A program made the translations under genes and the position numbers. Shown here one piece after another: positions 1 to 64,000 of a DNA stretch of 64,000 nucleotides (positions are counted from its first letter, which is position 1; every line of letters begins with the position of its first letter). The notes under the pieces are model-generated. The model worked only from the letters and a program-made list of their open reading frames with translations, had not been told where the DNA came from and did no database searches. Source of the stretch: an uncultured Latescibacterota bacterium (GTDB taxonomy: Bacteria > Latescibacterota > UBA2968); assembly GCA_958295785.1 (NCBI GenBank), contig OY282377.1:4032896-4096895 (forward strand), in the 5' to 3' direction.

Positions 1-248
1 CAATTCATGGTTTGAAAAACATCGAAAGTTCTTTAACCTAATTGACTTGAGAAACATTTAACACCCCTTTCAGTAGGCAACGAAAATCTGTATGGCAACT
101 GCCAATATAACTTTGCAAAGCAATCACTGTCAAATGAGTTATCTCCATCCAGATGGCAGTGTGGATCGCATCACAATGGATTGGTCCGATCCACCGAGAG
201 GATGCTTGGCAAGGGTCGCGGGCTTTTGTTCGATGAAGCCTTAAAATG

Positions 249-277
249 TTGACTAAATGAATTTCATTGTTTAGATT
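249..277 (+). promoter_or_regulatory. Candidate sigma70-type promoter for the first TonB receptor
   Basis: TTGACT at 249-254 and TAGATT at 272-277 are separated by 17 bases, close to the bacterial housekeeping consensus. The site lies about 135 bases before the receptor start, leaving a long 5' untranslated region. Bases 1-248 hold no gene I can support; the long minus-strand frame across them is a shadow of the receptor. Confidence 0.4.
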
Positions 278-307
278 ACCCGTCAATGTACGCCGCATCT
301 CACCGCT

Positions 308-331
308 TTGCCCGTATGACCGTGCGGGCAA
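308..331 (+). other. Hairpin in the 5' leader of the first TonB receptor
   Basis: TTGCCCG and CGGGCAA form a perfect 7-bp stem around a 10-base loop, with no T-run after it. It sits between the candidate promoter and the start codon, so it could be an mRNA structure. No known riboswitch signature (for example a cobalamin box) is visible. Confidence 0.3.
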
Positions 332-412
332 CACAACAGATAGAAACACTTGACGCTCAATTTTTAGAGCAAAGTGTCGTCTGTTCAACTGGCATATCGA
401 AAGGAGTTTGCC

Positions 413-3043
413 ATGCCACACAGGTATCGTTTGAAGTCTCTTGCGCTCGGCTTCGCGCTCGCGATGAGCGGGAGTGCCATCGCGCAGGAGGGGCAATCTG
501 CCGCAAGCGCGGATACCACCGCGACCGAGTTTCCGGATATCCTCGAAGAGGTGATCGTGCTCGAGGAATTGGTGGTCATCGGGTCGCGCGCCCAACCGCG
601 TTCTGTCACCGAGTCCGCCGTGCCCATCGACGTGGTTGCCGGCGAAGAAGTCGCCAAACAGGCCGATACGGATTTGCAAAATCTGATCAGAAATATCGTG
701 CCCTCCTACAATGTCAGCACGCAACCGATCAGCGATGCGTCGACCGTGGTTCGCCCGGTCAATCTGCGGGGCTTGGCGCCCGACCACGCGATGGTGCTCA
801 TCAATGGCAAACGCCGCCACCGCGCCGCCGTGATCCACTGGTTGGGCAATGGCGTTGCCGATGGCGCGCAAGGCCCTGACATCTCCGCGATTCCGTCTAT
901 CGCCCTCAAGCGCGTGGAAGTCCTGCGCGATGGCGCGTCTGCCCAATACGGCTCTGACGCCATTGCCGGCGTGCTGAATTTCCAGTTGAAAGACAGTTAC
1001 AGAGGCGGTTCGGTTGAAATCAAACCCGGTATTTTCCAACAGGGCGATGGCCGCACTTATGCCGTCGCGGGCAATATCGGCCTGGGCAGCGAAAGGGCTT
1101 GGACCAACCTCAGCGTGGAATACGGAAATGCAGACGATACGGACCGTTCCGCGCAGCGCGCCGATGCCGCGCGTTTGATTAGGGAGGGCAATAGTGCCGT
1201 GGCCAATCCCGCGCAAGTTTGGGGGCAGCCCTTCGTCCGAAACGACCTGAAAATTTTTGCCAACTACGGCTTGTCCATCAATGACAACATCGAGTTCTAT
1301 GGGCATGGCAACTATGCGAGCAAAGAAGTGGAAGGCGGTTTCTTTTACCGCAATCCCAATACGCGGGGTGGCGTGTACAAAGGCCCGGTGCTCATGTTTG
1401 ACGGCACCGACTATCACACGCTCGCCGAAGCCGAAGAACTGGGGATTGTCGATGGCGTGAACGGCACGCGCACCGCGACATTGCTCGTGGGCAACATGAG
1501 CGGTGGCGATGTTCCCGTGGTGCCCATCGTCTGCGAGGTGCCCGACCAAAATGCCCTGCAACAAGTGCTCAATGACGCCAATTTGTTCACGTTCCGCGAA
1601 CTTTTCCCCGGCGGTTTTACGCCCCGATTTGGCGCGAATACGACAGACTACGCCATTCTGGGTGGCCTCAAGGGCACGGCATCGTCGCTGCTGTCGTGGG
1701 ATTTCAGCGCGTCTCTGGGACGCCACGAAGCCGATTTCTTCATTTTCAACACCGTGAACGCCTCTTTGGGGGCCAACACGCCCACGACATTTGATCCCGG
1801 TGCCTACATCCAAACCGATACCAATTTCAACTTCGACGTGACCTATCCGTTCAGCGATCAGTTCTTTTTCGCTGCCGGAGCGGAATATCGCATTGAAAAT
1901 TTTGAAATTGTGCTCGGACAAGCCGAGTCTTTTCAAATAGGCCCTCTGGCGGGGCAAGGGTTTAGCGCGGCTTCCAATGGGTTCCCGGGGTTCAGCAATA
2001 TCGCCGCAGGGAGCTGGAGCCGCGCCAACTGGGCGATTTACGGCGATGCGGAATTTAACCCCATTGAAAACTGGTTGGTTGCCGCTGCGCTGCGCTTTGA
2101 AAATTTCGAGGATTTTGGTTCTACGACCAACTACAAGTTGGCGACCAACTACGGGGTCAACGAAAATTTGAAGGTGCGCGGCTCTTTTAGCACGGGCTTT
2201 CGCGCGCCCACGCCCGGACAGCAAAATGCCTTTAACGTGACCACCGAATTTAATGCAGCGCGAAACGATTTGATCAATCGCGGCGTGATCCCCTCGACCA
2301 ATGACGCGGCAGCACTGAAGGGGGGCAAGGCGCTGAAGCCCGAAAAGTCGATCAACTTCACGGCTGGCCTGATCGTGACGGTGCCCATTTATCCCATAGA
2401 AACCAATATCGAGCCGGTCAATATCACCGCCGACTATTTCAACATCGCCGTGAAAGATCGCTTGACGCTCTCGCAAGACTATACGCTCACCGAAACCGAG
2501 GTGCAACAACTGATCTCTTCCGGCTTCACCAGTGCGCGCAATCTGCAAGAGTTCGTCTTCTTCATCAACGATTTTGAAACGAGCACGCAGGGGATCGACA
2601 TCGTGATCACGGCGCCGTTTTGCTGTGATGGCGAGATCAGCCTCGCGTACAACTTCACCAGCACCGAGGTCACCAAACGCACGGAAACCCTCGACGATAC
2701 CCGCATCCGGGAATTGCAGGAGGGCCTCCCCAAGCACCGCGCGAATTTGACCCTGACCAAAACCTTCAGAGAGAAAATCGATCTCTTGGGGCGCGTGCGG
2801 TACTATGCTTCATGGTACGATTCCGAGGACAGTTATACTTATGGCGACGAATTTGTGCTCGACTTGGAAGCCAGCTACGCCTTGGCCAAGCATTCCAGAA
2901 TAACCGTGGGTGCCCAAAACGTCCTCGATATCTATCCCGACGTCAATCCGAATGCGACCAGCGTTGGCCGCTTGTACAGCCAGTTTAGCCCATTTGGCTT
3001 TGGCGGCGCGTTCTGGTACGGAAAATACACCTTCTCCTTTTAG
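413..3043 (+). CDS. TonB-dependent outer-membrane receptor (paralogue 1)
   Basis: An 876-residue outer-membrane receptor expected to import a chelate or large nutrient with energy from TonB. The chosen ATG follows AAAGGAG by a good distance; an in-frame ATG 13 codons earlier has no such site. A signal peptide (LALGFALAMSGSAIAQ) is followed by a TonB-box-like segment (EELVVIGSRAQPR) and a plug domain containing NLRGLAPDHAMVLINGKRR and RVEVLRDGASAQYGSDAIAG, typical of the family. The rest fits a 22-strand barrel ending in the usual aromatic residue (YTFSF). It is the first of a tandem pair with the gene at 3196. The substrate cannot be told from sequence, and no heme, siderophore or B12 genes adjoin it. 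Confidence 0.93.
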   Translation: MPHRYRLKSLALGFALAMSGSAIAQEGQSAASADTTATEFPDILEEVIVLEELVVIGSRAQPRSVTESAVPIDVVAGEEVAKQADTDLQNLIRNIVPSYNVSTQPISDASTVVRPVNLRGLAPDHAMVLINGKRRHRAAVIHWLGNGVADGAQGPDISAIPSIALKRVEVLRDGASAQYGSDAIAGVLNFQLKDSYRGGSVEIKPGIFQQGDGRTYAVAGNIGLGSERAWTNLSVEYGNADDTDRSAQRADAARLIREGNSAVANPAQVWGQPFVRNDLKIFANYGLSINDNIEFYGHGNYASKEVEGGFFYRNPNTRGGVYKGPVLMFDGTDYHTLAEAEELGIVDGVNGTRTATLLVGNMSGGDVPVVPIVCEVPDQNALQQVLNDANLFTFRELFPGGFTPRFGANTTDYAILGGLKGTASSLLSWDFSASLGRHEADFFIFNTVNASLGANTPTTFDPGAYIQTDTNFNFDVTYPFSDQFFFAAGAEYRIENFEIVLGQAESFQIGPLAGQGFSAASNGFPGFSNIAAGSWSRANWAIYGDAEFNPIENWLVAAALRFENFEDFGSTTNYKLATNYGVNENLKVRGSFSTGFRAPTPGQQNAFNVTTEFNAARNDLINRGVIPSTNDAAALKGGKALKPEKSINFTAGLIVTVPIYPIETNIEPVNITADYFNIAVKDRLTLSQDYTLTETEVQQLISSGFTSARNLQEFVFFINDFETSTQGIDIVITAPFCCDGEISLAYNFTSTEVTKRTETLDDTRIRELQEGLPKHRANLTLTKTFREKIDLLGRVRYYASWYDSEDSYTYGDEFVLDLEASYALAKHSRITVGAQNVLDIYPDVNPNATSVGRLYSQFSPFGFGGAFWYGKYTFSF

Positions 3044-3119
3044 GACCTATCCCCCTAATCTCCCTTCCCAACAGGGATGGGGAACACATCTTCCGTTGCA
3101 GGGAGAGGTCCCATAAACC

Positions 3120-3158
3120 AAGAGACCGGGTTTTCAAAACTCGGTCTCTTTTTTTTTT
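3120..3158 (+). terminator. Rho-independent terminator after receptor 1
   Basis: AGAGACCG pairs with CGGTCTCT, extended by GTTTT/AAAAC, and is followed by ten T residues. It is 76 bases after the stop codon. Almost the same hairpin follows receptor 2, so the terminator was duplicated with the gene. Confidence 0.85.
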
Positions 3159-3170
3159 CGTCAATTATCG

Positions 3171-3176
3171 TATAAT
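3171..3176 (+). promoter_or_regulatory. Perfect -10 hexamer before receptor 2
   Basis: TATAAT lies just after the terminator of receptor 1 and 20 bases before the ATG of receptor 2. No clear -35 box is present because the upstream position falls in the terminator T-run. The spacing would give a very short leader carrying the AAGGAG ribosome site. The same motif recurs at 5873-5878, where a MITE-like element abuts it. Confidence 0.35.
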
Positions 3177-3195
3177 ACATATAAGGAGTCCTCCC

Positions 3196-5742
3196 ATGCC
3201 GCACAAATATCCCTTCGCCCTCGTCATCGCGCTCGCCATGAGCAACATCGCCATCGCGCAGGAAAATCCATCGCCCACGAGCGCGGATACCACCTCGACC
3301 GAGTTTTCGGATATCCTCGAACAAGTGGTCGTGCTCGACGAATTGGTGGTGACGGGTTCGCGCGCGCAACCGCGTTCCGTCGCCGAGTCTGCCGTGCCCA
3401 TCGACGTGGTTGCCGGCGAAGATTTCGTCAAACAGGGCGGGACGGATTTGCCCGATCTTCTGAGAAATGTCGTGCCGTCTTACAACGTCAATATCCAGCC
3501 GATCAGCGATGCAGCGACCTTTGTCCGACCGGCCAATCTGCGCGGGCTGGCACCCGACCACACCTTGGTGCTCGTCAATGGCAAACGCCGCCACCGCGGA
3601 TCGGTGATCTCATGGTGGCCCACGGGTGTCTCCGATGCGGCGCAAGGCCCCGACATATCCCCGATTCCGGCCATTGCCCTCAAGCGCGTGGAAGTCCTGC
3701 GCGACGGCGCCTCGGCGCAATACGGCTCTGACGCCATTGCCGGGGTGATGAACTTCCAACTCAAAGACAATGACAAGGGCGCGTCTTTTCAACTCAAACC
3801 CGGCATTTTCCAAGCGGGCGACGGTTTTGCGTACAGTGTCGCGGGCAATGTCGGCCTAGGCAGTGACCGGACTTGGATAAACCTCAGCGCGGAGTACGGC
3901 AATGCGGACGAGACGGACCGCGCTGTGCAACGCGCCGATGCCGCGCGTTTGATTGCGCTGGGCAAGGATATAGCCGATCCTGCCCAACCCTGGGGCCAAC
4001 CCATTGTTCGCAATGACGTGAAACTCTTTGTCAATTACGGCGCGTCCATCAACGACAATGTCGCGTTTTACGGGCACGGCAATTTTGCCAGCAAGGAAGT
4101 CGAAGGCGGGTTTTACTTCCGCAATCCCAATGAGCGACACGGCGTGTACAGCATCGATAAGGGCGAGACCCTGCTCATTGGCAGTTTGAGCGGGCGCGTG
4201 GTGCCCGTGGTGCCCATCGCCAATGACGTGCCGCATCCCGATTCCCTGCAAAAGGTTTTCGACGACCCGGATTTGTTCACGTTCCAAGAAATGTTTCCCA
4301 ATGGTTTCACGCCCCGGTTCGGCGCGAACACGCAAGACCGCGCCCTGTTGGCCGGGATTAAGGGCACGAAATCGCTGTTGTCATGGGACCTCAGCGCGTC
4401 TTATGGGCGTCACGAAACCGATTTTTTTATTCACCGAACCATCAATGCGTCTTTAGGCCCCAGCACCCCGACTGCATTTGACCCAGGCGCGTACATCCAG
4501 ACCGATACCAATTTCAACTTCGATGTGACCTACCCATTTAGCGAGCGGTTCTTCTTTGCGACCGGGCTTGAATATCGCATTGAAAATTTTGAAATCGCGA
4601 GCGGGGAGCCAAAGTCTTATGAAGTGGGCCCGTTGGCGCGCTATGGTTTTCTGCCGAGTTCCAATGGGTTCCCGGGGTTCAGCGATGTTGCCGCAGGGGC
4701 GTGGCACCGCGCCAACTGGGCGATTTACGGCGATGTGGAATTGAACCCGCAGGACAATTGGCTGCTCGGCGTTGCGTTGCGCTTTGAAAATTTCGAGGGG
4801 TTTGGCACCACGATCAATTACAAGTTGGCGACCAACTACGGGATCAACGAGAATGTGAAAGTGCGCGGCTCATTCAGCACGGGCTTCAGAGCACCCACGC
4901 CCGGGCAACAAAATGCCTACAACGAGACCACAGAGTCCGGCGAAGATGGCGAAGGCAATCTCATCTTGGTCAATAAAGCCACGATTCCCTCAACGCATCC
5001 GGCCGCGAAACTGGTGGGGGGCGATGTGCTAGAGCCGGAAAAATCGCTCAATATCTCGGCTGGCCTCGTTGTGGCGGTTCCCGGTTATCCCGTCAATATC
5101 ACGCTCGACTATTTCAATATTGTGGTGAAAGATCGCCTGACGACCTCGCAGGACTTTAAGCTCGATGAACTCGGCGACGCACAAAGAGAACAACTGCGCG
5201 CCGCGGGCATCACCAATCTGCAAGAGTTCCGCTTCTTTACCAATAATTTTGAAACGCGCACCCAGGGAATTGACGTTGTTCTCACAACGCCGTTCAGGTC
5301 TAAGGGAGAACTGAGCCTCGCGTATAATTTCACCAGAACCGATGTCACCAAATCCGACGACCTCGTCAACCAAAAACGCATCACGCTCTTGGAAAAGGGA
5401 CTGCCCAGGCACCGCGCAAATTTGACCCTGACCCACGCCCCGACCGATTATTGGCGCGCGTTGGGCCGCGCCAGTTATTACGGTTCGTGGGATGAATGGG
5501 ACTGGGGCCACCAAGTTTTTGGAAGCGCGTTGTTGCTCGACCTCGAGTCCAGTTTTTCACTCGGTGCTGGATCGACAATCACTATCGGCATTCAAAATGT
5601 CCTCAACACCGAGCCGACGAATTACGAGAACAAGATCGCAGGCGAGGACCCCGCAACCGGCCTCGGCAGACCCTTCGGCGAGCACAGTCCATTTGGCTTT
5701 GGCGGCGCGTTCTGGTACGGAAAATACACCTTCTCCTTTTAG
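3196..5742 (+). CDS. TonB-dependent outer-membrane receptor (paralogue 2)
   Basis: An 848-residue paralogue of the preceding receptor, with ATAAGGAG just before the ATG. Signal peptide, TonB-box-like segment (LDELVVTGSRAQPR), plug (NLRGLAPDHTLVLVNGKRR) and C-terminal strand (FGGAFWYGKYTFSF) all match receptor 1 closely. The main differences are in the barrel: a shorter segment around residues 310-340 and changed loops near residues 600-640. This suggests a tandem duplication followed by divergence of ligand-contacting loops. It has its own candidate -10 box and its own terminator, so the two may be expressed separately. Confidence 0.93.
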   Translation: MPHKYPFALVIALAMSNIAIAQENPSPTSADTTSTEFSDILEQVVVLDELVVTGSRAQPRSVAESAVPIDVVAGEDFVKQGGTDLPDLLRNVVPSYNVNIQPISDAATFVRPANLRGLAPDHTLVLVNGKRRHRGSVISWWPTGVSDAAQGPDISPIPAIALKRVEVLRDGASAQYGSDAIAGVMNFQLKDNDKGASFQLKPGIFQAGDGFAYSVAGNVGLGSDRTWINLSAEYGNADETDRAVQRADAARLIALGKDIADPAQPWGQPIVRNDVKLFVNYGASINDNVAFYGHGNFASKEVEGGFYFRNPNERHGVYSIDKGETLLIGSLSGRVVPVVPIANDVPHPDSLQKVFDDPDLFTFQEMFPNGFTPRFGANTQDRALLAGIKGTKSLLSWDLSASYGRHETDFFIHRTINASLGPSTPTAFDPGAYIQTDTNFNFDVTYPFSERFFFATGLEYRIENFEIASGEPKSYEVGPLARYGFLPSSNGFPGFSDVAAGAWHRANWAIYGDVELNPQDNWLLGVALRFENFEGFGTTINYKLATNYGINENVKVRGSFSTGFRAPTPGQQNAYNETTESGEDGEGNLILVNKATIPSTHPAAKLVGGDVLEPEKSLNISAGLVVAVPGYPVNITLDYFNIVVKDRLTTSQDFKLDELGDAQREQLRAAGITNLQEFRFFTNNFETRTQGIDVVLTTPFRSKGELSLAYNFTRTDVTKSDDLVNQKRITLLEKGLPRHRANLTLTHAPTDYWRALGRASYYGSWDEWDWGHQVFGSALLLDLESSFSLGAGSTITIGIQNVLNTEPTNYENKIAGEDPATGLGRPFGEHSPFGFGGAFWYGKYTFSF

Positions 5743-5819
5743 GACCTACCTCCCTAACCTCCCTTCCTAACAGGAATGGGAAACACATCTCCCGTTGCAG
5801 GGAGAGGTCCCATAAACCA

Positions 5820-5855
5820 AGAGACCGGGTTTTCAAAACTCGGTCTCTTTTTTTT
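5820..5855 (+). terminator. Rho-independent terminator after receptor 2
   Basis: The stem AGAGACCGGGTTTT / AAAACTCGGTCTCT is followed by eight T residues. It is a copy of the hairpin at 3120-3158. Confidence 0.85.
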
Positions 5856-5876
5856 CCAACCGTCAATTATCGTATA

Positions 5877-6247
5877 ATACCAAATTGAATTGCTTTCGTC
5901 CTAATGTGATGCGATATGCGACCCGCAAATGATCCTCTTGCCGTTACGCAGTACGTCAAATAAGCCCTGGCAAAATGCCATCCCAAAAGACCATCAGATC
6001 ATGCCATCGCGCACAGCGCGCAAGGCCGTCTCGCAACCAACCTCCCTCTTGCAACTTCCTTCGCAGGCCAACGCATGTCGTAGTGCTACAAAAGCGATTT
6101 GCGCTGTGCAAGCCCCTCGGCGCATGAGAGCGGCATTTTTGAACTGCTGGGCAGTTGTACCCCGCTCGCCTACTTTTTTTTCCTGTTGAAAAAAAGTCGG
6201 TCGCCGCACGCCGTAGGCACAGGCGTAGCCAACGCATCGAAGGCAAC
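5877..6247. mobile_element. MITE-like element, copy 1 (right end missing)
   Basis: The element starts with ATACCAAATTGAAT, the terminal sequence shared with the copies at 19877 and 26216. It matches them up to the segment GCATCGAAGGCAAC and then departs, so the right inverted terminus is lost. It contains no open frame shared between copies, and a short inverted repeat (ACTTTTTTTT / AAAAAAAGT) near 6170-6198. It lies against a TATAAT motif copied from the receptor intergenic region. Confidence 0.65.
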
Positions 6248-6314
6248 CCACATGGAGGCAGAACCAAACGCTTTATGAGGTTGCTTGGAATGAGGTCGAA
6301 CGGCTTTGGGCGCA

Positions 6315-6395
6315 ACTTACGGTTCGCCAGAGGGCGATAAACTCGATGTATGGGTCACGCTCATCGAAGCGTATGAACAAAAGCGAACCCCCATG
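6315..6395 (+). pseudogene. Fragment of a HigA-type antitoxin gene
   Basis: Twenty-seven codons read TYGSPEGDKLDVWVTLIEAY followed by EQKRTPM, resembling the region before the helix-turn-helix in HigA antitoxins (PEGD..LxVL..LIEAYE.K.YP). There is no start, no DNA-binding domain and no adjacent toxin. It lies against the broken right end of MITE copy 1, so the element or a deletion probably removed the rest. Confidence 0.4.
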
Positions 6396-6419
6396 AGCGC
6401 GTACTCATGGGGGTTTTGT
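6386..6419 (-). terminator. Terminator hairpin after the response regulator
   Basis: AACCCCCATGAG and CTCATGGGGGTT form a perfect 12-bp stem with a 6-base loop. On the minus strand it follows the stop codon of the response regulator by about 25 bases. Short T-rich tracts occur on both sides, so it may work in both directions. Confidence 0.7.
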
Positions 6420-6442
6420 TGTACCGAGTGCCGATGTGGGAA

Positions 6443-7114
6443 TCAGGGCGGATCGAATTTGTAGCCCACGCCGCGCACGGTGGTAATGGCGTTGCCCGAT
6501 TCGCCGAGTTTGGAGCGCAAGCGGCGAATGTGGACATCCACGGTACGCATGCCGCCGTAATAATCGTAGCCCCAAATGCTGTCGAGCAAGTCCGAGCGGG
6601 TAAATACGCGGGCCTCGTGCGTCGCCAGGTGCTTGAGCAGTTCGTATTCTTTGAGGGTGAGTTCGACAACGCTGCCCTTGACGCGCACTTCGTAGCGCGC
6701 CATATTGATGACGAGGTCATCTATTTTGACGGTGTGGGCGTCGGGGGTGTAATCGTCGTTCCAGAGGGCCAGGCGCAAGCGGGCTTCAAATTCGCGCAGG
6801 CTATAGGGCTTGATGACAAAATTCGAAATTCCGAGCGAAAAATCCAGGTTGAGCGCGGTCATTTCATCGGTGACGACGAGCAGGGAACAGTCGTTGGCAG
6901 GGCGGTGTTTTTGCAGGTGCGCGATGGCGTGTGCGAGGCGATCAAGCGAGGATTCCGGGTCGATGATGGTCAGGTCAATCCCATTGGCGGGAACAGAAGG
7001 CAAGCGACTCTGCCCGCGCATGATCAGGTGTTCAACCCGATGCCCGATGTATTCGAGGTCAGATTTGAGACGCGCGCCGTGGGCTTCGTCCGCGAGAAGG
7101 AGAATCGTTGCCAT
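6443..7114 (-). CDS. OmpR/PhoB-family response regulator
   Basis: A 223-residue two-domain transcription factor. Residues 1-110 form a receiver-like domain: the acidic pair in LLADEAH, the likely phospho-acceptor Asp in LTIIDPES and the conserved Lys in FVIKPYS are visible. Residues 125-223 are a winged-helix DNA-binding domain ending in VDVHIRRLRSKLGE and TTVRGVGYKFDPP, as in PhoB/OmpR. The start MATILLLADE was chosen because the family begins here; a GTG 20 codons upstream is possible. No clear ribosome site is seen and no sensor kinase is adjacent, so it is an orphan in this window. Confidence 0.85.
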   Translation of the reverse strand: MATILLLADEAHGARLKSDLEYIGHRVEHLIMRGQSRLPSVPANGIDLTIIDPESSLDRLAHAIAHLQKHRPANDCSLLVVTDEMTALNLDFSLGISNFVIKPYSLREFEARLRLALWNDDYTPDAHTVKIDDLVINMARYEVRVKGSVVELTLKEYELLKHLATHEARVFTRSDLLDSIWGYDYYGGMRTVDVHIRRLRSKLGESGNAITTVRGVGYKFDPP

Positions 7115-7295
7115 GAGAAAAAAAGAAAGGGAGGGATTGATACGACGTATCGGAATGGTTTTGGTGCGCCACACTATCCTGACGACATATTGAGAAGTTG
7201 GAAATTAGGGCGTGCAAGAAATTTTGTCAAGCCGTATCTTAAAAAGGAATTTCGATCAGTCGTTCCCTGCAACCCATCAACACAGGAGCACATCT

Positions 7296-8933
7296 ATGGA
7301 TTCTCCTCATGTGATTTCGCAACCCGCTTATAGGCCATCCGTTATGGGCAAAAATGGCGTGGTGGCATCGGCCCATTGCCTCGCTTCCCAAGCGGGCATT
7401 CAACTTCTGATGGCCGGGGGCAATGCCATTGACGCCGCCATTGCCACAGCCGCTGCGCTCGGCGTGGTCGAGCCGCAATCCTCTGGCATAGGCGGCGATG
7501 GCTTTATCTCGATCTACGACGCCAAAACCGGCGATGTCTATGCCGTCAATGCCACGGGCGCGGCGCCCACGGGGGCGACCCGAGAATTTTATCTCAAACG
7601 CAATGGCATCCCGATGAAAGGGATTTTGAGCGTTTCCATCCCCGGCTTGGTGGATGGCTGGCTCGTCGCACACGAACACTTTGGCACGCGCCCGCTCGAC
7701 GAGGTCTTTGCCCCGGCCATTGGCTTGTGCGAAGATGGCTTTCCGCTGAGTCACAAACTGGCCGGCAGCTTGAGCGGAGAGACAAAACGCTTTGCGTCTG
7801 ACCCACACACGCGGGCCGTTTTCACCAACGACGGCCAGCCCCTCGCGCCGGGCGATATCGTCTATCAAAAAGACCTGGGCAAAACCCTGCGAACCCTTGC
7901 CGCGCAGGGCCGCGATGCGTTTTACGAAGGGGAAATCGCCAAAGCCATTGTCGCATTCAGCCAATCGCGCACGGGCTTGCTCACCAAAGCCGATATGAAA
8001 AACCACCGCGCCCGCATCGTCGATCCCATTGCCGTGGCGTACAAAGGTTATACCGTCTATGAAACGCCGCCCAACTCGAGCGGGCACATCTTGTTGCAAG
8101 AACTCAATATTGTCGAAAATTTTGACCTTCGCGCCCTCGGCTACAACAGCGCGGCGAGCATTCACTTGATGGTCGAAGCCAAAAAACTCGCGTTTGCGGA
8201 CCGCGAAAAGTACGTGGCCGATCCCGACTGGATCGATGTGCCGATAGAGGGCCTGCTGTCCAAAGCCTACGCCAAAGAGCGCGCGTCCCTGATCGACCCC
8301 GAGCGCGCCGCTATCCACGTTCCGCCCGGCATTCCCGAAGCGGTGGAAGACACCACTTGTTTTTGCGTGGCAGACAAGGCGGGCAATGCGGTGTGTCAAC
8401 TCCAGAGCATTCAATCCGGATGGGGATCGAGCCTGATTGCGGGCGAGACCGGCATTTTGCTCAACAACCGCATGACCTATTGGCACTTGGAAGAAGATCA
8501 TCCCAACTGCCTCATGCCCGGCAAACGGGTTCGCCACACGATGAACCCGGTGATCGTCACCAAAGACGGCAAGCCCGTTTTGATCTGCGGCACCCCGGGC
8601 GCAGACACGCAGGTTCAGACCAACTTGCAACTGGTGACGCATATCTTGGACTTTGGCCTGACCCCGCAAGAAGCAGTCGAAGCGCCGCGCTGGCGTTCTT
8701 TGCAAAACCCGATGGAATCCACAGTGCCCCACACCTGCGAAGACGTGCTGCAACTCGAAACCCGTTTTGACACCTTTTTGTGCGAAACCCTCGCCCGAAA
8801 AGGTCACGACCTCCGCTACGTCCCAAGCTGGGGTGGGCCGGGCAACGCGCAAGCCATTCAGATCGATCCCGCAACCGGCAACATGATGGGCGGCTCAGAC
8901 CCCCGGCGCGATGGCTATGCGGTTGCGTTTTAA
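7296..8933 (+). CDS. ggt: Gamma-glutamyltransferase (glutathione hydrolase family)
   Basis: A 545-residue enzyme of the Ntn-hydrolase gamma-glutamyltranspeptidase family, which cleaves gamma-glutamyl bonds and transfers the glutamyl group. It matures by self-cleavage before a nucleophilic Thr. That site is in EDTTCFCVADKAGNAV, about residue 355. The N-terminal AIDAAIATAAALGVVEPQSS and GIGGDGF and the later LICGTPGADTQVQ are family landmarks. The start follows CAGGAG. I see no signal peptide, so a cytoplasmic acylase or hydrolase role is as likely as periplasmic glutathione use. It is followed by two short dispersed repeats and then the enolase-superfamily gene. Confidence 0.9.
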   Translation: MDSPHVISQPAYRPSVMGKNGVVASAHCLASQAGIQLLMAGGNAIDAAIATAAALGVVEPQSSGIGGDGFISIYDAKTGDVYAVNATGAAPTGATREFYLKRNGIPMKGILSVSIPGLVDGWLVAHEHFGTRPLDEVFAPAIGLCEDGFPLSHKLAGSLSGETKRFASDPHTRAVFTNDGQPLAPGDIVYQKDLGKTLRTLAAQGRDAFYEGEIAKAIVAFSQSRTGLLTKADMKNHRARIVDPIAVAYKGYTVYETPPNSSGHILLQELNIVENFDLRALGYNSAASIHLMVEAKKLAFADREKYVADPDWIDVPIEGLLSKAYAKERASLIDPERAAIHVPPGIPEAVEDTTCFCVADKAGNAVCQLQSIQSGWGSSLIAGETGILLNNRMTYWHLEEDHPNCLMPGKRVRHTMNPVIVTKDGKPVLICGTPGADTQVQTNLQLVTHILDFGLTPQEAVEAPRWRSLQNPMESTVPHTCEDVLQLETRFDTFLCETLARKGHDLRYVPSWGGPGNAQAIQIDPATGNMMGGSDPRRDGYAVAF

Positions 8934-9015
8934 GGTGAGAGGACAGCAGTCCCCGCGCCCTGCCCAAAAGCCCCAATCGTTCAGCGTTCCGTTACCCGTT
9001 CCCAAACGCCAAACC

Positions 9016-9042
9016 GTAGGGGCGGCGCCTCCGTGCCCGCCC
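9016..9042. repeat. Dispersed palindrome-like repeat, family A
   Basis: GTAGGGGCG begins a 27-base GC-rich unit ending in GTGCCCGCCC. Related units lie at 10400, 23450, 26075, 28224 and 57447, with a degenerate inverted copy near 54391. Each can fold as an imperfect hairpin, and all lie in intergenic DNA, like REP sequences. Confidence 0.7.
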
Positions 9043-9078
9043 ACTGATGAGTTGCTACATAGATGTGCCCCATCCGCC

Positions 9079-9113
9079 GATGCACGGGCCTGAGCAACGG
9101 CCAGTTGTACCCC
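9079..9113. repeat. Dispersed repeat, family B
   Basis: The unit contains ACGGGCCTGA, ACGGCCAGTT and GTACCCC. Related units occur at 40223-40257 and 54424-54457, and the last part (CAGTTGTACCCC) is also inside the MITE-like elements. Confidence 0.5.
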
Positions 9114-9173
9114 TCCCCGTTGATTCGTTGATTCGCAGAGTGGTCGTTTTTACATTTTCTTCAAGGAGCATCC

Positions 9174-10355
9174 ATGAAAATCAAAGACATTCGCGCAGTG
9201 GCGGTGGATATCGCCCCGGCACAGCGGACAAAGGCCCGCGTGCCCAAGCTGCCGACCGATGGTTTTATCAGCCCGATGGCGCGGTATCCCGAATACAAAA
9301 AATCGGACTGGAATCCCAAGTGGACGCGCACGGCCTGTGTCGTCACGGCGCAAGACGGCACATGGGGGCTGGGGCTGACCAACCACAGCGGCCCGGTGCG
9401 CCGCATCGTCAACGATCACTTTGCCCCGTTGTTGGCAGGCCAAAATTGCATGGCGACCGAAAAGCTGTGGGATATGATGCGCCGCGCGTCCTCGCCCTAT
9501 CACACCGCGGGAGTGCCCAGCTATGCGATCAGCGCGGTGGATAATGCCCTGTGGGATTTGAAGGGCAAAATTTTACAGCGTCCGGTTTACGAACTTTTGG
9601 GCGGGCCGCAAAAAGACAAAATTTTTTGTTATGCCAGCAACACGGACATTTCTTACGGCACGGAAAACAGCATCGAATGGTTTCTCGAACTGGGCTTTCG
9701 GGCCGTCAAACTCTTTGCGCGACACGGCCCGGAATCGGGCATTGAGGGCATTCGCAAGACCGAAGCCCTCGTCGCCCAAACGCGCGAACAGATCGGCGAC
9801 GATGTCGAACTCATGCTCGATGCGTGGATGTCGCTCAATGTCGAATACACAGTGCGCCTCGTCGAAGCCCTAAAACCCTATCGCCTCAAGTGGCTCGAAG
9901 ATTACGTGTTGCCCGAAGATATGGACAGCTACATGAAAGTGCGCCAGCGCGTGCCCGGTCAAATCCTCGCAACGGGCGAACACTGGTACACCATCCATCC
10001 CTTTGCCACAGCAGCGCGCCGTGGGCTGGTCGATATTTTGCAACCCGATGTCCAGTGGGCAGGGGGTATCACGACGTTGGTGCGAATATGCCATCTGGCC
10101 GAGGCGCACGGGCTGACGGTCATTAGCCACGCGGGGATGAATTACCCCTACGGTCAGCACCTCTCTTATGCCATGCCCGCGATCCAGTGGGGCGAGCGTT
10201 CAGAAGGCGTATCGCCCCCGGGCGTTCCTCTGGAAGAACGCGTCGCGCTGCCGGGCACGCCCGTGATCAAAGACGGGTATCTCATTCCCAGCGACGCGCC
10301 GGGTTTTGGCATTGAAGTCACGAAAACATGGTTGGAAGAGAAGGCCAAAAAGTGA
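9174..10355 (+). CDS. Enolase-superfamily dehydratase, L-rhamnonate-dehydratase-like
   Basis: A 393-residue enzyme of the mandelate racemase / muconate lactonizing group, which abstracts the proton next to a sugar-acid carboxylate using Mg2+. It follows L-rhamnonate dehydratase (RhmD) along most of its length: a N-terminal capping domain, KLFARHGPESGIEGIRK, the first metal ligand in LMLDAWMSL, the second in KWLEDYVLPED, the third in ATGEHWY, and an Asp-His dyad in ILQPDVQWAGG and VISHAG. AAGGAG precedes the ATG. No rhamnose transport or aldolase genes adjoin it, so the exact acid sugar is uncertain. It ends 'FGIEVTKTWLEEKAKK'. Confidence 0.85.
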   Translation: MKIKDIRAVAVDIAPAQRTKARVPKLPTDGFISPMARYPEYKKSDWNPKWTRTACVVTAQDGTWGLGLTNHSGPVRRIVNDHFAPLLAGQNCMATEKLWDMMRRASSPYHTAGVPSYAISAVDNALWDLKGKILQRPVYELLGGPQKDKIFCYASNTDISYGTENSIEWFLELGFRAVKLFARHGPESGIEGIRKTEALVAQTREQIGDDVELMLDAWMSLNVEYTVRLVEALKPYRLKWLEDYVLPEDMDSYMKVRQRVPGQILATGEHWYTIHPFATAARRGLVDILQPDVQWAGGITTLVRICHLAEAHGLTVISHAGMNYPYGQHLSYAMPAIQWGERSEGVSPPGVPLEERVALPGTPVIKDGYLIPSDAPGFGIEVTKTWLEEKAKK

Positions 10356-10399
10356 TATGATCCACGCAGGAACCCGAAGAAAGATGAAAAAATAAACCC

Positions 10400-10426
10400 G
10401 TAGGGGCGATGCCCCCGTGCTCGCCC
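10400..10426. repeat. Dispersed repeat, family A
   Basis: A 27-base unit reading GTAGGGGCGATGCCCC then CGTGCTCGCCC, between the dehydratase and the cysteine-cluster gene; see the copy at 9016. Confidence 0.7.
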
Positions 10427-10562
10427 GAAAAGGCAAAATACAAGGCGAATCGCAGGTAGGGCAGAGCGTACAGAGGACGCAGGAGGTGCGGAGGACATGG
10501 GTTTTTAATCTGTGCAATCCTTAAATCCGCGCCAAACCGCGATCCTGACAACAGGAGATCAC

Positions 10563-11114
10563 ATGGCGCAACCATGGAAACATTTGCTCAATTTTCGCTG
10601 CACCCGCTGTGGAAATTGTTGCCGCGAACCCATTGTTTTGGTGACCGACGAAGACATCCGCCGCATTATTGAGGGCACGGGCCAGACGGCTTATGGCATT
10701 GTCGATTTTTACAAACCGAGTGAAATCGAATGGGGCAAAGACCAGCCCGGCTGGATTCGTCTGAAGTCGGGCCGCCGCATCATGGGATTGCGCCGCACCG
10801 AGGGCGGATGCCAATACTTGGGCGACGATGATTTGTGCCGCATCTACAATTATCGCCCGGTGACCTGCCGCCGCTATCCGTTTGACTTGGAATTTGATGC
10901 AGATGGCGACATCGAGTTGCTCCGCATCAGCCAATCCGCCGATTGCCCCTATGAACTCGATGGATACAACCCGTTGGGCGAAATCAAGGCCATTGCCAAA
11001 TGGGAAGCGTGGGAAGAAGCCCCCTATTACGCGCTGCTCGAAGAATGGAACACGCGCAAAAAAGCAGGCGGCAAAAAGACATTTCTCAAATTCCTGGGAT
11101 TCGACGAGCGGTGA
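10563..11114 (+). CDS. YkgJ-type cysteine-cluster protein
   Basis: A 183-residue cytoplasmic protein of the YkgJ / UPF0153 'zinc- or iron-chelating' family. Seven cysteines in the family pattern are visible: FRCTRCGNCC near the N terminus, GGCQYL and DDLCRIY near residue 85, PVTCRRYPF near 105 and SADCPYE near 125. These are thought to bind a metal or Fe-S cluster; the cellular role of the family is unclear. The start follows ACAGGAGATCAC; an upstream in-frame start 17 codons earlier has no such site. Confidence 0.8.
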   Translation: MAQPWKHLLNFRCTRCGNCCREPIVLVTDEDIRRIIEGTGQTAYGIVDFYKPSEIEWGKDQPGWIRLKSGRRIMGLRRTEGGCQYLGDDDLCRIYNYRPVTCRRYPFDLEFDADGDIELLRISQSADCPYELDGYNPLGEIKAIAKWEAWEEAPYYALLEEWNTRKKAGGKKTFLKFLGFDER

Positions 11115-11132
11115 GGTCGATAAAGAGCATAG

Positions 11133-11161
11133 TTGACAAACGCGCATCGTTGCGACATTTT
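11133..11161 (+). promoter_or_regulatory. Weak candidate promoter before the WD40 protease gene
   Basis: A perfect TTGACA at 11133-11138 is followed 17 bases later by CATTTT, a poor -10. It is about 100 bases before the start codon in a T-rich stretch that holds no gene. Confidence 0.25.
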
Positions 11162-11259
11162 TTTTGTTTTTTTCAAACTGGTTTAATTTTCTCAGAACCT
11201 ACCCCCTATCCCCCATTACGCGCTCCGCTTAAGACAGCTTCTCAACAATGAGGACAACC

Positions 11260-14200
11260 ATGAACCGTTGCACCATCCCAACCAAACTGACCACCTGCAT
11301 TTTCGCGTTGCTCTGCCTCGCGTCTGTCGGGTGGGCTTCGCCGCAACCATCCGCAGAGGACAATGTGCATTTCTGCAAAGTTCTCGATTACGAAGACATG
11401 CGCGCACGCGATAGCCTCTACGCCGCACGCAAGCAGGCGTTTAACCTGAACGTTGGCGAACCTCGCACGGTGCGGATGATCTACTTCTTGCCCAATGACC
11501 GGCCGTTTCGCCAAGAAGTGGTCGATTCGATGAAAACGACGATCCGTCAGATTCAGACTTTTTTCCGCGAGCAGATGCGCGCAAATGGATACGGGGACAT
11601 GACCTTCCGCTTTGAAACCGACGCAGGGGGCAACCCGATGGTTCATCGCGTAGATGGTCAATACTCCGATAGCCACTATCTTGACCACACATCTGGCACT
11701 GTACTTGACGAGGTTGGACAGGCGTTTGATCTCTCGCTGAACGTCTATCTCATCGTCGTTGACAATAGTATAAATGGAATTGGTCTTGGTGGTGTCAGGC
11801 AGGTGGGAGGAGTGGGCAGTGGCGGTAGAAATGGTGGCTATGGGTTGGTTCCAGGCGGATTTAGCTTTTTTACAGCAGCACATGAACTTGGACATGCCTT
11901 TGGCTTGTGGCACGATTTCCACAGTGGTACGTACATTATGTCGTATGGTTCGGGACCGTATCTGTTATCGGCATGTCATGCCGAATTTTTGTCCGTGCAT
12001 CCCTACTTCAATCTCTCTATACCAGATGGAGATACACCGCCGCCAACAGTCGAACTCATTTCATCGCCTCTATATCCGGCAGGCTCAAAAAACGTTTCTG
12101 TCCAACTCAGAGTGAGCGATCCAGATGGACTTCACCAAGTGCTCCTATTCGTTAGAACAAAAAAACCACACCCCGCCGTCGGAAGTCTTGAAGTGAAGGC
12201 GTGTCGGGGATTGAATGGCGAAAGAGATGCTGTGGTTCAATTCGATTATGATGGCGTTGTTCCGTCTGATGGCAAGACGAGTCTTTTGAATCTCGACGAT
12301 TACTGGATTACTCTCGAGGCAGTTGACATTTTTGGAAATGTGGGGAGGACTACAGTAGAGGTAACTTGCGGGAACTGTCCTATAACGCTGGCAAAAATCT
12401 CAGGCGATAACCAGCGAGGAGCATCAGGGGAAGCACTGACGAACCCGTTTGTCGTTGAAGTGAGGGATAAAAACGGTGTTGTCGCTGGTTTTCCGGTTAG
12501 ATTTACCGTCACCGCAGGCGATGGAAAACTCAGCGGGCGGTTCAGTGGTGAGAACGCAACAACCGATGCCAATGGCAGGGCGCAAAGCACATTGACGCTT
12601 GGAGACTATTCGGGCACAAACACTGTTGAGGCGGCATCTGTCGCTGGCCTTAAGGTGGCCTTCAGTGCCGTGGGGGTTGGAACGCCTACGCCGCCGATTG
12701 GGAGCGATTATCAGACATGGCATTTACCCGCAGGGGCTATCGCTCGCTTGGGAAAAGGAAGAATTCAGGAAGTCGCGTTTTCGCCTGATGGTTCACTCCT
12801 CGCTGTGGCAAGTAGCTTTGGCATTTGGCTTTATGACGCGGCGACCTCTCGTGAACTCGCGCTACTCCTTGGGCATACGAGTGAGGTCTTGTCAGTTTCG
12901 TTTTCGCCCGATGGTAGCACCCTCGCTTCAGGGTCTTATGATGGCACGGTCAAGTTGTGGGATGTGGCAACGAGACGGAACATCGCCACGCTCAGGGGGC
13001 ATACGAGTGCGGTCTGGTCAGTTTCGTTTTCGCCCGATGGTTCAACGCTTGCATCTGGGTCAAGAGATAACACGGTCAAGTTGTGGGATGTGGCAACGAG
13101 ACGGAACATCGCCACGCTCAGGGGGCATACGAGTGCGGTCTGGTCAGTTTCGTTTTCGCCCGATGGTTCAACGCTTGCATCTGGGTCAGATGATAATACG
13201 GTCAAGTTGTGGGATGTGGCAACGAGACGGAACATCGCCACGCTTGAGGGGCATACGAGGTGGGTCAGATCAGTTTCGTTTTCGCCCGATGGTTCAACGC
13301 TTGCATCTGGGTCATGGGATAACACGGTCAAGTTGTGGGATGTGGCAACGAGACGGAACATCGCCACGCTTGAGGGACATTCGGGTTCGGTCGAATCAGT
13401 TTCGTTTTCGCCCGATGGTAGCACCCTCGCTTCAGGGTCAGATGATGGCACGGTCAAGTTGTGGGATGTGGCAACGAGACGGAACATCGCCACGCTTGAG
13501 GGGCATACGAGGTGGGTCAGATCAGTTTCGTTTTCGCCCGATGGTTCAACGCTTGCATCTGGGTCATGGGATAACACGGTCAAACTGTGGGATGTGGCAA
13601 CGAAGAGATGGAACTTCTTTACACATACAGGGGTCGCCGGAAGAGTTTCGTTTTCGCCCGATGGTTCAACGCTCGCATCAGGGTCATGGGATTACGCGGT
13701 CAAGTTGTGGGATGTGGCAACGAGACGGAACATCGCCACGCTTACAGGGCATAGGGGTATTGTCAGATCAGTTTCGTTTTCGCCCGATGGTAGCACCCTC
13801 GCATCAGGGTCAGATGATGGCACGGTCAAGTTGTGGGATGTGGCAACGAGACGGAACATCGCCACGCTCGAGGGGCATACGAGTGATGTCTTTTCAGTTT
13901 CGTTTTCGCCCGATGGTAGCACCCTCGCATCAGGGTCAAGAGGTGACAAGGTCAAGTTGTGGGATGTGGCAACGAGACGGAACATCGCCACGCTCGAGGG
14001 GTATAGGCATAATGTCACTTCAGTTTCGTTTTCGCCCGATGGTAGCACCCTCGCATCAGGGTCTTATTATCGCACGGCCAAGTTGTGGGATGTGGCAACG
14101 AGACGGAACATCGCCACGCTTGAGGGGCATACGAGTAGTGTCATTTCAGTTTCGTTTTCGCCCGATGGTTCAACGCTTGCATCTGGGTCAAATGATCACA

Positions 14201-15114
14201 CGGTCAAGTTGTGGGATGTGGCAACGAGACGGAACATCGCCACGCTTGAGGGGCATAGGAATTGGGTCTATTCAGTTTCGTTTTCGCCCGATGGTTCAAC
14301 GCTTGCATCTGGGTCATGGGATAACACGGTCAAGTTGTGGGATGTGGCAACGAGACGGAACATCGCCACGCTCAAGGGGCATACGAGTGCTGTCATTTCA
14401 GTTTCGTTTTCGCCCGATGGCAGCACCCTCGCATCAGGGTCATGGGATTACACGGTTCTGCTGTGGGATATGTCGCCGTATATCACGCCGCTCACCTCCT
14501 TTTCACTTTCTCTGGATGGAGATGGCGCAGCGGGCGATCAAGCGGTGACAACGCTCGATGTTTCGCCCGGGGCGGTTGCGACCATTCAGGTCTTTGGCAG
14601 AGGGATTCGGCAGGCCGACGGTATTTCTGCGCGTTTTGAATACGATTCAGCGCAGGTGGCTTACGAGGGCTTTGACGCGGGCGGTCTTTTGCCCAATGCA
14701 CAGGTGCTTGCCGTGCCTTCAACGAATCCAACGGCTGTCGAGATCAATCTCGTCTCTTTTGGCGGGCAAGCCACAGCCGATAGGGGCATGGTGGGCACTC
14801 TTCGCTTTCGCAAAATGAGCGCGTTTTCCGGCACGACGCTTCGGTTGGTGCGCGCCGAACTCGGCCGAGGAACGCAACGCGAGCGCGTGACGTTTGCCGA
14901 TACCCACATCACCTTACAACCCGCGGCACTGACGCCCGACTTCAATGGCGATGGCAGAGTTGATTTCGCCGACTTTGTGTTGTTCACCGCGCAATTCGGA
15001 CTGCGTCAAGGCGACCCGGGATACGATGCGTGGTACGATCTGGATGGCGATAGCACCATTGGCTTCGGCGATTTCCTGATATTCGGCCGTGCCTTTGGTC
15101 GGGAAGAGTCATAA
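11260..15114 (+). CDS. Secreted metalloprotease-like / Ig-like / 14-blade WD40 / cohesin / dockerin protein
   Basis: A 1284-residue secreted, multi-domain protein. A signal peptide ends near SVGWA. A zinc-protease domain follows with the full ligand motif AAHELGHAFGLWHD near residue 207. Next come an Ig-like region (near 265-375) and a Big-1-type Ig domain (near 380-475). Fourteen WD40 blades span about residues 500-1075, enough for two seven-bladed propellers. A cohesin-like domain (near 1080-1222) and a type I dockerin with two Ca2+ loops (DFNGDGRVDFADF and YDLDGDSTIGFGDF) end the protein. The last thirteen blades are near-identical except at a few surface positions. The start MNRC follows GAGGA; an ATG four codons earlier is possible. 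Its job may be adhesion or extracellular complex formation with proteolysis; that is inference. Confidence 0.88.
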   Translation: MNRCTIPTKLTTCIFALLCLASVGWASPQPSAEDNVHFCKVLDYEDMRARDSLYAARKQAFNLNVGEPRTVRMIYFLPNDRPFRQEVVDSMKTTIRQIQTFFREQMRANGYGDMTFRFETDAGGNPMVHRVDGQYSDSHYLDHTSGTVLDEVGQAFDLSLNVYLIVVDNSINGIGLGGVRQVGGVGSGGRNGGYGLVPGGFSFFTAAHELGHAFGLWHDFHSGTYIMSYGSGPYLLSACHAEFLSVHPYFNLSIPDGDTPPPTVELISSPLYPAGSKNVSVQLRVSDPDGLHQVLLFVRTKKPHPAVGSLEVKACRGLNGERDAVVQFDYDGVVPSDGKTSLLNLDDYWITLEAVDIFGNVGRTTVEVTCGNCPITLAKISGDNQRGASGEALTNPFVVEVRDKNGVVAGFPVRFTVTAGDGKLSGRFSGENATTDANGRAQSTLTLGDYSGTNTVEAASVAGLKVAFSAVGVGTPTPPIGSDYQTWHLPAGAIARLGKGRIQEVAFSPDGSLLAVASSFGIWLYDAATSRELALLLGHTSEVLSVSFSPDGSTLASGSYDGTVKLWDVATRRNIATLRGHTSAVWSVSFSPDGSTLASGSRDNTVKLWDVATRRNIATLRGHTSAVWSVSFSPDGSTLASGSDDNTVKLWDVATRRNIATLEGHTRWVRSVSFSPDGSTLASGSWDNTVKLWDVATRRNIATLEGHSGSVESVSFSPDGSTLASGSDDGTVKLWDVATRRNIATLEGHTRWVRSVSFSPDGSTLASGSWDNTVKLWDVATKRWNFFTHTGVAGRVSFSPDGSTLASGSWDYAVKLWDVATRRNIATLTGHRGIVRSVSFSPDGSTLASGSDDGTVKLWDVATRRNIATLEGHTSDVFSVSFSPDGSTLASGSRGDKVKLWDVATRRNIATLEGYRHNVTSVSFSPDGSTLASGSYYRTAKLWDVATRRNIATLEGHTSSVISVSFSPDGSTLASGSNDHTVKLWDVATRRNIATLEGHRNWVYSVSFSPDGSTLASGSWDNTVKLWDVATRRNIATLKGHTSAVISVSFSPDGSTLASGSWDYTVLLWDMSPYITPLTSFSLSLDGDGAAGDQAVTTLDVSPGAVATIQVFGRGIRQADGISARFEYDSAQVAYEGFDAGGLLPNAQVLAVPSTNPTAVEINLVSFGGQATADRGMVGTLRFRKMSAFSGTTLRLVRAELGRGTQRERVTFADTHITLQPAALTPDFNGDGRVDFADFVLFTAQFGLRQGDPGYDAWYDLDGDSTIGFGDFLIFGRAFGREES
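12895..14480 (+). repeat. Thirteen near-identical 126-bp WD40 blade repeats
   Basis: The repeats begin with GTTTCGTTTTCGCCCGATGG and occur every 126 bases (12895, 13021, 13147, 13273 and so on). One unit, starting at 13525, is 6 bases shorter and carries a divergent tail. Each encodes VSFSPDGSTLASGS, then three variable residues, then a KLWDVATRRNIATL core, then GH and a short variable stretch. A fourteenth, diverged blade precedes them at 12775. Confidence 0.95.
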
Positions 15115-15128
15115 CCGCGCCACCGGAC

Positions 15129-15153
15129 ACGCGATAGCCTCTACGCCGCACGC
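15129..15153 (+). repeat. 25-bp direct repeat shared with the 5' end of the WD40 gene
   Basis: The 25 bases containing GATAGCCTCTACGCCGCA occur identically at 11406-11430 (codons for RDSLYAAR inside the metalloprotease gene), here just after that gene, and at 21161-21185 after the truncated paralogue. Confidence 0.8.
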
Positions 15154-15197
15154 GATAAAAAGCGGTTTGTTGACGCTCTTTTGGAGGAGAAAACAAA

Positions 15198-15269
15198 ATG
15201 TCTGATCTGTGGCGTGAAACATTCGTCAAACCCTGTTTGGTGACGACCAACCCATCGGCGTCCAGTTGA
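15198..15269 (+). pseudogene. Remnant of the small YgiT-like gene, deletion-fused
   Basis: After GGAGG the frame begins MSDLWRETFV, identical to the intact gene at 21230, then jumps to sequence that in the other copy lies about 460 bases further on (KPCLVTTNPSASS) and stops after 23 codons. An internal deletion therefore removed most of the gene and the following intergenic DNA. Confidence 0.7.
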
Positions 15270-15293
15270 CCAATAACACCGGAGGGAAGAACC

Positions 15294-15533
15294 ATGCAAA
15301 GCGTGTTGCATCGCAAAATGACCGTTTTACCTGGCGGCAAAATCGAAATCGTGGATCGGGAACTGTCCGCAGGAGAGTCGGTGGACGTGATTGTGCTATA
15401 TCCCACTTCCCCAGCGTCAAAGCGGCGGTCTGCTGTCGATATTTTCGCCGAGGCACCCGGGCAATGTCTCTTCAAGACCGCCGCGGATGTTGAAGCCTAT
15501 CTTCAAGACGAGCGTGAAGCATGGGAGAACTGA
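15294..15533 (+). CDS. Antitoxin of a PIN-type toxin-antitoxin pair (copy 1)
   Basis: A 79-residue protein almost identical to the one at 21802, preceded by CCGGAGGGAAGAACC. It begins MQSVLHRKMTVLPGGKIEIV, a small beta-rich fold seen in cyanobacterial-type antitoxins next to PIN toxins. Its stop overlaps the toxin start by 13 bases. Its toxin partner is destroyed by an IS630-like insertion, so it may persist as a solitary antitoxin able to neutralise the intact second copy's toxin. Confidence 0.7.
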   Translation: MQSVLHRKMTVLPGGKIEIVDRELSAGESVDVIVLYPTSPASKRRSAVDIFAEAPGQCLFKTAADVEAYLQDEREAWEN

Positions 15534-15833
15534 CGCTACCGAATACCGGGCCAATCTATCTCGACGCCAGTGGATTCATTTATAGCTTGGAGCGCATTGA
15601 ACCCTACTGCACACAACTCGAACCAATGTGGCGACAGGCTCAGGCGGGGCAGTTTGTCATTGTGAGCAGTCACTTGGTCGTATTGGAAACATGGGTCAAG
15701 CCCCTGCGTGAAGGCGACATCGCCCTTGAACAGTCTTTTCGTGAGCTACTCTATGCCCGTGAAGTGCAGTTGATCCCGGCAACCCTCTCTCTGTGGGAAC
15801 GCGCCGCACGTCTGCGTGCCGCGACAGGCTTAA
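15521..15833 (+). pseudogene. PIN-domain toxin, 5' part only (IS-interrupted)
   Basis: The frame matches the intact toxin at 22029 for its first 104 residues (IYLDASGFIYSLERIEPY, VVLETWVKPLREGD). It is cut at the codon after TGL by the terminus of an IS630-like element. The lost part carries the last acidic active-site residues (TPDALHA and TNDRDFRR in copy 2), so this fragment cannot be an active nuclease. The 3' remainder is not found on the other side of the insertion. Confidence 0.85.
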
Positions 15834-16674
15834 TACTCTGTAAATTAAAAAATTTGGAATTTCAATTATTTCAAGGAGGCGTTCGCATGCCCAAACAACA
15901 CGTCCAACTCACCCCCACAGACCGAGACACTTTGACCGCCTTGATCACCAAAGGCGACCAAAAAGCCCGAATCTACAAACGCGCCTTGGGCTTGCTTGAA
16001 CTTGACCGAGGCAAAACCTACACCCAAGTGGCTCAAACCCTCGGCATGACCGGGCAGACCCTGAGTCATTGGGCAAAGAAATACCGCACCCTCGGCTTGG
16101 ATGGCCTCAAAGATGCCCCGCGGCCAGGACGCCCGGTGGAGATGACCGGCAAGCAACGGGCCCAAATCACCGCCTTGGCCTGTTCAACCCCCCGGCAGGC
16201 CATGGCAGGTGGACGTTGCGCCTCTTGGCGGATCACTGCGTGGCATTGGGCTCTTGTGAGCATCTCTCACACACGCATGTCAAGACGAGTCTCAAAAAAG
16301 TGACCAAAGAACATTTTGGTGCAAGACAATCTCAACACGCATACGCGCCATGCCTTCTATCGTTCCTTGCCGGCCGATGAGGCGTTTGCCCGCGCGCAGA
16401 AGTTTGAGTTCTTCTTTACTCCCAAGTCGGCGAGTTGGTTGAACATGATCGAGATCGAATTTTCGGCTCTGGCGCGAGGAGGTTTGAATAGGCGCATTGC
16501 GACGCAGGCGGAACTGCGCCGGGAAGTTTTGGCCTTTTTCCAGGACCGAGAGGCCAAGGGCATTCCCTTGAATTGGCAGTTCACTTTGCCCAAGGGGAGA
16601 GACAAGATGAATGCCCATTATCAACGCATTTATCCAGACAACTCAAAACTTAAAATAAGTTAATTTACAGAGTA
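15834..16674 (+). mobile_element. Decayed IS630-family insertion sequence
   Basis: The ends are inverted repeats TACTCTGTAAATTAA and TTAATTTACAGAGTA, and the outermost bases are TA as expected for this family, which targets TA. It is 841 bp, shorter than usual because the transposase gene has lost its middle. It sits in the PIN toxin gene on the left but in unrelated DNA on the right, so a deletion followed insertion. Confidence 0.8.
15887..16663 (+). pseudogene. IS630-type transposase with frameshift and internal deletion
   Basis: An ATG after AAGGAGGC starts MPKQHVQLTPTDRDTLTALI, followed by a helix-turn-helix (YTQVAQTLGMTGQTLSHWAK). Near 16195 the frame shifts and continues as GHGRWTLRLLADHC and HTHVKTSLKKVTKEHF. 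It then joins directly to VQDNLNTHT, the second catalytic Asp region, and SWLNMIEIEF with the catalytic Glu. The segment with the first Asp of the DDE triad is missing, so it is not functional. Confidence 0.85.
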
Positions 16675-17156
16675 GTAAGTTTCCAGTTGCCATCGTTATC
16701 ACAGACATTGCGAAAGGTACCCAACACGCTGCAACGCACCCCTGCATGGCGCAGTTGGTTGAGCGTGAACTGGTCCGTCTTGTTGTCAGCATCCCATTGT
16801 GCAGGAGAATCAATAGAACGCTACGCTGCATCATATCGCCAAGCGTCTGTCTCCTGTTGATTAGGCAAAGGGGCATGTCCAATAACGCGAAGCAAGATGA
16901 GTGCTGTGTCTTCTTTGTCTGGTTTGGGCTTGGTTTTCGGGTCTATCCGGGTAGCAAGCAGGAAACACCCCATTGGTAGACCTCCCACATCCTGTCTCAG
17001 AGCATCCTGGACAAGAACTGTCGCCTCCAAATAGTCAAGAGACAACAAATCTCCGGCCCTGGTCGTCTCATCAATATAGGACGACAATTTTCCTCCCGCT
17101 TCTTCAGCGGCTTCTTCTTTCGAGTCTGCTACTTCCTGGTTAAACAAATCATTCAT
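16675..17156 (-). pseudogene. 5' fragment of an unidentified, possibly ATPase, gene
   Basis: From an ATG preceded by GTGAGG the minus strand reads MNDLFNQEVADSKEEAAEEA and continues in one frame for about 160 codons with a single TAG near 16820. Past it the frame goes on as SPAQWDADNKTDQFTLNQLR and HAGVRCSVLGTF up to the IS630 end. The layout recalls the N-terminal region of HerA/FtsK-like ATPases, but I am not sure. It is broken by a nonsense change and by the IS. Confidence 0.4.
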
Positions 17157-17225
17157 TTTTAGCCTCACATATCGTTTTTGTGATCTGCATTGCGTTTGCG
17201 TTGTCTCCCCTACGATAATACCTAA

Positions 17226-18318
17226 TAGGACTTACGCAATCTTCATTGGAATATCAGGCACTTTGAGTTGTTGTCTCAAGAAGTCAGCCACCCCGCGGTA
17301 TTTGACTTGATAAATGGTTTGTCCTGTTTGATAGGCCACCTGCGCGAGTCGAATCCAAACGAACATCGCACACCCAATATGATTTCGTACCATGCGTGCC
17401 AACCGACATGGACCCTTTTCAAGCCCGGTCACCTGTTTGACTTCGCGGTGAAAGGGCTCAATTTTCCATCGCCTGTGACACACCTGTTGTACCCCTGAAG
17501 AATCGTTTTGAGCATGGTCGTTAGTTACGACATACGCCGTGCGTCTATCAGAAGACGCCACCCGGAATAATTTCACTTTGTGGTCTTTGGGAAACCCTCT
17601 GATTTTAATGGGCTTGCCTTGTTTGCGATCCGCTTTCGTCCAAGTTAAGCTATCTACGCGCTGGTAGGGGATTGTGCCTGCCGAATCGTCCACGCGCCGG
17701 TTCGTCTTGAGGGGACAGTAATAGGTTTTTTGCATCTGCTCTATGTGTCGCATGACCGTTTTGGTCGTATACCAACTGTCCATCAAGACCCCGGTAAAAG
17801 GGAGGCACTTCTGATAGACCAACGCAGAGAGCATGTCCTTGAGAGGATCCAATTTGGTTTTGCCATCGCCTTGCGGGTCATAAATCCGATAGTCAATCAG
17901 CCAGAACCGATCCTCTTGCGGATGGACATAGACACATGTGACCACCCCAATGCCATTGATGACGCCTTGGGCGTTGCCGCTCTATTGACGACGCACTAAC
18001 GCGATCTTGCGCGCGTGTCGCTTGTCTAAAACCGTGTCATCAAAGATCACATAGCCTTCAGGCGTCAGCGCGATGGGGTCTTTGACGGGTTCCCACACCA
18101 AGCGGGGGGGGGATACGATCACCGGCGAGATAGCGGTTGATCATATCATGACTGAACCCTTCGCTATGGTCGGCGAAATGGGTCAAGGTATAGTTGAGGG
18201 GACTGCTAAGCAGATACTGACAGTCATCCAAACGCGTCGGGTGGCGCATTGACACCTCCTCAAAGTGATAAATTTTACGGAATTGCACCCTTTTTTAACT
18301 CAGCATGCGTAAGTCCTA
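17226..18318 (-). mobile_element. Decayed IS4/IS701-like insertion sequence
   Basis: Perfect inverted termini TAGGACTTACGCA and TGCGTAAGTCCTA bound a 1093-bp element. It is flanked on both sides by ACCTAA, a likely 6-bp target duplication. Its transposase is on the minus strand and broken. Confidence 0.85.
17232..18249 (-). pseudogene. IS4/IS701-like transposase, frameshifted
   Basis: The start MRHPTRLDDCQYLLSS follows GAGGTGTCA. The frame shifts at a run of G/C near 18105, and an in-frame stop occurs near 17985 after the codons for IALVRRQ. The C-terminal two thirds is an open 237-codon frame (CVYVHPQEDRFWLIDYRIYD, GVLMDSWYTTKTVM, VCHRRWKIEPFHREVKQ), containing the family's second Asp and the Glu of the YREK-like region. 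It resembles transposases common in cyanobacteria. Confidence 0.85.
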
Positions 18319-18343
18319 ACCTAATATCGTTTTTTGTAAGATA

Positions 18344-18422
18344 ATACCAATTTGATTTTAATTTGTCCGTATCTGATGGTCTTTTGGGAGGGCATTGTTG
18401 CAATGGCTTCTCTAATTGGTAT
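18344..18422. mobile_element. 79-bp deletion derivative of the MITE-like element
   Basis: It starts with ATACCAATTTGATTTTAATT and ends with CTAATTGGTAT. The left half is the reverse complement of the right end of copy 2, and the right half (CTGATGGTCTTTTGGGA) is the reverse complement of its left interior. The middle of about 390 bp is missing. Confidence 0.7.
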
Positions 18423-18512
18423 AATAGGCAAGTGCTCATACGGCACAACGCTCAAGCGACGACATTACTTTCACCAAAGCGGCACAATCGTCGATGTATC
18501 CCAAAATTTCAT
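18423..18512 (-). pseudogene. 5' stub of a PIN-type toxin gene
   Basis: An ATG overlapping the antitoxin stop begins MKFWDTSTIVPLW, the usual N-terminus of a VapC-type PIN toxin, then hits a stop. The rest is replaced by the 79-bp MITE derivative. Confidence 0.55.
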
Positions 18513-18782
18513 TCTTCCCTATCTTTCAAGACAGCCGAGCGCACGGTTGCGTGGGGTTCTGCGGGGCGCGGCAGATCCCAAAAATCCGCGGGCAAGGGCT
18601 TTTCCCCGCGCTTGAGAAGACCTTTTTGTAACATACTCGGGTGAGGATATAGGATGCGCGATGGGCGACAAACGTGCTATGGGACGACCATGTTCAGTAA
18701 TGATCACTTCTTCACCTGCTTTGACCTGATGCAAGCACGCCCGCAACGATGTTTTGAGTTGTGATACCGTTGCGGTTTGCAC
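18509..18782 (-). pseudogene. Phd/YefM-type antitoxin with a frameshift
   Basis: The N-terminal 50 residues (MQTATVSQLKTSLRACLHQV, GEEVIITEHGRPIARLSPI) are a standard Phd/YefM fold. After ISSPEYV the normal C-terminus continues in another frame as KRGEKPLPADFWDLPRPAEP and ends at the overlap with the toxin stub. The open frame as it stands has a nonsense tail, so toxin neutralisation is probably lost. Confidence 0.65.
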
Positions 18783-18856
18783 GGCATCTCCTTTCGTGTT
18801 TTATTTTTTTGTTTTTGTCAAACAGTCCAATCTTCCAACTTCTATTCTCCTATGAG

Positions 18857-19057
18857 TCAAAAGGCGTCGGTTGCTTTGCTTTTTTTCACCCGCAAAAGTG
18901 ATTCGATGTCCTCATAGGTGACGTAGGGCGGTTTTTCCATTGCCTTGATAATGTGAATCGGGTTTTTATTTTTTGTTCCTGCGATGTCTCTTGCCCTTTG
19001 GCTTTCCATAATTAGAAACTCGAGGTAATCTTTCAGTTGTTCCGCTATGACACCCAA
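18857..19057 (-). CDS. Small hypothetical protein
   Basis: A 66-codon frame from a TTG, ending PPYVTYEDIESLLRVKKSK. I do not recognise it. Its size and place among toxin-antitoxin relics suggest an antitoxin or regulator, but no partner toxin adjoins it and no good ribosome site is seen. Confidence 0.4.
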   Translation of the reverse strand: MGVIAEQLKDYLEFLIMESQRARDIAGTKNKNPIHIIKAMEKPPYVTYEDIESLLRVKKSKATDAF

Positions 19058-19159
19058 GAATTGAGAAATCGCCTCAACTTAAAAAATGTGATAAAACCTG
19101 AGCCTGCAACGGGGAGGGAAGACATTGACAATCGGCCCTCGAAAGATAAAATTTAATAT

Positions 19160-19420
19160 ATGTACGAAGTTCGCTACCAGAAGCAGGTCGCCAGCCAACT
19201 TTACCGCATGGCACCCAACGTAGCACAACGGATTTGCGCCAAGATCGACGCATTAGCGGTGGCCCCTTATGCAAAACATCCGAACGCGACGCGGTTGCGG
19301 GGACGGGGTGCCGATTTTCGGCTCCGAGTAGGTGACTGGCGCGTGATCTATTCGCTCAACGATGAGAGCAAGGTGTTGGTGGTGGCAAAAATTGACCGGA
19401 GAGGACAAGTATACCGATGA
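19160..19420 (+). CDS. RelE/ParE-family toxin
   Basis: An 86-residue mRNA-interferase-type protein. The family signature is clear: YQKQVASQLYRM, then LRGRGADFRLRVGDWRVIYS and a basic C-terminus (KIDRRGQVYR). It is the first gene of a toxin-first pair and overlaps the antitoxin start by 4 bases (ATGA). No frameshift is seen, so it is probably intact. Confidence 0.85.
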   Translation: MYEVRYQKQVASQLYRMAPNVAQRICAKIDALAVAPYAKHPNATRLRGRGADFRLRVGDWRVIYSLNDESKVLVVAKIDRRGQVYR

Positions 19421-19827
19421 ATGAACAAGGCGTACAGACCATTGAGAAGGACGGCAAGCCCGAATATGTCGTGGTCCCAATTGAGGAGTATCGCCGCATG
19501 GTGGCGGCCCTCGAAGACGCGGCGGATTCGAGGGCTATTGAACGGGCATGGGCCGAGGACGCGGCAGGTGAGACGATCCCAGGCGATGTTGTGAAGGCCA
19601 TTTTGGAGGGCGTGCCGCCCTTGCGCGTGTGGCGGAAGTACCGCGGGCTTACGCTGGCCCGGCTGGCCGAGGACATAGGGGTCTCCAAGAGGTATCTAGC
19701 TCAAATTGAGAACGACCAGAAACCCGGAACGCTTGACCTGTTCCGCCGCCTCGCGGATGTGCTCAATGTGGCGATAGACGAGTTGGTCGGGCGGAGGGCG
19801 AAAGAAGAAGCTGGAGCGCGGCGGTAA
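19417..19827 (+). CDS. Xre-family antitoxin with Phd-like N-terminus
   Basis: A 136-residue partner of the RelE-type toxin. The N-terminal 40 residues (GKPEYVVVPIEEYRRMVAAL) resemble the Phd-like toxin-binding part, and residues 65-130 are a helix-turn-helix of the Cro/CI (Xre) type (LTLARLAEDIGVSKRYLAQI, DVLNVAIDELVG). The helix-turn-helix suggests that it represses its own operon, as is usual for the family. Confidence 0.8.
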   Translation: MNEQGVQTIEKDGKPEYVVVPIEEYRRMVAALEDAADSRAIERAWAEDAAGETIPGDVVKAILEGVPPLRVWRKYRGLTLARLAEDIGVSKRYLAQIENDQKPGTLDLFRRLADVLNVAIDELVGRRAKEEAGARR

Positions 19828-19876
19828 GGCTGGTCGGCTTGAGGAAGGAGGTAGCTATGGCTGGTGCAGACGCCTT

Positions 19877-20345
19877 ATACCAAATTGAATAGCTGTTGTC
19901 CTAATGTGATGCGATATGCGACCCGCAAATGATTCCCTTGACGTTACCCAGGCATTCAAAGAAGCCATTGCAAAAATGCCATCCCAAAAGACCATCAGAT
20001 AAAGCCATCACGCACAGCGCGCAAGGCTGTCTGGCAACCCACAGCCATCTTGCAACCCACTTGGCAGGCCAGCGCGTCCTATTACAAAAGCGGTTTGCGC
20101 TGTGCAAGCCTCTCGGCGTTTGAGAGCGGCATTTTTGAACTGCTGGGGCAGTTGTACCCCGCTCGCCTACTTTTTTTTGCTGTAAAAAAAAGTAGGTCGC
20201 CGAAGGCATCAAAGACAACAAACGATGCTGTAGGGCCAAATGCTTGAGACAAGCAACGCATGATCTCTACGGAATGTCTGTTCCTCATTCTTCATCCCTC
20301 CCTGATGGGAGGCAGGATACGGACAAATAAAAATCAAATTGGTAT
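19877..20345. mobile_element. MITE-like element, copy 2 (complete)
   Basis: A 469-bp element with inverted ends ATACCAAATTGAAT and AAATCAAATTGGTAT. It has no coding capacity and a central inverted repeat with runs of T and A. It matches copies at 5877 and 26216. It lies between the RelE pair and a gene-fragment junction. Confidence 0.75.
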
Positions 20346-20408
20346 TACTTGCCTACGAGAGCTATCTGAAAACGCCTGACGATGGGCGTTACGAACTGTT
20401 GGATGGGC
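20345..20408 (+). pseudogene. Fragment of a Uma2-family nuclease gene
   Basis: About 21 codons read LLAYESYLKTPDDGRYELLD, the typical N-terminal motif of Uma2 (DUF820) restriction-endonuclease-like proteins. The fragment starts at the end of MITE copy 2 and runs, out of frame, into the WD40 fragment. Confidence 0.5.
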
Positions 20409-20435
20409 GTATTGGTCATGGTTCTGGCCCCGCTT

Positions 20436-21146
20436 ACGCATATAGGTGGTGTGGTCAGATCATTTACGTTTTCGCCCGATAGCAGAACCCTCGCTTCAGC
20501 TTCAGAGTCATATCAAGATGTCAAATTGTGGGATGTGGCAACGAGACAGAACATCGCCACGCTTATGCATATAGGTGGTGCGGTCAGATCATTTACGTTT
20601 TCGCCCGATAGCAGAACCCTCGCTTCAGGGGCTCATGATGGCATGGTCAAGTTGTGGGATGTGGCAACGAGACGGAACATCGCCACGCTTGAGGGGCATA
20701 CGGATTGGGTCAATTCAGTATCGTTTTCGCCCGATAGCAGAATCCTCGCATCAGGGTCATGGGGGGATGACACGGTCAAGTTGTGGGATGTGGCAACGAG
20801 ACAGAACATCGCCACGCTTACGGGGCATTTGGATGGGGTCAAATCAGTTTCGTTTTCTCCCGATGGTTCAACCCTCGCTTCAGGGTCATGGAATGGCATA
20901 ATTCTGCTGTGGGATATGTCGCTGTATATCACGCCGCTCCCCTCCTTACCACCCGCGGTACTGACGCCCGACTTCAACGGCGATGGCCGGGTTGATGTCG
21001 CCGACTTTCTGTTGTTCACCGCGCAATACGGATTGGGTCAAGGCGACCCGGGCTATGACGCGCAGTACGATCTGGATGGCGATGACAAAATTGGCTTCGG
21101 CGATTTCCTGATATTCCGCAGTGCCTTTGATCGGGAAGGATCATAA
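20436..21146 (+). pseudogene. Truncated WD40-dockerin paralogue
   Basis: About 236 codons encode four to five WD40 blades (SFTFSPDSRTLASA, LWDVATRRNIATLEGH) followed directly by a type I dockerin (DFNGDGRVDVADFLLF, YDLDGDDKIGFGDF). The signal peptide, protease, Ig and cohesin domains of the protein at 11260 are absent, and the 5' end abuts a Uma2 fragment in another frame. The ATG at 20382 has no ribosome site and no signal peptide, so export and function are doubtful. Confidence 0.75.
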
Positions 21147-21229
21147 CCGCGCCACCGGACACGCGATAGCCTCTACGCCGCACGCGATAAAAAGCGGTTT
21201 GTTGACGCTCTTTTGGAGGAGAAAACAAA

Positions 21230-21460
21230 ATGTCTGATCTGTGGCGTGAAACATTCGTCGAGAAGCGCGTTCTGTATAGCCTTGAAGTACAAGGGCGGCT
21301 CGTCACCATTGAAAATGTCCCTACGCGAGTCAATGTTGAGACGGGAGAAAAATTCTTTTTTCCAGAAACTGTCGAGCGTTTGCAACAAGCGGTTTGGGGC
21401 CACTGTCAACCCGTTCGCACCATCGAGACGCCCGTGTATGAGTACGCCGAATTAGCCTAA
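21230..21460 (+). CDS. Small YgiT-like protein without zinc ligands
   Basis: A 76-residue protein after TTTTGGAGGAG. The core GRLVTIENVPTRVNVETGEK then FFFPETVERLQ follows the second half of YgiT-type (MqsA N-terminal-like) proteins, but the zinc-binding cysteines are not present in this frame. It lies between the WD40-dockerin fragment and a PIN toxin-antitoxin pair. A deleted copy is at 15198. Function is unknown; antitoxin or regulator is plausible. Confidence 0.6.
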   Translation: MSDLWRETFVEKRVLYSLEVQGRLVTIENVPTRVNVETGEKFFFPETVERLQQAVWGHCQPVRTIETPVYEYAELA

Positions 21461-21801
21461 CAGGACAAGCGAGTAACAGAGAATCGAAGGGCGTGACCAC
21501 CTCTTTGAGATGATTCGCTGTTGACGTTTAGAAGCCCTAACATAAAGAAATCAAGCGTCTGAAACAGATGAGTGAACACCCGCAGGAACGCCTCAAAGTC
21601 GGCCTCTCACAAATCCATGTCAACGCTTTTTGTTAGGGACTCTTAGCAAAGCCGAGAACAGTGCTTTTTTTTCTGTTCCAGAAGCCACGGGCACGAGCTT
21701 TGCGTCAGTGACGCCTGTCACATTATGAGACAGTCAAACCCTGTCTAGTGACGACCAACCCATCGGCGTCCAGTTGACCAATAACACCGGAGGGAAGAAC
21801 C
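21461..21801. other. Non-coding stretch deleted in the other copy of the block
   Basis: No gene is seen. CCCTAACA near 21535 and TGTTAGGG near 21631 are inverted relative to each other. GAACAG and CTGTTC near 21657-21683 flank a T-rich loop and could be a weak terminator. The corresponding DNA of copy 1, including most of this stretch, is deleted. Confidence 0.4.
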
Positions 21802-22041
21802 ATGCAAAGCGTGTTGCATCGCAAAATGACCGTTTTACCTGGCGGCAAAATCGAAATCGTGGATTGGGAACTGTCCGCAGGAGAGTCGGTGGACGTGATT
21901 GTGCTATATCCCACTTCCCCAGCGTCAAAGCGGCGGTCTGCTGTCGATATTTTCGCCGAGGCACCCGGGCAATGTCTCTTCAAGACCGCCGCGGATGTTG
22001 AAGCCTATCTTCAAGCCGAGCGTGAAGCATGGGAGAACTGA
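21802..22041 (+). CDS. Antitoxin of a PIN-type toxin-antitoxin pair (copy 2)
   Basis: A 79-residue protein differing from copy 1 at two residues (DWELS for DRELS, QAERE for QDERE). The first 45 residues form the basic, beta-rich part and the tail (CLFKTAADVEAYLQAEREAW) probably wraps the toxin. CGGAGGG precedes the start. It overlaps the intact toxin by 13 bases, which couples their translation. Confidence 0.75.
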   Translation: MQSVLHRKMTVLPGGKIEIVDWELSAGESVDVIVLYPTSPASKRRSAVDIFAEAPGQCLFKTAADVEAYLQAEREAWEN

Positions 22042-22466
22042 CGCTGCCGAATACCGGGCCAATCTATCTCGACGCCAGTGGATTCATTTATAGCTTGGAG
22101 CGCATTGAACCCTACTGCACACAACTCGAACCAATGTGGCGACAGGCTCAGGCGGGGCAGTTTGTCATTGTGAGCAGTCACTTGGTCGTATTGGAAACAT
22201 GGGTCAAGCCCCTGCGTGAAGGCGACATCGCCCTTGAACAGTCTTTTCGTGAGCTACTCTATGCCCGTGAAGTGCAGTTGATCCCGGTAACCCTCTCTCT
22301 GTGGGAACGCGCCGCACGTCTGCGTGCCGCGACAGGCTTAAAGACGCCTGATGCCCTCCATGCTGTGACCGCTCAAGACGCTGCGAGTACGCTTTTTATC
22401 ACCAATGATAGAGACTTTCGCCGCGTTGCAAATTTGCCCGTCATTGTATTAGATGACCTCCTCTAA
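22029..22466 (+). CDS. PIN-domain toxin (VapC-like), intact
   Basis: A 145-residue PIN ribonuclease. The four acidic positions are visible: Asp in IYLDASGFIYS, Glu in VVLETWVKPL, Asp in KTPDALHAVTA and Asp in FITNDRDFRRV. It is translated together with the overlapping antitoxin. The same gene at 15521 is truncated by an IS at the codon before KTPDALHA. The target RNA cannot be told from sequence. Confidence 0.85.
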   Translation: MGELTLPNTGPIYLDASGFIYSLERIEPYCTQLEPMWRQAQAGQFVIVSSHLVVLETWVKPLREGDIALEQSFRELLYAREVQLIPVTLSLWERAARLRAATGLKTPDALHAVTAQDAASTLFITNDRDFRRVANLPVIVLDDLL

Positions 22467-22574
22467 AGAAGGAGGAAACAATGCACTCTGAGGCCGACTG
22501 GAGCGGGATGCCCCAGCCCGTCATTCAGCGGTTGTCGCCTTGACGAACATATTGAATCAAAAGGAGAAGCATCT

Positions 22575-23453
22575 ATGTCGCACACCGTATTTGAGCGGGC
22601 GGAGGAATTTATTTGGAACAATGCGCGGTTGCTCGAGCGGCAACGATTTGCCTATCATTTCAAAGGCGGATCGCGCGAGGCTGTGATCGCGGCTCTTCGC
22701 GCCTATCAAAACGCGGATGGCGGATTCGGAAACGCGCTCGAACCGGATATTCGCTGCCCGCAAAGCCAACCCGTGCCGGTGCAACACGCCCTCGAGTTTC
22801 TCGACCATGTGGGATTTGACGCCCAAATGGCGCAACGCGCCTGCGATTATCTGATGACCATAACCACGCCCGAACGCGGTGTGCCGTGGCTGTTGCCCTC
22901 GGCGCATCAATATCCGCGGGCGCCGTGGTGGAACGCGGTTGACAACCTGCCCGCGTCCCTCAATCCAACCGCCGCCATTGCCGGCGTCTTGCACAAAAAC
23001 GAGGTGCAACACGCATGGCTGGCGCCGGCCACGGGCTACTGCTGGTCGCAAATCGCGGACCTGCAAGCCGAAGAAATGCATGAAATGGGCGCGGTGCTGG
23101 CCTTTCTCTACGATGCCCCGGACAGAGAACGCGCAGAACGCGAACTCGCCCGTTTGGTCGACGCGATGTTCTCCACTGGCCTGGTGGCAGATGCACGGGC
23201 CACGGGCTATGTCCGCAAACCCCTCGACTGGGCGCCGACGCCCGACCATCCGCTTCGCAAGTATTTTCGAGAGGCGGACATCGCGGCCAATTTGGACGCG
23301 CTAATCGCAGACCAACAAGCCGATGGCGGCTGGAACATCACATGGCAAGCCGTGAGCCCGAGTTGCGAACTCGAATGGCGCGGCTGGATAACCTTGGGCA
23401 CATTGCTCACGCTTAGGGCGAATGGACGGATTGATCGCCCGCAGTGTATGTAG
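22575..23453 (+). CDS. Alpha/alpha-toroid protein related to prenyltransferases and squalene cyclases
   Basis: A 292-residue soluble protein after AAAAGGAG. QNADGGFGNALEPD near residue 55 and QQADGGWNITW near 265 are QW-like motifs of the terpenoid-cyclase / protein-prenyltransferase toroid fold. The DxDD motif of true cyclases is not seen, so this is likely a small uncharacterised member rather than a terpene synthase. It stands alone between the toxin-antitoxin pair and the branched-chain amino acid genes. Confidence 0.65.
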   Translation: MSHTVFERAEEFIWNNARLLERQRFAYHFKGGSREAVIAALRAYQNADGGFGNALEPDIRCPQSQPVPVQHALEFLDHVGFDAQMAQRACDYLMTITTPERGVPWLLPSAHQYPRAPWWNAVDNLPASLNPTAAIAGVLHKNEVQHAWLAPATGYCWSQIADLQAEEMHEMGAVLAFLYDAPDRERAERELARLVDAMFSTGLVADARATGYVRKPLDWAPTPDHPLRKYFREADIAANLDALIADQQADGGWNITWQAVSPSCELEWRGWITLGTLLTLRANGRIDRPQCM

Positions 23454-23476
23454 GGGCGATGCCCCTGTGCTCGCCC
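23450..23476. repeat. Dispersed repeat, family A
   Basis: The unit GTAGGGGCGATGCCCC then TGTGCTCGCCC begins at the stop codon of the toroid gene. It belongs to the family described at 9016. Confidence 0.7.
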
Positions 23477-23557
23477 AAAGATACAATACGGGGATTCGTA
23501 CGATTCCGCCAATTCGCAGTTTTTTCCTTGACATATTCCACTGAGGTTGCGTAGGTT

Positions 23558-23767
23558 ATGCCATCTGAAATTCACAACCACGCAATTCCCAAGTCTTCTG
23601 CCATGCGCTCACTCGCCACATTGACGATCTCCACACTGCGAAGCGGTGTACACCTGCGACAGCGGGTCATCCGCATTTCGCGCCTTTCCATTGCAGGTCG
23701 CGTGCGTCTGCACGTTTTGCACCTGCTCCTAATCGCGGGCCTTTCCCTCGCCCTTCTCATTCGCTAA
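23558..23767 (+). CDS. Candidate leader peptide rich in Leu/Ile before ilvN
   Basis: A 69-codon frame with GAGGTTG upstream, ending LHVLHLLLIAGLSLALLIR just before the stop, 100 bases before the acetolactate synthase small subunit. Clusters of Leu and Ile codons at the end of a short frame before a branched-chain gene are what attenuator leaders look like. An internal ATG would make a 54-codon version. It could instead be a chance frame; I see no homologue. Confidence 0.35.
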   Translation: MPSEIHNHAIPKSSAMRSLATLTISTLRSGVHLRQRVIRISRLSIAGRVRLHVLHLLLIAGLSLALLIR

Positions 23768-23771
23768 GCGC

Positions 23772-23818
23772 AGGCTCTTTCCCCACTTTCACGACAATGC
23801 CACAACCGGACAGAGCCT
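23772..23818 (+). promoter_or_regulatory. Hairpin between the Leu-rich frame and ilvN
   Basis: AGGCTCT (23772-23778) pairs with AGAGCCT (23812-23818). The stem starts 5 bases after the stop of the Leu/Ile-rich frame. No T-run follows, so if regulatory it would act on translation or as an anti-terminator. Confidence 0.3.
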
Positions 23819-23866
23819 CTGATTGATTCACAGGCCGTTGTCACCTCATGCATTCGGAAAAATGAT

Positions 23867-24364
23867 ATGCCTCAAAAACACACGATATCCGCTCTGGTCG
23901 AAAACCATTTTGGCGTCTTGTGCCGCGTGGCGGGGCTTTTCTCCAGTCGCGGATTCAATATTGACAGCCTGTCCGTCGGCGAAACAGAGGACCCGAGCAT
24001 CTCTCGCATGACCATTGTCGTCGGCGGCGACGACAGCGTGCTCGAGCAGGTGGTTAAACAATTGGACCGCCTCATCGACGTCATTCGCGTGATCGACATT
24101 ACGCAGGGCCAATTTGTCGAACGCGAACTCGTGCTCGTCAAAGTCAAGGCCGACACCGCCACGCGCGCAGAGATCATTCAAATAGCCGAAGTATTTCGCG
24201 CAAATATCGTGGATGTAAGCACGCATTCCATAACCATTGAAGTCACGGGCCGCTACGATAAAATTCAAGCCATCATTGGCATGCTCCGTTCTTTTGGCAT
24301 TGAAGAAATCGCGCGCACGGGCACGGTGGCCCTGTTGCGAGATTCTGTTGCCGAACGACGCTGA
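23867..24364 (+). CDS. ilvN: Acetolactate synthase small (regulatory) subunit
   Basis: A 165-residue IlvN/IlvH protein. The N-terminal ACT domain is clear ([20 protein letters not shown] then [16 protein letters not shown]), with the C-terminal domain near residues 80-160 ([24 protein letters not shown]). It gives valine feedback control and full activity to the catalytic subunit IlvB in the first common step of valine, leucine and isoleucine synthesis. ilvB and ilvC are not next to it, which is unusual because ilvB normally precedes ilvN. The ribosome site before the ATG is weak (GGAAAAA). Confidence 0.95.
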
Positions 24365-24374
24365 CCCGAAAAAA

Positions 24375-24476
24375 AAAGGAGGTGATGCAGATGGATGCCG
24401 ACCTCGGCGATCTCGACCTCGATCTCGTTTGGCAGGTGGAAATGACAGCCAGACCGTTCCGTCTGCCCACTCACCT
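24375..24476 (+). promoter_or_regulatory. Strong ribosome site with competing pairing partners before leuA
   Basis: AAAGGAGGTGAT at 24375-24386 is a near-perfect anti-16S match placed before a short frame. Its GAGGTGA can pair with TCACCTC at 24470-24476, just before the leuA ribosome site, and GAGGT with ACCTC at 24401 and 24416. CAGAC/GTCTG forms another small hairpin near 24450. Mutually exclusive folding is plausible. Confidence 0.4.
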
Positions 24477-24543
24477 CTGTCTGGCGCGTGCAAAGGAATA
24501 CCATGTCACAGGAAAAAAACAAAGATCGCGTCATTATTTTTGA
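24391..24543 (+). CDS. Candidate leuA leader peptide (50 codons)
   Basis: The frame begins MDADLGDLDLDLVWQVEM, with four CTC Leu codons in the first ten positions, after the strongest ribosome site in the region. It runs over the leuA start in a different frame and stops 40 bases inside leuA. Leucine codon clustering next to leuA suggests attenuation by leucyl-tRNA supply. It might instead only couple translation into leuA. Confidence 0.45.
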   Translation: MDADLGDLDLDLVWQVEMTARPFRLPTHLCLARAKEYHVTGKKQRSRHYF

Positions 24544-26059
24544 CACCACTTTGCGAGATGCAGAACAAACCCCCGGCGCGTCGCTCACCGTGCGCGAAAA
24601 ACTCGAAATCGCGCGGCAACTCGCCCGCCTCAATGTCGATGTGATCGAGGCGGGGTTTCCCATTTCGTCCGATCAGGACTTCGAGGCCGTGCGGCGCATT
24701 GCCCACGAGGTCGAAGGCCCTGTGATTTGCGGGCTGTCGCGGGCCATTTTCAAAGATATCGACCGCGCGGGCGAAGCCTTGAAAGGCGCGCCCAAGTCGC
24801 GCATTCACACGTTTATCGGCACCTCGCCCCTGCACATTGCCATGGTGGGCAAAACCCCGGACCAAGTCCGACAAATGGCCGTTGATGCGGTTGCGCGGGC
24901 CAAGTCGCATTGCGAGGATGTGGAATTTTCCCCGATGGACGCTGCGCGCACCGAGCCGCGCTATCTCCTCGAGGTGATCGAAGCCACTATCGAAGCGGGT
25001 GCGACCACCATCAACATCCCCGACACGGTGGGCTATGCCGTGCCCGAACAGTTCGGCGCGATCATCCGCAATATCTGCGAGAATGTGTCCAACATCCACC
25101 GCGCAGTCGTCAGCGTCCACTGCCATGACGATTTGGGCATGGCGACCATCAACGCGCTCGAAGCCCTCAAAAACGGCGCGCGCCAGGTCGAATGCACGAT
25201 CAATGGCTTGGGGGAACGTGCGGGCAACACCTCGCTCGAGGAAGTGGTGATGGCCGTCAAAACGCGCGGGGATTACTTCGACCTGTACACGGACATCGAA
25301 ACGCGCGAAATCGCCAACACGAGCCGCTTGGTCAGCCGCTTGATGGGCATTGTGGTTCCGCCCAACAAACCGATTGTGGGGGCCAACGCATTTGCCCACA
25401 GCTCGGGCATTCACCAAGATGGCGTGCTCAAAGACCGGGAAAATTTTGAAATCATCGATCCCAAGGCCGTGGGGTGGGACGAATCGAGCATTGTGCTCAC
25501 CGCACGTTCTGGCCGTCACGCCTTGCGCCACCGCCTGGAGGAACTCGGCTTTCACTTGGATCAGCGGGAATTGAACATCGCGTACGAGCGGTTTGTCAAA
25601 GTTGCCGATAAAAAGAAAGAGGTCTATGACGAAGACCTCATGGCCATTGTGGAAGACGAAATCCGCGACTTTCCCACGCGCTTCGCGCTCGACTATTTGC
25701 ACACCGTCAGCGGCACGGGCACCGTGCCTTCCGCGACGGTCCGCATTGGCATAGACGGCGAAAGCGATGTTCAGGAATCCGCCTGGGGCGACGGGCCTGT
25801 GGATGCGGCCTATCGGGCCATCAAAAAGGCGACTGACAACGCGGACACAAAAGTCGAAGACTACACCATTCGCGGCGTGACCGGCGGCGCCGAAGCCATG
25901 GGCGAAGTCACGGTCAATGTGTCATGTCGCGGCCGCGTCAGCCGAGGGCGCGGCGCATCAACCGATATCATCGAAGCCAGCGCGAAAGCCTTCCTCGACG
26001 CGCTCAACCGCTTGGCCCTCCAGCAAGCCGCGCACAAAGAGCGAGAGCCGACCGTGTGA
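24503..26059 (+). CDS. leuA: 2-isopropylmalate synthase
   Basis: A 518-residue enzyme that condenses acetyl-CoA with 2-oxoisovalerate in the first committed step of leucine synthesis. The DRE-TIM catalytic domain opens with IIFDTTLRDAEQTPGASL; the metal ligands in HCHDDLG and the loop GLGERAGNTSLEE are present, and SGIHQDGVLK follows. Residues 385-518 are the LeuA allosteric domain (TVSGTGTVPSATVRI, DIIEASAKAFLDALNRL), so leucine feedback is likely. The ATG after AAAGGAATACC was chosen over a GTG five codons upstream. Confidence 0.97.
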   Translation: MSQEKNKDRVIIFDTTLRDAEQTPGASLTVREKLEIARQLARLNVDVIEAGFPISSDQDFEAVRRIAHEVEGPVICGLSRAIFKDIDRAGEALKGAPKSRIHTFIGTSPLHIAMVGKTPDQVRQMAVDAVARAKSHCEDVEFSPMDAARTEPRYLLEVIEATIEAGATTINIPDTVGYAVPEQFGAIIRNICENVSNIHRAVVSVHCHDDLGMATINALEALKNGARQVECTINGLGERAGNTSLEEVVMAVKTRGDYFDLYTDIETREIANTSRLVSRLMGIVVPPNKPIVGANAFAHSSGIHQDGVLKDRENFEIIDPKAVGWDESSIVLTARSGRHALRHRLEELGFHLDQRELNIAYERFVKVADKKKEVYDEDLMAIVEDEIRDFPTRFALDYLHTVSGTGTVPSATVRIGIDGESDVQESAWGDGPVDAAYRAIKKATDNADTKVEDYTIRGVTGGAEAMGEVTVNVSCRGRVSRGRGASTDIIEASAKAFLDALNRLALQQAAHKEREPTV

Positions 26060-26074
26060 TGCGAAAATAGAAAC

Positions 26075-26101
26075 GTAGGGGCGATGCCTCCGTGCTCGCC
26101 C
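26075..26101. repeat. Dispersed repeat, family A
   Basis: A 27-base unit 15 bases after the leuA stop. The next 110 bases read in one frame as a short tail (ERDALFANLTLDEILAAIKS) that looks like the end of some lost gene; no start is present. Confidence 0.6.
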
Positions 26102-26215
26102 AAAGATACAAGAGCGGAACGCGACGCGCTGTTTGCAAATTTGACCCTCGACGAAATTCTCGCGGCCATCAAAAGTCAGCCCAATTCCGGATTTCAACAG
26201 CCATAATACCAATTT

Positions 26216-26724
26216 GATTTTCTATTGGCCTGATGTGATGCGATATGTTGCCAGCAAATGATTCCCTTGGCGTTCCGCAGTACGTCAAATAAGCCATGGC
26301 AAAAATGCCATCCCAAAAGACCATCAGATAAAGCCATCACGCACAGCGCGCAAGGCCGTCTCGCAACCCATATCCATCTTGCAACTTCCTTCGCAGGCCA
26401 GCGCATGTCGTCCTGTTACAAAAGCGGTTTGCGCTGTGCAGAGCACCCCTCGGCGTTTGAGAGCGGCATTTTTGAACTGCTGGGCAGTTGTACCCCGCTC
26501 GCCTACTTTTTTTTGCTGTTGAAAAAAAGTATGAAAACGTGAATAATTTGAGCGTTTGACGCCGCACGCCGTAGGCACAGGCGTAGCCAACGCATCGAAG
26601 GCAACAAACGATGCTGTAGGACCAAATGCTTGAGACAAGCAACGCATGATCCATACAGAACGTCTGTTCCTCATTCCTCCTTGATGGGAGGCAAGATACG
26701 GACAACTTGAAAGCAAATTGGTAT
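26216..26724. mobile_element. MITE-like element, copy 3 (complete)
   Basis: A 509-bp element with inverted ends ATACCAATTTGATTTT and GCAAATTGGTAT. It is collinear with copy 2 but about 40 bp longer in the middle. It lies between leuA and leuC and would separate their transcription or add hairpins to the message. Confidence 0.75.
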
Positions 26725-26771
26725 AACCTCAACTCCCAACTGACGTTCGGATTTTCAGAAAAGAGGACATC

Positions 26772-28169
26772 ATGGGTCAAAGTTTATTTCAAAAAGTTTG
26801 GGACGCGCATGCGGTGCGGACCTTGCCATCGGGTCAAACGCAGTTGTTCATCGGCTTGCACCTCGTCCACGAAGTCACCAGCCCGCAGGCGTTTGAGATG
26901 CTGAGAGAACGCAATTTGGGCATTGCGTATCCAGAACGCACATTCGCCACAGTTGATCACATTGTGCCCACGCGCGACCTCGACCGACCATTTGCCGACG
27001 AAATGGCCGAGCACATGATGGCCGCCGTTGAAAAAAATACTGCGGAATTTGGCATTCCCCTGTTCGACCTCCACGACGAGCGACAGGGCATTGTCCACGT
27101 CATTGGCCCGGAATTGGGCCTCACGCAACCGGGCATGACCATTGCCTGCGGCGACAGCCACACCGCCACGCACGGCGCGTTTGGCGCGATAGCATTTGGC
27201 ATTGGCACGTCGCAAGTGCGCGACGTACTCGCAACGCAGTGCTTGGCGATGGACCCGCTCAAAGTGCGCCGCATTGAAGTATGCGGCACGCTTGGCGACG
27301 GGGTTTATGCCAAAGATGTCATTCTCAACATCATCCGCAATCTCGGCGTCAAAGGCGGCACGGGCTATGCGTACGAATATGCGGGCACGGCGATTGAGGG
27401 CATGGACATGGAAGCGCGCATGTCCGTGTGCAACATGTCCATTGAGGGCGGCGCGCGTGCGGGTTATGTCAATCCCGATCAAACGACTTATAGCTATTTG
27501 CAAGGCCGCGCACACGCGCCTTTGGGCGAGGCGTTTGACCGCGCGGTTTCGTGGTGGCATTCGCTGACGTCTGACCCGGATGCCGATTACGACGACATCT
27601 ATCGACTCGACGGCTCTGCCCTTGAACCCACCGTGACGTGGGGCATCACGCCGGGGCAGGCACTCTTTGTATCGGAAAAAGTGCCCGCGCTCACAGACCT
27701 GCCCGACGACGAGCGCGATGTCGCCGCCGAAGCGTACGATTACATGGACTTAAAACCGGGCGCGGCCATATCTGGCATTCCCATTGACGTGGCATTTGTG
27801 GGATCGTGTACCAACAGCCGCATCTCCGACCTGCGAGAAGCCGCCCGCGTGGTCAAAGGCCATTGCGTGGCCGAGGGCGTCAAAGCACTGGTCGTACCGG
27901 GTTCCAAATCCGTTCTCAAAGCCGCCGAGGCCGAGGGCCTGCACCACATTTTTGAAGACGCGGGTTTTGAATGGCGCGGCGCGGGTTGCTCGATGTGTCT
28001 GGCGATGAACCCCGACAAATTGCAGGGCCGCGAAATTTGCGCCTCGTCCAGCAACCGCAATTTCAAAGGGCGCCAAGGCAGCCCGACGGGCCGCACGCTT
28101 TTGATGAGCCCGGCCATGGTGGCCGCCGCCGCCATTGCGGGCGAAGTCATTGATGTGCGGAAAATGTGA
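26772..28169 (+). CDS. leuC: 3-isopropylmalate dehydratase large subunit
   Basis: A 465-residue aconitase-family subunit that isomerises 2- to 3-isopropylmalate with LeuD. The 4Fe-4S cysteines are in VGSCTNSRI and in GCSMCLAMN; the active-site HTCGDSH-type segment appears as [20 protein letters not shown], and the C-terminal [11 protein letters not shown] is typical of LeuC. The start follows GAGGACATC. leuD is 193 bases downstream, with repeat DNA between. Confidence 0.97.
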
Positions 28170-28223
28170 GCGAAAAGCAGGCCCCTGTGCCCGCCCGAAG
28201 ATACAAAATGCGGGGATAGAAAC

Positions 28224-28250
28224 GTAGGGGCGGTGCCCCCGTGCCCGCCC
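28224..28250. repeat. Dispersed repeats, family A, between leuC and leuD
   Basis: One full unit (GTAGGGGCGGTGCCCC then CGTGCCCGCCC) and at least one half-unit near 28181-28195 lie in the leuC-leuD gap, with related GC-rich debris at 28312-28330. Nothing else is seen in this gap. Confidence 0.65.
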
Positions 28251-28362
28251 AAAAATGCAAGATACAAAGCGAAAAGCATCCGCAGATGGCGCATAAGAAA
28301 AGCGAACGCAAGGGCCCCCTGTGCCCGTCCGTGCGAGATTCGATAATCAGGAGGGGATATTC

Positions 28363-28956
28363 ATGAATTTGTCTGTAATCCAACGGGTGAAAGGCCGCGC
28401 GATTGCGGTTCGGGGAAATGACATTGACACGGACCGCATTATCCCCGCGCGCTATCTCCGCGCCATTGCGTTTGATGGCTTGGGCAAACACGCATTTGAA
28501 GACGACCGCAAATCAAATCCCGATCACCCCTTTGACAATCCGGCCTATCGGGGCGCGGCCATCCTCGTCGTCAATGCCAATTTCGGTTGTGGGTCGTCTC
28601 GGGAACACGCGCCCCAGGCCCTGATGCGCTGGGGGATTCACGCCATTGTCGGCGAATCTTTTGCCGAAATTTTTCTCGGCAACTGCACGGCGATGGGCGT
28701 GCCGTGTCTGACCGCTTCAACCGAAGATATAGTAAAAATACAGGACGCGAGTTGCGCGCATCCCCAGCGAGAAATGGCGGTTGATCTCCAAAACAAAAAA
28801 TTGATCTTTGGCGATATGGAAGTCGATCTGCAAATTGCAGAAAGCAACCGCCTGCAACTCATCGAAGGCGCGTGGGACGCAACGGGCATGCTGCTCGAAG
28901 GCCGAGATGCGGTCCGCCACATTGCCAATAAACTTCCCTACATCGCGGGCTTTTAA
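28363..28956 (+). CDS. leuD: 3-isopropylmalate dehydratase small subunit
   Basis: A 197-residue swivelling subunit that completes the LeuCD isomerase. Landmarks are GNDIDTDRIIPARYL, FGCGSSREHAPQAL and FAEIFLGNC. AGGAGGGGATATTC precedes the ATG; the longer frame upstream lacks a ribosome site. The length is normal for the family. Confidence 0.95.
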   Translation: MNLSVIQRVKGRAIAVRGNDIDTDRIIPARYLRAIAFDGLGKHAFEDDRKSNPDHPFDNPAYRGAAILVVNANFGCGSSREHAPQALMRWGIHAIVGESFAEIFLGNCTAMGVPCLTASTEDIVKIQDASCAHPQREMAVDLQNKKLIFGDMEVDLQIAESNRLQLIEGAWDATGMLLEGRDAVRHIANKLPYIAGF

Positions 28957-29022
28957 CCCTTTTCACGCCTGCACCTCGCGGGCTCTTCACTATGCAAACT
29001 CACATGCGAACAGGCAGGAGAT

Positions 29023-29061
29023 ATGATCCGGGCACTCGTTGCCCGGAGGCCATTGGTTTGA
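29023..29061 (+). CDS. Candidate 12-residue leader peptide before cimA
   Basis: GGCAGGAGAT is followed at once by ATG and the peptide MIRALVARRPLV, containing Ile, Leu and Val codons, then TGA. The spacing from AGGAG to ATG is short, which weakens the case. It lies at the head of a series of hairpins ahead of the citramalate synthase gene. Confidence 0.3.
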   Translation: MIRALVARRPLV

Positions 29062-29139
29062 AAATCGAATAGGCTCTCATCGCCCTCTCGGGCAACGAAC
29101 TTGAGATACTGTGGGGTGGAACCCCCGACTTTCTTTTTT
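29027..29139 (+). promoter_or_regulatory. Candidate attenuator hairpins before cimA
   Basis: TCCGGGCA (29027-29034) pairs perfectly with TGCCCGGA (29040-29047) inside the 12-codon frame. GCCC/GGGC forms a second small stem near 29082, and GGGGT (29113-29117) pairs with ACCCC (29121-29125) ahead of CTTTCTTTTTTC, a terminator-like end. The order of leader frame, early hairpin, and late hairpin with T-run matches an attenuator. Confidence 0.4.
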
Positions 29140-29156
29140 CAACCAAAGGAAATCAC

Positions 29157-30737
29157 ATGTCTAAACAAGTGGAAATCTACGATTCGACCCTTCGAGACGG
29201 CGCGCAGGCCGAGGGCATCTCGTTTTCGGCTGAAGACAAAGCCGTGATCGCGCAGCGTCTCGACGCGATGGGCATTCACTACATCGAAGGCGGCTGGCCG
29301 AATCCGACCAATCCCAAGGACCTCGAATTTTTTGAGCGCGTGCGCGACTGCGAATTTCGCAATGCCAAAATTGTCGCATTTGGCAGCACCTGCCGCGTGG
29401 GCAATCCGCCCGAAGACGACCCGACCCTCGCCACCTTGCTCAGGGCCGGCACAGAGGTCGTCACGCTGTTCGGGAAAAGCTGGACGCTCCACGTGACCGA
29501 CGTCTTGCGGGCCACGCTCGACGAAAACCTGCAAATCATCGCGGATTCCTGCGCGTGGCTCAAAGAAAACGGCAGGGAAGTCATCTACGATGCCGAGCAC
29601 TTTTTCGACGGGTACAAAGCCGATCCCGAATACGCATTGAGCACCTTGCAGGCCGCACAAGCAGGCGGGGCCGAGGTGATCGCCTTGTGCGACACCAATG
29701 GCGGCGCGATGCCCTACGAAATCCAGCAAATCATCGCGGCCGTTCAGGGCAAACTCACTGTGCCTTTGGGCATTCACACGCACAACGACGCGGGCATGGC
29801 CGTGGCCAACAGCATTGTCGCGCTCGAAATGGGCGCCGCGCATGTGCAGGGCACGATCAACGGGTATGGCGAACGCTGTGGCAATGCGAATCTGTGTTCG
29901 GTCATTCCAAATATCGAACTCAAGCTGGGCAAAACGGCTATCGGCGCGGCAAATCTCACAAAACTCATGGAATTGTCCCGCTTTGTCAGCGAAATAGCCA
30001 ATGTGTATCACGACCACCGCCAACCTTATGTGGGCGAAAGCGCGTTTGCACACAAGGCCGGTGTTCACGTAGATGCCATGCTCAAACAGCCCGCCACTTA
30101 CGAACATTGCAATGCGGAATGGGTGGGCAACCAGCGGCGTTTTCTCCTCTCGGAACAATCGGGCGGGGGCGCGGTTGCCGCAAAATTGGACCATCTGATC
30201 CCGGGCTTGGACAAACGCCATCCCACCGTTCAAAAATTGTTGCAAAAAATTAAGCAACTCGAACACGAGGGCTATGTGTTTGAAGCGGCGGAAGCCTCGT
30301 TTGAAATTCTCGCCCGGCGGGTATTGGGCAGCATTCGCAACCCGTTCAAACTCATCCACTACCGCACGATCAACCGCAAAACCATTTCCGGATCTGAAGT
30401 CGAGGCCATTGTCAAAATCGAGATCGACGGTCAGATTTACCACACGATAGGCGAGGGCAATGGGCCGGTCAATGCCTTGGACTTGGCCTTGCGCCAGGCC
30501 CTTGAAAACGTGTATCCCTCCCTCAAAGACGTGCGCCTCGAAGACTACAAAGTGCGCGTGTTGTCCAGCGCGGAAGGCACAGCGGCCAAAACCCGCGTGC
30601 TGATCGAATCCTCTGATCGGCAGCGCGTTTGGAATACCGTGGGCGTATCTGAAAACAGCATCGAAGCCAGTTGGATCGCGCTGGTCGATAGTTTGACCTA
30701 CAAATTGCTGCTCGACGGCGTCATTGCCATCAACTGA
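29157..30737 (+). CDS. cimA: (R)-citramalate synthase
   Basis: A 526-residue LeuA-related enzyme that condenses pyruvate and acetyl-CoA to citramalate, opening a threonine-independent route to isoleucine. It begins VEIYDSTLRDGAQAEGISFS and has YIEGGWPNPTNPKD, GIHTHNDAGMAVAN and GYGERCGNANLCS, which distinguish CimA from LeuA. The C-terminal LeuA-type allosteric domain is present (near 390-526). AAAGGAAATCAC precedes the ATG. With leuCD (which also isomerises citramalate) close by, the neighbourhood supports both leucine and isoleucine synthesis. Confidence 0.95.
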   Translation: MSKQVEIYDSTLRDGAQAEGISFSAEDKAVIAQRLDAMGIHYIEGGWPNPTNPKDLEFFERVRDCEFRNAKIVAFGSTCRVGNPPEDDPTLATLLRAGTEVVTLFGKSWTLHVTDVLRATLDENLQIIADSCAWLKENGREVIYDAEHFFDGYKADPEYALSTLQAAQAGGAEVIALCDTNGGAMPYEIQQIIAAVQGKLTVPLGIHTHNDAGMAVANSIVALEMGAAHVQGTINGYGERCGNANLCSVIPNIELKLGKTAIGAANLTKLMELSRFVSEIANVYHDHRQPYVGESAFAHKAGVHVDAMLKQPATYEHCNAEWVGNQRRFLLSEQSGGGAVAAKLDHLIPGLDKRHPTVQKLLQKIKQLEHEGYVFEAAEASFEILARRVLGSIRNPFKLIHYRTINRKTISGSEVEAIVKIEIDGQIYHTIGEGNGPVNALDLALRQALENVYPSLKDVRLEDYKVRVLSSAEGTAAKTRVLIESSDRQRVWNTVGVSENSIEASWIALVDSLTYKLLLDGVIAIN

Positions 30738-30754
30738 TGGACCTCCCCCCCTAA

Positions 30755-30791
30755 CCCGAGACGAGATGGGAGAACATCTCCCCGTCTCGGG
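30755..30791 (+). terminator. Long hairpin between cimA and the aminotransferase
   Basis: CCCGAGACG (30755-30763) pairs with CGTCTCGGG (30783-30791), extended inward by AGATG/CATCT. Only four T residues follow, some way off, so it may be a weak terminator or a processing site. It belongs to a GC-rich intergenic sequence type also seen near 3061 and 5761. Confidence 0.5.
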
Positions 30792-30822
30792 TCCGAATCT
30801 GCCCCTTTTAATGAGCATCTCC

Positions 30823-31995
30823 ATGCAAATCAATTCTCGGCGCATTGAACGCCTGCCGCCATACATTTTTCACGAGGTGAATGCCCGCAAAATGCACCTG
30901 CGGCGCAAGGGCGTGGATATTATCGACCTGGGCATGGGCAATCCGGACCAGCCCACGCCGCCGCATATTATTGACAAACTCGCCGAAGTTGCCCGCGATC
31001 CCAAAGCGCACGGCTATTCGCCATCGGCGGGCCTTCCCGCGCTGCGGCGGGCGATTTGCCGGCATTACAAACGCCGGTTTGCCGTCGATCTCGATCCGGA
31101 AACAGAGGCCATTGTCACCATTGGCTCGAAAGAGGGGCTGGCGCATATTTGCCTGGCCCTCCTCGATCCGGGCGACCTCGCCATCGTGCCCAATCCTGCC
31201 TATCCCCTGCACCTCTACGGCGTTGCAATAGCCAATGGCAACGTGCTCAGCCTGCCCTTGCGCGCGGAAAAAGAATTTGTGCCCGATCTACACATGGTCT
31301 CGCGGGAGTTGTGGCCCAAGCCCAAAGTCATGATTTTCAACTTCCCGCACAACCCCACCACGGCCACGGTCGATCTTTCTTTTTTTCAAGAACTTGTGGC
31401 TTTTGCCCGGCGTCAAAATATCATCGTCATCCACGACATGGCCTATTCGGACATCGCGTTTGACGACACCGAAGTGCCGAGTCTGTTGCAGGTCAAAGGC
31501 GCGAAAGAAATCGGGGTCGAATTTTACACCATGTCCAAATCCTACAACATGGCCGGTTGGCGCGTGGGCTTCTGCTTGGGCAATCCCGAGGTCATCAAAG
31601 CCCTGTCCACCATCAAAAACTACTACGACTACGGCGTCTTTACCCCGATCCAAGTCGCGGCCATTGCCGCGCTCGACGGCCCGCAAGACTGCGTGCGGAA
31701 AGCGGCGGCCATGTATCAAAGCCGCAGGGATACGCTGATAGGCGGTCTCAACCGCATCGGGTGGCCGGTCGACAAACCCAAAGCGTCGATGTTTGTGTGG
31801 GCGCCCATTCCAGAATCCCATCGGCATCTCGGCTCGATGAACTTCGCCCTCAAACTCATGGAAGAAGCCGAAGTCGCGGTGTCTCCCGGCATTGGGTTTG
31901 GCGACATGGGCGAGGGGTATGTACGCATCTCTCTGGTCGAAAACGAACACCGAATCCGCCAAGCCGTGCGAAATGTCAAACGCGCACTGTTTTGA
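30823..31995 (+). CDS. alaC: Class I/II aminotransferase, AlaC-like
   Basis: A 390-residue PLP-dependent aminotransferase of fold type I. PLP-site landmarks are MGNPDQPTPPHI, NFPHNPTTATVD, and the Schiff-base Lys in YTMSKSYNMAGWRVGF; the carboxylate-binding Arg is in [10 protein letters not shown]. It most resembles AlaC/YfdZ glutamate-pyruvate aminotransferases. ATG 30823 has a GAG ribosome remnant; 30811 is an alternative four codons earlier. Its last 46 codons plus 105 downstream bases are duplicated at 34096, on the far side of the ATPase cassette. Confidence 0.88.
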   Translation: MQINSRRIERLPPYIFHEVNARKMHLRRKGVDIIDLGMGNPDQPTPPHIIDKLAEVARDPKAHGYSPSAGLPALRRAICRHYKRRFAVDLDPETEAIVTIGSKEGLAHICLALLDPGDLAIVPNPAYPLHLYGVAIANGNVLSLPLRAEKEFVPDLHMVSRELWPKPKVMIFNFPHNPTTATVDLSFFQELVAFARRQNIIVIHDMAYSDIAFDDTEVPSLLQVKGAKEIGVEFYTMSKSYNMAGWRVGFCLGNPEVIKALSTIKNYYDYGVFTPIQVAAIAALDGPQDCVRKAAAMYQSRRDTLIGGLNRIGWPVDKPKASMFVWAPIPESHRHLGSMNFALKLMEEAEVAVSPGIGFGDMGEGYVRISLVENEHRIRQAVRNVKRALF

Positions 31996-32100
31996 ACGCC
32001 GAAAGCTGGTGGCTGATTTCCAGCGGTCATTCGACGGTATTTTGCGATGGCATTTTTTTCCCGTACTGCGTAACGTCAGTTCCTCATTGGAAAGGCAATA
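31855..32100 (+). repeat. Direct repeat A: 3' end of the alaC-like gene (parent copy)
   Basis: These 246 bases, from CTCATGGAAGAAGCC to GGAAAGGCAATA, recur at 34096-34341 with only three differences that I can find. They include the last 46 codons and stop of the aminotransferase and the following non-coding DNA. Confidence 0.95.
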
Positions 32101-32103
32101 GAT

Positions 32104-33396
32104 ATGATTACGCAAATCGAGGTCGGAGGCTATCGGCTTCTCGACGAGTTTGAGGCCGATCTCAAATCGCTGACAGTGGTTATAGGCGCGAATGCCGTTG
32201 GCAAGAGCACGCTACTCAATTGCCTGCAACTGATTGGCGAGTGTAGCGCGGTGCCGGTAAATACCGCAATGGGGTTGCATGGGGGGGCAGCATCTCTTCT
32301 TACAGTCGGGAACGAGAAGAGCCAGTTGACTTGGAAAATCACTTTTCATAAGCCCGCTACATGGGATGCTTTTCCATTGAAGCAGGGGGATTCACTGGTG
32401 TACGAGGTCGTTCTCCAAGCCGATGCACAAAACCAGATGCACCCGCAATACGAGGTTCTCAGAAATCGAGAGCCAGCACCAGGGCATGCGGGACCCCTCA
32501 AGTTTTTGGAGGCAACCCCGTATCACCAACACATATTTGACAGAGAACAACGCCGATTGATACCGTTTGACGAAGTGCAATCTTCTTCTGATGTCGTCCG
32601 CGAGTCCGATTCGACGGAAGCCACCTCGATGGGCAGTCTGCTACCACCCGGCCGACAAGAGGCCGCGTTGCTGCTTTCGCAAATCCGCTTCTTCAACGAG
32701 TTTCCCGTTCCTTCTTCGGTACGCGTTCTATTGGCGAACATAATGTGCTATCCGGGTTTCGATGTGACGCAGTCTTCCGCGCTCCGCACCAAGGCCGCCG
32801 CTATCGAGCCGGTTGCAACATTATCGGCTAACGGCGACAATTTGGGCACTGTGTTGCACGAAATCCTGACCCGATACGATTTCCGATCAGCAGCAGAGGA
32901 GTTGCGCGATTTTCTGCGCGTAGCGTACCCCGCATTTGAGGAAATTCATTGCGATACCGCCTATGGAACGCCACCGCAAGTGCTCGTCCGGGTGCGAGAG
33001 CAAGGCATGTCTCGCTCTATGGAGATGTGGGAGCTGTCGGACGGCATGCTACGCTTCTTGTGCTTGGCGACGGTGCTGCTAAATCCACTTCTGCCGCCGC
33101 TGGTGGCAATCGACGAACCAGAATTGGGCCTGCATCCCGGGCTGTTGCCGATTGTCGCCGAGATGATCAAGACGGCGGCGGAGCGCACCCAAGTGCTGGT
33201 GACGACGCACAGCCCAGACCTGCTCAACTGCTTCGACATAGCCGATATGGCCGTGATGGCGCGGAATGCAGATAACGCAAAGGTCGCTTGGCATCGTCCC
33301 GCGAACCGCGAGACGCTTGTGCCAATGCTCGACAACATTGCCGGCGAAACCCTTGGCGACCTGCACCGCTCCGGCGAACTGGAGGCCGGCGTATGA
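32104..33396 (+). CDS. AAA/ABC-type ATPase of a two-gene defence-like cassette
   Basis: A 430-residue ATPase of the OLD/RecF-like (AAA_21) type. Walker A is VIGANAVGKST at residues 26-36; the ABC-signature region is ELSDGMLRFLCLATVLL; Walker B is LVAIDEPELGLHPG, and VLVTTHSPDLLNCF carries the switch His. It begins right after repeat A with AAAGGCAATAGAT before the ATG and overlaps the next gene by 4 bases (ATGA). In OLD, Gabija and PARIS systems such ATPases sense phage and license a Toprim nuclease; by analogy that is the likely role. Confidence 0.85.
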   Translation: MITQIEVGGYRLLDEFEADLKSLTVVIGANAVGKSTLLNCLQLIGECSAVPVNTAMGLHGGAASLLTVGNEKSQLTWKITFHKPATWDAFPLKQGDSLVYEVVLQADAQNQMHPQYEVLRNREPAPGHAGPLKFLEATPYHQHIFDREQRRLIPFDEVQSSSDVVRESDSTEATSMGSLLPPGRQEAALLLSQIRFFNEFPVPSSVRVLLANIMCYPGFDVTQSSALRTKAAAIEPVATLSANGDNLGTVLHEILTRYDFRSAAEELRDFLRVAYPAFEEIHCDTAYGTPPQVLVRVREQGMSRSMEMWELSDGMLRFLCLATVLLNPLLPPLVAIDEPELGLHPGLLPIVAEMIKTAAERTQVLVTTHSPDLLNCFDIADMAVMARNADNAKVAWHRPANRETLVPMLDNIAGETLGDLHRSGELEAGV

Positions 33397-34058
33397 AGGT
33401 GTGGATTTTTGTAGAAGGGAAATCGGACGTTCAGGCACTGTCGGCATTGTGGGGAGGCTGGAAGCAAAACCTCGGCGCGAAAGGCTGGGGCCTTCAGCTA
33501 ATATCCCTTCAAAACAAGCCCAACTATTTCAGAAAAATTGGACCCCGAGCGAGTGAGAAGTTGGTGCATGATACACGCGATCTCGTTGTCGGCTTACCCG
33601 ATCTCTACCCAAATCGAGACTATGCGAATACGGCGTACAAGCACGACAATTTGAAAGAACTTCAAGACGTGCAAATGCGACTCGTAAAACAAAATTTGCC
33701 ACAAAAGTTCAGACCGGCTGACGTCGAAAGCCACATCGCACGTTTTTATGCCAGCGCGTTGAAACACGACCTGGAAGTGCTGCTCCTCGCCGCGACGAGT
33801 CAACTTCAGTCCCGACTCAAGATGCGGAACAGGCCCGGCGGTTGGCGGCATCCCCCGGAAGATCAAAACCAAAACAAGCCCCCCAAAAAAATAGTTGAAG
33901 AACTCTTTCAAAAAAATCTCAAACGGGCCTACCGCGAAATTACGGATAGCGATGCCATTCTCGGAAATGCAGACCTGCAAGAGGTGGCGAAACAGTGCCC
34001 GGCATTCCGCGCTGTGATCGATTGGATTGGTGCGGAGACCGGCGTACCTGGGTACTGA
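33393..34058 (+). CDS. DUF4276-like Toprim-type protein, partner of the ATPase
   Basis: A 221-residue protein. The start [18 protein letters not shown] has the EGxxD motif of Toprim folds, with further acidic residues in [11 protein letters not shown]. The middle part ([20 protein letters not shown]) matches the DUF4276 layout. Translation is coupled to the ATPase by ATGA. By analogy with OLD-type nucleases and PARIS (ATPase AriA plus Toprim AriB), it would be the nuclease or effector. Its stop is 5 bases before a copy of the argJ 5' end. Confidence 0.75.
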
Positions 34059-34062
34059 AATG

Positions 34063-34095
34063 GAGGTGTGTTGTGAACTTTACGGAAAATACCAT
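34063..34095 (+). repeat. 33-bp copy of the argJ 5' end
   Basis: GAGGTGTGTTGTGAACTTTA and the next 13 bases match 37673-37705, the ribosome site and first codons of argJ, with one mismatch. It is joined directly to alaC-derived repeat B. Confidence 0.9.
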
Positions 34096-34341
34096 CTCAT
34101 GGAAGAAGCCGAAGTCGCGGTGTCTCCCGGCATTGGCTTTGGCGACATGGGCGAGGGGTATGTACGCATCTCTCTGGTCGAAAACGAACACCGAATCCGC
34201 CAAGCCGTGCGAAATGTCAAACGCGCACTGTTTTGAACGCCGAAAGCTGGTGGCTGATTTCCAGCGGTCATTCGACGGTATTTTGCGATGGCATTTTTTT
34301 CCCGTACTGCGTAACGTCCGTTCCTCATTGGAAAGGCAGTA
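34096..34341 (+). repeat. Direct repeat B: duplicated 3' end of the alaC-like gene
   Basis: A 246-bp copy of 31855-32100 with three mismatches. It encodes a headless 46-codon tail of the aminotransferase. The next 148 bases, up to the second cassette, hold no gene I can see. Confidence 0.95.
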
Positions 34342-34532
34342 GCGGTCCGTAGGTCATAAACGGAGCGAAGCGAGTAACGGGAGGGATCATATTTAGTTTT
34401 AAGACAACCGTGGGTTGGTGCATAGCATTGCCCCATCCTACCTCATATAGAAGATCACCCCTAATTGGATTTGATCGGAGGTATTGAAAGTGGCAAGCGG
34501 AAGAACGATAAGCGCGAGTTTTTTTAACCAAC

Positions 34533-35498
34533 TTGGATAGCAGGGTTATCGATCTTTGTGAGATCGTATCCGAGTCAATTGGTGAAGCCATTCCATCTGA
34601 CAAAAAAAAGATGGATTTCAAAAAAGAATTTGAAAAAATTAGCAGGACAAGAGATAGTGGTACTGGTCGTGGCGGTGGCAAACTGCAAAGAGACGCCGTT
34701 TGTACAAGAGGCCGTGGAGGTAAAGCCCCTTTTTCAAATAGGAACCTGAGATGGCATCCATTGATCGTTGCCGAAAACAGGCCAAATTTTGCAAAGGAAA
34801 TAGAGAGAATAGAGATTGGGGGAAGCGATGAAAGTCAAATCTTGATTTTTGTCATCAAAGACAAAATGGGACGAGAAATCAAATTTCCATCAGACAAAGT
34901 GCATGAGATGCCGGAAAGATTTGTCTCGCTTCCCAAGCATTGGCATCCTCATATAGATACATTGAAAAACTGGTCGGATACATTGTGGACACAAAACTCA
35001 TGTGTGATTTCGGCACTTGAAGCTTGCGACTGGTGGGATTCTGTGGAAACTTATGCCATTCTTGGCATCTCTATGGCTGTTGAATTTTATGGCGCAGACT
35101 TGAACAAACTTTACGGGAAGATAACAAGATTGTTGAGAAATCAGAAAGTTGATGGAAGAATTACTTTGCCAACAGATGATTTCCCAGATGGAGATGATGA
35201 CGTTTTGCAATGTCCCTTGTGCCGCCAGAAGATTTCAAAAGACTTGGAAGACTTCAGAAATTCCACGAGAGAAGAAACTTGGCAACCGGGTTGGCGTACC
35301 TCAAAAAAGACAGAAGGCGATGATTCAAGCATCCAAATAATGCATGTCAATCCCCTTGTAGAAAGCGAGATAAGACATAAAGCTCACAACGTCAAATATG
35401 GTCATAGGTGGTGCAATGTCGCGATGACCGACCATTCGCTTGACGAAACTTTGGACTTCATGGAATTTGTCGTTCGCGCTCATCATAGGAGTAAGTAA
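34533..35498 (+). CDS. HNH-type restriction endonuclease candidate (BstXI-like), start possibly frameshifted
   Basis: A 321-codon frame from TTG. The C-terminal third has CPLCRQKI, then HVNPLVESEIRHKAHNVKYG and HRWCN, a treble-clef HNH-like metal site with Cys and His. The place before a fused modification/specificity gene supports a restriction enzyme; it reminds me of R.BstXI, without certainty. A better start is GTG 34490 after CGGAGGT (MASGRTISASF), but it is one frame off: a run of seven T near 34520 would need six to join it to DSRVIDLCEIV. So the gene may be switched off, mis-sequenced, or start at the TTG. Confidence 0.6.
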   Translation: MDSRVIDLCEIVSESIGEAIPSDKKKMDFKKEFEKISRTRDSGTGRGGGKLQRDAVCTRGRGGKAPFSNRNLRWHPLIVAENRPNFAKEIERIEIGGSDESQILIFVIKDKMGREIKFPSDKVHEMPERFVSLPKHWHPHIDTLKNWSDTLWTQNSCVISALEACDWWDSVETYAILGISMAVEFYGADLNKLYGKITRLLRNQKVDGRITLPTDDFPDGDDDVLQCPLCRQKISKDLEDFRNSTREETWQPGWRTSKKTEGDDSSIQIMHVNPLVESEIRHKAHNVKYGHRWCNVAMTDHSLDETLDFMEFVVRAHHRSK

Positions 35499-37493
35499 AT
35501 GGAATCACCCTATTTGTTTAATCCAGACACATTAAAAACAAAAAGGTTCGTCAGTGTTGCCGATTTGCGTCCGATAAACAATCTGAAGTCCGTTTTCAAA
35601 AAAATAAGAGACTACTGTGCAGGAAATGTGACTGGAATCACGCGAGACGAGAAAATCGCCCAAAATATGATGCGTTTGCTATTTTGCAAAATCTACGACG
35701 AAAAAACGAGTCTGGATATCGTTGAATTTTCCAACCGTCCACGCGAAAGCAACGACTTGCTCCTGTCGAGGATAGAGGTCTTATTTGACAGGGTGAAAGA
35801 AGCCTACCCCGGCCTTTTTAACCCGGAAGAAAAAATAGAAGTGCAACCCAAAGACCTGTCATTTATCGTCTCGACACTGGAAGACTATTCTATTTTGGAC
35901 GCTGACAGGGATGTAATTGGAGATGCTTTTGAGGAATTAATAGGGACTTCGTTCAGAGGTGGAGCGGGACAATTTTTCACACCGAGAAACGTCGTACAAA
36001 TGATGATTGATATTCTTGAACCTAGGGAAGGGGAAAAAATTATTGACCCGGCTTGTGGAAGCGGCGGTTTTCTCGCCTACACATTGAGATATTTTCTTTC
36101 CAGCAACACGAAAAATTTTCACATTGTAGGGATTGACAAAGATGCTTTTCTCGCAAAAATTGCAAAAATTTATCTTTCGCTAATTGGTGATAGCGATTAT
36201 CGCATCTATTGCGAGAACAGCTTGGATAATCCAGCAAAATGGAGAGACGATACGAGAGGGAATATCCGGTGTGGTGAGTTTGACATTGTGCTTACTAATC
36301 CCCCTTTCGGAGCGAAAATCCCAGTTATAGGAAAACAGCTACTAGGGCAGTATCAGCTCGGTCATAGGTGGCGAAAGCAAGGCAAATGGTACAGATCACT
36401 CGAATCGCTCGAGAAACAATCCCCTCAAGTCCTGTTCATTGAGCGGTGTATTCAGTTGCTTCGTGAGGGTGGGCGTTTGGGCATCGTTCTACCGGAAGGT
36501 ATTTTTGGCAATCCTTCGGACAGATATATATGGGAATATGTGAACAGTGTGTGCTCGGTTACCGGAGTTGTAAGTCTCCCCCAAGAAACTTTTCAACCGA
36601 GCACGCATACGAAAACAAGCGTGCTTTTTTTGGAAAAGACGACCATGAGGCGCGATTCGTTGTTCATGGCTATCGCAGGCAGTGTTGGACATAACAAAAA
36701 TGGCAAACCGATCTACAAAGTGGATGCTGAAACCGGCGAAGAAATCCTAGATGACGATATTCCCTCCATCACAAATAATTTTAAAAAAGAAAATGATGGA
36801 GAGAATCGTCTCGGGTTCCAAATCCCGTATTCCGAGTTGAACGAGAGTATTTTTATTCCAGAGTATTACAACCCTGAAGTCCGTAGAGAACTAGAGGATC
36901 TGAAACACAGCGAAAAATACTTTTTGGTTTCAATCGGAGAATTACTTCAAAAAAATATCTTGCAGATTAAAAGAGGTAACGAGATAGGCTCACGCTTTTA
37001 TGGCACGGGGAACGTGCCATTTGTGCGAACCAGCGATATCGTTAATTGGGAAATCAAGTTTGACCCCATTAAAGCAGTGGCAGAGGAAGTGTATGACGAA
37101 TACAAATGCTCCCAAGATATTCGGGAAAGAGATATTCTGTTTGTGAGCGATGGCACATTCTTAATCGGGCGCACCGCTATTGTCACGAGATTGGACTTAA
37201 AAATCATCATTCAAAGTCATCTAAAAAAGATAAGAGTACTGGAGAAAAATTTCATAGATCCATACTACCTGTTTTATCTTTTAAATAGCAAAATTGTAAG
37301 GAAACAGATAGACTCCAAAACCTTTGTACAGGCGACAATATCAACAATCGGAAACAGGCTGGGCGAAGTTGTCCTACCAATCAATAATGACAAAGGGGAA
37401 ATCAGAAAAATCTCAAGCGAAATAGAGTACATCATCTCTAAAAAAGTTGAAGTCAAAGAAAAAACAATGAGGATCATCCAGAACAGTATTTGA
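35499..37493 (+). CDS. Fused N6-adenine DNA methyltransferase and specificity protein
   Basis: A 664-residue protein resembling type I HsdM joined to one HsdS half. An N-terminal helical domain precedes the methylase fold: the SAM motif DPACGSGGFLAYTL near residue 183 and the catalytic NPPF in DIVLTNPPFGAKIP near 265. From about residue 470 a target-recognition-like domain follows (YFLVSIGELL, VPFVRTSDI, DILFVSDG, YYLFYLLNS, ISTIGNRLGEVVLP). It starts directly at the stop of the HNH gene after AGGAG. Together they form a self-contained restriction-modification cassette. Confidence 0.85.
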   Translation: MESPYLFNPDTLKTKRFVSVADLRPINNLKSVFKKIRDYCAGNVTGITRDEKIAQNMMRLLFCKIYDEKTSLDIVEFSNRPRESNDLLLSRIEVLFDRVKEAYPGLFNPEEKIEVQPKDLSFIVSTLEDYSILDADRDVIGDAFEELIGTSFRGGAGQFFTPRNVVQMMIDILEPREGEKIIDPACGSGGFLAYTLRYFLSSNTKNFHIVGIDKDAFLAKIAKIYLSLIGDSDYRIYCENSLDNPAKWRDDTRGNIRCGEFDIVLTNPPFGAKIPVIGKQLLGQYQLGHRWRKQGKWYRSLESLEKQSPQVLFIERCIQLLREGGRLGIVLPEGIFGNPSDRYIWEYVNSVCSVTGVVSLPQETFQPSTHTKTSVLFLEKTTMRRDSLFMAIAGSVGHNKNGKPIYKVDAETGEEILDDDIPSITNNFKKENDGENRLGFQIPYSELNESIFIPEYYNPEVRRELEDLKHSEKYFLVSIGELLQKNILQIKRGNEIGSRFYGTGNVPFVRTSDIVNWEIKFDPIKAVAEEVYDEYKCSQDIRERDILFVSDGTFLIGRTAIVTRLDLKIIIQSHLKKIRVLEKNFIDPYYLFYLLNSKIVRKQIDSKTFVQATISTIGNRLGEVVLPINNDKGEIRKISSEIEYIISKKVEVKEKTMRIIQNSI

Positions 37494-37525
37494 CGTTCTG
37501 GACGCACGCATACCGAACAGGATGG

Positions 37526-37660
37526 TTTGTGTACGTTTCGGCGATATCCCAACGCCAGATCGACGCGACGGATCGGCAAATTGACAGGTTGGTGTACGAT
37601 CTGTACGGACTGACGGAGCGAAAAATAAAGATCGTCGAGGAAACGAGCGGCGTAGATTGA
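37526..37660 (+). pseudogene. C-terminal tail of a lost DNA methyltransferase or type IIG enzyme
   Basis: Open codons read ISQRQIDATDRQIDRLVYDL then YGLTERKIKIVEE and a stop. This 'ID.LVY.LYGLTE.EI.IVE' ending is common in Eco57I-class and related DNA methyltransferases. No start or catalytic part remains. It lies between the fused methylase and argJ, in a different frame from both. Confidence 0.6.
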
Positions 37661-37682
37661 TAACTCTACAGTGAGGTGTGTT

Positions 37683-38879
37683 GTGAACTTTACGGAAAAT
37701 GCCATTTATCCCCCCAAAGGCTATACGGCCGCGGGGCTGCATTGCGGCCTCAAGGATGGCGGTGAGCGGGACCTCGCGCTCATTGTGTCTGATCGCCCGG
37801 CTTCGGCAGCGGGGATGTTCACGACCAATCGCGTGTGTGCGGCCCCTGTGCAGATCAACAGAGAACACCTGCGAGATGGGCGCGCACGCGCTGTTGTGGT
37901 CAACAGCAAAAATGCCAATGCGTGTACCGGCGAGCAGGGGATGGCCGATGCGCGTCAGACAACCCGATGGGTGGGGCGTGGATTGGGTATATCGCCAGAG
38001 GATGTACTCGTCAATTCCACCGGCGTCATCGGCGTGCCCCTGCCCATGGCATATCTCGAAACCGGGATTCAAACCATCATCCCACAACTCGATGTGGCCG
38101 GATGGGACGATGCTTCAGAGGCGATTATGACCACGGATACCGCGCCGAAAAAAGCGTCTGCACGCCTCCAAATAGGGGGTTGTGAAATCGCCATTGCCGG
38201 GATCGCCAAAGGCGCGGGCATGATCGCGCCCAACATGGCGACCATGCTCGCGTTTGTGGTGACAGATGCGGCCCTGTCCGCACACGCGCTTCAAAACGCG
38301 CTTTGCGAAGCCGTGACGCAATCGTTCAACTGCATCACGGTTGACGGCGACATGAGCACCAACGACACGGTTTTGGCCCTGGCCAATGGCGCGGCGGCCA
38401 CAAACGAACTCGCGGGCGAAAACCTCCGCACCTTTCAGACAGCACTCAACGCGGTCTGCATTGGCCTTGCCAAACAAATCGCACGCGATGGAGAAGGCGC
38501 GACCAAACTCATCACCATCCGCGTTGCAGGCGCGCCCACGCCGGACGACGCGCGCCGCGTGGGATTGTCCGTCGCCAACTCCAACCTCGTCAAAACCGCT
38601 GTTTTTGGGCGCGACCCCAATTGGGGCCGCATTTTGTGCGCGGCGGGCTATTCCGGCGTTGCCATCGATCCCGACCGCGCCGCGGTTTCTATGGCGGGCA
38701 TTCCCATTTACGCCAACGGCGGTGGCCTGCCCTTTGACCGCGACCGCGCCGTTGACGCCCTTTCCGCGTCTGATGTCGCTATCCACATCGACCTGTCTAT
38801 CGGCGACGCCTCGGCGACCATTTATACGTGCGACCTCACATATCACTACATCCGCATCAATGCCGAATACACGACATAA
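37683..38879 (+). CDS. argJ: Bifunctional ornithine acetyltransferase / N-acetylglutamate synthase
   Basis: A 398-residue ArgJ, which recycles the acetyl group between acetylornithine and glutamate in arginine synthesis. The self-cleavage site is in GMIAPNMATMLAFVVTDA, with Thr as the new N-terminal nucleophile. GRDPNWGRIL and the C-terminal VAIHIDLSIGDASATIYTCD are family landmarks. GTG start after GAGGTG; the first codons and this ribosome site are duplicated at 34063. No other arg genes are nearby. Confidence 0.94.
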   Translation: MNFTENAIYPPKGYTAAGLHCGLKDGGERDLALIVSDRPASAAGMFTTNRVCAAPVQINREHLRDGRARAVVVNSKNANACTGEQGMADARQTTRWVGRGLGISPEDVLVNSTGVIGVPLPMAYLETGIQTIIPQLDVAGWDDASEAIMTTDTAPKKASARLQIGGCEIAIAGIAKGAGMIAPNMATMLAFVVTDAALSAHALQNALCEAVTQSFNCITVDGDMSTNDTVLALANGAAATNELAGENLRTFQTALNAVCIGLAKQIARDGEGATKLITIRVAGAPTPDDARRVGLSVANSNLVKTAVFGRDPNWGRILCAAGYSGVAIDPDRAAVSMAGIPIYANGGGLPFDRDRAVDALSASDVAIHIDLSIGDASATIYTCDLTYHYIRINAEYTT

Positions 38880-38887
38880 ATGCGGCA

Positions 38888-38923
38888 GGACAACCACAGG
38901 GGGTTGTCCCTACAATTTTTTTT
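38888..38923 (+). terminator. Rho-independent terminator after argJ
   Basis: GGACAACC (38888-38895) pairs with GGTTGTCC (38902-38909) and an eight-T run follows at 38916. It is 9 bases after the argJ stop. Confidence 0.8.
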
Positions 38924-38944
38924 CCTCTCTTACATTGCATTTCC

Positions 38945-40150
38945 ATGCCCAAATCTCCCTTTACCCAGCGCGTCCTCAATATTCAAGCCTCTGCTACGGT
39001 GTCGGCTTTTGCCAAAGCCGGAGAGCTGAAACGGCAGGGCGTCGATCTCATTTCCCTGGTTGCGGGTGAACCCGACTTCGAGACCCCCGCGCACATCCGA
39101 GACGCTGCGATACGCGCCATTGAAGCGGGCCACACGCGCTATACCAACCCCGCGTCGGGCATTCCCGAACTCAAACAGGCGATTTGCGACAAATTTGAGC
39201 GCGACAATGGGTTGCGCTATTCCCCGTCGCAAATCATTGTCACCTGCGGCGCCAAGCAAACCATTTTTGACGCCATCATCGCGTTGATCGAAGACGGAGA
39301 CGAAGCCATCATTCCCGCGCCGTATTGGACGAGCTATGCCGATCAAGTGCGCCTGATGGGGGGCAATCCGATCATTGTGCCCACCGCCCAAGACGCGGAT
39401 TTTTGCATGACCGCGCGGCAACTCCAAAACGCCATCACCTCGCGCACAAAATTCGCGCTCTTAAACAGCCCGTGCAATCCAACCGGCGCGGTTTATACCC
39501 GTGAAAACCTCGAGGCTTTGGCCGATGTGCTTGCGGGGACGACCATCTATGTGATTGCCGATGAAATCTACGAAAAACTCCTCTATGACAACGCCGAGCA
39601 TGTGTCCATTGCCGCGCTGTTGCCCGAGTTGGCAGACAGAACCCTGGTCGTCAATGGCGTATCGAAATCTTATGCGATGACCGGATGGCGCGTGGGTTAT
39701 GGCGCAGGGCCTCAAAATTTGATCGACCTGATGATCAAAGTCCAAACACAGGAAACCACCAACACCTGCACCATTTCGCAATACGCCGCGCTCGAAGCCC
39801 TGACAGGCCCGCAAAATTGCATCGAAAGGATGAGACGAGCATTTGCCAAACGGCGCGATCAGATCGTTTCCCGGCTCAATCAAATGCCGGGCGTGTCTTG
39901 CTTTTCGCCTCGCGGTGCGTTTTACGTTTTCCCCCGCGTTTCCGAACTCATCGGCAACTCATCGCCGCGCGGGCGCATTGACAACGATGTATCGCTGTGC
40001 GATTTTTTGCTCGAAGAAGCGGGCGTGGCATGCGTGCCCGGCACGGGGTTTGGGGCACCGGGATATCTGCGGTTTTCCTACGCGGCGGCAGCAGACGAAA
40101 TCGCCCAAGGCATGGACCGCGTGGAAGCGGCATTGGGGCGAATAGAATAG
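38945..40150 (+). CDS. Aspartate/prephenate-type aminotransferase (class I)
   Basis: A 401-residue PLP enzyme of the Ib aspartate aminotransferase group. It has LVAGEPDFETPAHI, TRYTNPASGIPELK, NSPCNPTGAVY, VIADEIYEKLLYD, and the Schiff-base Lys in NGVSKSYAMTGWRVGY. The Arg for substrate carboxylate is in PGYLRFSYA. Such enzymes act on aspartate, and some on prephenate. ATG 38945 was chosen because the family begins MPKSPFTQRV; the upstream extension crosses the terminator. Confidence 0.92.
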   Translation: MPKSPFTQRVLNIQASATVSAFAKAGELKRQGVDLISLVAGEPDFETPAHIRDAAIRAIEAGHTRYTNPASGIPELKQAICDKFERDNGLRYSPSQIIVTCGAKQTIFDAIIALIEDGDEAIIPAPYWTSYADQVRLMGGNPIIVPTAQDADFCMTARQLQNAITSRTKFALLNSPCNPTGAVYTRENLEALADVLAGTTIYVIADEIYEKLLYDNAEHVSIAALLPELADRTLVVNGVSKSYAMTGWRVGYGAGPQNLIDLMIKVQTQETTNTCTISQYAALEALTGPQNCIERMRRAFAKRRDQIVSRLNQMPGVSCFSPRGAFYVFPRVSELIGNSSPRGRIDNDVSLCDFLLEEAGVACVPGTGFGAPGYLRFSYAAAADEIAQGMDRVEAALGRIE

Positions 40151-40201
40151 ACGAACCCCGCCCAACTCTAAAATCAGTGGTCAGTCCCCGCCTAGCCACC
40201 T

Positions 40202-40257
40202 CAAAAGCAAAAAGCAACCACCGATGAACGGGCATGAAAAACGGCCAGCTATAACTC
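40202..40257. repeat. Dispersed repeats (family B and AAAGCAACCACCGATGAAC unit)
   Basis: AAAAGCAACCACCGATGAAC here recurs in near-identical form at 50490-50516, and the following ACGGGCATGAAAAACGGCCA is family B as at 9079 and 54424. The region is intergenic before accA. Confidence 0.6.
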
Positions 40258-40294
40258 GTTTCGCCAATTCCCGACTGCGAAAGGACGACCCCTT

Positions 40295-41260
40295 ATGAGC
40301 GACCGATCTTATCTCGATTTTGAACAGCCACTCGCCGAGTTGGAAAAAAAAATCGCCGCACTTCGGGCGCGGGCCAAAGCGGAAAACCTGGATATGTCCG
40401 ATGCGATCAGAGCCCTCGAGAAACGCAGCGCGAAACTCGAACGCGATATTTTTCACAACCTCACGCGGTGGCAAAAATACCAGTTGTCGCGCCACCCGCA
40501 GCGGCCCTATTCGCTGGATTATATCGACCTGATGATGTCCGACTTTATCGAACTGCACGGCGACCGCTGTTCTGGCAATGATCGCGCCATCGTGGGCGGG
40601 TTGGCGTATTTTGAAGGCCGCCCCATCGTCGTTATCGGGCAGCAGAAAGGGCGCAACACGCAGGAGAACCTCGAACGCAACTTTGGCCTGCCGCACCCGG
40701 AAGGGTATCGCAAAGCCCTCAGACTGATGCAATTGGCCGCCAAATTTGATCGGCCCGTGCTCTGCCTGATCGATACGCCGGGCGCGTTTCCCGGCCTGGC
40801 CTCAGAACAGCGCGGCATATCAGAAGCCATTGCGCGCAACCTGTTTGAAATGGCGCGTCTTCCCATTCCCATTGTCGTTGCGATCATCGGCGAAGGCGCG
40901 AGCGGGGGCGCGCTCGGCATTGGGGTGGGCGACCGCATCCTCATGCTCGAAAACGCATGGTATTCCGTAATCAATCCCGAATCCTGCTCGCTCATCTTGT
41001 GGCGCAACCGCGACAAACGCACCGAAGCCGCCGAGGCCATGAAAATCTCCGCAGACGATCTCATGGACTTGGGCATCATCGACCACATCGTGCCCGAGCC
41101 ATTCGGGGGGGCGCATCGCAACTTTGAATTGGCCGCGCAAAACTTAAAAAACGCCATCTCCTCTGCCCTCGCAGAGACGGATAAAATCCCGTCTGAAAAT
41201 CTGCCCAAATTGCGGGTTGAAAAATTTACGCGAATGGGTGTTTGGGAAGAATCTCCATAA
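40295..41260 (+). CDS. accA: Acetyl-CoA carboxylase carboxyltransferase subunit alpha
   Basis: A 321-residue AccA, which with AccD transfers the carboxyl group from biotin to acetyl-CoA in fatty acid synthesis. Landmarks are [64 protein letters not shown] and [15 protein letters not shown]. Length is normal. A ribosome site (GAAAGGACGACC) precedes the ATG. accD is not adjacent. Confidence 0.96.
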
Positions 41261-41790
41261 ATGGCGAATGTCCTGAAAGGCACTAAAAAAAAATTTGGAG
41301 GCAATGTACTTAAGTTTCAAGACCTTATTTATGTGCCCCTCAACAAACCCATCAGAAAGGTCAAAATAGGGGTTGACTCTCTGGCTTTCACACTATATAT
41401 TGTCTCTGTGCTTCGGAAAAAACTTTAACTATATCTCTATATTTTTAATATAGTTACGAAATATTTTATCATGCGGAACAACAGGTTTTTTGCGAAGCTC
41501 TTTGGATGGGAAATCACACGTTGCACAACCCCGCTTATCGGGGTTGTTTTGTTACATATCGCACGCTTTCTCATTTTTGACAAGTTACGTGGATGGAGGT
41601 CGGTCACACCTTGATGCCTTGGATTGGTCAGGAGAAATAGGGCTGCTCTTCAACGGTCAAATTGCGGTATCACCGGGGGAGATGACGCCGTGATTATGGC
41701 CGACCAAAAGAAGAAATCGCATCCTCTATTTCGGTGCATCCCAATCTGCGGAGGCTGATGGAAAGACGCCTCCATCCACCAAACAAAAAA
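41261..41790. other. 530-bp AT-rich intergenic region after accA
   Basis: A 55-codon frame begins immediately after the accA stop (ATG 41261) without a ribosome site of its own and I do not believe it is a gene. AACTATAT and ATATAGTT near 41426-41455 form an AT-rich inverted repeat. A frame near 41600-41692 (DALDWSGEIGLLFNGQIAVS) looks like the end of a lost gene. Nothing else is supportable. Confidence 0.4.
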
Positions 41791-41816
41791 GCGATCCAAT
41801 CGGGTCGCTTTTTTTT
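41791..41816. terminator. Bidirectional terminator between accA region and comEC
   Basis: GCGATCC and GGGTCGC pair around AATC, with six A before and eight T after, so it can terminate transcription from both sides. It lies 2 bases from the comEC stop on the minus strand. Confidence 0.8.
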
Positions 41817-41817
41817 A

Positions 41818-44175
41818 TCAGTTATTTTTTATTCGCGGCGCGACATCGATCTGCCCGCGGTCTATTTTTGCAGCAATAGCGCCCGACTGATCGGTGCGCC
41901 AAATTTGTATGCCCATCTCGCGATAGCGCGTGACGACTTCCGGCGAAGGGTGCCGAAACTTATTATTGACGCCGCACGAGATGGCGACCACTTCGGGATC
42001 GACTCCCTCGAGAAACGCCCGCGTCGAAGAGGTGCGCGAGCCGTGGTGCGCGGCTTTGAGAATGTCTGCGCGCAAGCGATGGCCCCAGCGCATCAAATCG
42101 CCATCTGTCTCGTGCTCTATATCGCCCGTCAGCAACATCGCTGTTCCGCGATAGACAATGCGAATGACGACCGAACCATTATTCGCGCCCTCTGGCGCAG
42201 GCCCCGAATGGGAAACATAAGCCGGCGTCGGGTGAAGCACCAGACCGCCAAGCCCGATCAGACTGTCTCCTGCCGCGACCGCGTGATAGGCGATGCCCTT
42301 TGCTTTGACGATCTCCAAAAGACGTTTGCCGGTAAAAGATTCGACATGCTGCCCAGCGTCGAGGTAATGCCCGACCGACACTTGTTCCAAGACGGAAATC
42401 AGGCCGCCAATGTGATCGGCATCCGGGTGCGACCCCACCACCACATCTACGTGTCCAATCCCCTGACTTTTGAGAAATGGCAACACCACGCGCGCGCCCA
42501 TGTCCGCGTATTGCGTGCGAATGCCGCCATCGACCAGCAGGGTTCGCCCATTTGGATACCGGCAAAAAACCGCATCCCCCTGACCCACGTCGAGAAAATA
42601 AACTTCGAGGGCGGACTCTGAGTATAAGATATTTTTCCAAACCCCGACATTTGCCAAAACCAGGGCGAGGATCAGACAATACGCGCTGCAAACCCGTCTG
42701 GTCTGGGGGTGAATCAGAGGCAACAAGGACAGATAAATGCCAAAGATAAACCACGGCGGACGCGCAACGTCAAAAGCTGCCCAATTCGGCTGGGCCATCC
42801 ATTCTGCAACCCCGATAGCACCGCTCAAAACCAGCCAATTCGCGGCGTTTAAAATCGTCGCCATCGGCTGCCACAAGACAAAGGCCAACACCGTCAGCAG
42901 CCCCAGCCCGACGCCGACCATGGGCACGACGATGAGATTGGCGAGCAGGCCGACAACCGACACCAACCCAAAATACGATACGACAAAGGGAAGGGTCGTC
43001 ACTTGTGCGGCGAGCGAAACCGCCAGAGGGCCTGCAATCCAGGTATCGCACCATCCCATCTTTATCGGCATGAGATCGCGCAGGGGGCGATAGAGCACCA
43101 AGATGCCGCCGGTGGCGACAAAGGACAGTTGAAAACCCACGTCGAACAAATCTTGCGGTCGCGCGATCAGCACGCCCAAACCCGCTATGCCCAGGATATT
43201 TCCACCGTCTATATCGCGCGGCCCCACGATGCCCAACAGGGCGACACACCCCATCGTTGAAGCGCGCACGACCGAAGGGGGCAACCCGGTGATAAGCGCG
43301 TAAAACACCAGCGCGCAGATCGTCAATGCGGCGGTGATCCCCCGCCCAATCCCCAGCATCTTGAGCGCGAAAAACACTGCCCCGGCAATCAGCCCGACGT
43401 GCAGGCCAGACACCGCCAAGACGTGATTGACTCCAGTTTGCACGAACGCGGTTTTGACTTCTTCGGGCACGGCTTTCTTCGCGCCCAACAGCACGCCCTT
43501 CAAAAGGCCAGCGGGGCCGCCGGAAAAATTTTGATCTATCGCGCGGCGAATGACGTCTCGCACAGGCAAGACAACCCGCGCCCACCAGTCGTCTGCACCT
43601 TCCCGATGGGCGAGGATCTGAGAACGCTTTCGCACCGTGCCCAAGGCATCCAAGCCCCTGCGTTTCAAAAATGCCCGATAGTCAAACGCGCCCGGGTTCC
43701 GCGGGTGGCTCGGTTGATAGAGTTGCACCTGCAATTGCATCCAATCCCCGTACACAGGCACGACAGTACCCGCCTTAAATCGGATGAGGGCCTTGCCGCT
43801 GACCACACGCACCGTGTCGTTGACGACGAGTTGACGCACGTCAAAGACCATGCGATAATCGCCGTTGATGCGTTCGGGATCAGACGCGACCCATCCTTCG
43901 GCCTCGACGAATGCGCGGTCGGGCAAAAACTGGACAAAGTGATCCGCGTCGCGTTTCAGGCTTTGCGCCCCTCTCAATGCCCCTAACAGAACGAGCAGAC
44001 CCGCGAAAAGAACGCTCAGGTTTCTCGTATGCCAGCGCAGCCACAACCCCACACCACAAAGACCGACAAGGGCAACGGCGCAGAGAACGATGGCGAGTTG
44101 AAATTTTCCGATATACTCGTGCAAGCCGATTCCCAGCGCAAAGTACAGCACAGTCCACAATGCGGGTCTTCTCAT
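41818..44175 (-). CDS. comEC: ComEC/Rec2 DNA-uptake channel protein
   Basis: A 785-residue inner-membrane protein that passes transforming single-stranded DNA into the cytoplasm. The N-terminus has several membrane segments and the DUF4131 region; the competence domain follows with NHVLAVSGLHVGLIAG. The C-terminal 270 residues are a metallo-beta-lactamase domain with VVGSHPDADHIGGL and AAHHGSRTSS, probably the nuclease. Start MRRPALW follows AAAGGAGAAACC; the upstream extension is unlikely. It is divergent from truA. Confidence 0.93.
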   Translation of the reverse strand: MRRPALWTVLYFALGIGLHEYIGKFQLAIVLCAVALVGLCGVGLWLRWHTRNLSVLFAGLLVLLGALRGAQSLKRDADHFVQFLPDRAFVEAEGWVASDPERINGDYRMVFDVRQLVVNDTVRVVSGKALIRFKAGTVVPVYGDWMQLQVQLYQPSHPRNPGAFDYRAFLKRRGLDALGTVRKRSQILAHREGADDWWARVVLPVRDVIRRAIDQNFSGGPAGLLKGVLLGAKKAVPEEVKTAFVQTGVNHVLAVSGLHVGLIAGAVFFALKMLGIGRGITAALTICALVFYALITGLPPSVVRASTMGCVALLGIVGPRDIDGGNILGIAGLGVLIARPQDLFDVGFQLSFVATGGILVLYRPLRDLMPIKMGWCDTWIAGPLAVSLAAQVTTLPFVVSYFGLVSVVGLLANLIVVPMVGVGLGLLTVLAFVLWQPMATILNAANWLVLSGAIGVAEWMAQPNWAAFDVARPPWFIFGIYLSLLPLIHPQTRRVCSAYCLILALVLANVGVWKNILYSESALEVYFLDVGQGDAVFCRYPNGRTLLVDGGIRTQYADMGARVVLPFLKSQGIGHVDVVVGSHPDADHIGGLISVLEQVSVGHYLDAGQHVESFTGKRLLEIVKAKGIAYHAVAAGDSLIGLGGLVLHPTPAYVSHSGPAPEGANNGSVVIRIVYRGTAMLLTGDIEHETDGDLMRWGHRLRADILKAAHHGSRTSSTRAFLEGVDPEVVAISCGVNNKFRHPSPEVVTRYREMGIQIWRTDQSGAIAAKIDRGQIDVAPRIKNN

Positions 44176-44405
44176 GGTTTCTCCTTTTTTCACCCGGATT
44201 GTGGCAATTTTTGTGCCATCTCTCATGGCGGGCTCATGCCGCCTTTTGGTGAACAAACTGTTCACATGTCCAAAAGAAATGTTCCCCTTTTCGTCATTGA
44301 CTTTCCCCATGTGAGATGGTATATTTTCAAACGGATCAAATGAGCGTCAACTATATGCTTTTGTGGAAGTTAGGCTTCTCTCCGCGTTTGGTACAGGCTC
44401 CTGTC

Positions 44406-45152
44406 ATGCAAATTCGCCTGACCCTCGAATACGATGGCACCGCCTTTAAGGGCTGGCAAATTCAGCCTGACCAGCGCACTGTTCAAGGAGAACTCGAGGC
44501 ACGCCTCGAGCGGCTCTATGGCGCGCCGATTTCGGTCACGGCGTCTGGGCGCACAGACGCAGGCGTTCACGCACTCGGGCAGGTCGTCAACTTCGCGCCC
44601 ACGCGCGACCTACCACTCGACCGCTTGCAGCACGCGCTCAATGGCATGTTGCCTCCGGATGTCGCGGTCAAAAAGGCCGATAGCGTTTCTCCTGACTTTC
44701 ACGCGCGTTTTGATGCCCGGTGTCGGCATTATTTTTACCGCATCCGTTATACCAAACAGCCCATTGGTCGGCACTATGCGTGGTACTTGCGGCGCAAACT
44801 CGATCTGACTGCGATAAAACGGGCGAGTAACACGCTCATTGGTCAGCACGATTTCACCTCTTTTTGCGTGGCGGCCCATGAAAGAGAAAATCGCATCTGT
44901 CGGATTTATGCCTGCGATTGGCAGCAGCAAGGCGAAGAACTCGTATTTCGCATTTCCGGCAATCGCTTTTTGCGCGCAATGGTGCGGAGCATCGTCGGCA
45001 CGCTCGCCGAGATGGGCCGCGGCCTGCGACCCGCCGAGGCCATGCGCGATATTCTCGACGCGTGCAACCGCCAAAGCGCAGGTGAATCCGCGCCGCCCCA
45101 GGGCTTGTTTCTCGAACGGGTGATTTACGACGATGAACCCCCGCGAGGATGA
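44406..45152 (+). CDS. truA: tRNA pseudouridine synthase A
   Basis: A 248-residue TruA, which makes pseudouridine at positions 38-40 of tRNA anticodon stems. The catalytic Asp is in TASGRTDAGVHA near residue 52; LTLEYDGTAFKGWQ and FTSFCVAAHE are family landmarks, with GNRFLRAMVRSIVGTL near the end. Start chosen at the conserved MQIRLTLEYDG. It overlaps the htrA-like gene by 4 bases (ATGA). Confidence 0.95.
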   Translation: MQIRLTLEYDGTAFKGWQIQPDQRTVQGELEARLERLYGAPISVTASGRTDAGVHALGQVVNFAPTRDLPLDRLQHALNGMLPPDVAVKKADSVSPDFHARFDARCRHYFYRIRYTKQPIGRHYAWYLRRKLDLTAIKRASNTLIGQHDFTSFCVAAHERENRICRIYACDWQQQGEELVFRISGNRFLRAMVRSIVGTLAEMGRGLRPAEAMRDILDACNRQSAGESAPPQGLFLERVIYDDEPPRG

Positions 45153-46264
45153 GTGCCGTGAAGCGCACCCTGCTGATTTTGTTATCGGGCATAGTCATCG
45201 GCCTAGCACTCTTTCCCATGCTCAATCGGCCTTCGCCCAACACGAGTGCCACAATTGAAAGCATCGAGACTTCGCGCCGCAATGCCATTGTGCGAGCGAT
45301 TGAACACGCGGCGCCAGCAGTCGTCAGCGTCAATACCGTTTACGACCGCTCCTATCCCCGATATCCCGACCGCTTTTTTGAACCCTTTGATCCCTATTCC
45401 GACATGCAGCGCATTCCCGGAATTGGATCCGGGTTTGTGATCCAAGCCGATGGCTATATCCTGACGAGCAGCCATGTCGTGGATGGCGCGCAGGAAATTT
45501 TTGTCACCTTTCCAGATGGTCGCCGCTTCGATGTCCTCGATGTTTTTATCGACCGCCAATGGGACCTCGCGGTTGTGCAAATTGACGCCGATAGCCTCTA
45601 TGTCCCGCAGATGGGAATTTCGGAAAGCGTCATTATTGGCGAATGGGCTATCGCGCTCGGCAACCCCTTTGGGTTGCACTTTGAAGACCTCAACCCCACC
45701 GCGACGGTCGGCGTTATCAGCGCAGTAGATCGCATTGTTCGCCCAGAGCAAAACGCACGCGCCCACAAAGGCATGATTCAAACAGACGCTTCGATTAACC
45801 CGGGCAACAGCGGCGGCCCTTTGGTGAACAGCCTCGGTCGAGTTATCGGCGTTAATTCATTTATTTTTTCGCAGGGCGGATCCTTGGGCATTGGTTTTGC
45901 CGTGCCCATTGATCGCGCAATTGAAGTGGCGTGCCAACTCATCGATCAGGGCAGCCGCGAATTTTGGACCGGGCTGGACATTCACAATCTCAACCCGTAT
46001 ATTGCGCGCACCCTTGGCGTTCCCACCATAAAAGGCGCGTTGATCACCGTCGTCGATCCCCTCAGCCCGGGCGAAAGCGCCGGGTTGCTGTCCGGCGATG
46101 TGATCGTGATGGTCAACAACAAACAGGCCAACAGCGCGGACGAGGTCGTAGATGCTTTTCGGTACGCGGCTGTCGGCGATACATTTCACCTCAAAATTCT
46201 GCGCGCCCGAGACCGCCTGTTCGACGCCCAACTCGTCTTGGAAGCCGACCCGCGCAGCGAGTAA
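45149..46264 (+). CDS. Membrane-anchored HtrA/Deg serine protease
   Basis: A 371-residue periplasmic quality-control protease. An N-terminal membrane anchor (LLILLSGIVIGLALF) is followed by a trypsin-like domain with the triad His in LTSSHVVDG, Asp in RQWDLAVVQ and Ser in NPGNSGGPLVN. One PDZ domain occupies residues 265-365 (GALITVVDPLSPGESAGLLS). One PDZ and a membrane anchor make it DegS-like. It is translationally coupled to truA and leads into pssA. Confidence 0.93.
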   Translation: MSAVKRTLLILLSGIVIGLALFPMLNRPSPNTSATIESIETSRRNAIVRAIEHAAPAVVSVNTVYDRSYPRYPDRFFEPFDPYSDMQRIPGIGSGFVIQADGYILTSSHVVDGAQEIFVTFPDGRRFDVLDVFIDRQWDLAVVQIDADSLYVPQMGISESVIIGEWAIALGNPFGLHFEDLNPTATVGVISAVDRIVRPEQNARAHKGMIQTDASINPGNSGGPLVNSLGRVIGVNSFIFSQGGSLGIGFAVPIDRAIEVACQLIDQGSREFWTGLDIHNLNPYIARTLGVPTIKGALITVVDPLSPGESAGLLSGDVIVMVNNKQANSADEVVDAFRYAAVGDTFHLKILRARDRLFDAQLVLEADPRSE

Positions 46265-46279
46265 ATCCCGAATGGAGCC

Positions 46280-47011
46280 ATGCCAATGAATGCCAAATCA
46301 GCCCTGCCCAGCCTGTTCACCATGAGCAGTTTGTTTTGTGGATTTTTGTCGATGTACTACGCTGTGAACGGGCGTTTTCTCGGCGCTGCCCTGCTCATCG
46401 TTATCGCGGGATTGCTCGATGCGTGCGATGGAAAAATTGCGCGATACTTCCACACGTCTAGCACTTTTGGCGTGCAGTTCGACTCGATTGTCGATGTTTG
46501 TTCATTTGGCGTGGCCCCTGCCCTGCTCATGCTCTACTATCTCGATTCCCTGCTGGTCATTCTCTGGTTGCCGTTTGCGGTTTGTTTTCTTTTTCTCCTG
46601 TGCGGCGCGCTGCGGCTGGCGCGTTTTAACGCGCTGTTGAAAGGCTTTGAAAAAGACAATTTCTCGGGCCTCCCGATTCCGACGGCAGCGGCGACCCTGG
46701 CCGCGTACATTCTTTTTACAGAACGGGTGTGGCAAAGCAACACCCACGAGCCGCTCATCGCCATTGGTCTGTGCGTGATGCTCTCATTTCTCATGGTCAG
46801 CACCATCGAGTACAGTACATTTCCGAGATTGTCCATTGAGACCAAGCGCGACCGCATCTGCTTGATCGGATTGCTCGGCGTGATGGTGCTCATGGTTTTT
46901 TTCACTTATGAAGTATTTTTTCCCCTCGCGCTCGCCATTTCCCTGTCCGGCATGCTCAGATGGCTGTATTGCATCGCCACAGACCGCGAAGTGGCCGACG
47001 TGAAAGACTGA
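46280..47011 (+). CDS. pssA: CDP-diacylglycerol-serine O-phosphatidyltransferase
   Basis: A 243-residue integral membrane enzyme making phosphatidylserine. The CDP-alcohol phosphotransferase motif is complete: DACDGKIARYF, then the Gly and two Asp in FGVQFDSIVDVCSFG. Six or more hydrophobic segments follow. GGAG lies just before the ATG. Confidence 0.92.
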   Translation: MPMNAKSALPSLFTMSSLFCGFLSMYYAVNGRFLGAALLIVIAGLLDACDGKIARYFHTSSTFGVQFDSIVDVCSFGVAPALLMLYYLDSLLVILWLPFAVCFLFLLCGALRLARFNALLKGFEKDNFSGLPIPTAAATLAAYILFTERVWQSNTHEPLIAIGLCVMLSFLMVSTIEYSTFPRLSIETKRDRICLIGLLGVMVLMVFFTYEVFFPLALAISLSGMLRWLYCIATDREVADVKD

Positions 47012-47037
47012 AATTTTGCAATCCTGAAAGTGTGGTT

Positions 47038-47316
47038 ATGATGCGAAAAAATCTGGGGGTTCTCATTGTCGCGCTCGTGATCGGCGCGCTTGCCGGCAGC
47101 GCGGTCGGCGAGGTGTTTGCCGTTGTTTTTGACAGCCTCGGTCTGAAAAATAACGTGGTCGAAAAAGTGCTGATCGATTCGTATTCTTACGAGTTCCATC
47201 CCATTCGGTTGAATTTGATCATTATGACCCTCATATTTGGGTTTTCGCTCGACTTCAATGTGTTGAGCTTTCTCGGTATCGGCATCGCCTGGTACTACGT
47301 CAAGTATTCCTATTGA
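47038..47316 (+). CDS. DUF4321-like small membrane protein
   Basis: A 92-residue protein with an N-terminal membrane segment (LGVLIVALVIGALAGSAVGE) and a second one at the end (LSFLGIGIAWYYV). The small glycine-rich helix followed by a beta-like middle fits DUF4321. Function unknown; it is embedded in the truA-gatB gene run. Start may be 47038 or the next codon. Confidence 0.65.
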   Translation: MMRKNLGVLIVALVIGALAGSAVGEVFAVVFDSLGLKNNVVEKVLIDSYSYEFHPIRLNLIIMTLIFGFSLDFNVLSFLGIGIAWYYVKYSY

Positions 47317-47337
47317 GTTATTTTCTGGAGGTGTGAT

Positions 47338-47565
47338 ATGTTAGGCATGGGACCGTGGGAAATCGTGATGATTCTGATCGTCGTCCTGTTGGTATTTGGC
47401 GCGAAACGCATTCCGGAAATCGCCCAGTCCTTGGGCAAGGGCATTACCGAATTTAAGCGCGGCGTCAAAGACGTTCAGAGCGAAATTGAAAACAACGTCA
47501 ATGCGACAACGCCGCCCGAACAACAATCCACCCAGACGCCATCGGACACCGCGACCAAATCGTAA
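47338..47565 (+). CDS. tatA: Sec-independent translocase protein TatA
   Basis: A 75-residue TatA/E protein: short N-terminal membrane helix (GPWEIVMILIVVLLVFGAKR), the FGxxxxPE hinge (FGAKRIPEIAQSLG), an amphipathic helix and a polar tail. It forms the pore for folded proteins. GGAGGTG precedes the ATG. tatB and tatC are not in the window. Confidence 0.92.
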   Translation: MLGMGPWEIVMILIVVLLVFGAKRIPEIAQSLGKGITEFKRGVKDVQSEIENNVNATTPPEQQSTQTPSDTATKS

Positions 47566-47577
47566 TCTGGAGGCAGG

Positions 47578-49026
47578 GTGCCTGACGACGCTGTTTTTCC
47601 CGGCCAAACAGCGCGGGGGCTTACAGACGGCATTCGCACGGGCGCGCACGCGGCCCGCGAAATAACAAAAACAGCCCTCGCGCACATCCAACGCACAGAC
47701 CTCAATGCGTTCATCACCATCGACGAAGAAGGTGCGCTGAAAGCCGCCGATGTCGTCGATCAAAAAGCCGCCGCGGGCGCGCCCCTCGGCCCTCTCGCCG
47801 GCATTCCAATTGCCCTGAAAGACGTGTTGTGTACCAAAGGGCTACGCACGACCTGCGCTTCAAAAATCCTCGCCAATTTCATCCCACCTTACGACGCAAC
47901 CGCTGTCACCCGTCTGCGCCGAGCCGATGCAATCATCTTGGGCAAACTCAATATGGATGAATTTGCCATGGGCTCTTCCAGCGAAAACTCCCATTTTGGC
48001 GCGGTCAAAAATCCACGAGATCCAACCCGCGTCACAGGCGGATCCAGCGGCGGCTCCGCAGCGGCTGTCGCGGCGGATCAGGCGTTTATGACCCTCGGTT
48101 CCGACACGGGCGGTTCTATCCGCTTGCCCGCATCCTTTTGCGGCGTGGTCGGCCTCAAACCCACCTACGGGCGCGTTTCCCGCTATGGCCTGATCGCCTA
48201 TGCGTCCTCGCTCGACCAAATCGGCCCTTTTGCGCGTTCTGTCGAAGATGCTGCCCTCCTGCTCCGCGTCATTGCCGGGCACGATCCCCGGGATTCCACC
48301 TCTGCTCGCGTGCCGGTGCCCGATTATCCCTCGGCCTGTCAAAAAGGCGTTGAGGGCCTCACCATCGGATTGCCCGAAGAATTTTTTGGCGAAGGGCTAC
48401 AACCCGATGTCCGCCATGCCGTCATGCAAGGCGTTGAAATTCTCGAAAAAAACGGCGCGTGCATCCGCGAAATTTCCCTGCCCATCGCCGGCCATCCCTC
48501 CTATGCCATTGCCGCCTATTACATCGTCGCCACAGCCGAAGCATCGTCCAATCTGTCGCGTTACGACGGGGTAAAATACGGGTTCCGCGATGAGGCGAAA
48601 AACTTGATCGACATGTATGTCCAAACGCGCAGCAAGGGATTTGGCGCGGAAGTCAAGCGGCGCATTATGCTGGGCACGTATGCCCTCAGCGCGGGGTATT
48701 ACGATGCGTATTACCGCAAAGCGCAACAGGTACGCACGCTCATCTGTCGGGATTTCGCCCGCGCGTATGAAACCTGCGATCTGATCGCTTCGCCCGTATC
48801 GCCCACCCCGGCCTTCAAACTGGGCGAAAAACTCCGCGATCCCCTCCAGATGTACCTCTCCGATATTTACACGGTGTCCGTCAATCTCGCGGGCATTCCC
48901 GGCATTTCAGTCCCGTGCGGCACTTCCCCCGCAGGCTTGCCCATCGGCTTGCAACTGCTCGGCGATGCCTTTGCCGAGGAAACCATTTTGCGCGCAGCCG
49001 CGGTTGTCGAAAGAGAATTGGCATGA
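47578..49026 (+). CDS. gatA: Aspartyl/glutamyl-tRNA amidotransferase subunit A
   Basis: A 482-residue amidase that releases ammonia from glutamine for GatB. The Ser-cisSer-Lys triad is visible: Lys in IALKDVLC, the Ser pair in [14 protein letters not shown] and [16 protein letters not shown] start after TCTGGAGGCAGG. Its stop overlaps the gatB start. gatC is not found next to it. Confidence 0.96.
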
Positions 49027-50462
49027 CCTACGAACCCGTCATCGGCTTGGAAGTCCACGCCCAACTGGCGACCACCACCAAAATTTTCTGCGGGTGCAAC
49101 GCGGAATTTGGCGGCGATCCCAACACCCACGTCTGCCCGGTCTGCTTGGGCTTGCCGGGCGCGTTGCCCGTGCTCAACCAAAACGTCATCGATCTGGCGA
49201 TGCGGATCGCGCTGGCCGCGGGTTGCACCATCCAGCCGCGCAGTCGGTTTTTGCGGAAAAACTACTTTTACCCAGACCTGCCCAAGGGGTATCAGATTTC
49301 GCAATTTCAATCCCACGAAGAAATGCCGCTGGCAACCGGCGGCGGCATCGACATATCCACAGACGACAGCGGGACAAAGACCATCCCCCTCACGCGCATC
49401 CACATGGAAGAAGACGCCGGCAAGAGCATTCACGCCTTGGGCGAATCGCTCGTGGATGTCAATCGCTGCGGCGTGCCCCTCATCGAGATCGTGAGCGAAC
49501 CCGAGATAGCGACTCCTGAAGAAGCTTTTCACTATCTCACCAGCCTGCACCAACTGCTCGTGTACACCGGGGTTTCCGAAGGCGATATGGAAAAAGGGCA
49601 CATGCGGATTGACGCCAATGTGTCGATCCGCCCGGTTGGCGAAACCGAACTCGGTACCAAAGTCGAGATCAAAAATGTCAACTCGTTTCGCAACTGCCAA
49701 CGCGCCATCGCATCCGAAATCCAGCGGCAAATTGACCTGCGCGAAACCGGCGGTGAGATCGAACAAACGACCATGCTCTACGATCCGGACCGCAATGTGT
49801 TGCGCGCCATGCGGACGAAAGAAGAATCGGACGACTATCGCTATTTTCCCGATCCGGATCTCGTCCCGGTGGTCGTAGATCGGGCTTGGGTCGAGCGCGT
49901 TCAAAGCCAGATTCCAGAACTGCCAGACGCCAAACGCACGCGCTTTGCCAAATTTTACGGCCTATCTGCGGATCAGATCGAGGTGCTGACCGCAGATCGA
50001 GACATTGCCGACTATTTTGAAGCCACAGTTGCGGCGGGCGTGCAGATCAGACAAGCAACCAACTGGATCCAGGGCGACATAATGCGCGCGCTCAATGATC
50101 GCAAAATCGCGATTGGCGACCTGCGCGTTTCGCCCCAACACCTCGCCGAGTTGATCGCGCTGATCGACAAGGGCGATATCAGCACCAACATCGCCAGAAC
50201 AGTGTTCGACGATATGGTCGAAACCGGCGACAGTCCGTCGTCGATTGTCGAGCAAAAGGGGCTTGTGCAGATCAGCGATACCGGCGAACTCGATGGCGTG
50301 CTCGACCAAATCATCGCCGACAACCCCGCCGAAGTCGCACGCTTCAAAGATGGCGACAAACGGCTCATGGGCTTCTTCATGGGCCAACTGATGAAAGCCA
50401 CCCGCGGGCAAGCCAACCCCCAAAAGGCCAGTCAATTGCTGATGAAGAAATTGGGGAGTTAA
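49023..50462 (+). CDS. gatB: Aspartyl/glutamyl-tRNA amidotransferase subunit B
   Basis: A 479-residue kinase/transamidase subunit converting mischarged Glu-tRNA(Gln) or Asp-tRNA(Asn). It starts [24 protein letters not shown] and CPVCLGLPG carry zinc-binding cysteines, and GGGIDI and [11 protein letters not shown] follow. The C-terminal YqeY-like domain (near 330-479) is complete. It overlaps gatA by 4 bases, so translation is coupled. Confidence 0.97.
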
Positions 50463-50792
50463 TCGGTCAACCCCGCTTCCATCCTGCCCAAAAGCGAAAA
50501 GCAACCACCGATGAACACCGATAAAAGACAAGGCAGATGACTGTATTCAGTCCTGGCAAGATGAGGCCGAAACATTGCTGTTTTCAAACCACAGTGCCAA
50601 TTTGATTGAAGAATGGCTGGATGATACGGCGGATGAAGTTACGAAACCGGAGGGAACTGCGTGCCCATCCAAGATCTGCCGAGATACCCCATCGCTACCA
50701 TCCGCACCGGCCAATTCATACCCGGCGAGCGCGTAATCTAGTCAGGCGGTTTCGATCATCACCACCCGTCGAATCGGCAAAGGATTCACGCT
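50463..50792. other. Intergenic stretch with repeat and possible gene fragments
   Basis: The AAAGCAACCACCGATGAAC repeat is at 50490-50516. Two short unsupported frames follow: ETLLFSNHSANLIEEWLDD near 50565, and a 26-codon GTG frame after CGGAGGG (PIQDLPRYPIATIRTGQF). They look like truncated ends of genes; I cannot name them. Confidence 0.35.
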
Positions 50793-51653
50793 ATGGAAAT
50801 GTCCTTGTTGCAAACAGCTATCGCGGAAATAAAATCCGAACTCGAGCAGACAATCAGGACAGCAATCTATAAGGGCAAATACTACGGAAATGGACAACGG
50901 GCTAAAGAGGCTCTCATTAGAAGCCAGAATCTCATCATGAAAATTCACGAAGTCGTCAAAATCAGTTTGGATCGAGAACTCAAAAAATTTACCAAACACC
51001 ATACAATTCATCCACCTTTGGGCGAAAGAAAACCAGAACTCGCGCTTTCGGGATTCATCAAGCGCAAAAAGCAGGATATCGTTGTCCTTTTTGGCAGTGC
51101 TGGACAGGCTTCAGAAATGATCAAAGAGGGGCCTTTGGCAGGTGCTATGAACGCGATTGGCAAAGAGCAATCCGAAAATGCGATTGTGATTGGCGTTCGC
51201 AGCCAACTCAGCAGTGTAGAAAAAAATTTCGACACGCTTATGGAAAGAGCATTTGCCGAAACGCTAAATCTGCGCCTCAGACTTCCCAAATTGGTGATGG
51301 GTGAAGTCTATCTGCTTCCCGTGGTCGAATATGACGATCAAGCGATGAAGCAGAATCGCATCGCCTGGAAAATGGGCCACACGCCGGTAGAAAAATTCAT
51401 AAAAACTTTCTTGGGCATTACGCACCGCGATATAGACGCCGACACGGGCGACCTCTACAAATACGAACGCTCTGTGTTAATCCTCGCAGACTTTCGGCAA
51501 TCTCCGCCACAGATTTTCTCAACGCTTGAGGAACTAAAAAAAGGCGGTTATGTTTCCCTCCATTTTGAGGCCAATTTCGATCTTCTATCACCGGTAAATT
51601 TCGCAACCGATATTGTCGATATGCATCGAAAACGCCATTTGTACCTGTATTAA
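50793..51653 (+). CDS. Putative restriction endonuclease, convergent with a DNA methyltransferase
   Basis: A 286-residue protein after AAAGGA. I do not recognise a family. An N-terminal helical part is followed by IVVLFGSAGQASE, ENAIVIGVRSQLSSVEKNFD, MGEVYLLPVVEYDDQAM and SVLILADF; the alternating acidic/hydrophobic segment from 125 to 180 could be a PD-(D/E)xK-type core. Its stop is 2 bases from that of a DNA methyltransferase on the other strand, the usual arrangement of a type II restriction-modification pair, and that context is the main basis for the call. Confidence 0.5.
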   Translation: MEMSLLQTAIAEIKSELEQTIRTAIYKGKYYGNGQRAKEALIRSQNLIMKIHEVVKISLDRELKKFTKHHTIHPPLGERKPELALSGFIKRKKQDIVVLFGSAGQASEMIKEGPLAGAMNAIGKEQSENAIVIGVRSQLSSVEKNFDTLMERAFAETLNLRLRLPKLVMGEVYLLPVVEYDDQAMKQNRIAWKMGHTPVEKFIKTFLGITHRDIDADTGDLYKYERSVLILADFRQSPPQIFSTLEELKKGGYVSLHFEANFDLLSPVNFATDIVDMHRKRHLYLY

Positions 51654-51655
51654 AT

Positions 51656-53581
51656 CTACATTGTCGTTCCCAATTCCCGTCCGCAAACCTCCTCAATGTC
51701 TTTGCTGTTGAGCTTATAGCGAGCCTCCAAATATTCGTTCGCGTCAAATTTTGGCAACTCTAAAAACGCTGTCATTTCCCTTTCTGTCATGTCGATAATA
51801 CCAACCCGTTCAATAAAATTCTTCTGATAGCATTGGTAGTCGCCTTCAATTTGAAAGCTCGTCAGTTTCGCGTAGTAATTCATCATTCTGCTATTGAGCA
51901 CCTTTTCGAGTACTTCAATGGTCAGCTTACTGCTGAATAGAGAATCATCTCTGATGGATACGGCATAGCCATTGCAGAAGAGTTGGTCACTCCTGTCGAG
52001 CATAAATTGGGGGAACTTGCTAAAAGTCTTGGTGAGAAGCTTCGGGCCTCTCGCCTCCCTGCCTTGGGTTCTTCCCCATGCGTACCATCCTTCGTAACTT
52101 TTCTTGCCCTTGTCTCGGCTTTTTAAGAGATTGCGGCATTTCCACAGATAGGCATAAGCTTCTGGAAATTTCGCCTTTATCTCTTTCTCCTGTATCAAGC
52201 GATATTTTCCTTTTATTTTTTGGTACGGAAAAATAATTCTCAAATCATTGTGTTCCAAATCCTCCGCGCTATTTAAGGCCGCAATTTTGACCGCAGGGCG
52301 CGTGATGCCGAGTTCTACCCGGTGCGTTTCCCGGTTCAAAGGATTTGCAGTACAATACTGTTCGTCTCTTCTGCGTACCAAAAAAATCGCATCTTTCAGG
52401 GTTGCAAACCCGACTTTAATCGAAGCGACCACACCAAGGGGGTTTCCAGTTGATTCAATTATCTTGAGATTTTCTAAATGATTGCCTTTTGCAAGACGCC
52501 ATTTGTCGGCTTTTAGATCTGAAAAAGGAATGGCTGAAAATGTGGCTTTGTTGAGACTGTTGGCGCGAACCCGTTTCAGAGCGTCAAATTCAAAGCTCTT
52601 TTTCTTTTCGTTTCCAAGAAAGACCAAGCAAGTATACGCGCTTGCTTGCCTGAAAACTTTATGGTGGCCGAAATCTATGATTCTGCGGATACATTGCTCG
52701 TCCTGTAAGTATTGTCTAACCCCTTTGCCCGCCAGAGAAGTATACAGATTGTTTTGGGTGATGATTGCCAGACATCCTTGTGGCGCGAGGAGCCTGTGTC
52801 CGGCAAGTAAAAAGAGAAGTGCCAAGCTGAAATTGCCATTCGCATAACCTTTGAATTTTTTCGATAGTTGTGTTCGGTATTTGGCATCGAGATTCTGAAG
52901 TTTAACATACGGCGGATTTGTCGTCACCAGATCAAACCCATTGTCAGCACCTGATATATGCCACAAGTCTTCGGAAGAATCCAACAGGGTATCGCGGCAG
53001 AAAAGGCGCGAGTTTGTTTTAGATGGCTTAAAACCGTGAAGAATCGAGTAAAGTTCGACAAGACAACGCGCATGCTCAATGGCCCAAGGATCATTGTCAA
53101 AACCGAATAGACATTCCGCAAATGCTTTCTCTATAGAAATTTCGCTTTTCAATATTTCCGCTGCTCGAATGAGAAATCCGCCGCTTCCACAAGCGGGATC
53201 GCAAATGAGTGGGGCGTCTTTGCTTATGGACTGACCCATCTGTAAGCCATGTTTTACGAGGTATTCAATGATAAAATCGGGCGTATAAACCGCCCCCTGA
53301 GATTTGCGTCTTTTAGAATCGATCAGAATTTCAAAAATGCTTTCGATGTCTTTTATCGAAAGTCTAAAAATGGACTGATCGAACTTATGCCTGATACGCG
53401 CCACCTCCGTTGTATTCGACGCTTCCAAAAACGCAGCCGCCGAATCGGCCTGTTTTAACTTCGCAACGGGAATTTCGTTGATCTTTGCCCAATGTTGAAG
53501 CAATGCGGCACGAATCGCATTTTCCTCGTAATTTTTGACCAACTTTGCAATTACATCCCGTGCAGTGCGATAATATGACAC
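51656..53581 (-). CDS. N6-adenine DNA methyltransferase (type II/IIG-like)
   Basis: A 641-residue modification enzyme. A helical N-terminus leads to KSQGAVYTPDFIIEYLVKHG, the SAM motif DPACGSGGFLIRAAEIL near residue 160, and the catalytic NPPY in LVTTNPPYVKLQNLD near 225. The C-terminal half is a target-recognition region with an Eco57I-class look (YEGWYAWGRTQG, GPKLLTKTFSKFPQFML). The GTG start has AAAGGAGAAATT upstream; a GTG 12 codons earlier is less likely. It probably protects the host from the convergent nuclease at 50793. Confidence 0.85.
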   Translation of the reverse strand: MSYYRTARDVIAKLVKNYEENAIRAALLQHWAKINEIPVAKLKQADSAAAFLEASNTTEVARIRHKFDQSIFRLSIKDIESIFEILIDSKRRKSQGAVYTPDFIIEYLVKHGLQMGQSISKDAPLICDPACGSGGFLIRAAEILKSEISIEKAFAECLFGFDNDPWAIEHARCLVELYSILHGFKPSKTNSRLFCRDTLLDSSEDLWHISGADNGFDLVTTNPPYVKLQNLDAKYRTQLSKKFKGYANGNFSLALLFLLAGHRLLAPQGCLAIITQNNLYTSLAGKGVRQYLQDEQCIRRIIDFGHHKVFRQASAYTCLVFLGNEKKKSFEFDALKRVRANSLNKATFSAIPFSDLKADKWRLAKGNHLENLKIIESTGNPLGVVASIKVGFATLKDAIFLVRRRDEQYCTANPLNRETHRVELGITRPAVKIAALNSAEDLEHNDLRIIFPYQKIKGKYRLIQEKEIKAKFPEAYAYLWKCRNLLKSRDKGKKSYEGWYAWGRTQGREARGPKLLTKTFSKFPQFMLDRSDQLFCNGYAVSIRDDSLFSSKLTIEVLEKVLNSRMMNYYAKLTSFQIEGDYQCYQKNFIERVGIIDMTEREMTAFLELPKFDANEYLEARYKLNSKDIEEVCGRELGTTM

Positions 53582-53704
53582 GTTAGAATTTCTCCTTTCT
53601 CGATCCGAGTTGTCCACTCTCTGAGGGCAGAAAGATATGGATTTTTAGATCATTTTCAATGCGGATTCTGATGCCGCTCGCAATTCTCTCACGTCTCGCC
53701 TTCC

Positions 53705-54373
53705 ATGAAATCTCTCATTGTCTTTATCAAAAATCCAATTCCTGGCGCCGTTAAAACGCGCTTGCAAACGCGCTATGCCCCCGAGCAGGTCGCGGCACTC
53801 TACGCTGCGTTTGTGCGCGATGTGTTGGAACGGGCCGAAAGCGTTGACATCGACCATCGGGTCATCGCCTTTGATCCGCCCGATGCGGAATCCGAGGTGC
53901 GCGTCCTTTGCGGTGACCAATGGCAATACATCCCCCAAGCGCAGGCGGACCTCGGCACCCGCATGCACAACGCGCTGATGCAACAACTTCACGCGGGGGC
54001 AACCGCAACCGTTCTCATCGGCACGGATATCCCTTCCCTCCCCGCCCACCACATTGCACACGCATTTGACCTGTTGCAGAGCAGCGATGTCGTTTTAGGC
54101 CCCAGCACAGATGGCGGATACTATCTCGTTGGCGTCTCGCAACCCGCGCCAGAGATTTTCGCGCAGGTCGAATGGAGCACGCCGAGGGTTTTTTCGCAAA
54201 CCATTGACCGCGTACAACGCGCGGGAAAGACCCTCGGCCTACTTCCCCCGTGGTTCGACGTGGATACGCCCGCCGATCTCGATTTCCTCCTCGCGCACGC
54301 CCGTGCGACCCAACTCGCTATGGGCATAGACCCCATCCCGCACACGCATGCCTGTTTGTCCGCCTTGACTTGA
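53705..54373 (+). CDS. DUF2064 / TIGR04282-type glycosyltransferase
   Basis: A 222-residue GT-A fold protein: KSLIVFIKNPIPGAVKTRL at the N-terminus, GTDIPSLPAHHI and LGPSTDGGYYLVGV with the acidic metal site in the middle, and WFDVDTPADLDFLL at the end. Members are annotated as arsenosugar-biosynthesis glycosyltransferases, but many act in unknown pathways; no arsenic genes adjoin it. Confidence 0.8.
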   Translation: MKSLIVFIKNPIPGAVKTRLQTRYAPEQVAALYAAFVRDVLERAESVDIDHRVIAFDPPDAESEVRVLCGDQWQYIPQAQADLGTRMHNALMQQLHAGATATVLIGTDIPSLPAHHIAHAFDLLQSSDVVLGPSTDGGYYLVGVSQPAPEIFAQVEWSTPRVFSQTIDRVQRAGKTLGLLPPWFDVDTPADLDFLLAHARATQLAMGIDPIPHTHACLSALT

Positions 54374-54423
54374 TCTTTTTTCGCGCATATCTTCGGGCGG
54401 GCACAGGGGTTGCGATGCGTCTC

Positions 54424-54457
54424 ATGAACGGGCCTGAAAAACGGTCAGTTCTACCCC
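54424..54457. repeat. Dispersed repeat, family B
   Basis: ATGAACGGGCCTGAAAAACG followed by GTCAGTTCTACCCC matches the units at 9079 and 40223. A degenerate, inverted family A unit lies just upstream at about 54391-54418. Confidence 0.55.
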
Positions 54458-54502
54458 GTCTGTCTATTTGGGCGGACTCACCGCTGTTCTCCGGAGTTTT
54501 CA

Positions 54503-55471
54503 ATGTTCATTCGCCATCTCCTCGCGCTTTTCGCGGTCTTGACTTGCCTGCATCCGGCACTGGCTCAGGAACGCTACAAATTTGCCTTTGTCACGCACGG
54601 CGGGCCGGGAAATCCATTTTGGAATGTCGTGATCAAAGGCATGAAAGATGCGGCCAAACGCTACGACGTGGATGTGCAATGGCTCAGTAGCCCCACCTTT
54701 TCTATCGCGGACATGCCCAATTTTCTCGACGACGCCATCGCAAACAAAGTCAATGGCATTGGCATCACCTGCCCGGACCCCGAAGCCATTCGGGAAAGCG
54801 TGGCACGCGCACACGCGGCAGGCATCCCCATCATCGCGCTCAACACCGCGGACCCCAACGCCGGAAAAGACGCGGCGTTGCCCACGCAATTCTACGTCGG
54901 CGCCAGCGAGTATTTGGGCGGCCAGTCCAATGCCAAAGCCATTCTCGCCGAGGCGGAAAAGCGCGGCATGACTGTTCAACGCGCCGTGTGCCCCATTCAA
55001 GAACTCGGGCATAGCGGCCTCGAAGCGCGATTTGCGGGATTTGCGAGCATCTTGAAAGAAAAGGGCATTGTCGTCGATGGCCTGACCATCTCCAACGATG
55101 TCGAACAATCCGCCGGCCTGCTCCGCGACTACTTTCTCGGGCAGCCGCAAACCAATGCCATCGCCACCCTCGGCCCGTTGCCCGCGGATGCGTTTTACCT
55201 GTTTGTGGAAGAAGCCGGGAAAGAACCGGGGGAAATACTGCACGTCACGCACGATACGAGCACGTCTATCTTCGACCACATCCGAAAGGGGTACACGATT
55301 CAAGCGGTGGATCAACAGCCCTATTTGCAGGGCTATTTGACCGTTTCATTTCTCTATTTGCACAATGCTTATGGCCTCACGCTCGCGCGAGATGTGCTCA
55401 CCGGGCCGTTTTCCATCAACGCGACCAATGTGGACCGCATTGCCAAATTGATGGCCGCGGGTTATAGATAG
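54503..55471 (+). CDS. Sugar ABC transporter, periplasmic binding protein
   Basis: A 322-residue protein with a signal peptide (LLALFAVLTCLHPALAQ) and a LacI/RbsB-type type I binding fold (FAFVTHGGPGNPFWNVVIKG, FLDDAIANKVNGIGI, IIALNTADPN). It captures a sugar for the permease and ATPase encoded next, 8 bases downstream. The ligand is not predictable; the set is closest in layout to the FrcBCA fructose/ribose importers. Confidence 0.88.
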   Translation: MFIRHLLALFAVLTCLHPALAQERYKFAFVTHGGPGNPFWNVVIKGMKDAAKRYDVDVQWLSSPTFSIADMPNFLDDAIANKVNGIGITCPDPEAIRESVARAHAAGIPIIALNTADPNAGKDAALPTQFYVGASEYLGGQSNAKAILAEAEKRGMTVQRAVCPIQELGHSGLEARFAGFASILKEKGIVVDGLTISNDVEQSAGLLRDYFLGQPQTNAIATLGPLPADAFYLFVEEAGKEPGEILHVTHDTSTSIFDHIRKGYTIQAVDQQPYLQGYLTVSFLYLHNAYGLTLARDVLTGPFSINATNVDRIAKLMAAGYR

Positions 55472-55479
55472 GAGTTCTG

Positions 55480-56652
55480 TTGACGCCTTACAACGCCATT
55501 CGCGCACGCCTTGCCCGCTCCCCAGAAGCGGGGGCCGCAGCGGGTTTTTCCGCTGTTTTTCTCGTCTTTGCACTCGCCGCGCCAGACACCTTTCTCACCC
55601 ACAGCGCGATTTCATCCATTCTCAACAGCCAAGTCGTTCCCGGCATCCTCGCCATTGGCATTACGCTTTTGATGATCTCCGGCGAATTTGACCTTTCGGT
55701 TGGATCTGTCTTGGGCGTATCTTCTCTCGCATTTCTCTACGCAACCGTCAACGATGTCCACATTTTACTCGCGGCGGCTCTTGGGTTGACCACCGGCGGA
55801 CTGCTCGGCATGCTCAACGGCTTTCTCCTCGTGTGGACGGGCATTCCATCTTTTATTATTACGCTGGGCACCATGCTCGTTTATCGCGCCATTCCCCTCA
55901 CAGCGATTTCCGGCGGGCGCATCATTCGATATGCCGACCATTCGCGCACGCCCCCCATCCTCGACATACCCGGTCTCGTGCTCTGCATTTTCGCGCTCGC
56001 GCTTTTTGTCCTCGTTCTGTGGATGGCGAGGGATATTTGGCGGGCGAAAAGCCGATCCATACCGCTCAAAAGTTTGCTCGTCGCAGGCGTTGTTTTGGCG
56101 GCGTATTTCGCGCTCAAACCCCTTGTCTTTCCGCCCACAGGCGCGATTGATTTTTTTTTCGCGCTCAATGGACGCATGGCGCCGCTGAACTATCGCACCG
56201 GCATTTTTTGGTGGATCGGGCTCACGTTCGTTTTCGCGCTCATCCTGCATCACACGCGCTTTGGCAACGCGGTTTTTGCCACCGGCGGCAATGCACAGGC
56301 CGCGCGTTTGCAGGGCATTCGCATCGACCGCATCCGCATCCTCAATTTTGTCATTTCTGGCTTGCTCGCAGCACTCGCCGGCATCGTTCAGGTGGCGCGC
56401 CTCAAAAGCGTCGATCCCCTGCGCGGCACCGGGCTAGAACTCGAAGTCATCGCCGCGGTCGTCATCGGAGGCACGTTGCTGACCGGGGGGTATGGCAGCC
56501 TGATCGGTTCGGCTATTGGCACGGCGCTGACCGGCATGTTGCGAACGGGCCTCGTGCTCATGCAAGTGCCTTCCAATGCGTTTCGCGGTGCAATAGGCGC
56601 GATCATGATTGCGGCTGTTGTCGTCAACAATTTTGTACGGAAAGAACGCTGA
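55480..56652 (+). CDS. Sugar ABC transporter permease
   Basis: A 390-residue RbsC/FrcC-type membrane subunit with about ten hydrophobic segments. LMISGEFDLSVGSVLGVSSL and TGIPSFIITLGTMLVYRAI are characteristic, as is VVIGGTLLTGGYGSLIGSAI near the C-terminus. A TTG start after AGGAGTTC. A charged, lower-hydrophobicity insert occupies about residues 145-240. Confidence 0.9.
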   Translation: MTPYNAIRARLARSPEAGAAAGFSAVFLVFALAAPDTFLTHSAISSILNSQVVPGILAIGITLLMISGEFDLSVGSVLGVSSLAFLYATVNDVHILLAAALGLTTGGLLGMLNGFLLVWTGIPSFIITLGTMLVYRAIPLTAISGGRIIRYADHSRTPPILDIPGLVLCIFALALFVLVLWMARDIWRAKSRSIPLKSLLVAGVVLAAYFALKPLVFPPTGAIDFFFALNGRMAPLNYRTGIFWWIGLTFVFALILHHTRFGNAVFATGGNAQAARLQGIRIDRIRILNFVISGLLAALAGIVQVARLKSVDPLRGTGLELEVIAAVVIGGTLLTGGYGSLIGSAIGTALTGMLRTGLVLMQVPSNAFRGAIGAIMIAAVVVNNFVRKER

Positions 56653-56668
56653 CGCGCCGGAGGCACCT

Positions 56669-57415
56669 TTGGCTTTGCTCCAACTCAAAAATATCGGGCG
56701 CCGCTTTGGGCACATTGTCGCGCTCAAAAACATCGATTTCGCGCTTCACTGCGGCGAAGTGCTCGCGCTGTTGGGAGACAATGGCGCGGGCAAATCGACG
56801 CTGATCAAAGTGCTCACAGGGGTTTATCCGCCCAGCGAAGGAGAGATGTACTTCGAGGACAAACTCATAAAACTCAACTCGCCACAAGATGCCCGGGACC
56901 TGGGCATCGAAACCGTGTATCAGGACCTCGCCCTGGTGCCGAGCATGAGCATTGCGCGCAACTTTTATCTCGGCCGGGAACGCGTCGCACAATTCGGTCC
57001 GTTCTCCCTGCTCAACCGCACGGCGATGGACGCGGGCGCGACTGCGGCACTGCGCGAAATCGGCATTCACATCCGCAATGCACGCGAACCCGTCGCCCGT
57101 TTGTCCGGCGGCGAGCGACAATCCATCGCCATAGCCCGCGCCCTTCACTTTGGGTCTCGCGTGCTCATTTTAGACGAACCGACCTCCGCGCTCTCGGTCG
57201 GCGAAACGCGCAAAGTGCTCGGCTATATCGCGGCTGCCAAAGCAAAGGGGATGGGCGTCATCTTCATCACGCACAACATCGCCCACGTCTTTGAAGTTGC
57301 CGACAGGGCGACCATCCTCAGCCACGGCGAAAAACTCGGCGACTTCCCCATCGCCCACGTCACGCAGGACGCCATCGCCAGCATGGTGATGGGAAAAAGT
57401 GAGATGGAAGTTTAG
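56669..57415 (+). CDS. Sugar ABC transporter ATP-binding protein (single domain)
   Basis: A 248-residue ATPase with Walker A LLGDNGAGKSTLIK, signature ARLSGGERQSIAIARAL, Walker B VLILDEPTSAL and switch His in VIFITHNIAHV. RbsA-type partners usually have two ATPase domains; here there is one, as in FrcA. TTG start after CCGGAGGCACC, 16 bases after the permease stop. Confidence 0.9.
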   Translation: MALLQLKNIGRRFGHIVALKNIDFALHCGEVLALLGDNGAGKSTLIKVLTGVYPPSEGEMYFEDKLIKLNSPQDARDLGIETVYQDLALVPSMSIARNFYLGRERVAQFGPFSLLNRTAMDAGATAALREIGIHIRNAREPVARLSGGERQSIAIARALHFGSRVLILDEPTSALSVGETRKVLGYIAAAKAKGMGVIFITHNIAHVFEVADRATILSHGEKLGDFPIAHVTQDAIASMVMGKSEMEV

Positions 57416-57446
57416 CCACGAAAGGCACAAAAGGCGAGCAGTGTGT

Positions 57447-57473
57447 GTAGGGGCAATGCCCCCGTGCTCGCCC
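57447..57473. repeat. Dispersed repeat, family A
   Basis: A 27-base unit (GTAGGGGCAATGCCCC then CGTGCTCGCCC) between the ABC importer and the MATE gene. Confidence 0.7.
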
Positions 57474-57491
57474 AAATGCGAATCGACGACC

Positions 57492-58874
57492 ATGTCCAAA
57501 CCACTTGAAACCACAACAGAATCCACGCGTCGCAAAGTCGATTTTTCGCTGACCCGAAAGATCCTCGGCATGACCCTTCCCGTTGCGATGGGCGGGCAAA
57601 TCGAGACAGCAGTGGGGATGGTGCAACTCTTTCTGATTGGGATGCTCGGCCCTGTAGCCCTGTCTGCCGTGGGGATTGCCCAAGCGTTTACGCGCATCCT
57701 GTTCACCGCGATGATGTCCATTTCAAGGGGCGCGCTCACGATGGTCGCACAGGCCATTGGCGCGGATTCCATGCGCGAGGCCAGTGCCGCGGCAAAGCAG
57801 GCGTTCACCCTGCTGTTCGCATTCAGCATCGCGTTTGGGCTGGGCAGCCTGATTTTGTCGCCTTTCTTGATCCCCACGCTGACTTCTGATCCGGAAGTGG
57901 CCGCTTTGGGAACGCCGTATTTGCAGGTCTTTTTTCTCGGCGTTCCCTTTATGACGCTGAACCGCGCCATTGCGAGTTGCCTCCAAGGCGCTGGCGATAC
58001 GCGCACGCCCTTTTTTTTGAGCCTCATCAGCAGCAGCATTCAAATTGTGATGGGTTATCTCTTGATCTTTGGCTATTGGGGGTTTCCGGAATGGGGCGTT
58101 GTGGGCGCGGCTGTGGGCGGTCTTTTGGGACGCTGTGCCGCCACCTTGATCGGGTTTTGCTGTCTTTACAGCGGGCGTTTTGCCCTCGCGCTTTTGCCCG
58201 ACACGTCCTACCGATTCAATTGGAATGTCGCGCGGCGCATCCTCAAAATTGGCGTGCCTTCAGGGCTTCAAGGCATTTTACGCAATGGCTCGGGCCTGGT
58301 TTATATCCGCTTCATTGCCATGTCCGCGCTTTCCACGACTGCGGTTGCCGCTTATGCGATAGGGAATCAGGTGGAACACATCTTGCGCCGAACCGGCCTG
58401 TCTTTTGGCACGGTTGCCACGGCCTTTGTGGGGCAACATCTGGGCGCGAAAGATCCCGCAGGTGCAGAGCGTCACGGTTGGACCATTCTCGTCATCTCCG
58501 TCGTGACGAATATCATCCTCTCACTGCCCGCCGTGCTGTTTGCGGGATTTTTTGTTTCGATATTCACAGACGCACAAGCCGTCATCAGCACCGGCGTCAT
58601 CTATCTTTACGCGATGGTCATTGCCGAACCCTTTTTGTGCGCGGCCAATACCAGTAGCGGCAGCCTCAGAGGCGCGGGCGATACCATGCCCCCGCTGTAT
58701 TATACCCTGATTGCCCAATGGCTCGTGCGCCTGCCCGTGGCTTATGTGCTGGGTTTTACATTTGGTTTTGACATCTATGGCATCTGGGTCGCGCTCATTA
58801 TTTACAGCACTGTGCAAGGCGCGCTCACCGTTCGCAAATTCGCGCAAGGCCATTGGAAAGCGCACCAGATTTAG
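57492..58874 (+). CDS. MATE-family multidrug/metabolite antiporter
   Basis: A 460-residue inner-membrane protein with twelve predicted segments in two bundles. PVAMGGQIETAVGMVQLFLI and MTLNRAIASCLQGAGDTRTP in the first half are mirrored by LSFGTVATAFVGQHLGAKDP and CAANTSSGSLRGAGDTMPPL in the second, the usual MATE pseudo-repeat. It exports cationic compounds in exchange for H+ or Na+. Start chosen at the ATG before the charged N-terminus; the ribosome site is weak. It ends 20 bases before the CRISPR array. Confidence 0.9.
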   Translation: MSKPLETTTESTRRKVDFSLTRKILGMTLPVAMGGQIETAVGMVQLFLIGMLGPVALSAVGIAQAFTRILFTAMMSISRGALTMVAQAIGADSMREASAAAKQAFTLLFAFSIAFGLGSLILSPFLIPTLTSDPEVAALGTPYLQVFFLGVPFMTLNRAIASCLQGAGDTRTPFFLSLISSSIQIVMGYLLIFGYWGFPEWGVVGAAVGGLLGRCAATLIGFCCLYSGRFALALLPDTSYRFNWNVARRILKIGVPSGLQGILRNGSGLVYIRFIAMSALSTTAVAAYAIGNQVEHILRRTGLSFGTVATAFVGQHLGAKDPAGAERHGWTILVISVVTNIILSLPAVLFAGFFVSIFTDAQAVISTGVIYLYAMVIAEPFLCAANTSSGSLRGAGDTMPPLYYTLIAQWLVRLPVAYVLGFTFGFDIYGIWVALIIYSTVQGALTVRKFAQGHWKAHQI

Positions 58875-58894
58875 CGCGTCCGCGCATGAAGAGG

Positions 58895-61800
58895 GGTTCA
58901 TCCCCACGCCTGTGGGGAACATTCTCCTACGTCGATCCCGACATTCTTCATTTTCGGTTCATCCCCACGCCTGTGGGGAACATGATACGCTTTCCGAGAT
59001 GGTGTGGTCGTTTCTCGGTTCATCCCCACGCCTGTGGGGAACATCCGCCCCCAATTTGTCACCAATCGCTCGATGCCGGTTCATCCCCACGCCTGTGGGG
59101 AACATTCTTAAAGCGGAGGGTCAGGATCGTGATTCCGCGGTTCATCCCCACGCCTGTGGGGAACATCGTTTCATTTTCGTCAGAAAAAACCGCAAAGCCG
59201 GTTCATCCCCACGCCTGTGGGGAACATCAATCGCGAAAAGGCATTGGCTGTTGTAATAGCGGTTCATCCCCACGCCTGTGGGGAACATTATCATGGTCGG
59301 GTGACCGCCAGCGGCGAGATCGGTTCATCCCCACGCCTGTGGGGAACATAGGGGAAGGAGCCGACATCGGGCGCCACACAACGGTTCATCCCCACGCCTG
59401 TGGGGAACATGTGAACGAAAAAAAATAGTCGAACAGTATCCCCGGTTCATCCCCACGCCTGTGGGGAACATTAATTTTCACTCCGTTTCAAAAAAAGCGA
59501 GGCCGGTTCATCCCCACGCCTGTGGGGAACATGTTCCGAGAGCCATTACCGAATCCTACCGGCACGGTTCATCCCCACGCCTGTGGGGAACATTCCGCGA
59601 GCTCGAGCTCAAAGAGTCCGCACAACGGTTCATCCCCACGCCTGTGGGGAACATCGCGTAGCAGGGCCTGTTGCCGCTATCCACGACGGTTCATCCCCAC
59701 GCCTGTGGGGAACATTCTCATCTCGACATGGATCTCCGCAGCGAATGCGGTTCATCCCCACGCCTGTGGGGAACATTCCGCAAGATCCCGCTGCGACCAC
59801 CTCCGGGCCGGTTCATCCCCACGCCTGTGGGGAACATGGCGCATTCGAGGGGATCGCATATTCGAAGAGCGGTTCATCCCCACGCCTGTGGGGAACATTG
59901 CCCAGACCTCCCGCTCTGATAGCATCACATCGGTTCATCCCCACGCCTGTGGGGAACATTGGGCGATATCCATATCCACCATGATTGTTTTCGGTTCATC
60001 CCCACGCCTGTGGGGAACATCGTTCAATAATAATATTACGCTCGACGACCTCGGTTCATCCCCACGCCTGTGGGGAACATGCAAACTCAGATTGCCAAAT
60101 GCCACGGAGATCCGGTTCATCCCCACGCCTGTGGGGAACATCGCCATCCTCTCATAAGGCCCCTCCTCCTCCTCGGTTCATCCCCACGCCTGTGGGGAAC
60201 ATGAGGCCGGGCGACATTTTATGTCGATGCCGTGCGGTTCATCCCCACGCCTGTGGGGAACATTTCCAAATGCCGCGCGCCAAAAAGCGCGGAAAAGGTT
60301 CATCCCCACGCCTGTGGGGAACATTTGAGATCCATTCAACAAAGACTCTACAAAACCGGTTCATCCCCACGCCTGTGGGGAACATACGCCTCGAGCGTGG
60401 AAAATCCGGGCATGGAGCGGTTCATCCCCACGCCTGTGGGGAACATAGTCACATTTTCGTAATTCGTGAACTCGGGAACGGTTCATCCCCACGCCTGTGG
60501 GGAACATCGTGACGGCGTACGTCCTCCTCTCTGTGTGGGCTGGTTCATCCCCACGCCTGTGGGGAACATTTCGATGGTGGGCGCATGCGCGACAGCACGA
60601 CCGGTTCATCCCCACGCCTGTGGGGAACATCAGTTTTTACGGGTGACCATCTATGGAACTGACGGTTCATCCCCACGCCTGTGGGGAACATTCCTTCAAA
60701 GCGGCGTCAAATTCCGCCCATGTCGGTTCATCCCCACGCCTGTGGGGAACATAAACAGCGCCTGGCAAGTAAAGGATTATGTGCCGGTTCATCCCCACGC
60801 CTGTGGGGAACATGAATCCGCCCCGCAATCCGCGCGCGACCGCATCGGTTCATCCCCACGCCTGTGGGGAACATCAGGGTGCGCCAAACTGCAAGAGTGA
60901 TTTCACCGGTTCATCCCCACGCCTGTGGGGAACATATTGTGCGACAGTGGCGCGCCGCCAACGGCTACGGTTCATCCCCACGCCTGTGGGGAACATATCG
61001 ATCCACCTCCAAATTGATACGTCCAAACCGGTTCATCCCCACGCCTGTGGGGAACATGAGATGATCGCGGCGATGGACGAGAGTGAGGGCGGTTCATCCC
61101 CACGCCTGTGGGGAACATGCATCTGGTGTGTCCGTCGTGCGGGGAACTGACGGTTCATCCCCACGCCTGTGGGGAACATAATGATACCCGCCGCATCGCG
61201 GCCGCAAATTACGGTTCATCCCCACGCCTGTGGGGAACATGCCCCCAAGTAGCCGTCGGGATCCAAAAATTTCGGTTCATCCCCACGCCTGTGGGGAACA
61301 TCGGCACCAGTCGCGTATCCACGTAGCGGTCATCGGTTCATCCCCACGCCTGTGGGGAACATGAGTTTGAGAGGCGCGTTGTAGCGCCCTTAGACGGTTC
61401 ATCCCCACGCCTGTGGGGAACATCAAGAGTTACCAGAGATATTAGCAAATAATGACGGTTCATCCCCACGCCTGTGGGGAACATGGTCGTCCAGTGCGTT
61501 TCGGCCCGCCGCCTGGCGGTTCATCCCCACGCCTGTGGGGAACATACAACGCCGTGTCTCGTATTGTGAACTATCGGCGGTTCATCCCCACGCCTGTGGG
61601 GAACATTTGGCGGGATGGACAGCAACCAGCCCTATCTCAGGTTCATCCCCACGCCTGTGGGGAACATGATCAGCGAAAGCGATATTACGCGGACGGGTAC
61701 GGTTCATCCCCACGCCTGTGGGGAACATCCGACGACGGTGGACGCGCCCGAGTTGACGCACGGTTCATCCCCACGCCTGTGGGGAACATGGCGTTCTGTG

Positions 61801-62399
61801 AGGAATTTCGCAGGGGCTTTTAGGTTCATCCCCACGCCTGTGGGGAACATTTACTGCCAATAATATGACCCGGAGCCGGCGTCGGTTCATCCCCACGCCT
61901 GTGGGGAACATGTTTATCGCCCCGTCGAATGCGTCGATTTTCGCGGTTCATCCCCACGCCTGTGGGGAACATTGACCAGTTGTGAGGAACGGGGAGGCAA
62001 TTGACGGTTCATCCCCACGCCTGTGGGGAACATAGGAGAAGGACATGACGTTGCGCTCTCATTACCGGTTCATCCCCACGCCTGTGGGGAACATCAATCA
62101 TTTTTTCCCTCCTTGTGGGGTTAAAACGGTTCATCCCCACGCCTGTGGGGAACATCTTCTTTGGCGACCTGCTCAATCGCATGCACACGGTTCATCCCCA
62201 CGCCTGTGGGGAACATCAGAAGCCGCGATGCGAAATTCCCCTTCGCCGAGGTTCATCCCCACGCCTGTGGGGAACATTCTCAAAAAGGCTTGGCGCATGC
62301 GTATCAGAAGGGTTCATCCCCACGCCTGTGGGGAACATGGCCACACGGAGACGCCGCCGGTCAACTCTACCGGTTCATCCCCACGCCTGTGGGGAACAT
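58895..62399 (-). CRISPR. Type I-E CRISPR array, 58 repeats and 57 spacers
   Basis: The repeat on the + strand starts GGTTCATCCCC, has ACGCCTGT in the middle and ends GGGGAACAT (28 bases, usually preceded by C to make 29). The first repeat ends at 58922 and the last at 62399, exactly 57 periods of 61 bp, so all spacers are the same length (32 bases for a 29-base repeat). Read on the minus strand, the repeat begins ATGTTCCCC, folds as CCCCAC/GTGGGG around AGGC, and ends AACCG, as in E. coli type I-E. cas1 and cas2 at the right, next to an AT-rich leader, make 62399 the newest end. The first repeat at 58895 lacks the flanking C, as expected for the oldest end. Confidence 0.98.
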
Positions 62400-62494
62400 A
62401 CCAATATCTTCGAAAAAAAAAATCACTCACCACAATATCTTGTAGATTTGGAAATCCGAAAATCCGCCAACTTTATGTAGAAACTATTTCATTA
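62400..62494 (-). promoter_or_regulatory. CRISPR leader
   Basis: About 95 AT-rich bases between cas2 and the youngest repeat, with an A/T run near 62414-62423. It should carry the array promoter and integration signals on the minus strand. I do not see an exact IHF consensus. Confidence 0.7.
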
Positions 62495-62785
62495 TTATTC
62501 CGATGGTTCATCCCAATCTTCAGCAATGAGCAATAGCCCCGATTCTTGAACCACTCTGCGTTTGGTTTCACCAAAAGTTTGAATGTGAAACCCTTGTGTG
62601 CTGTTGTCGGATGCTATGATCAAAAGACCCAAATCGGGTGCATTGCGCCGAACATACTCAATGGTTTTTTCTCGTGTTCTCCTGTTGACAGTGCCGACAA
62701 AAACATTTGGACGTGGTTCAACAAACCATCGTTTTAGTAGCCCGCGAATCGCAGGTGGCGTATCATTGGCAACAATTACAGTCAT
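62495..62785 (-). CDS. cas2: CRISPR-associated endonuclease Cas2 (type I-E)
   Basis: A 96-residue Cas2e, structural partner of Cas1 in spacer integration. MTVIVANDTPPAIRGLLKRW and PNVFVGTVNRRTREKTIEYV are clear type I-E features. It overlaps cas1 by 4 bases (ATGA) and lies next to the leader. Confidence 0.95.
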   Translation of the reverse strand: MTVIVANDTPPAIRGLLKRWFVEPRPNVFVGTVNRRTREKTIEYVRRNAPDLGLLIIASDNSTQGFHIQTFGETKRRVVQESGLLLIAEDWDEPSE

Positions 62786-63615
62786 GCCAAAAGTTCCTCT
62801 ATATCTTCTGGAATTTTTTGTAAAAGTTTCTGTTTTTCAATGCAATTTTTGAGATGTGCCAAGACTTGTTTTCCACTGGACTCGGGATTGATGCTCAAAG
62901 TTTGAAAGGCCGCAACAAGCGTTGTCTTGGGCTTGTAAATGTCGGCAATATCAAATACAAAAGGCAATGTGCCGCTGCTGTGTATAAACCCCAATTGCGG
63001 CAAATATCCCATAGAACAAATAGTGGCTGTACACAAAGCATAGAGCGAAGCATTTGCGGCAGAAATGGCGCGATTGATATTGTCTGCCAAAGACCAATTT
63101 CTTGGATTATAGTTGCGACCTTTCCATGTTACACCGTATTTGTGTCCCATGTCTGCATACAAGTTCCGGACGCGCACGCCTTCCATCCCGCGCAGTTCTT
63201 TAATGGCCTTTGACTTTACATCTACATTTGGAAATCGCCTTGCAAACATTCGGCGGGCAATTTCGGTTCGTTTCTTTCGAGACGCATGTGCCGCTGCTTG
63301 CTTTCTTGCGCGGGCATTATCATGAGTTGGCGTTACCCCAAACGCATAAAACCGCATCCCTTCTTCACCAATCCAACAAATTGGCGTATTGGAATCGCTA
63401 CACACTTTTATAGCTGCATGTGTAACCGATGTTCCCGGGCCGAGCATAAGCGTACTCAACGTTGCCACTGGAATACGCATAATTGTTCGGTCAGCACCAA
63501 TCCATTTCACGCTCGAATCATCGACTTCCAAACGGCCGTGCTCCAGATAGAGAGGTGTCCAGCGGTCTTTTGCTAGCGCGAGGGTTTCAAGTGGGGGTTT
63601 CTCAAAAACAGGCAT
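62782..63615 (-). CDS. cas1: CRISPR-associated integrase Cas1 (type I-E)
   Basis: A 277-residue Cas1e integrase. DRWTPLYLEHGRLEVDDSSV marks the N-terminal beta domain, and the catalytic residues are probably Glu in GMEGVRVRNLYADM, His in LGFIHSSGTLPF and Asp in FDIADIYKP. It starts 2 bases after the cas5e stop and overlaps cas2, so the three are one transcription unit. Confidence 0.96.
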   Translation of the reverse strand: MPVFEKPPLETLALAKDRWTPLYLEHGRLEVDDSSVKWIGADRTIMRIPVATLSTLMLGPGTSVTHAAIKVCSDSNTPICWIGEEGMRFYAFGVTPTHDNARARKQAAAHASRKKRTEIARRMFARRFPNVDVKSKAIKELRGMEGVRVRNLYADMGHKYGVTWKGRNYNPRNWSLADNINRAISAANASLYALCTATICSMGYLPQLGFIHSSGTLPFVFDIADIYKPKTTLVAAFQTLSINPESSGKQVLAHLKNCIEKQKLLQKIPEDIEELLA

Positions 63616-63617
63616 AT

Positions 63618-64000
63618 CTAAAAATCTCCTTCAGGCGAATCCTCTACACAAACCCGTCGTACTGAAAATTCGCGTGTGGCAAAACTGATCGGGCAATCGG
63701 GCAACGTATCCGTACCGGACGCAAAATTCTCGACATCCGTTATACGCCGCTGAATCTCACCTTTGGAAATCTGCTTGAGATGGTTGACAGCATCTTCCCG
63801 CGTATCAAAAATGCCCTGTGCAATCGGTGATGCGGGAATGCAAGCTTTGCGTCCAAGCCATAAGCCCCACTTTGGATTTCGCAAAGCCAAATCACATCGT
63901 TTCAACAACTCATTATCTCCCATCAACAATACGCCAAATTTTGCATCGGCTAAATATTCGCGATAGGTAATGGCTGCATTCTTGGCCCGTGATCCAGACG
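63618..64000 (-). CDS. cas5e: CRISPR-associated Cascade subunit Cas5e (partial, runs off the window)
   Basis: The C-terminal 126 codons of Cas5e/CasD, open to the window edge. ITYREYLADAKFGVLLMGD, LALRNPKWGLWLGRKACIP and the Arg-rich end EFSVRRVCVED are typical of this crRNA 5'-handle-binding subunit. In most type I-E operons cas6e lies between cas5e and cas1; here cas1 follows at once. Confidence 0.85.
   Translation of the reverse strand, partial: SGSRAKNAAITYREYLADAKFGVLLMGDNELLKRCDLALRNPKWGLWLGRKACIPASPIAQGIFDTREDAVNHLKQISKGEIQRRITDVENFASGTDTLPDCPISFATREFSVRRVCVEDSPEGDF

Follow-up and report, generated by a model that had tools for sequence, protein, structure and literature searches.

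The question raised by this locus is whether a 286-residue protein, encoded beside a DNA methyltransferase gene in an uncultured Latescibacterota bacterium, is the nuclease of a restriction-modification (R-M) pair, and whether it is a new one. The preliminary description of the window, that is, the whole stretch of 64,000 nucleotides that was analyzed, placed the reading frame of this protein two bases from a convergent N6-adenine methyltransferase gene, and both the coordinates and the stop codons were confirmed here. It further held that the protein belonged to no family it knew and was probably a new or diverged restriction enzyme. Type II R-M systems are a common bacterial defense against phages. 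We conclude that the two genes, here called R and M, very probably form a type II R-M system that is intact and was gained by horizontal transfer: the family matches of both proteins, their co-occurrence, the linkage of their genes in two arrangements, the low GC content and the evolutionary constraint were computed, and cleavage by R, a specificity common to R and M, and a role in phage defense would be expected from the families. The features of the locus, in window coordinates, are the following.

50463..50792, no strand: left junction, intergenic stretch from gatB to R
50793..51653, forward strand: R, putative type II restriction endonuclease, 286 aa, PADLOC PDLC03558 family
51654..51655, no strand: two-base gap between the tail-to-tail stop codons, from the ORF coordinates
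51656..53581, reverse strand: M, N6-adenine DNA methyltransferase (N6_Mtase/Eco57I type), 641 aa from GTG 53581
53592..53598, reverse strand: AAAGGAG, probable ribosome-binding site for GTG 53581, read from the sequence

Gene pair and protein families

The R frame runs from ATG to TAA, with AAAGGA upstream of the ATG. In the gatB-R junction, a 41-nt stretch (50489-50529) is 83% identical to positions 40202-40242 of the window. The longest frame of M (51656-53617) opens at GTG 53617; the likely start is GTG 53581, since the AAAGGAG sequence lies upstream of it at Shine-Dalgarno distance.

The assignment of M is straightforward. It matches the Pfam families Eco57I (PF07669, E 5.6e-26) and N6_Mtase (PF02384, E 1.2e-24), both above the cut-off, and contains the SAM motif DPACGSGGF together with the NPPY motif, as an N6-adenine methyltransferase should. 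Its best PADLOC model is the MTase_II model PDLC03335 (E 4.5e-112, residues 22-642). The match of M to the specificity domain TaqI_C reaches 19.0 bits, below the Pfam cut-off of 26.5, and the target-recognition part of the protein is therefore diverged. The methyltransferase domain also matches adenine methyltransferases in the PDB, namely M.BseCI (7qw5) and 7lni/8cxz, with E-values from 4e-21 to 5e-21, but this similarity is restricted to about residues 95-348 of M and leaves the specificity parts unmatched.

R was found to match the PADLOC REase_II model PDLC03558 with an E-value of 1.2e-67, and the match spans most of the protein (residues 25-281 aligned with positions 29-284 of the 293 in the model). 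Since this model covers R, the protein is not unassigned, and the view that it falls outside any known family has to be given up. No significant family was detected for R in Pfam (best E 0.04, with 14.5 bits versus the cut-off of 28), NCBIfam or PHROGs, and sequence searches of the PDB with R, a sequence profile and three relatives gave no match. R thus belongs to a family that has been modelled before; neither a solved structure nor a Pfam or NCBIfam family independently backs its nuclease function. Two plasmid-encoded relatives score higher against PDLC03558 than R itself (8.3e-88 and 1.5e-89), and in the copy of PADLOC-DB used here the model bears no enzyme name. Those parts of the literature on PADLOC that were accessible contain no statement on how its RM models were seeded, so the nuclease label of R may rest on predicted enzymes. 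Of the original proposal, the restriction enzyme stands, favored by the REase_II model and by the partnership with M described below; its being new or diverged finds no support, given the good fit to an existing model.

Relatives, partnership and acquisition

Two relatives of R were identified in genome contigs, both from the same class as the window genome (G000, in which the window is C1:4032896-4096895): one in G045 (L001, 72% identity over 286 aa) and one in G034 (L002, 73% over 202 aa, where the alignment is stopped by the contig end). Three more, with 38-42% identity, occur among 72,556 plasmid records, all in Firmicute hosts (Limosilactobacillus oris, Lactobacillus sp. D1501 and Pontibacillus sp. 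ALD_SL1). No relative was detected among 50,697 phage records or in the viral contigs scanned.

R therefore occurs in 3 of the 64 genomes of the phylum searched, the window genome counted (2 of the 63 others), and in none of 14 control genomes. When the best candidates of each genome, up to 16, were scored, M at E<=1e-40 was found in the same three of the 64 genomes and again in none of the 14 controls; 16 candidates were reached in eight genomes, including G000 and G034, where a weaker-ranked methylase may have been missed. Identical sets of three genomes would arise by independent placement with a chance of 1 in 41,664, relatedness being ignored in this estimate.

The genes are also physically linked. 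R and M are convergent in the window, in G045, where the gap is 29 bases, and in G034, whose R gene, interrupted by a contig break, adjoins M. On two Lactobacillaceae plasmids the pair is head-to-head: in CP028327, M occupies 627-2384 of the reverse strand and R 2674-3570 of the forward strand, and in NZ_CP125630 (circular, 16,341 bases) M begins near base 1 of the forward strand and the divergent R lies at 15220-16122 of the reverse strand. The best PADLOC model of both plasmid methylases is PDLC03335. Counting the window, separate R and M genes adjoin each other in five of the six R loci, in two gene orders, and the methylase is co-inherited with the nuclease, with two kinds of exception: the Pontibacillus plasmid and M-like methylases that occur without R. 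On the former (L009, NZ_CP062975.1), the annotated neighbors of R (3995-4840) are a transporter and a helicase, and no match to PDLC03335 was detected in a search of the whole 898-kb plasmid. The latter are seen in plasmids, where M at E<=1e-30 is present in six records, two of them among the three R records. Methylase families are usually wider than their R-M pairs, and the family of M is likewise wider than this pair, since M-like methylases exist without R and PDLC03335 at the loose threshold of E<=0.001 has matches in 7 of the 14 control genomes. One further methylase, from Hymenobacter, also has PDLC03335 as its best PADLOC model; the product of the neighboring gene was considered as a diverged R and rejected, having no PADLOC match.

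That R is the restriction enzyme of an R-M pair is well supported, because it matches a REase_II model, shares the same 3 of 64 genomes with M (at E<=1e-40), and adjoins M, in a different arrangement, on two plasmids from another phylum.

Purifying selection maintains both genes in intact form. Between R and its relative in G034, dN is 0.163 and dS 1.37 over 202 codons; between R and the relative in G045, pN is 0.157 and pS 0.852, and the corresponding values for M are 0.255 and 0.884, the latter being saturated. The R frame is not a chance one, since it is conserved in the relatives and its nonsynonymous divergence is much smaller than its synonymous divergence.

The GC content of R (45%) and M (44%) is low compared with 57-59% in gatA, gatB, the DUF2064 gene and the gene that follows, and none of the ten remaining genus members gave a match to R. 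The flanking genes are nearly universal there: the DUF2064 gene is present in all 11 genomes and gatB in 10. In the six sister genomes where the interval between gatB and the DUF2064 gene is readable (G001, G002, G003, G006, G007 and G008; L032-L034, L036, L037 and L040), it spans 3.6-12.1 kb occupied by other genes, differs among genomes in size and gene set, and contains no match to R or M. All six intervals contain genes that we take, by our own recognition and with no model, to be sulfatases; those of G008 and G006 also carry ATPase- and transposase-like genes, and G006 has, in addition, an ImmA-like gene and, at C5:73262-73522, a partial match to the methylase family PF01555. The interval might be a defense hotspot; defense-like genes occur in two of the six sister intervals, not in most.

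Candidate active site and alternative readings

The preliminary description suggested a PD-(D/E)xK core for R. An AlphaFold model of R, built from three sequences, has a pLDDT of 36; in this low-confidence model a strand (130-137) is followed by a helix (146-163), an order like that in part of the PD-(D/E)XK core. In six aligned R sequences, one of them partial, the invariant residues include Q94-D95, R136-S137-Q138, K144, D147, E151, R152 and E156. The canonical acid of the (D/E)XK motif is absent from all six, the position reading GVR, GIR, NVR or NIR by our own placing of motif III. On this placing R lacks the canonical site but may have a variant one; with a model at pLDDT 36 and no PDB sequence match, the PD-(D/E)XK core is a conjecture.

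Our guess is that the active site of R might be a variant of PD-(D/E)XK, with D95 as motif II ('QDIVV'), R136 in a later strand ('GVRSQ'), and either E151 or E156 of the following helix as the second acid; because the structural model has a pLDDT of 36, this guess rests on the six aligned sequences. Migration of the acid is known in enzymes of the Cfr10I/NgoMIV type, and R may have some resemblance to BamHI. As far as the accessible part of the relevant study goes, migration of the active-site lysine to this helix has been described in PD-(D/E)XK nucleases (PMC1913061), and R likewise has an xDxxx-like motif, a basic residue in a later strand and invariant acids in the next helix; in the nucleases described there it is the lysine that moves, whereas in R it would be the acid. 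We regard it as a tentative possibility that R represents a restriction family whose active site is unmatched among solved structures belonging to that family (Asp95, Arg136 replacing the lysine, and Glu151 or Glu156 supplied from the helix), or that it has another nuclease fold.

R might not be, or might no longer be, a sequence-specific nuclease, and could instead serve as an accessory of the methylase or belong to a remnant pair that methylates without cutting. The structural model gives neither fold nor active site with confidence (pLDDT 36), and the absence of the canonical acid in six of six sequences fits such a loss; nevertheless, this is improbable for a protein that matches a REase model over almost its full length, has intact relatives and is under strong purifying selection, and an accessory role in particular is disfavored because the Pontibacillus plasmid record has R without such an M. 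Very improbable is that R works independently of M, for example as a stand-alone or modification-dependent nuclease, with their adjacency being incidental: the Pontibacillus plasmid without a PDLC03335-type methylase and the M-like methylases without R would agree with this, but not the presence of M beside R at five of six loci in two gene orders or the identical genome sets, and the Pontibacillus absence concerns the plasmid.

Under the preferred reading, a type II R-M system, M would methylate adenine at N6 within a short recognition site and so mark the DNA of the cell, as its family suggests, and R would be a separate enzyme that cuts the same site when it is unmethylated, as its family and its partnership with M suggest. 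Incoming phage or plasmid DNA would thereby be destroyed. Horizontal transfer would have brought the pair into the variable stretch from gatB to the DUF2064 gene, where purifying selection keeps both genes intact. Such a pair is in itself ordinary. It provides an intact and testable member, with relatives on plasmids of lactobacilli, of a restriction family for which no sequence relative was found in the PDB.

Methyltransferase load and palindrome avoidance in the genome

More than the pair itself, the genomic context is of interest, in that methyltransferases are far more numerous in G000 than in its ten sister species and palindromic hexamers are broadly avoided. The genome has 32 matches to PF02384, 15 to PF00145, 52 to PF01555 and 7 to PF02086; the ranges in the ten other members of the genus are 3-13, 0-8, 4-16 and 2-8, respectively, so that G000 exceeds all ten for the first three families and shows no excess for PF02086. 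After matches of these four DNA-methyltransferase families were merged within 2.5 kb, G000 has 79, 67 and 95 loci at E<=1e-10, 1e-20 and 1e-3, respectively, versus 26, 21 and 31 loci at the same thresholds in G008, which apart from G000 is the only genome of the genus assembled in one contig. We consider 67-79 loci, or about 12-14 per megabase, a fair range, because some matches are fragments or contain stop codons and the weak ones perhaps belong to other methyltransferases. The accessible part of a metagenomic study gives 2.48-5.08 R-M systems per megabase in sponge metagenomes versus 0.18 in seawater (PMC5099237), these being counts of systems and not of loci, and a second study, in the part available, reports R-M systems of types I-IV from sponge-associated Latescibacterota (PMC12993501). 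G000 would be well suited to asking what number of R-M systems a single cell can accommodate.

In an 800-kb sample of G000 (40 stretches, L052-L091), the median observed-to-expected ratio (O/E) of palindromic hexamers is 0.55, and 29 of 60 fall below 0.5, versus 0.3% of 3,968 non-palindromes. The corresponding figures for 800 kb of G008 are a median of 0.65 and 17 of 60 palindromes, versus 0.1% of 3,986 non-palindromes; in the other two carriers of the pair, for which a lower limit on the expected count was used, 24 of 60 (G034) and 3 of 44 (G045) are below 0.5. Among the most avoided hexamers in G000 are TTATAA, GTGCAC, TGCGCA and CGATCG, with O/E of 0.02-0.05. Two palindromes are scarce in each of the three carriers, where their expected counts are at least 20: AAGCTT (O/E 0.28 in G000, 0.25 in G045 and 0.18 in G034) and TTCGAA (0.25, 0.33 and 0.10, respectively). 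Both are also low in G008 (0.39 and 0.49), which lacks the pair. No single hexamer stands out in G000, and the breadth of palindrome avoidance prevents the assignment of any site to this R-M pair. The avoidance in G000 may be the result of long exposure to numerous type II enzymes.

As to the window itself, at least four defense modules had been counted in it, and the models and repeats bear this out: a HEC-01-like pair, a second methylase with a weakly REase-like neighbor, the R-M pair, and a type I-E CRISPR-Cas system. The HEC-01-like pair (32104-34058, forward strand) consists of an AAA_21 ATPase and a DUF4276 protein that match PADLOC HEC-01A (6.9e-56) and HEC-01B (3.6e-07), and on either side of it, at 31855 and 34096, lie the copies of a 247-nt direct repeat, 99% identical to each other. 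The second R-M candidate (34533-37493, forward strand) comprises a 664-aa methylase with matches to PDLC03318 (E 7.9e-82) and PF02384, preceded by the gene of a 321-aa protein that weakly resembles the REase_II model PDLC03475 (E 4.6e-06) and has no Pfam match at 0.001. The CRISPR array extends from 58886 to about 62300 with a 61-nt period and 55 copies reported; next to it, at 62782-63929 on the reverse strand, are Cas1e and a partial Cas5e-like match, assigning the system to type I-E. Finally, tandem 126-nt coding repeats, which we take by our own recognition to be WD-like, occupy 12745-14573 and 20442-20952, and a block at 15225 is repeated at 21733 with 99% identity over 300 nt.
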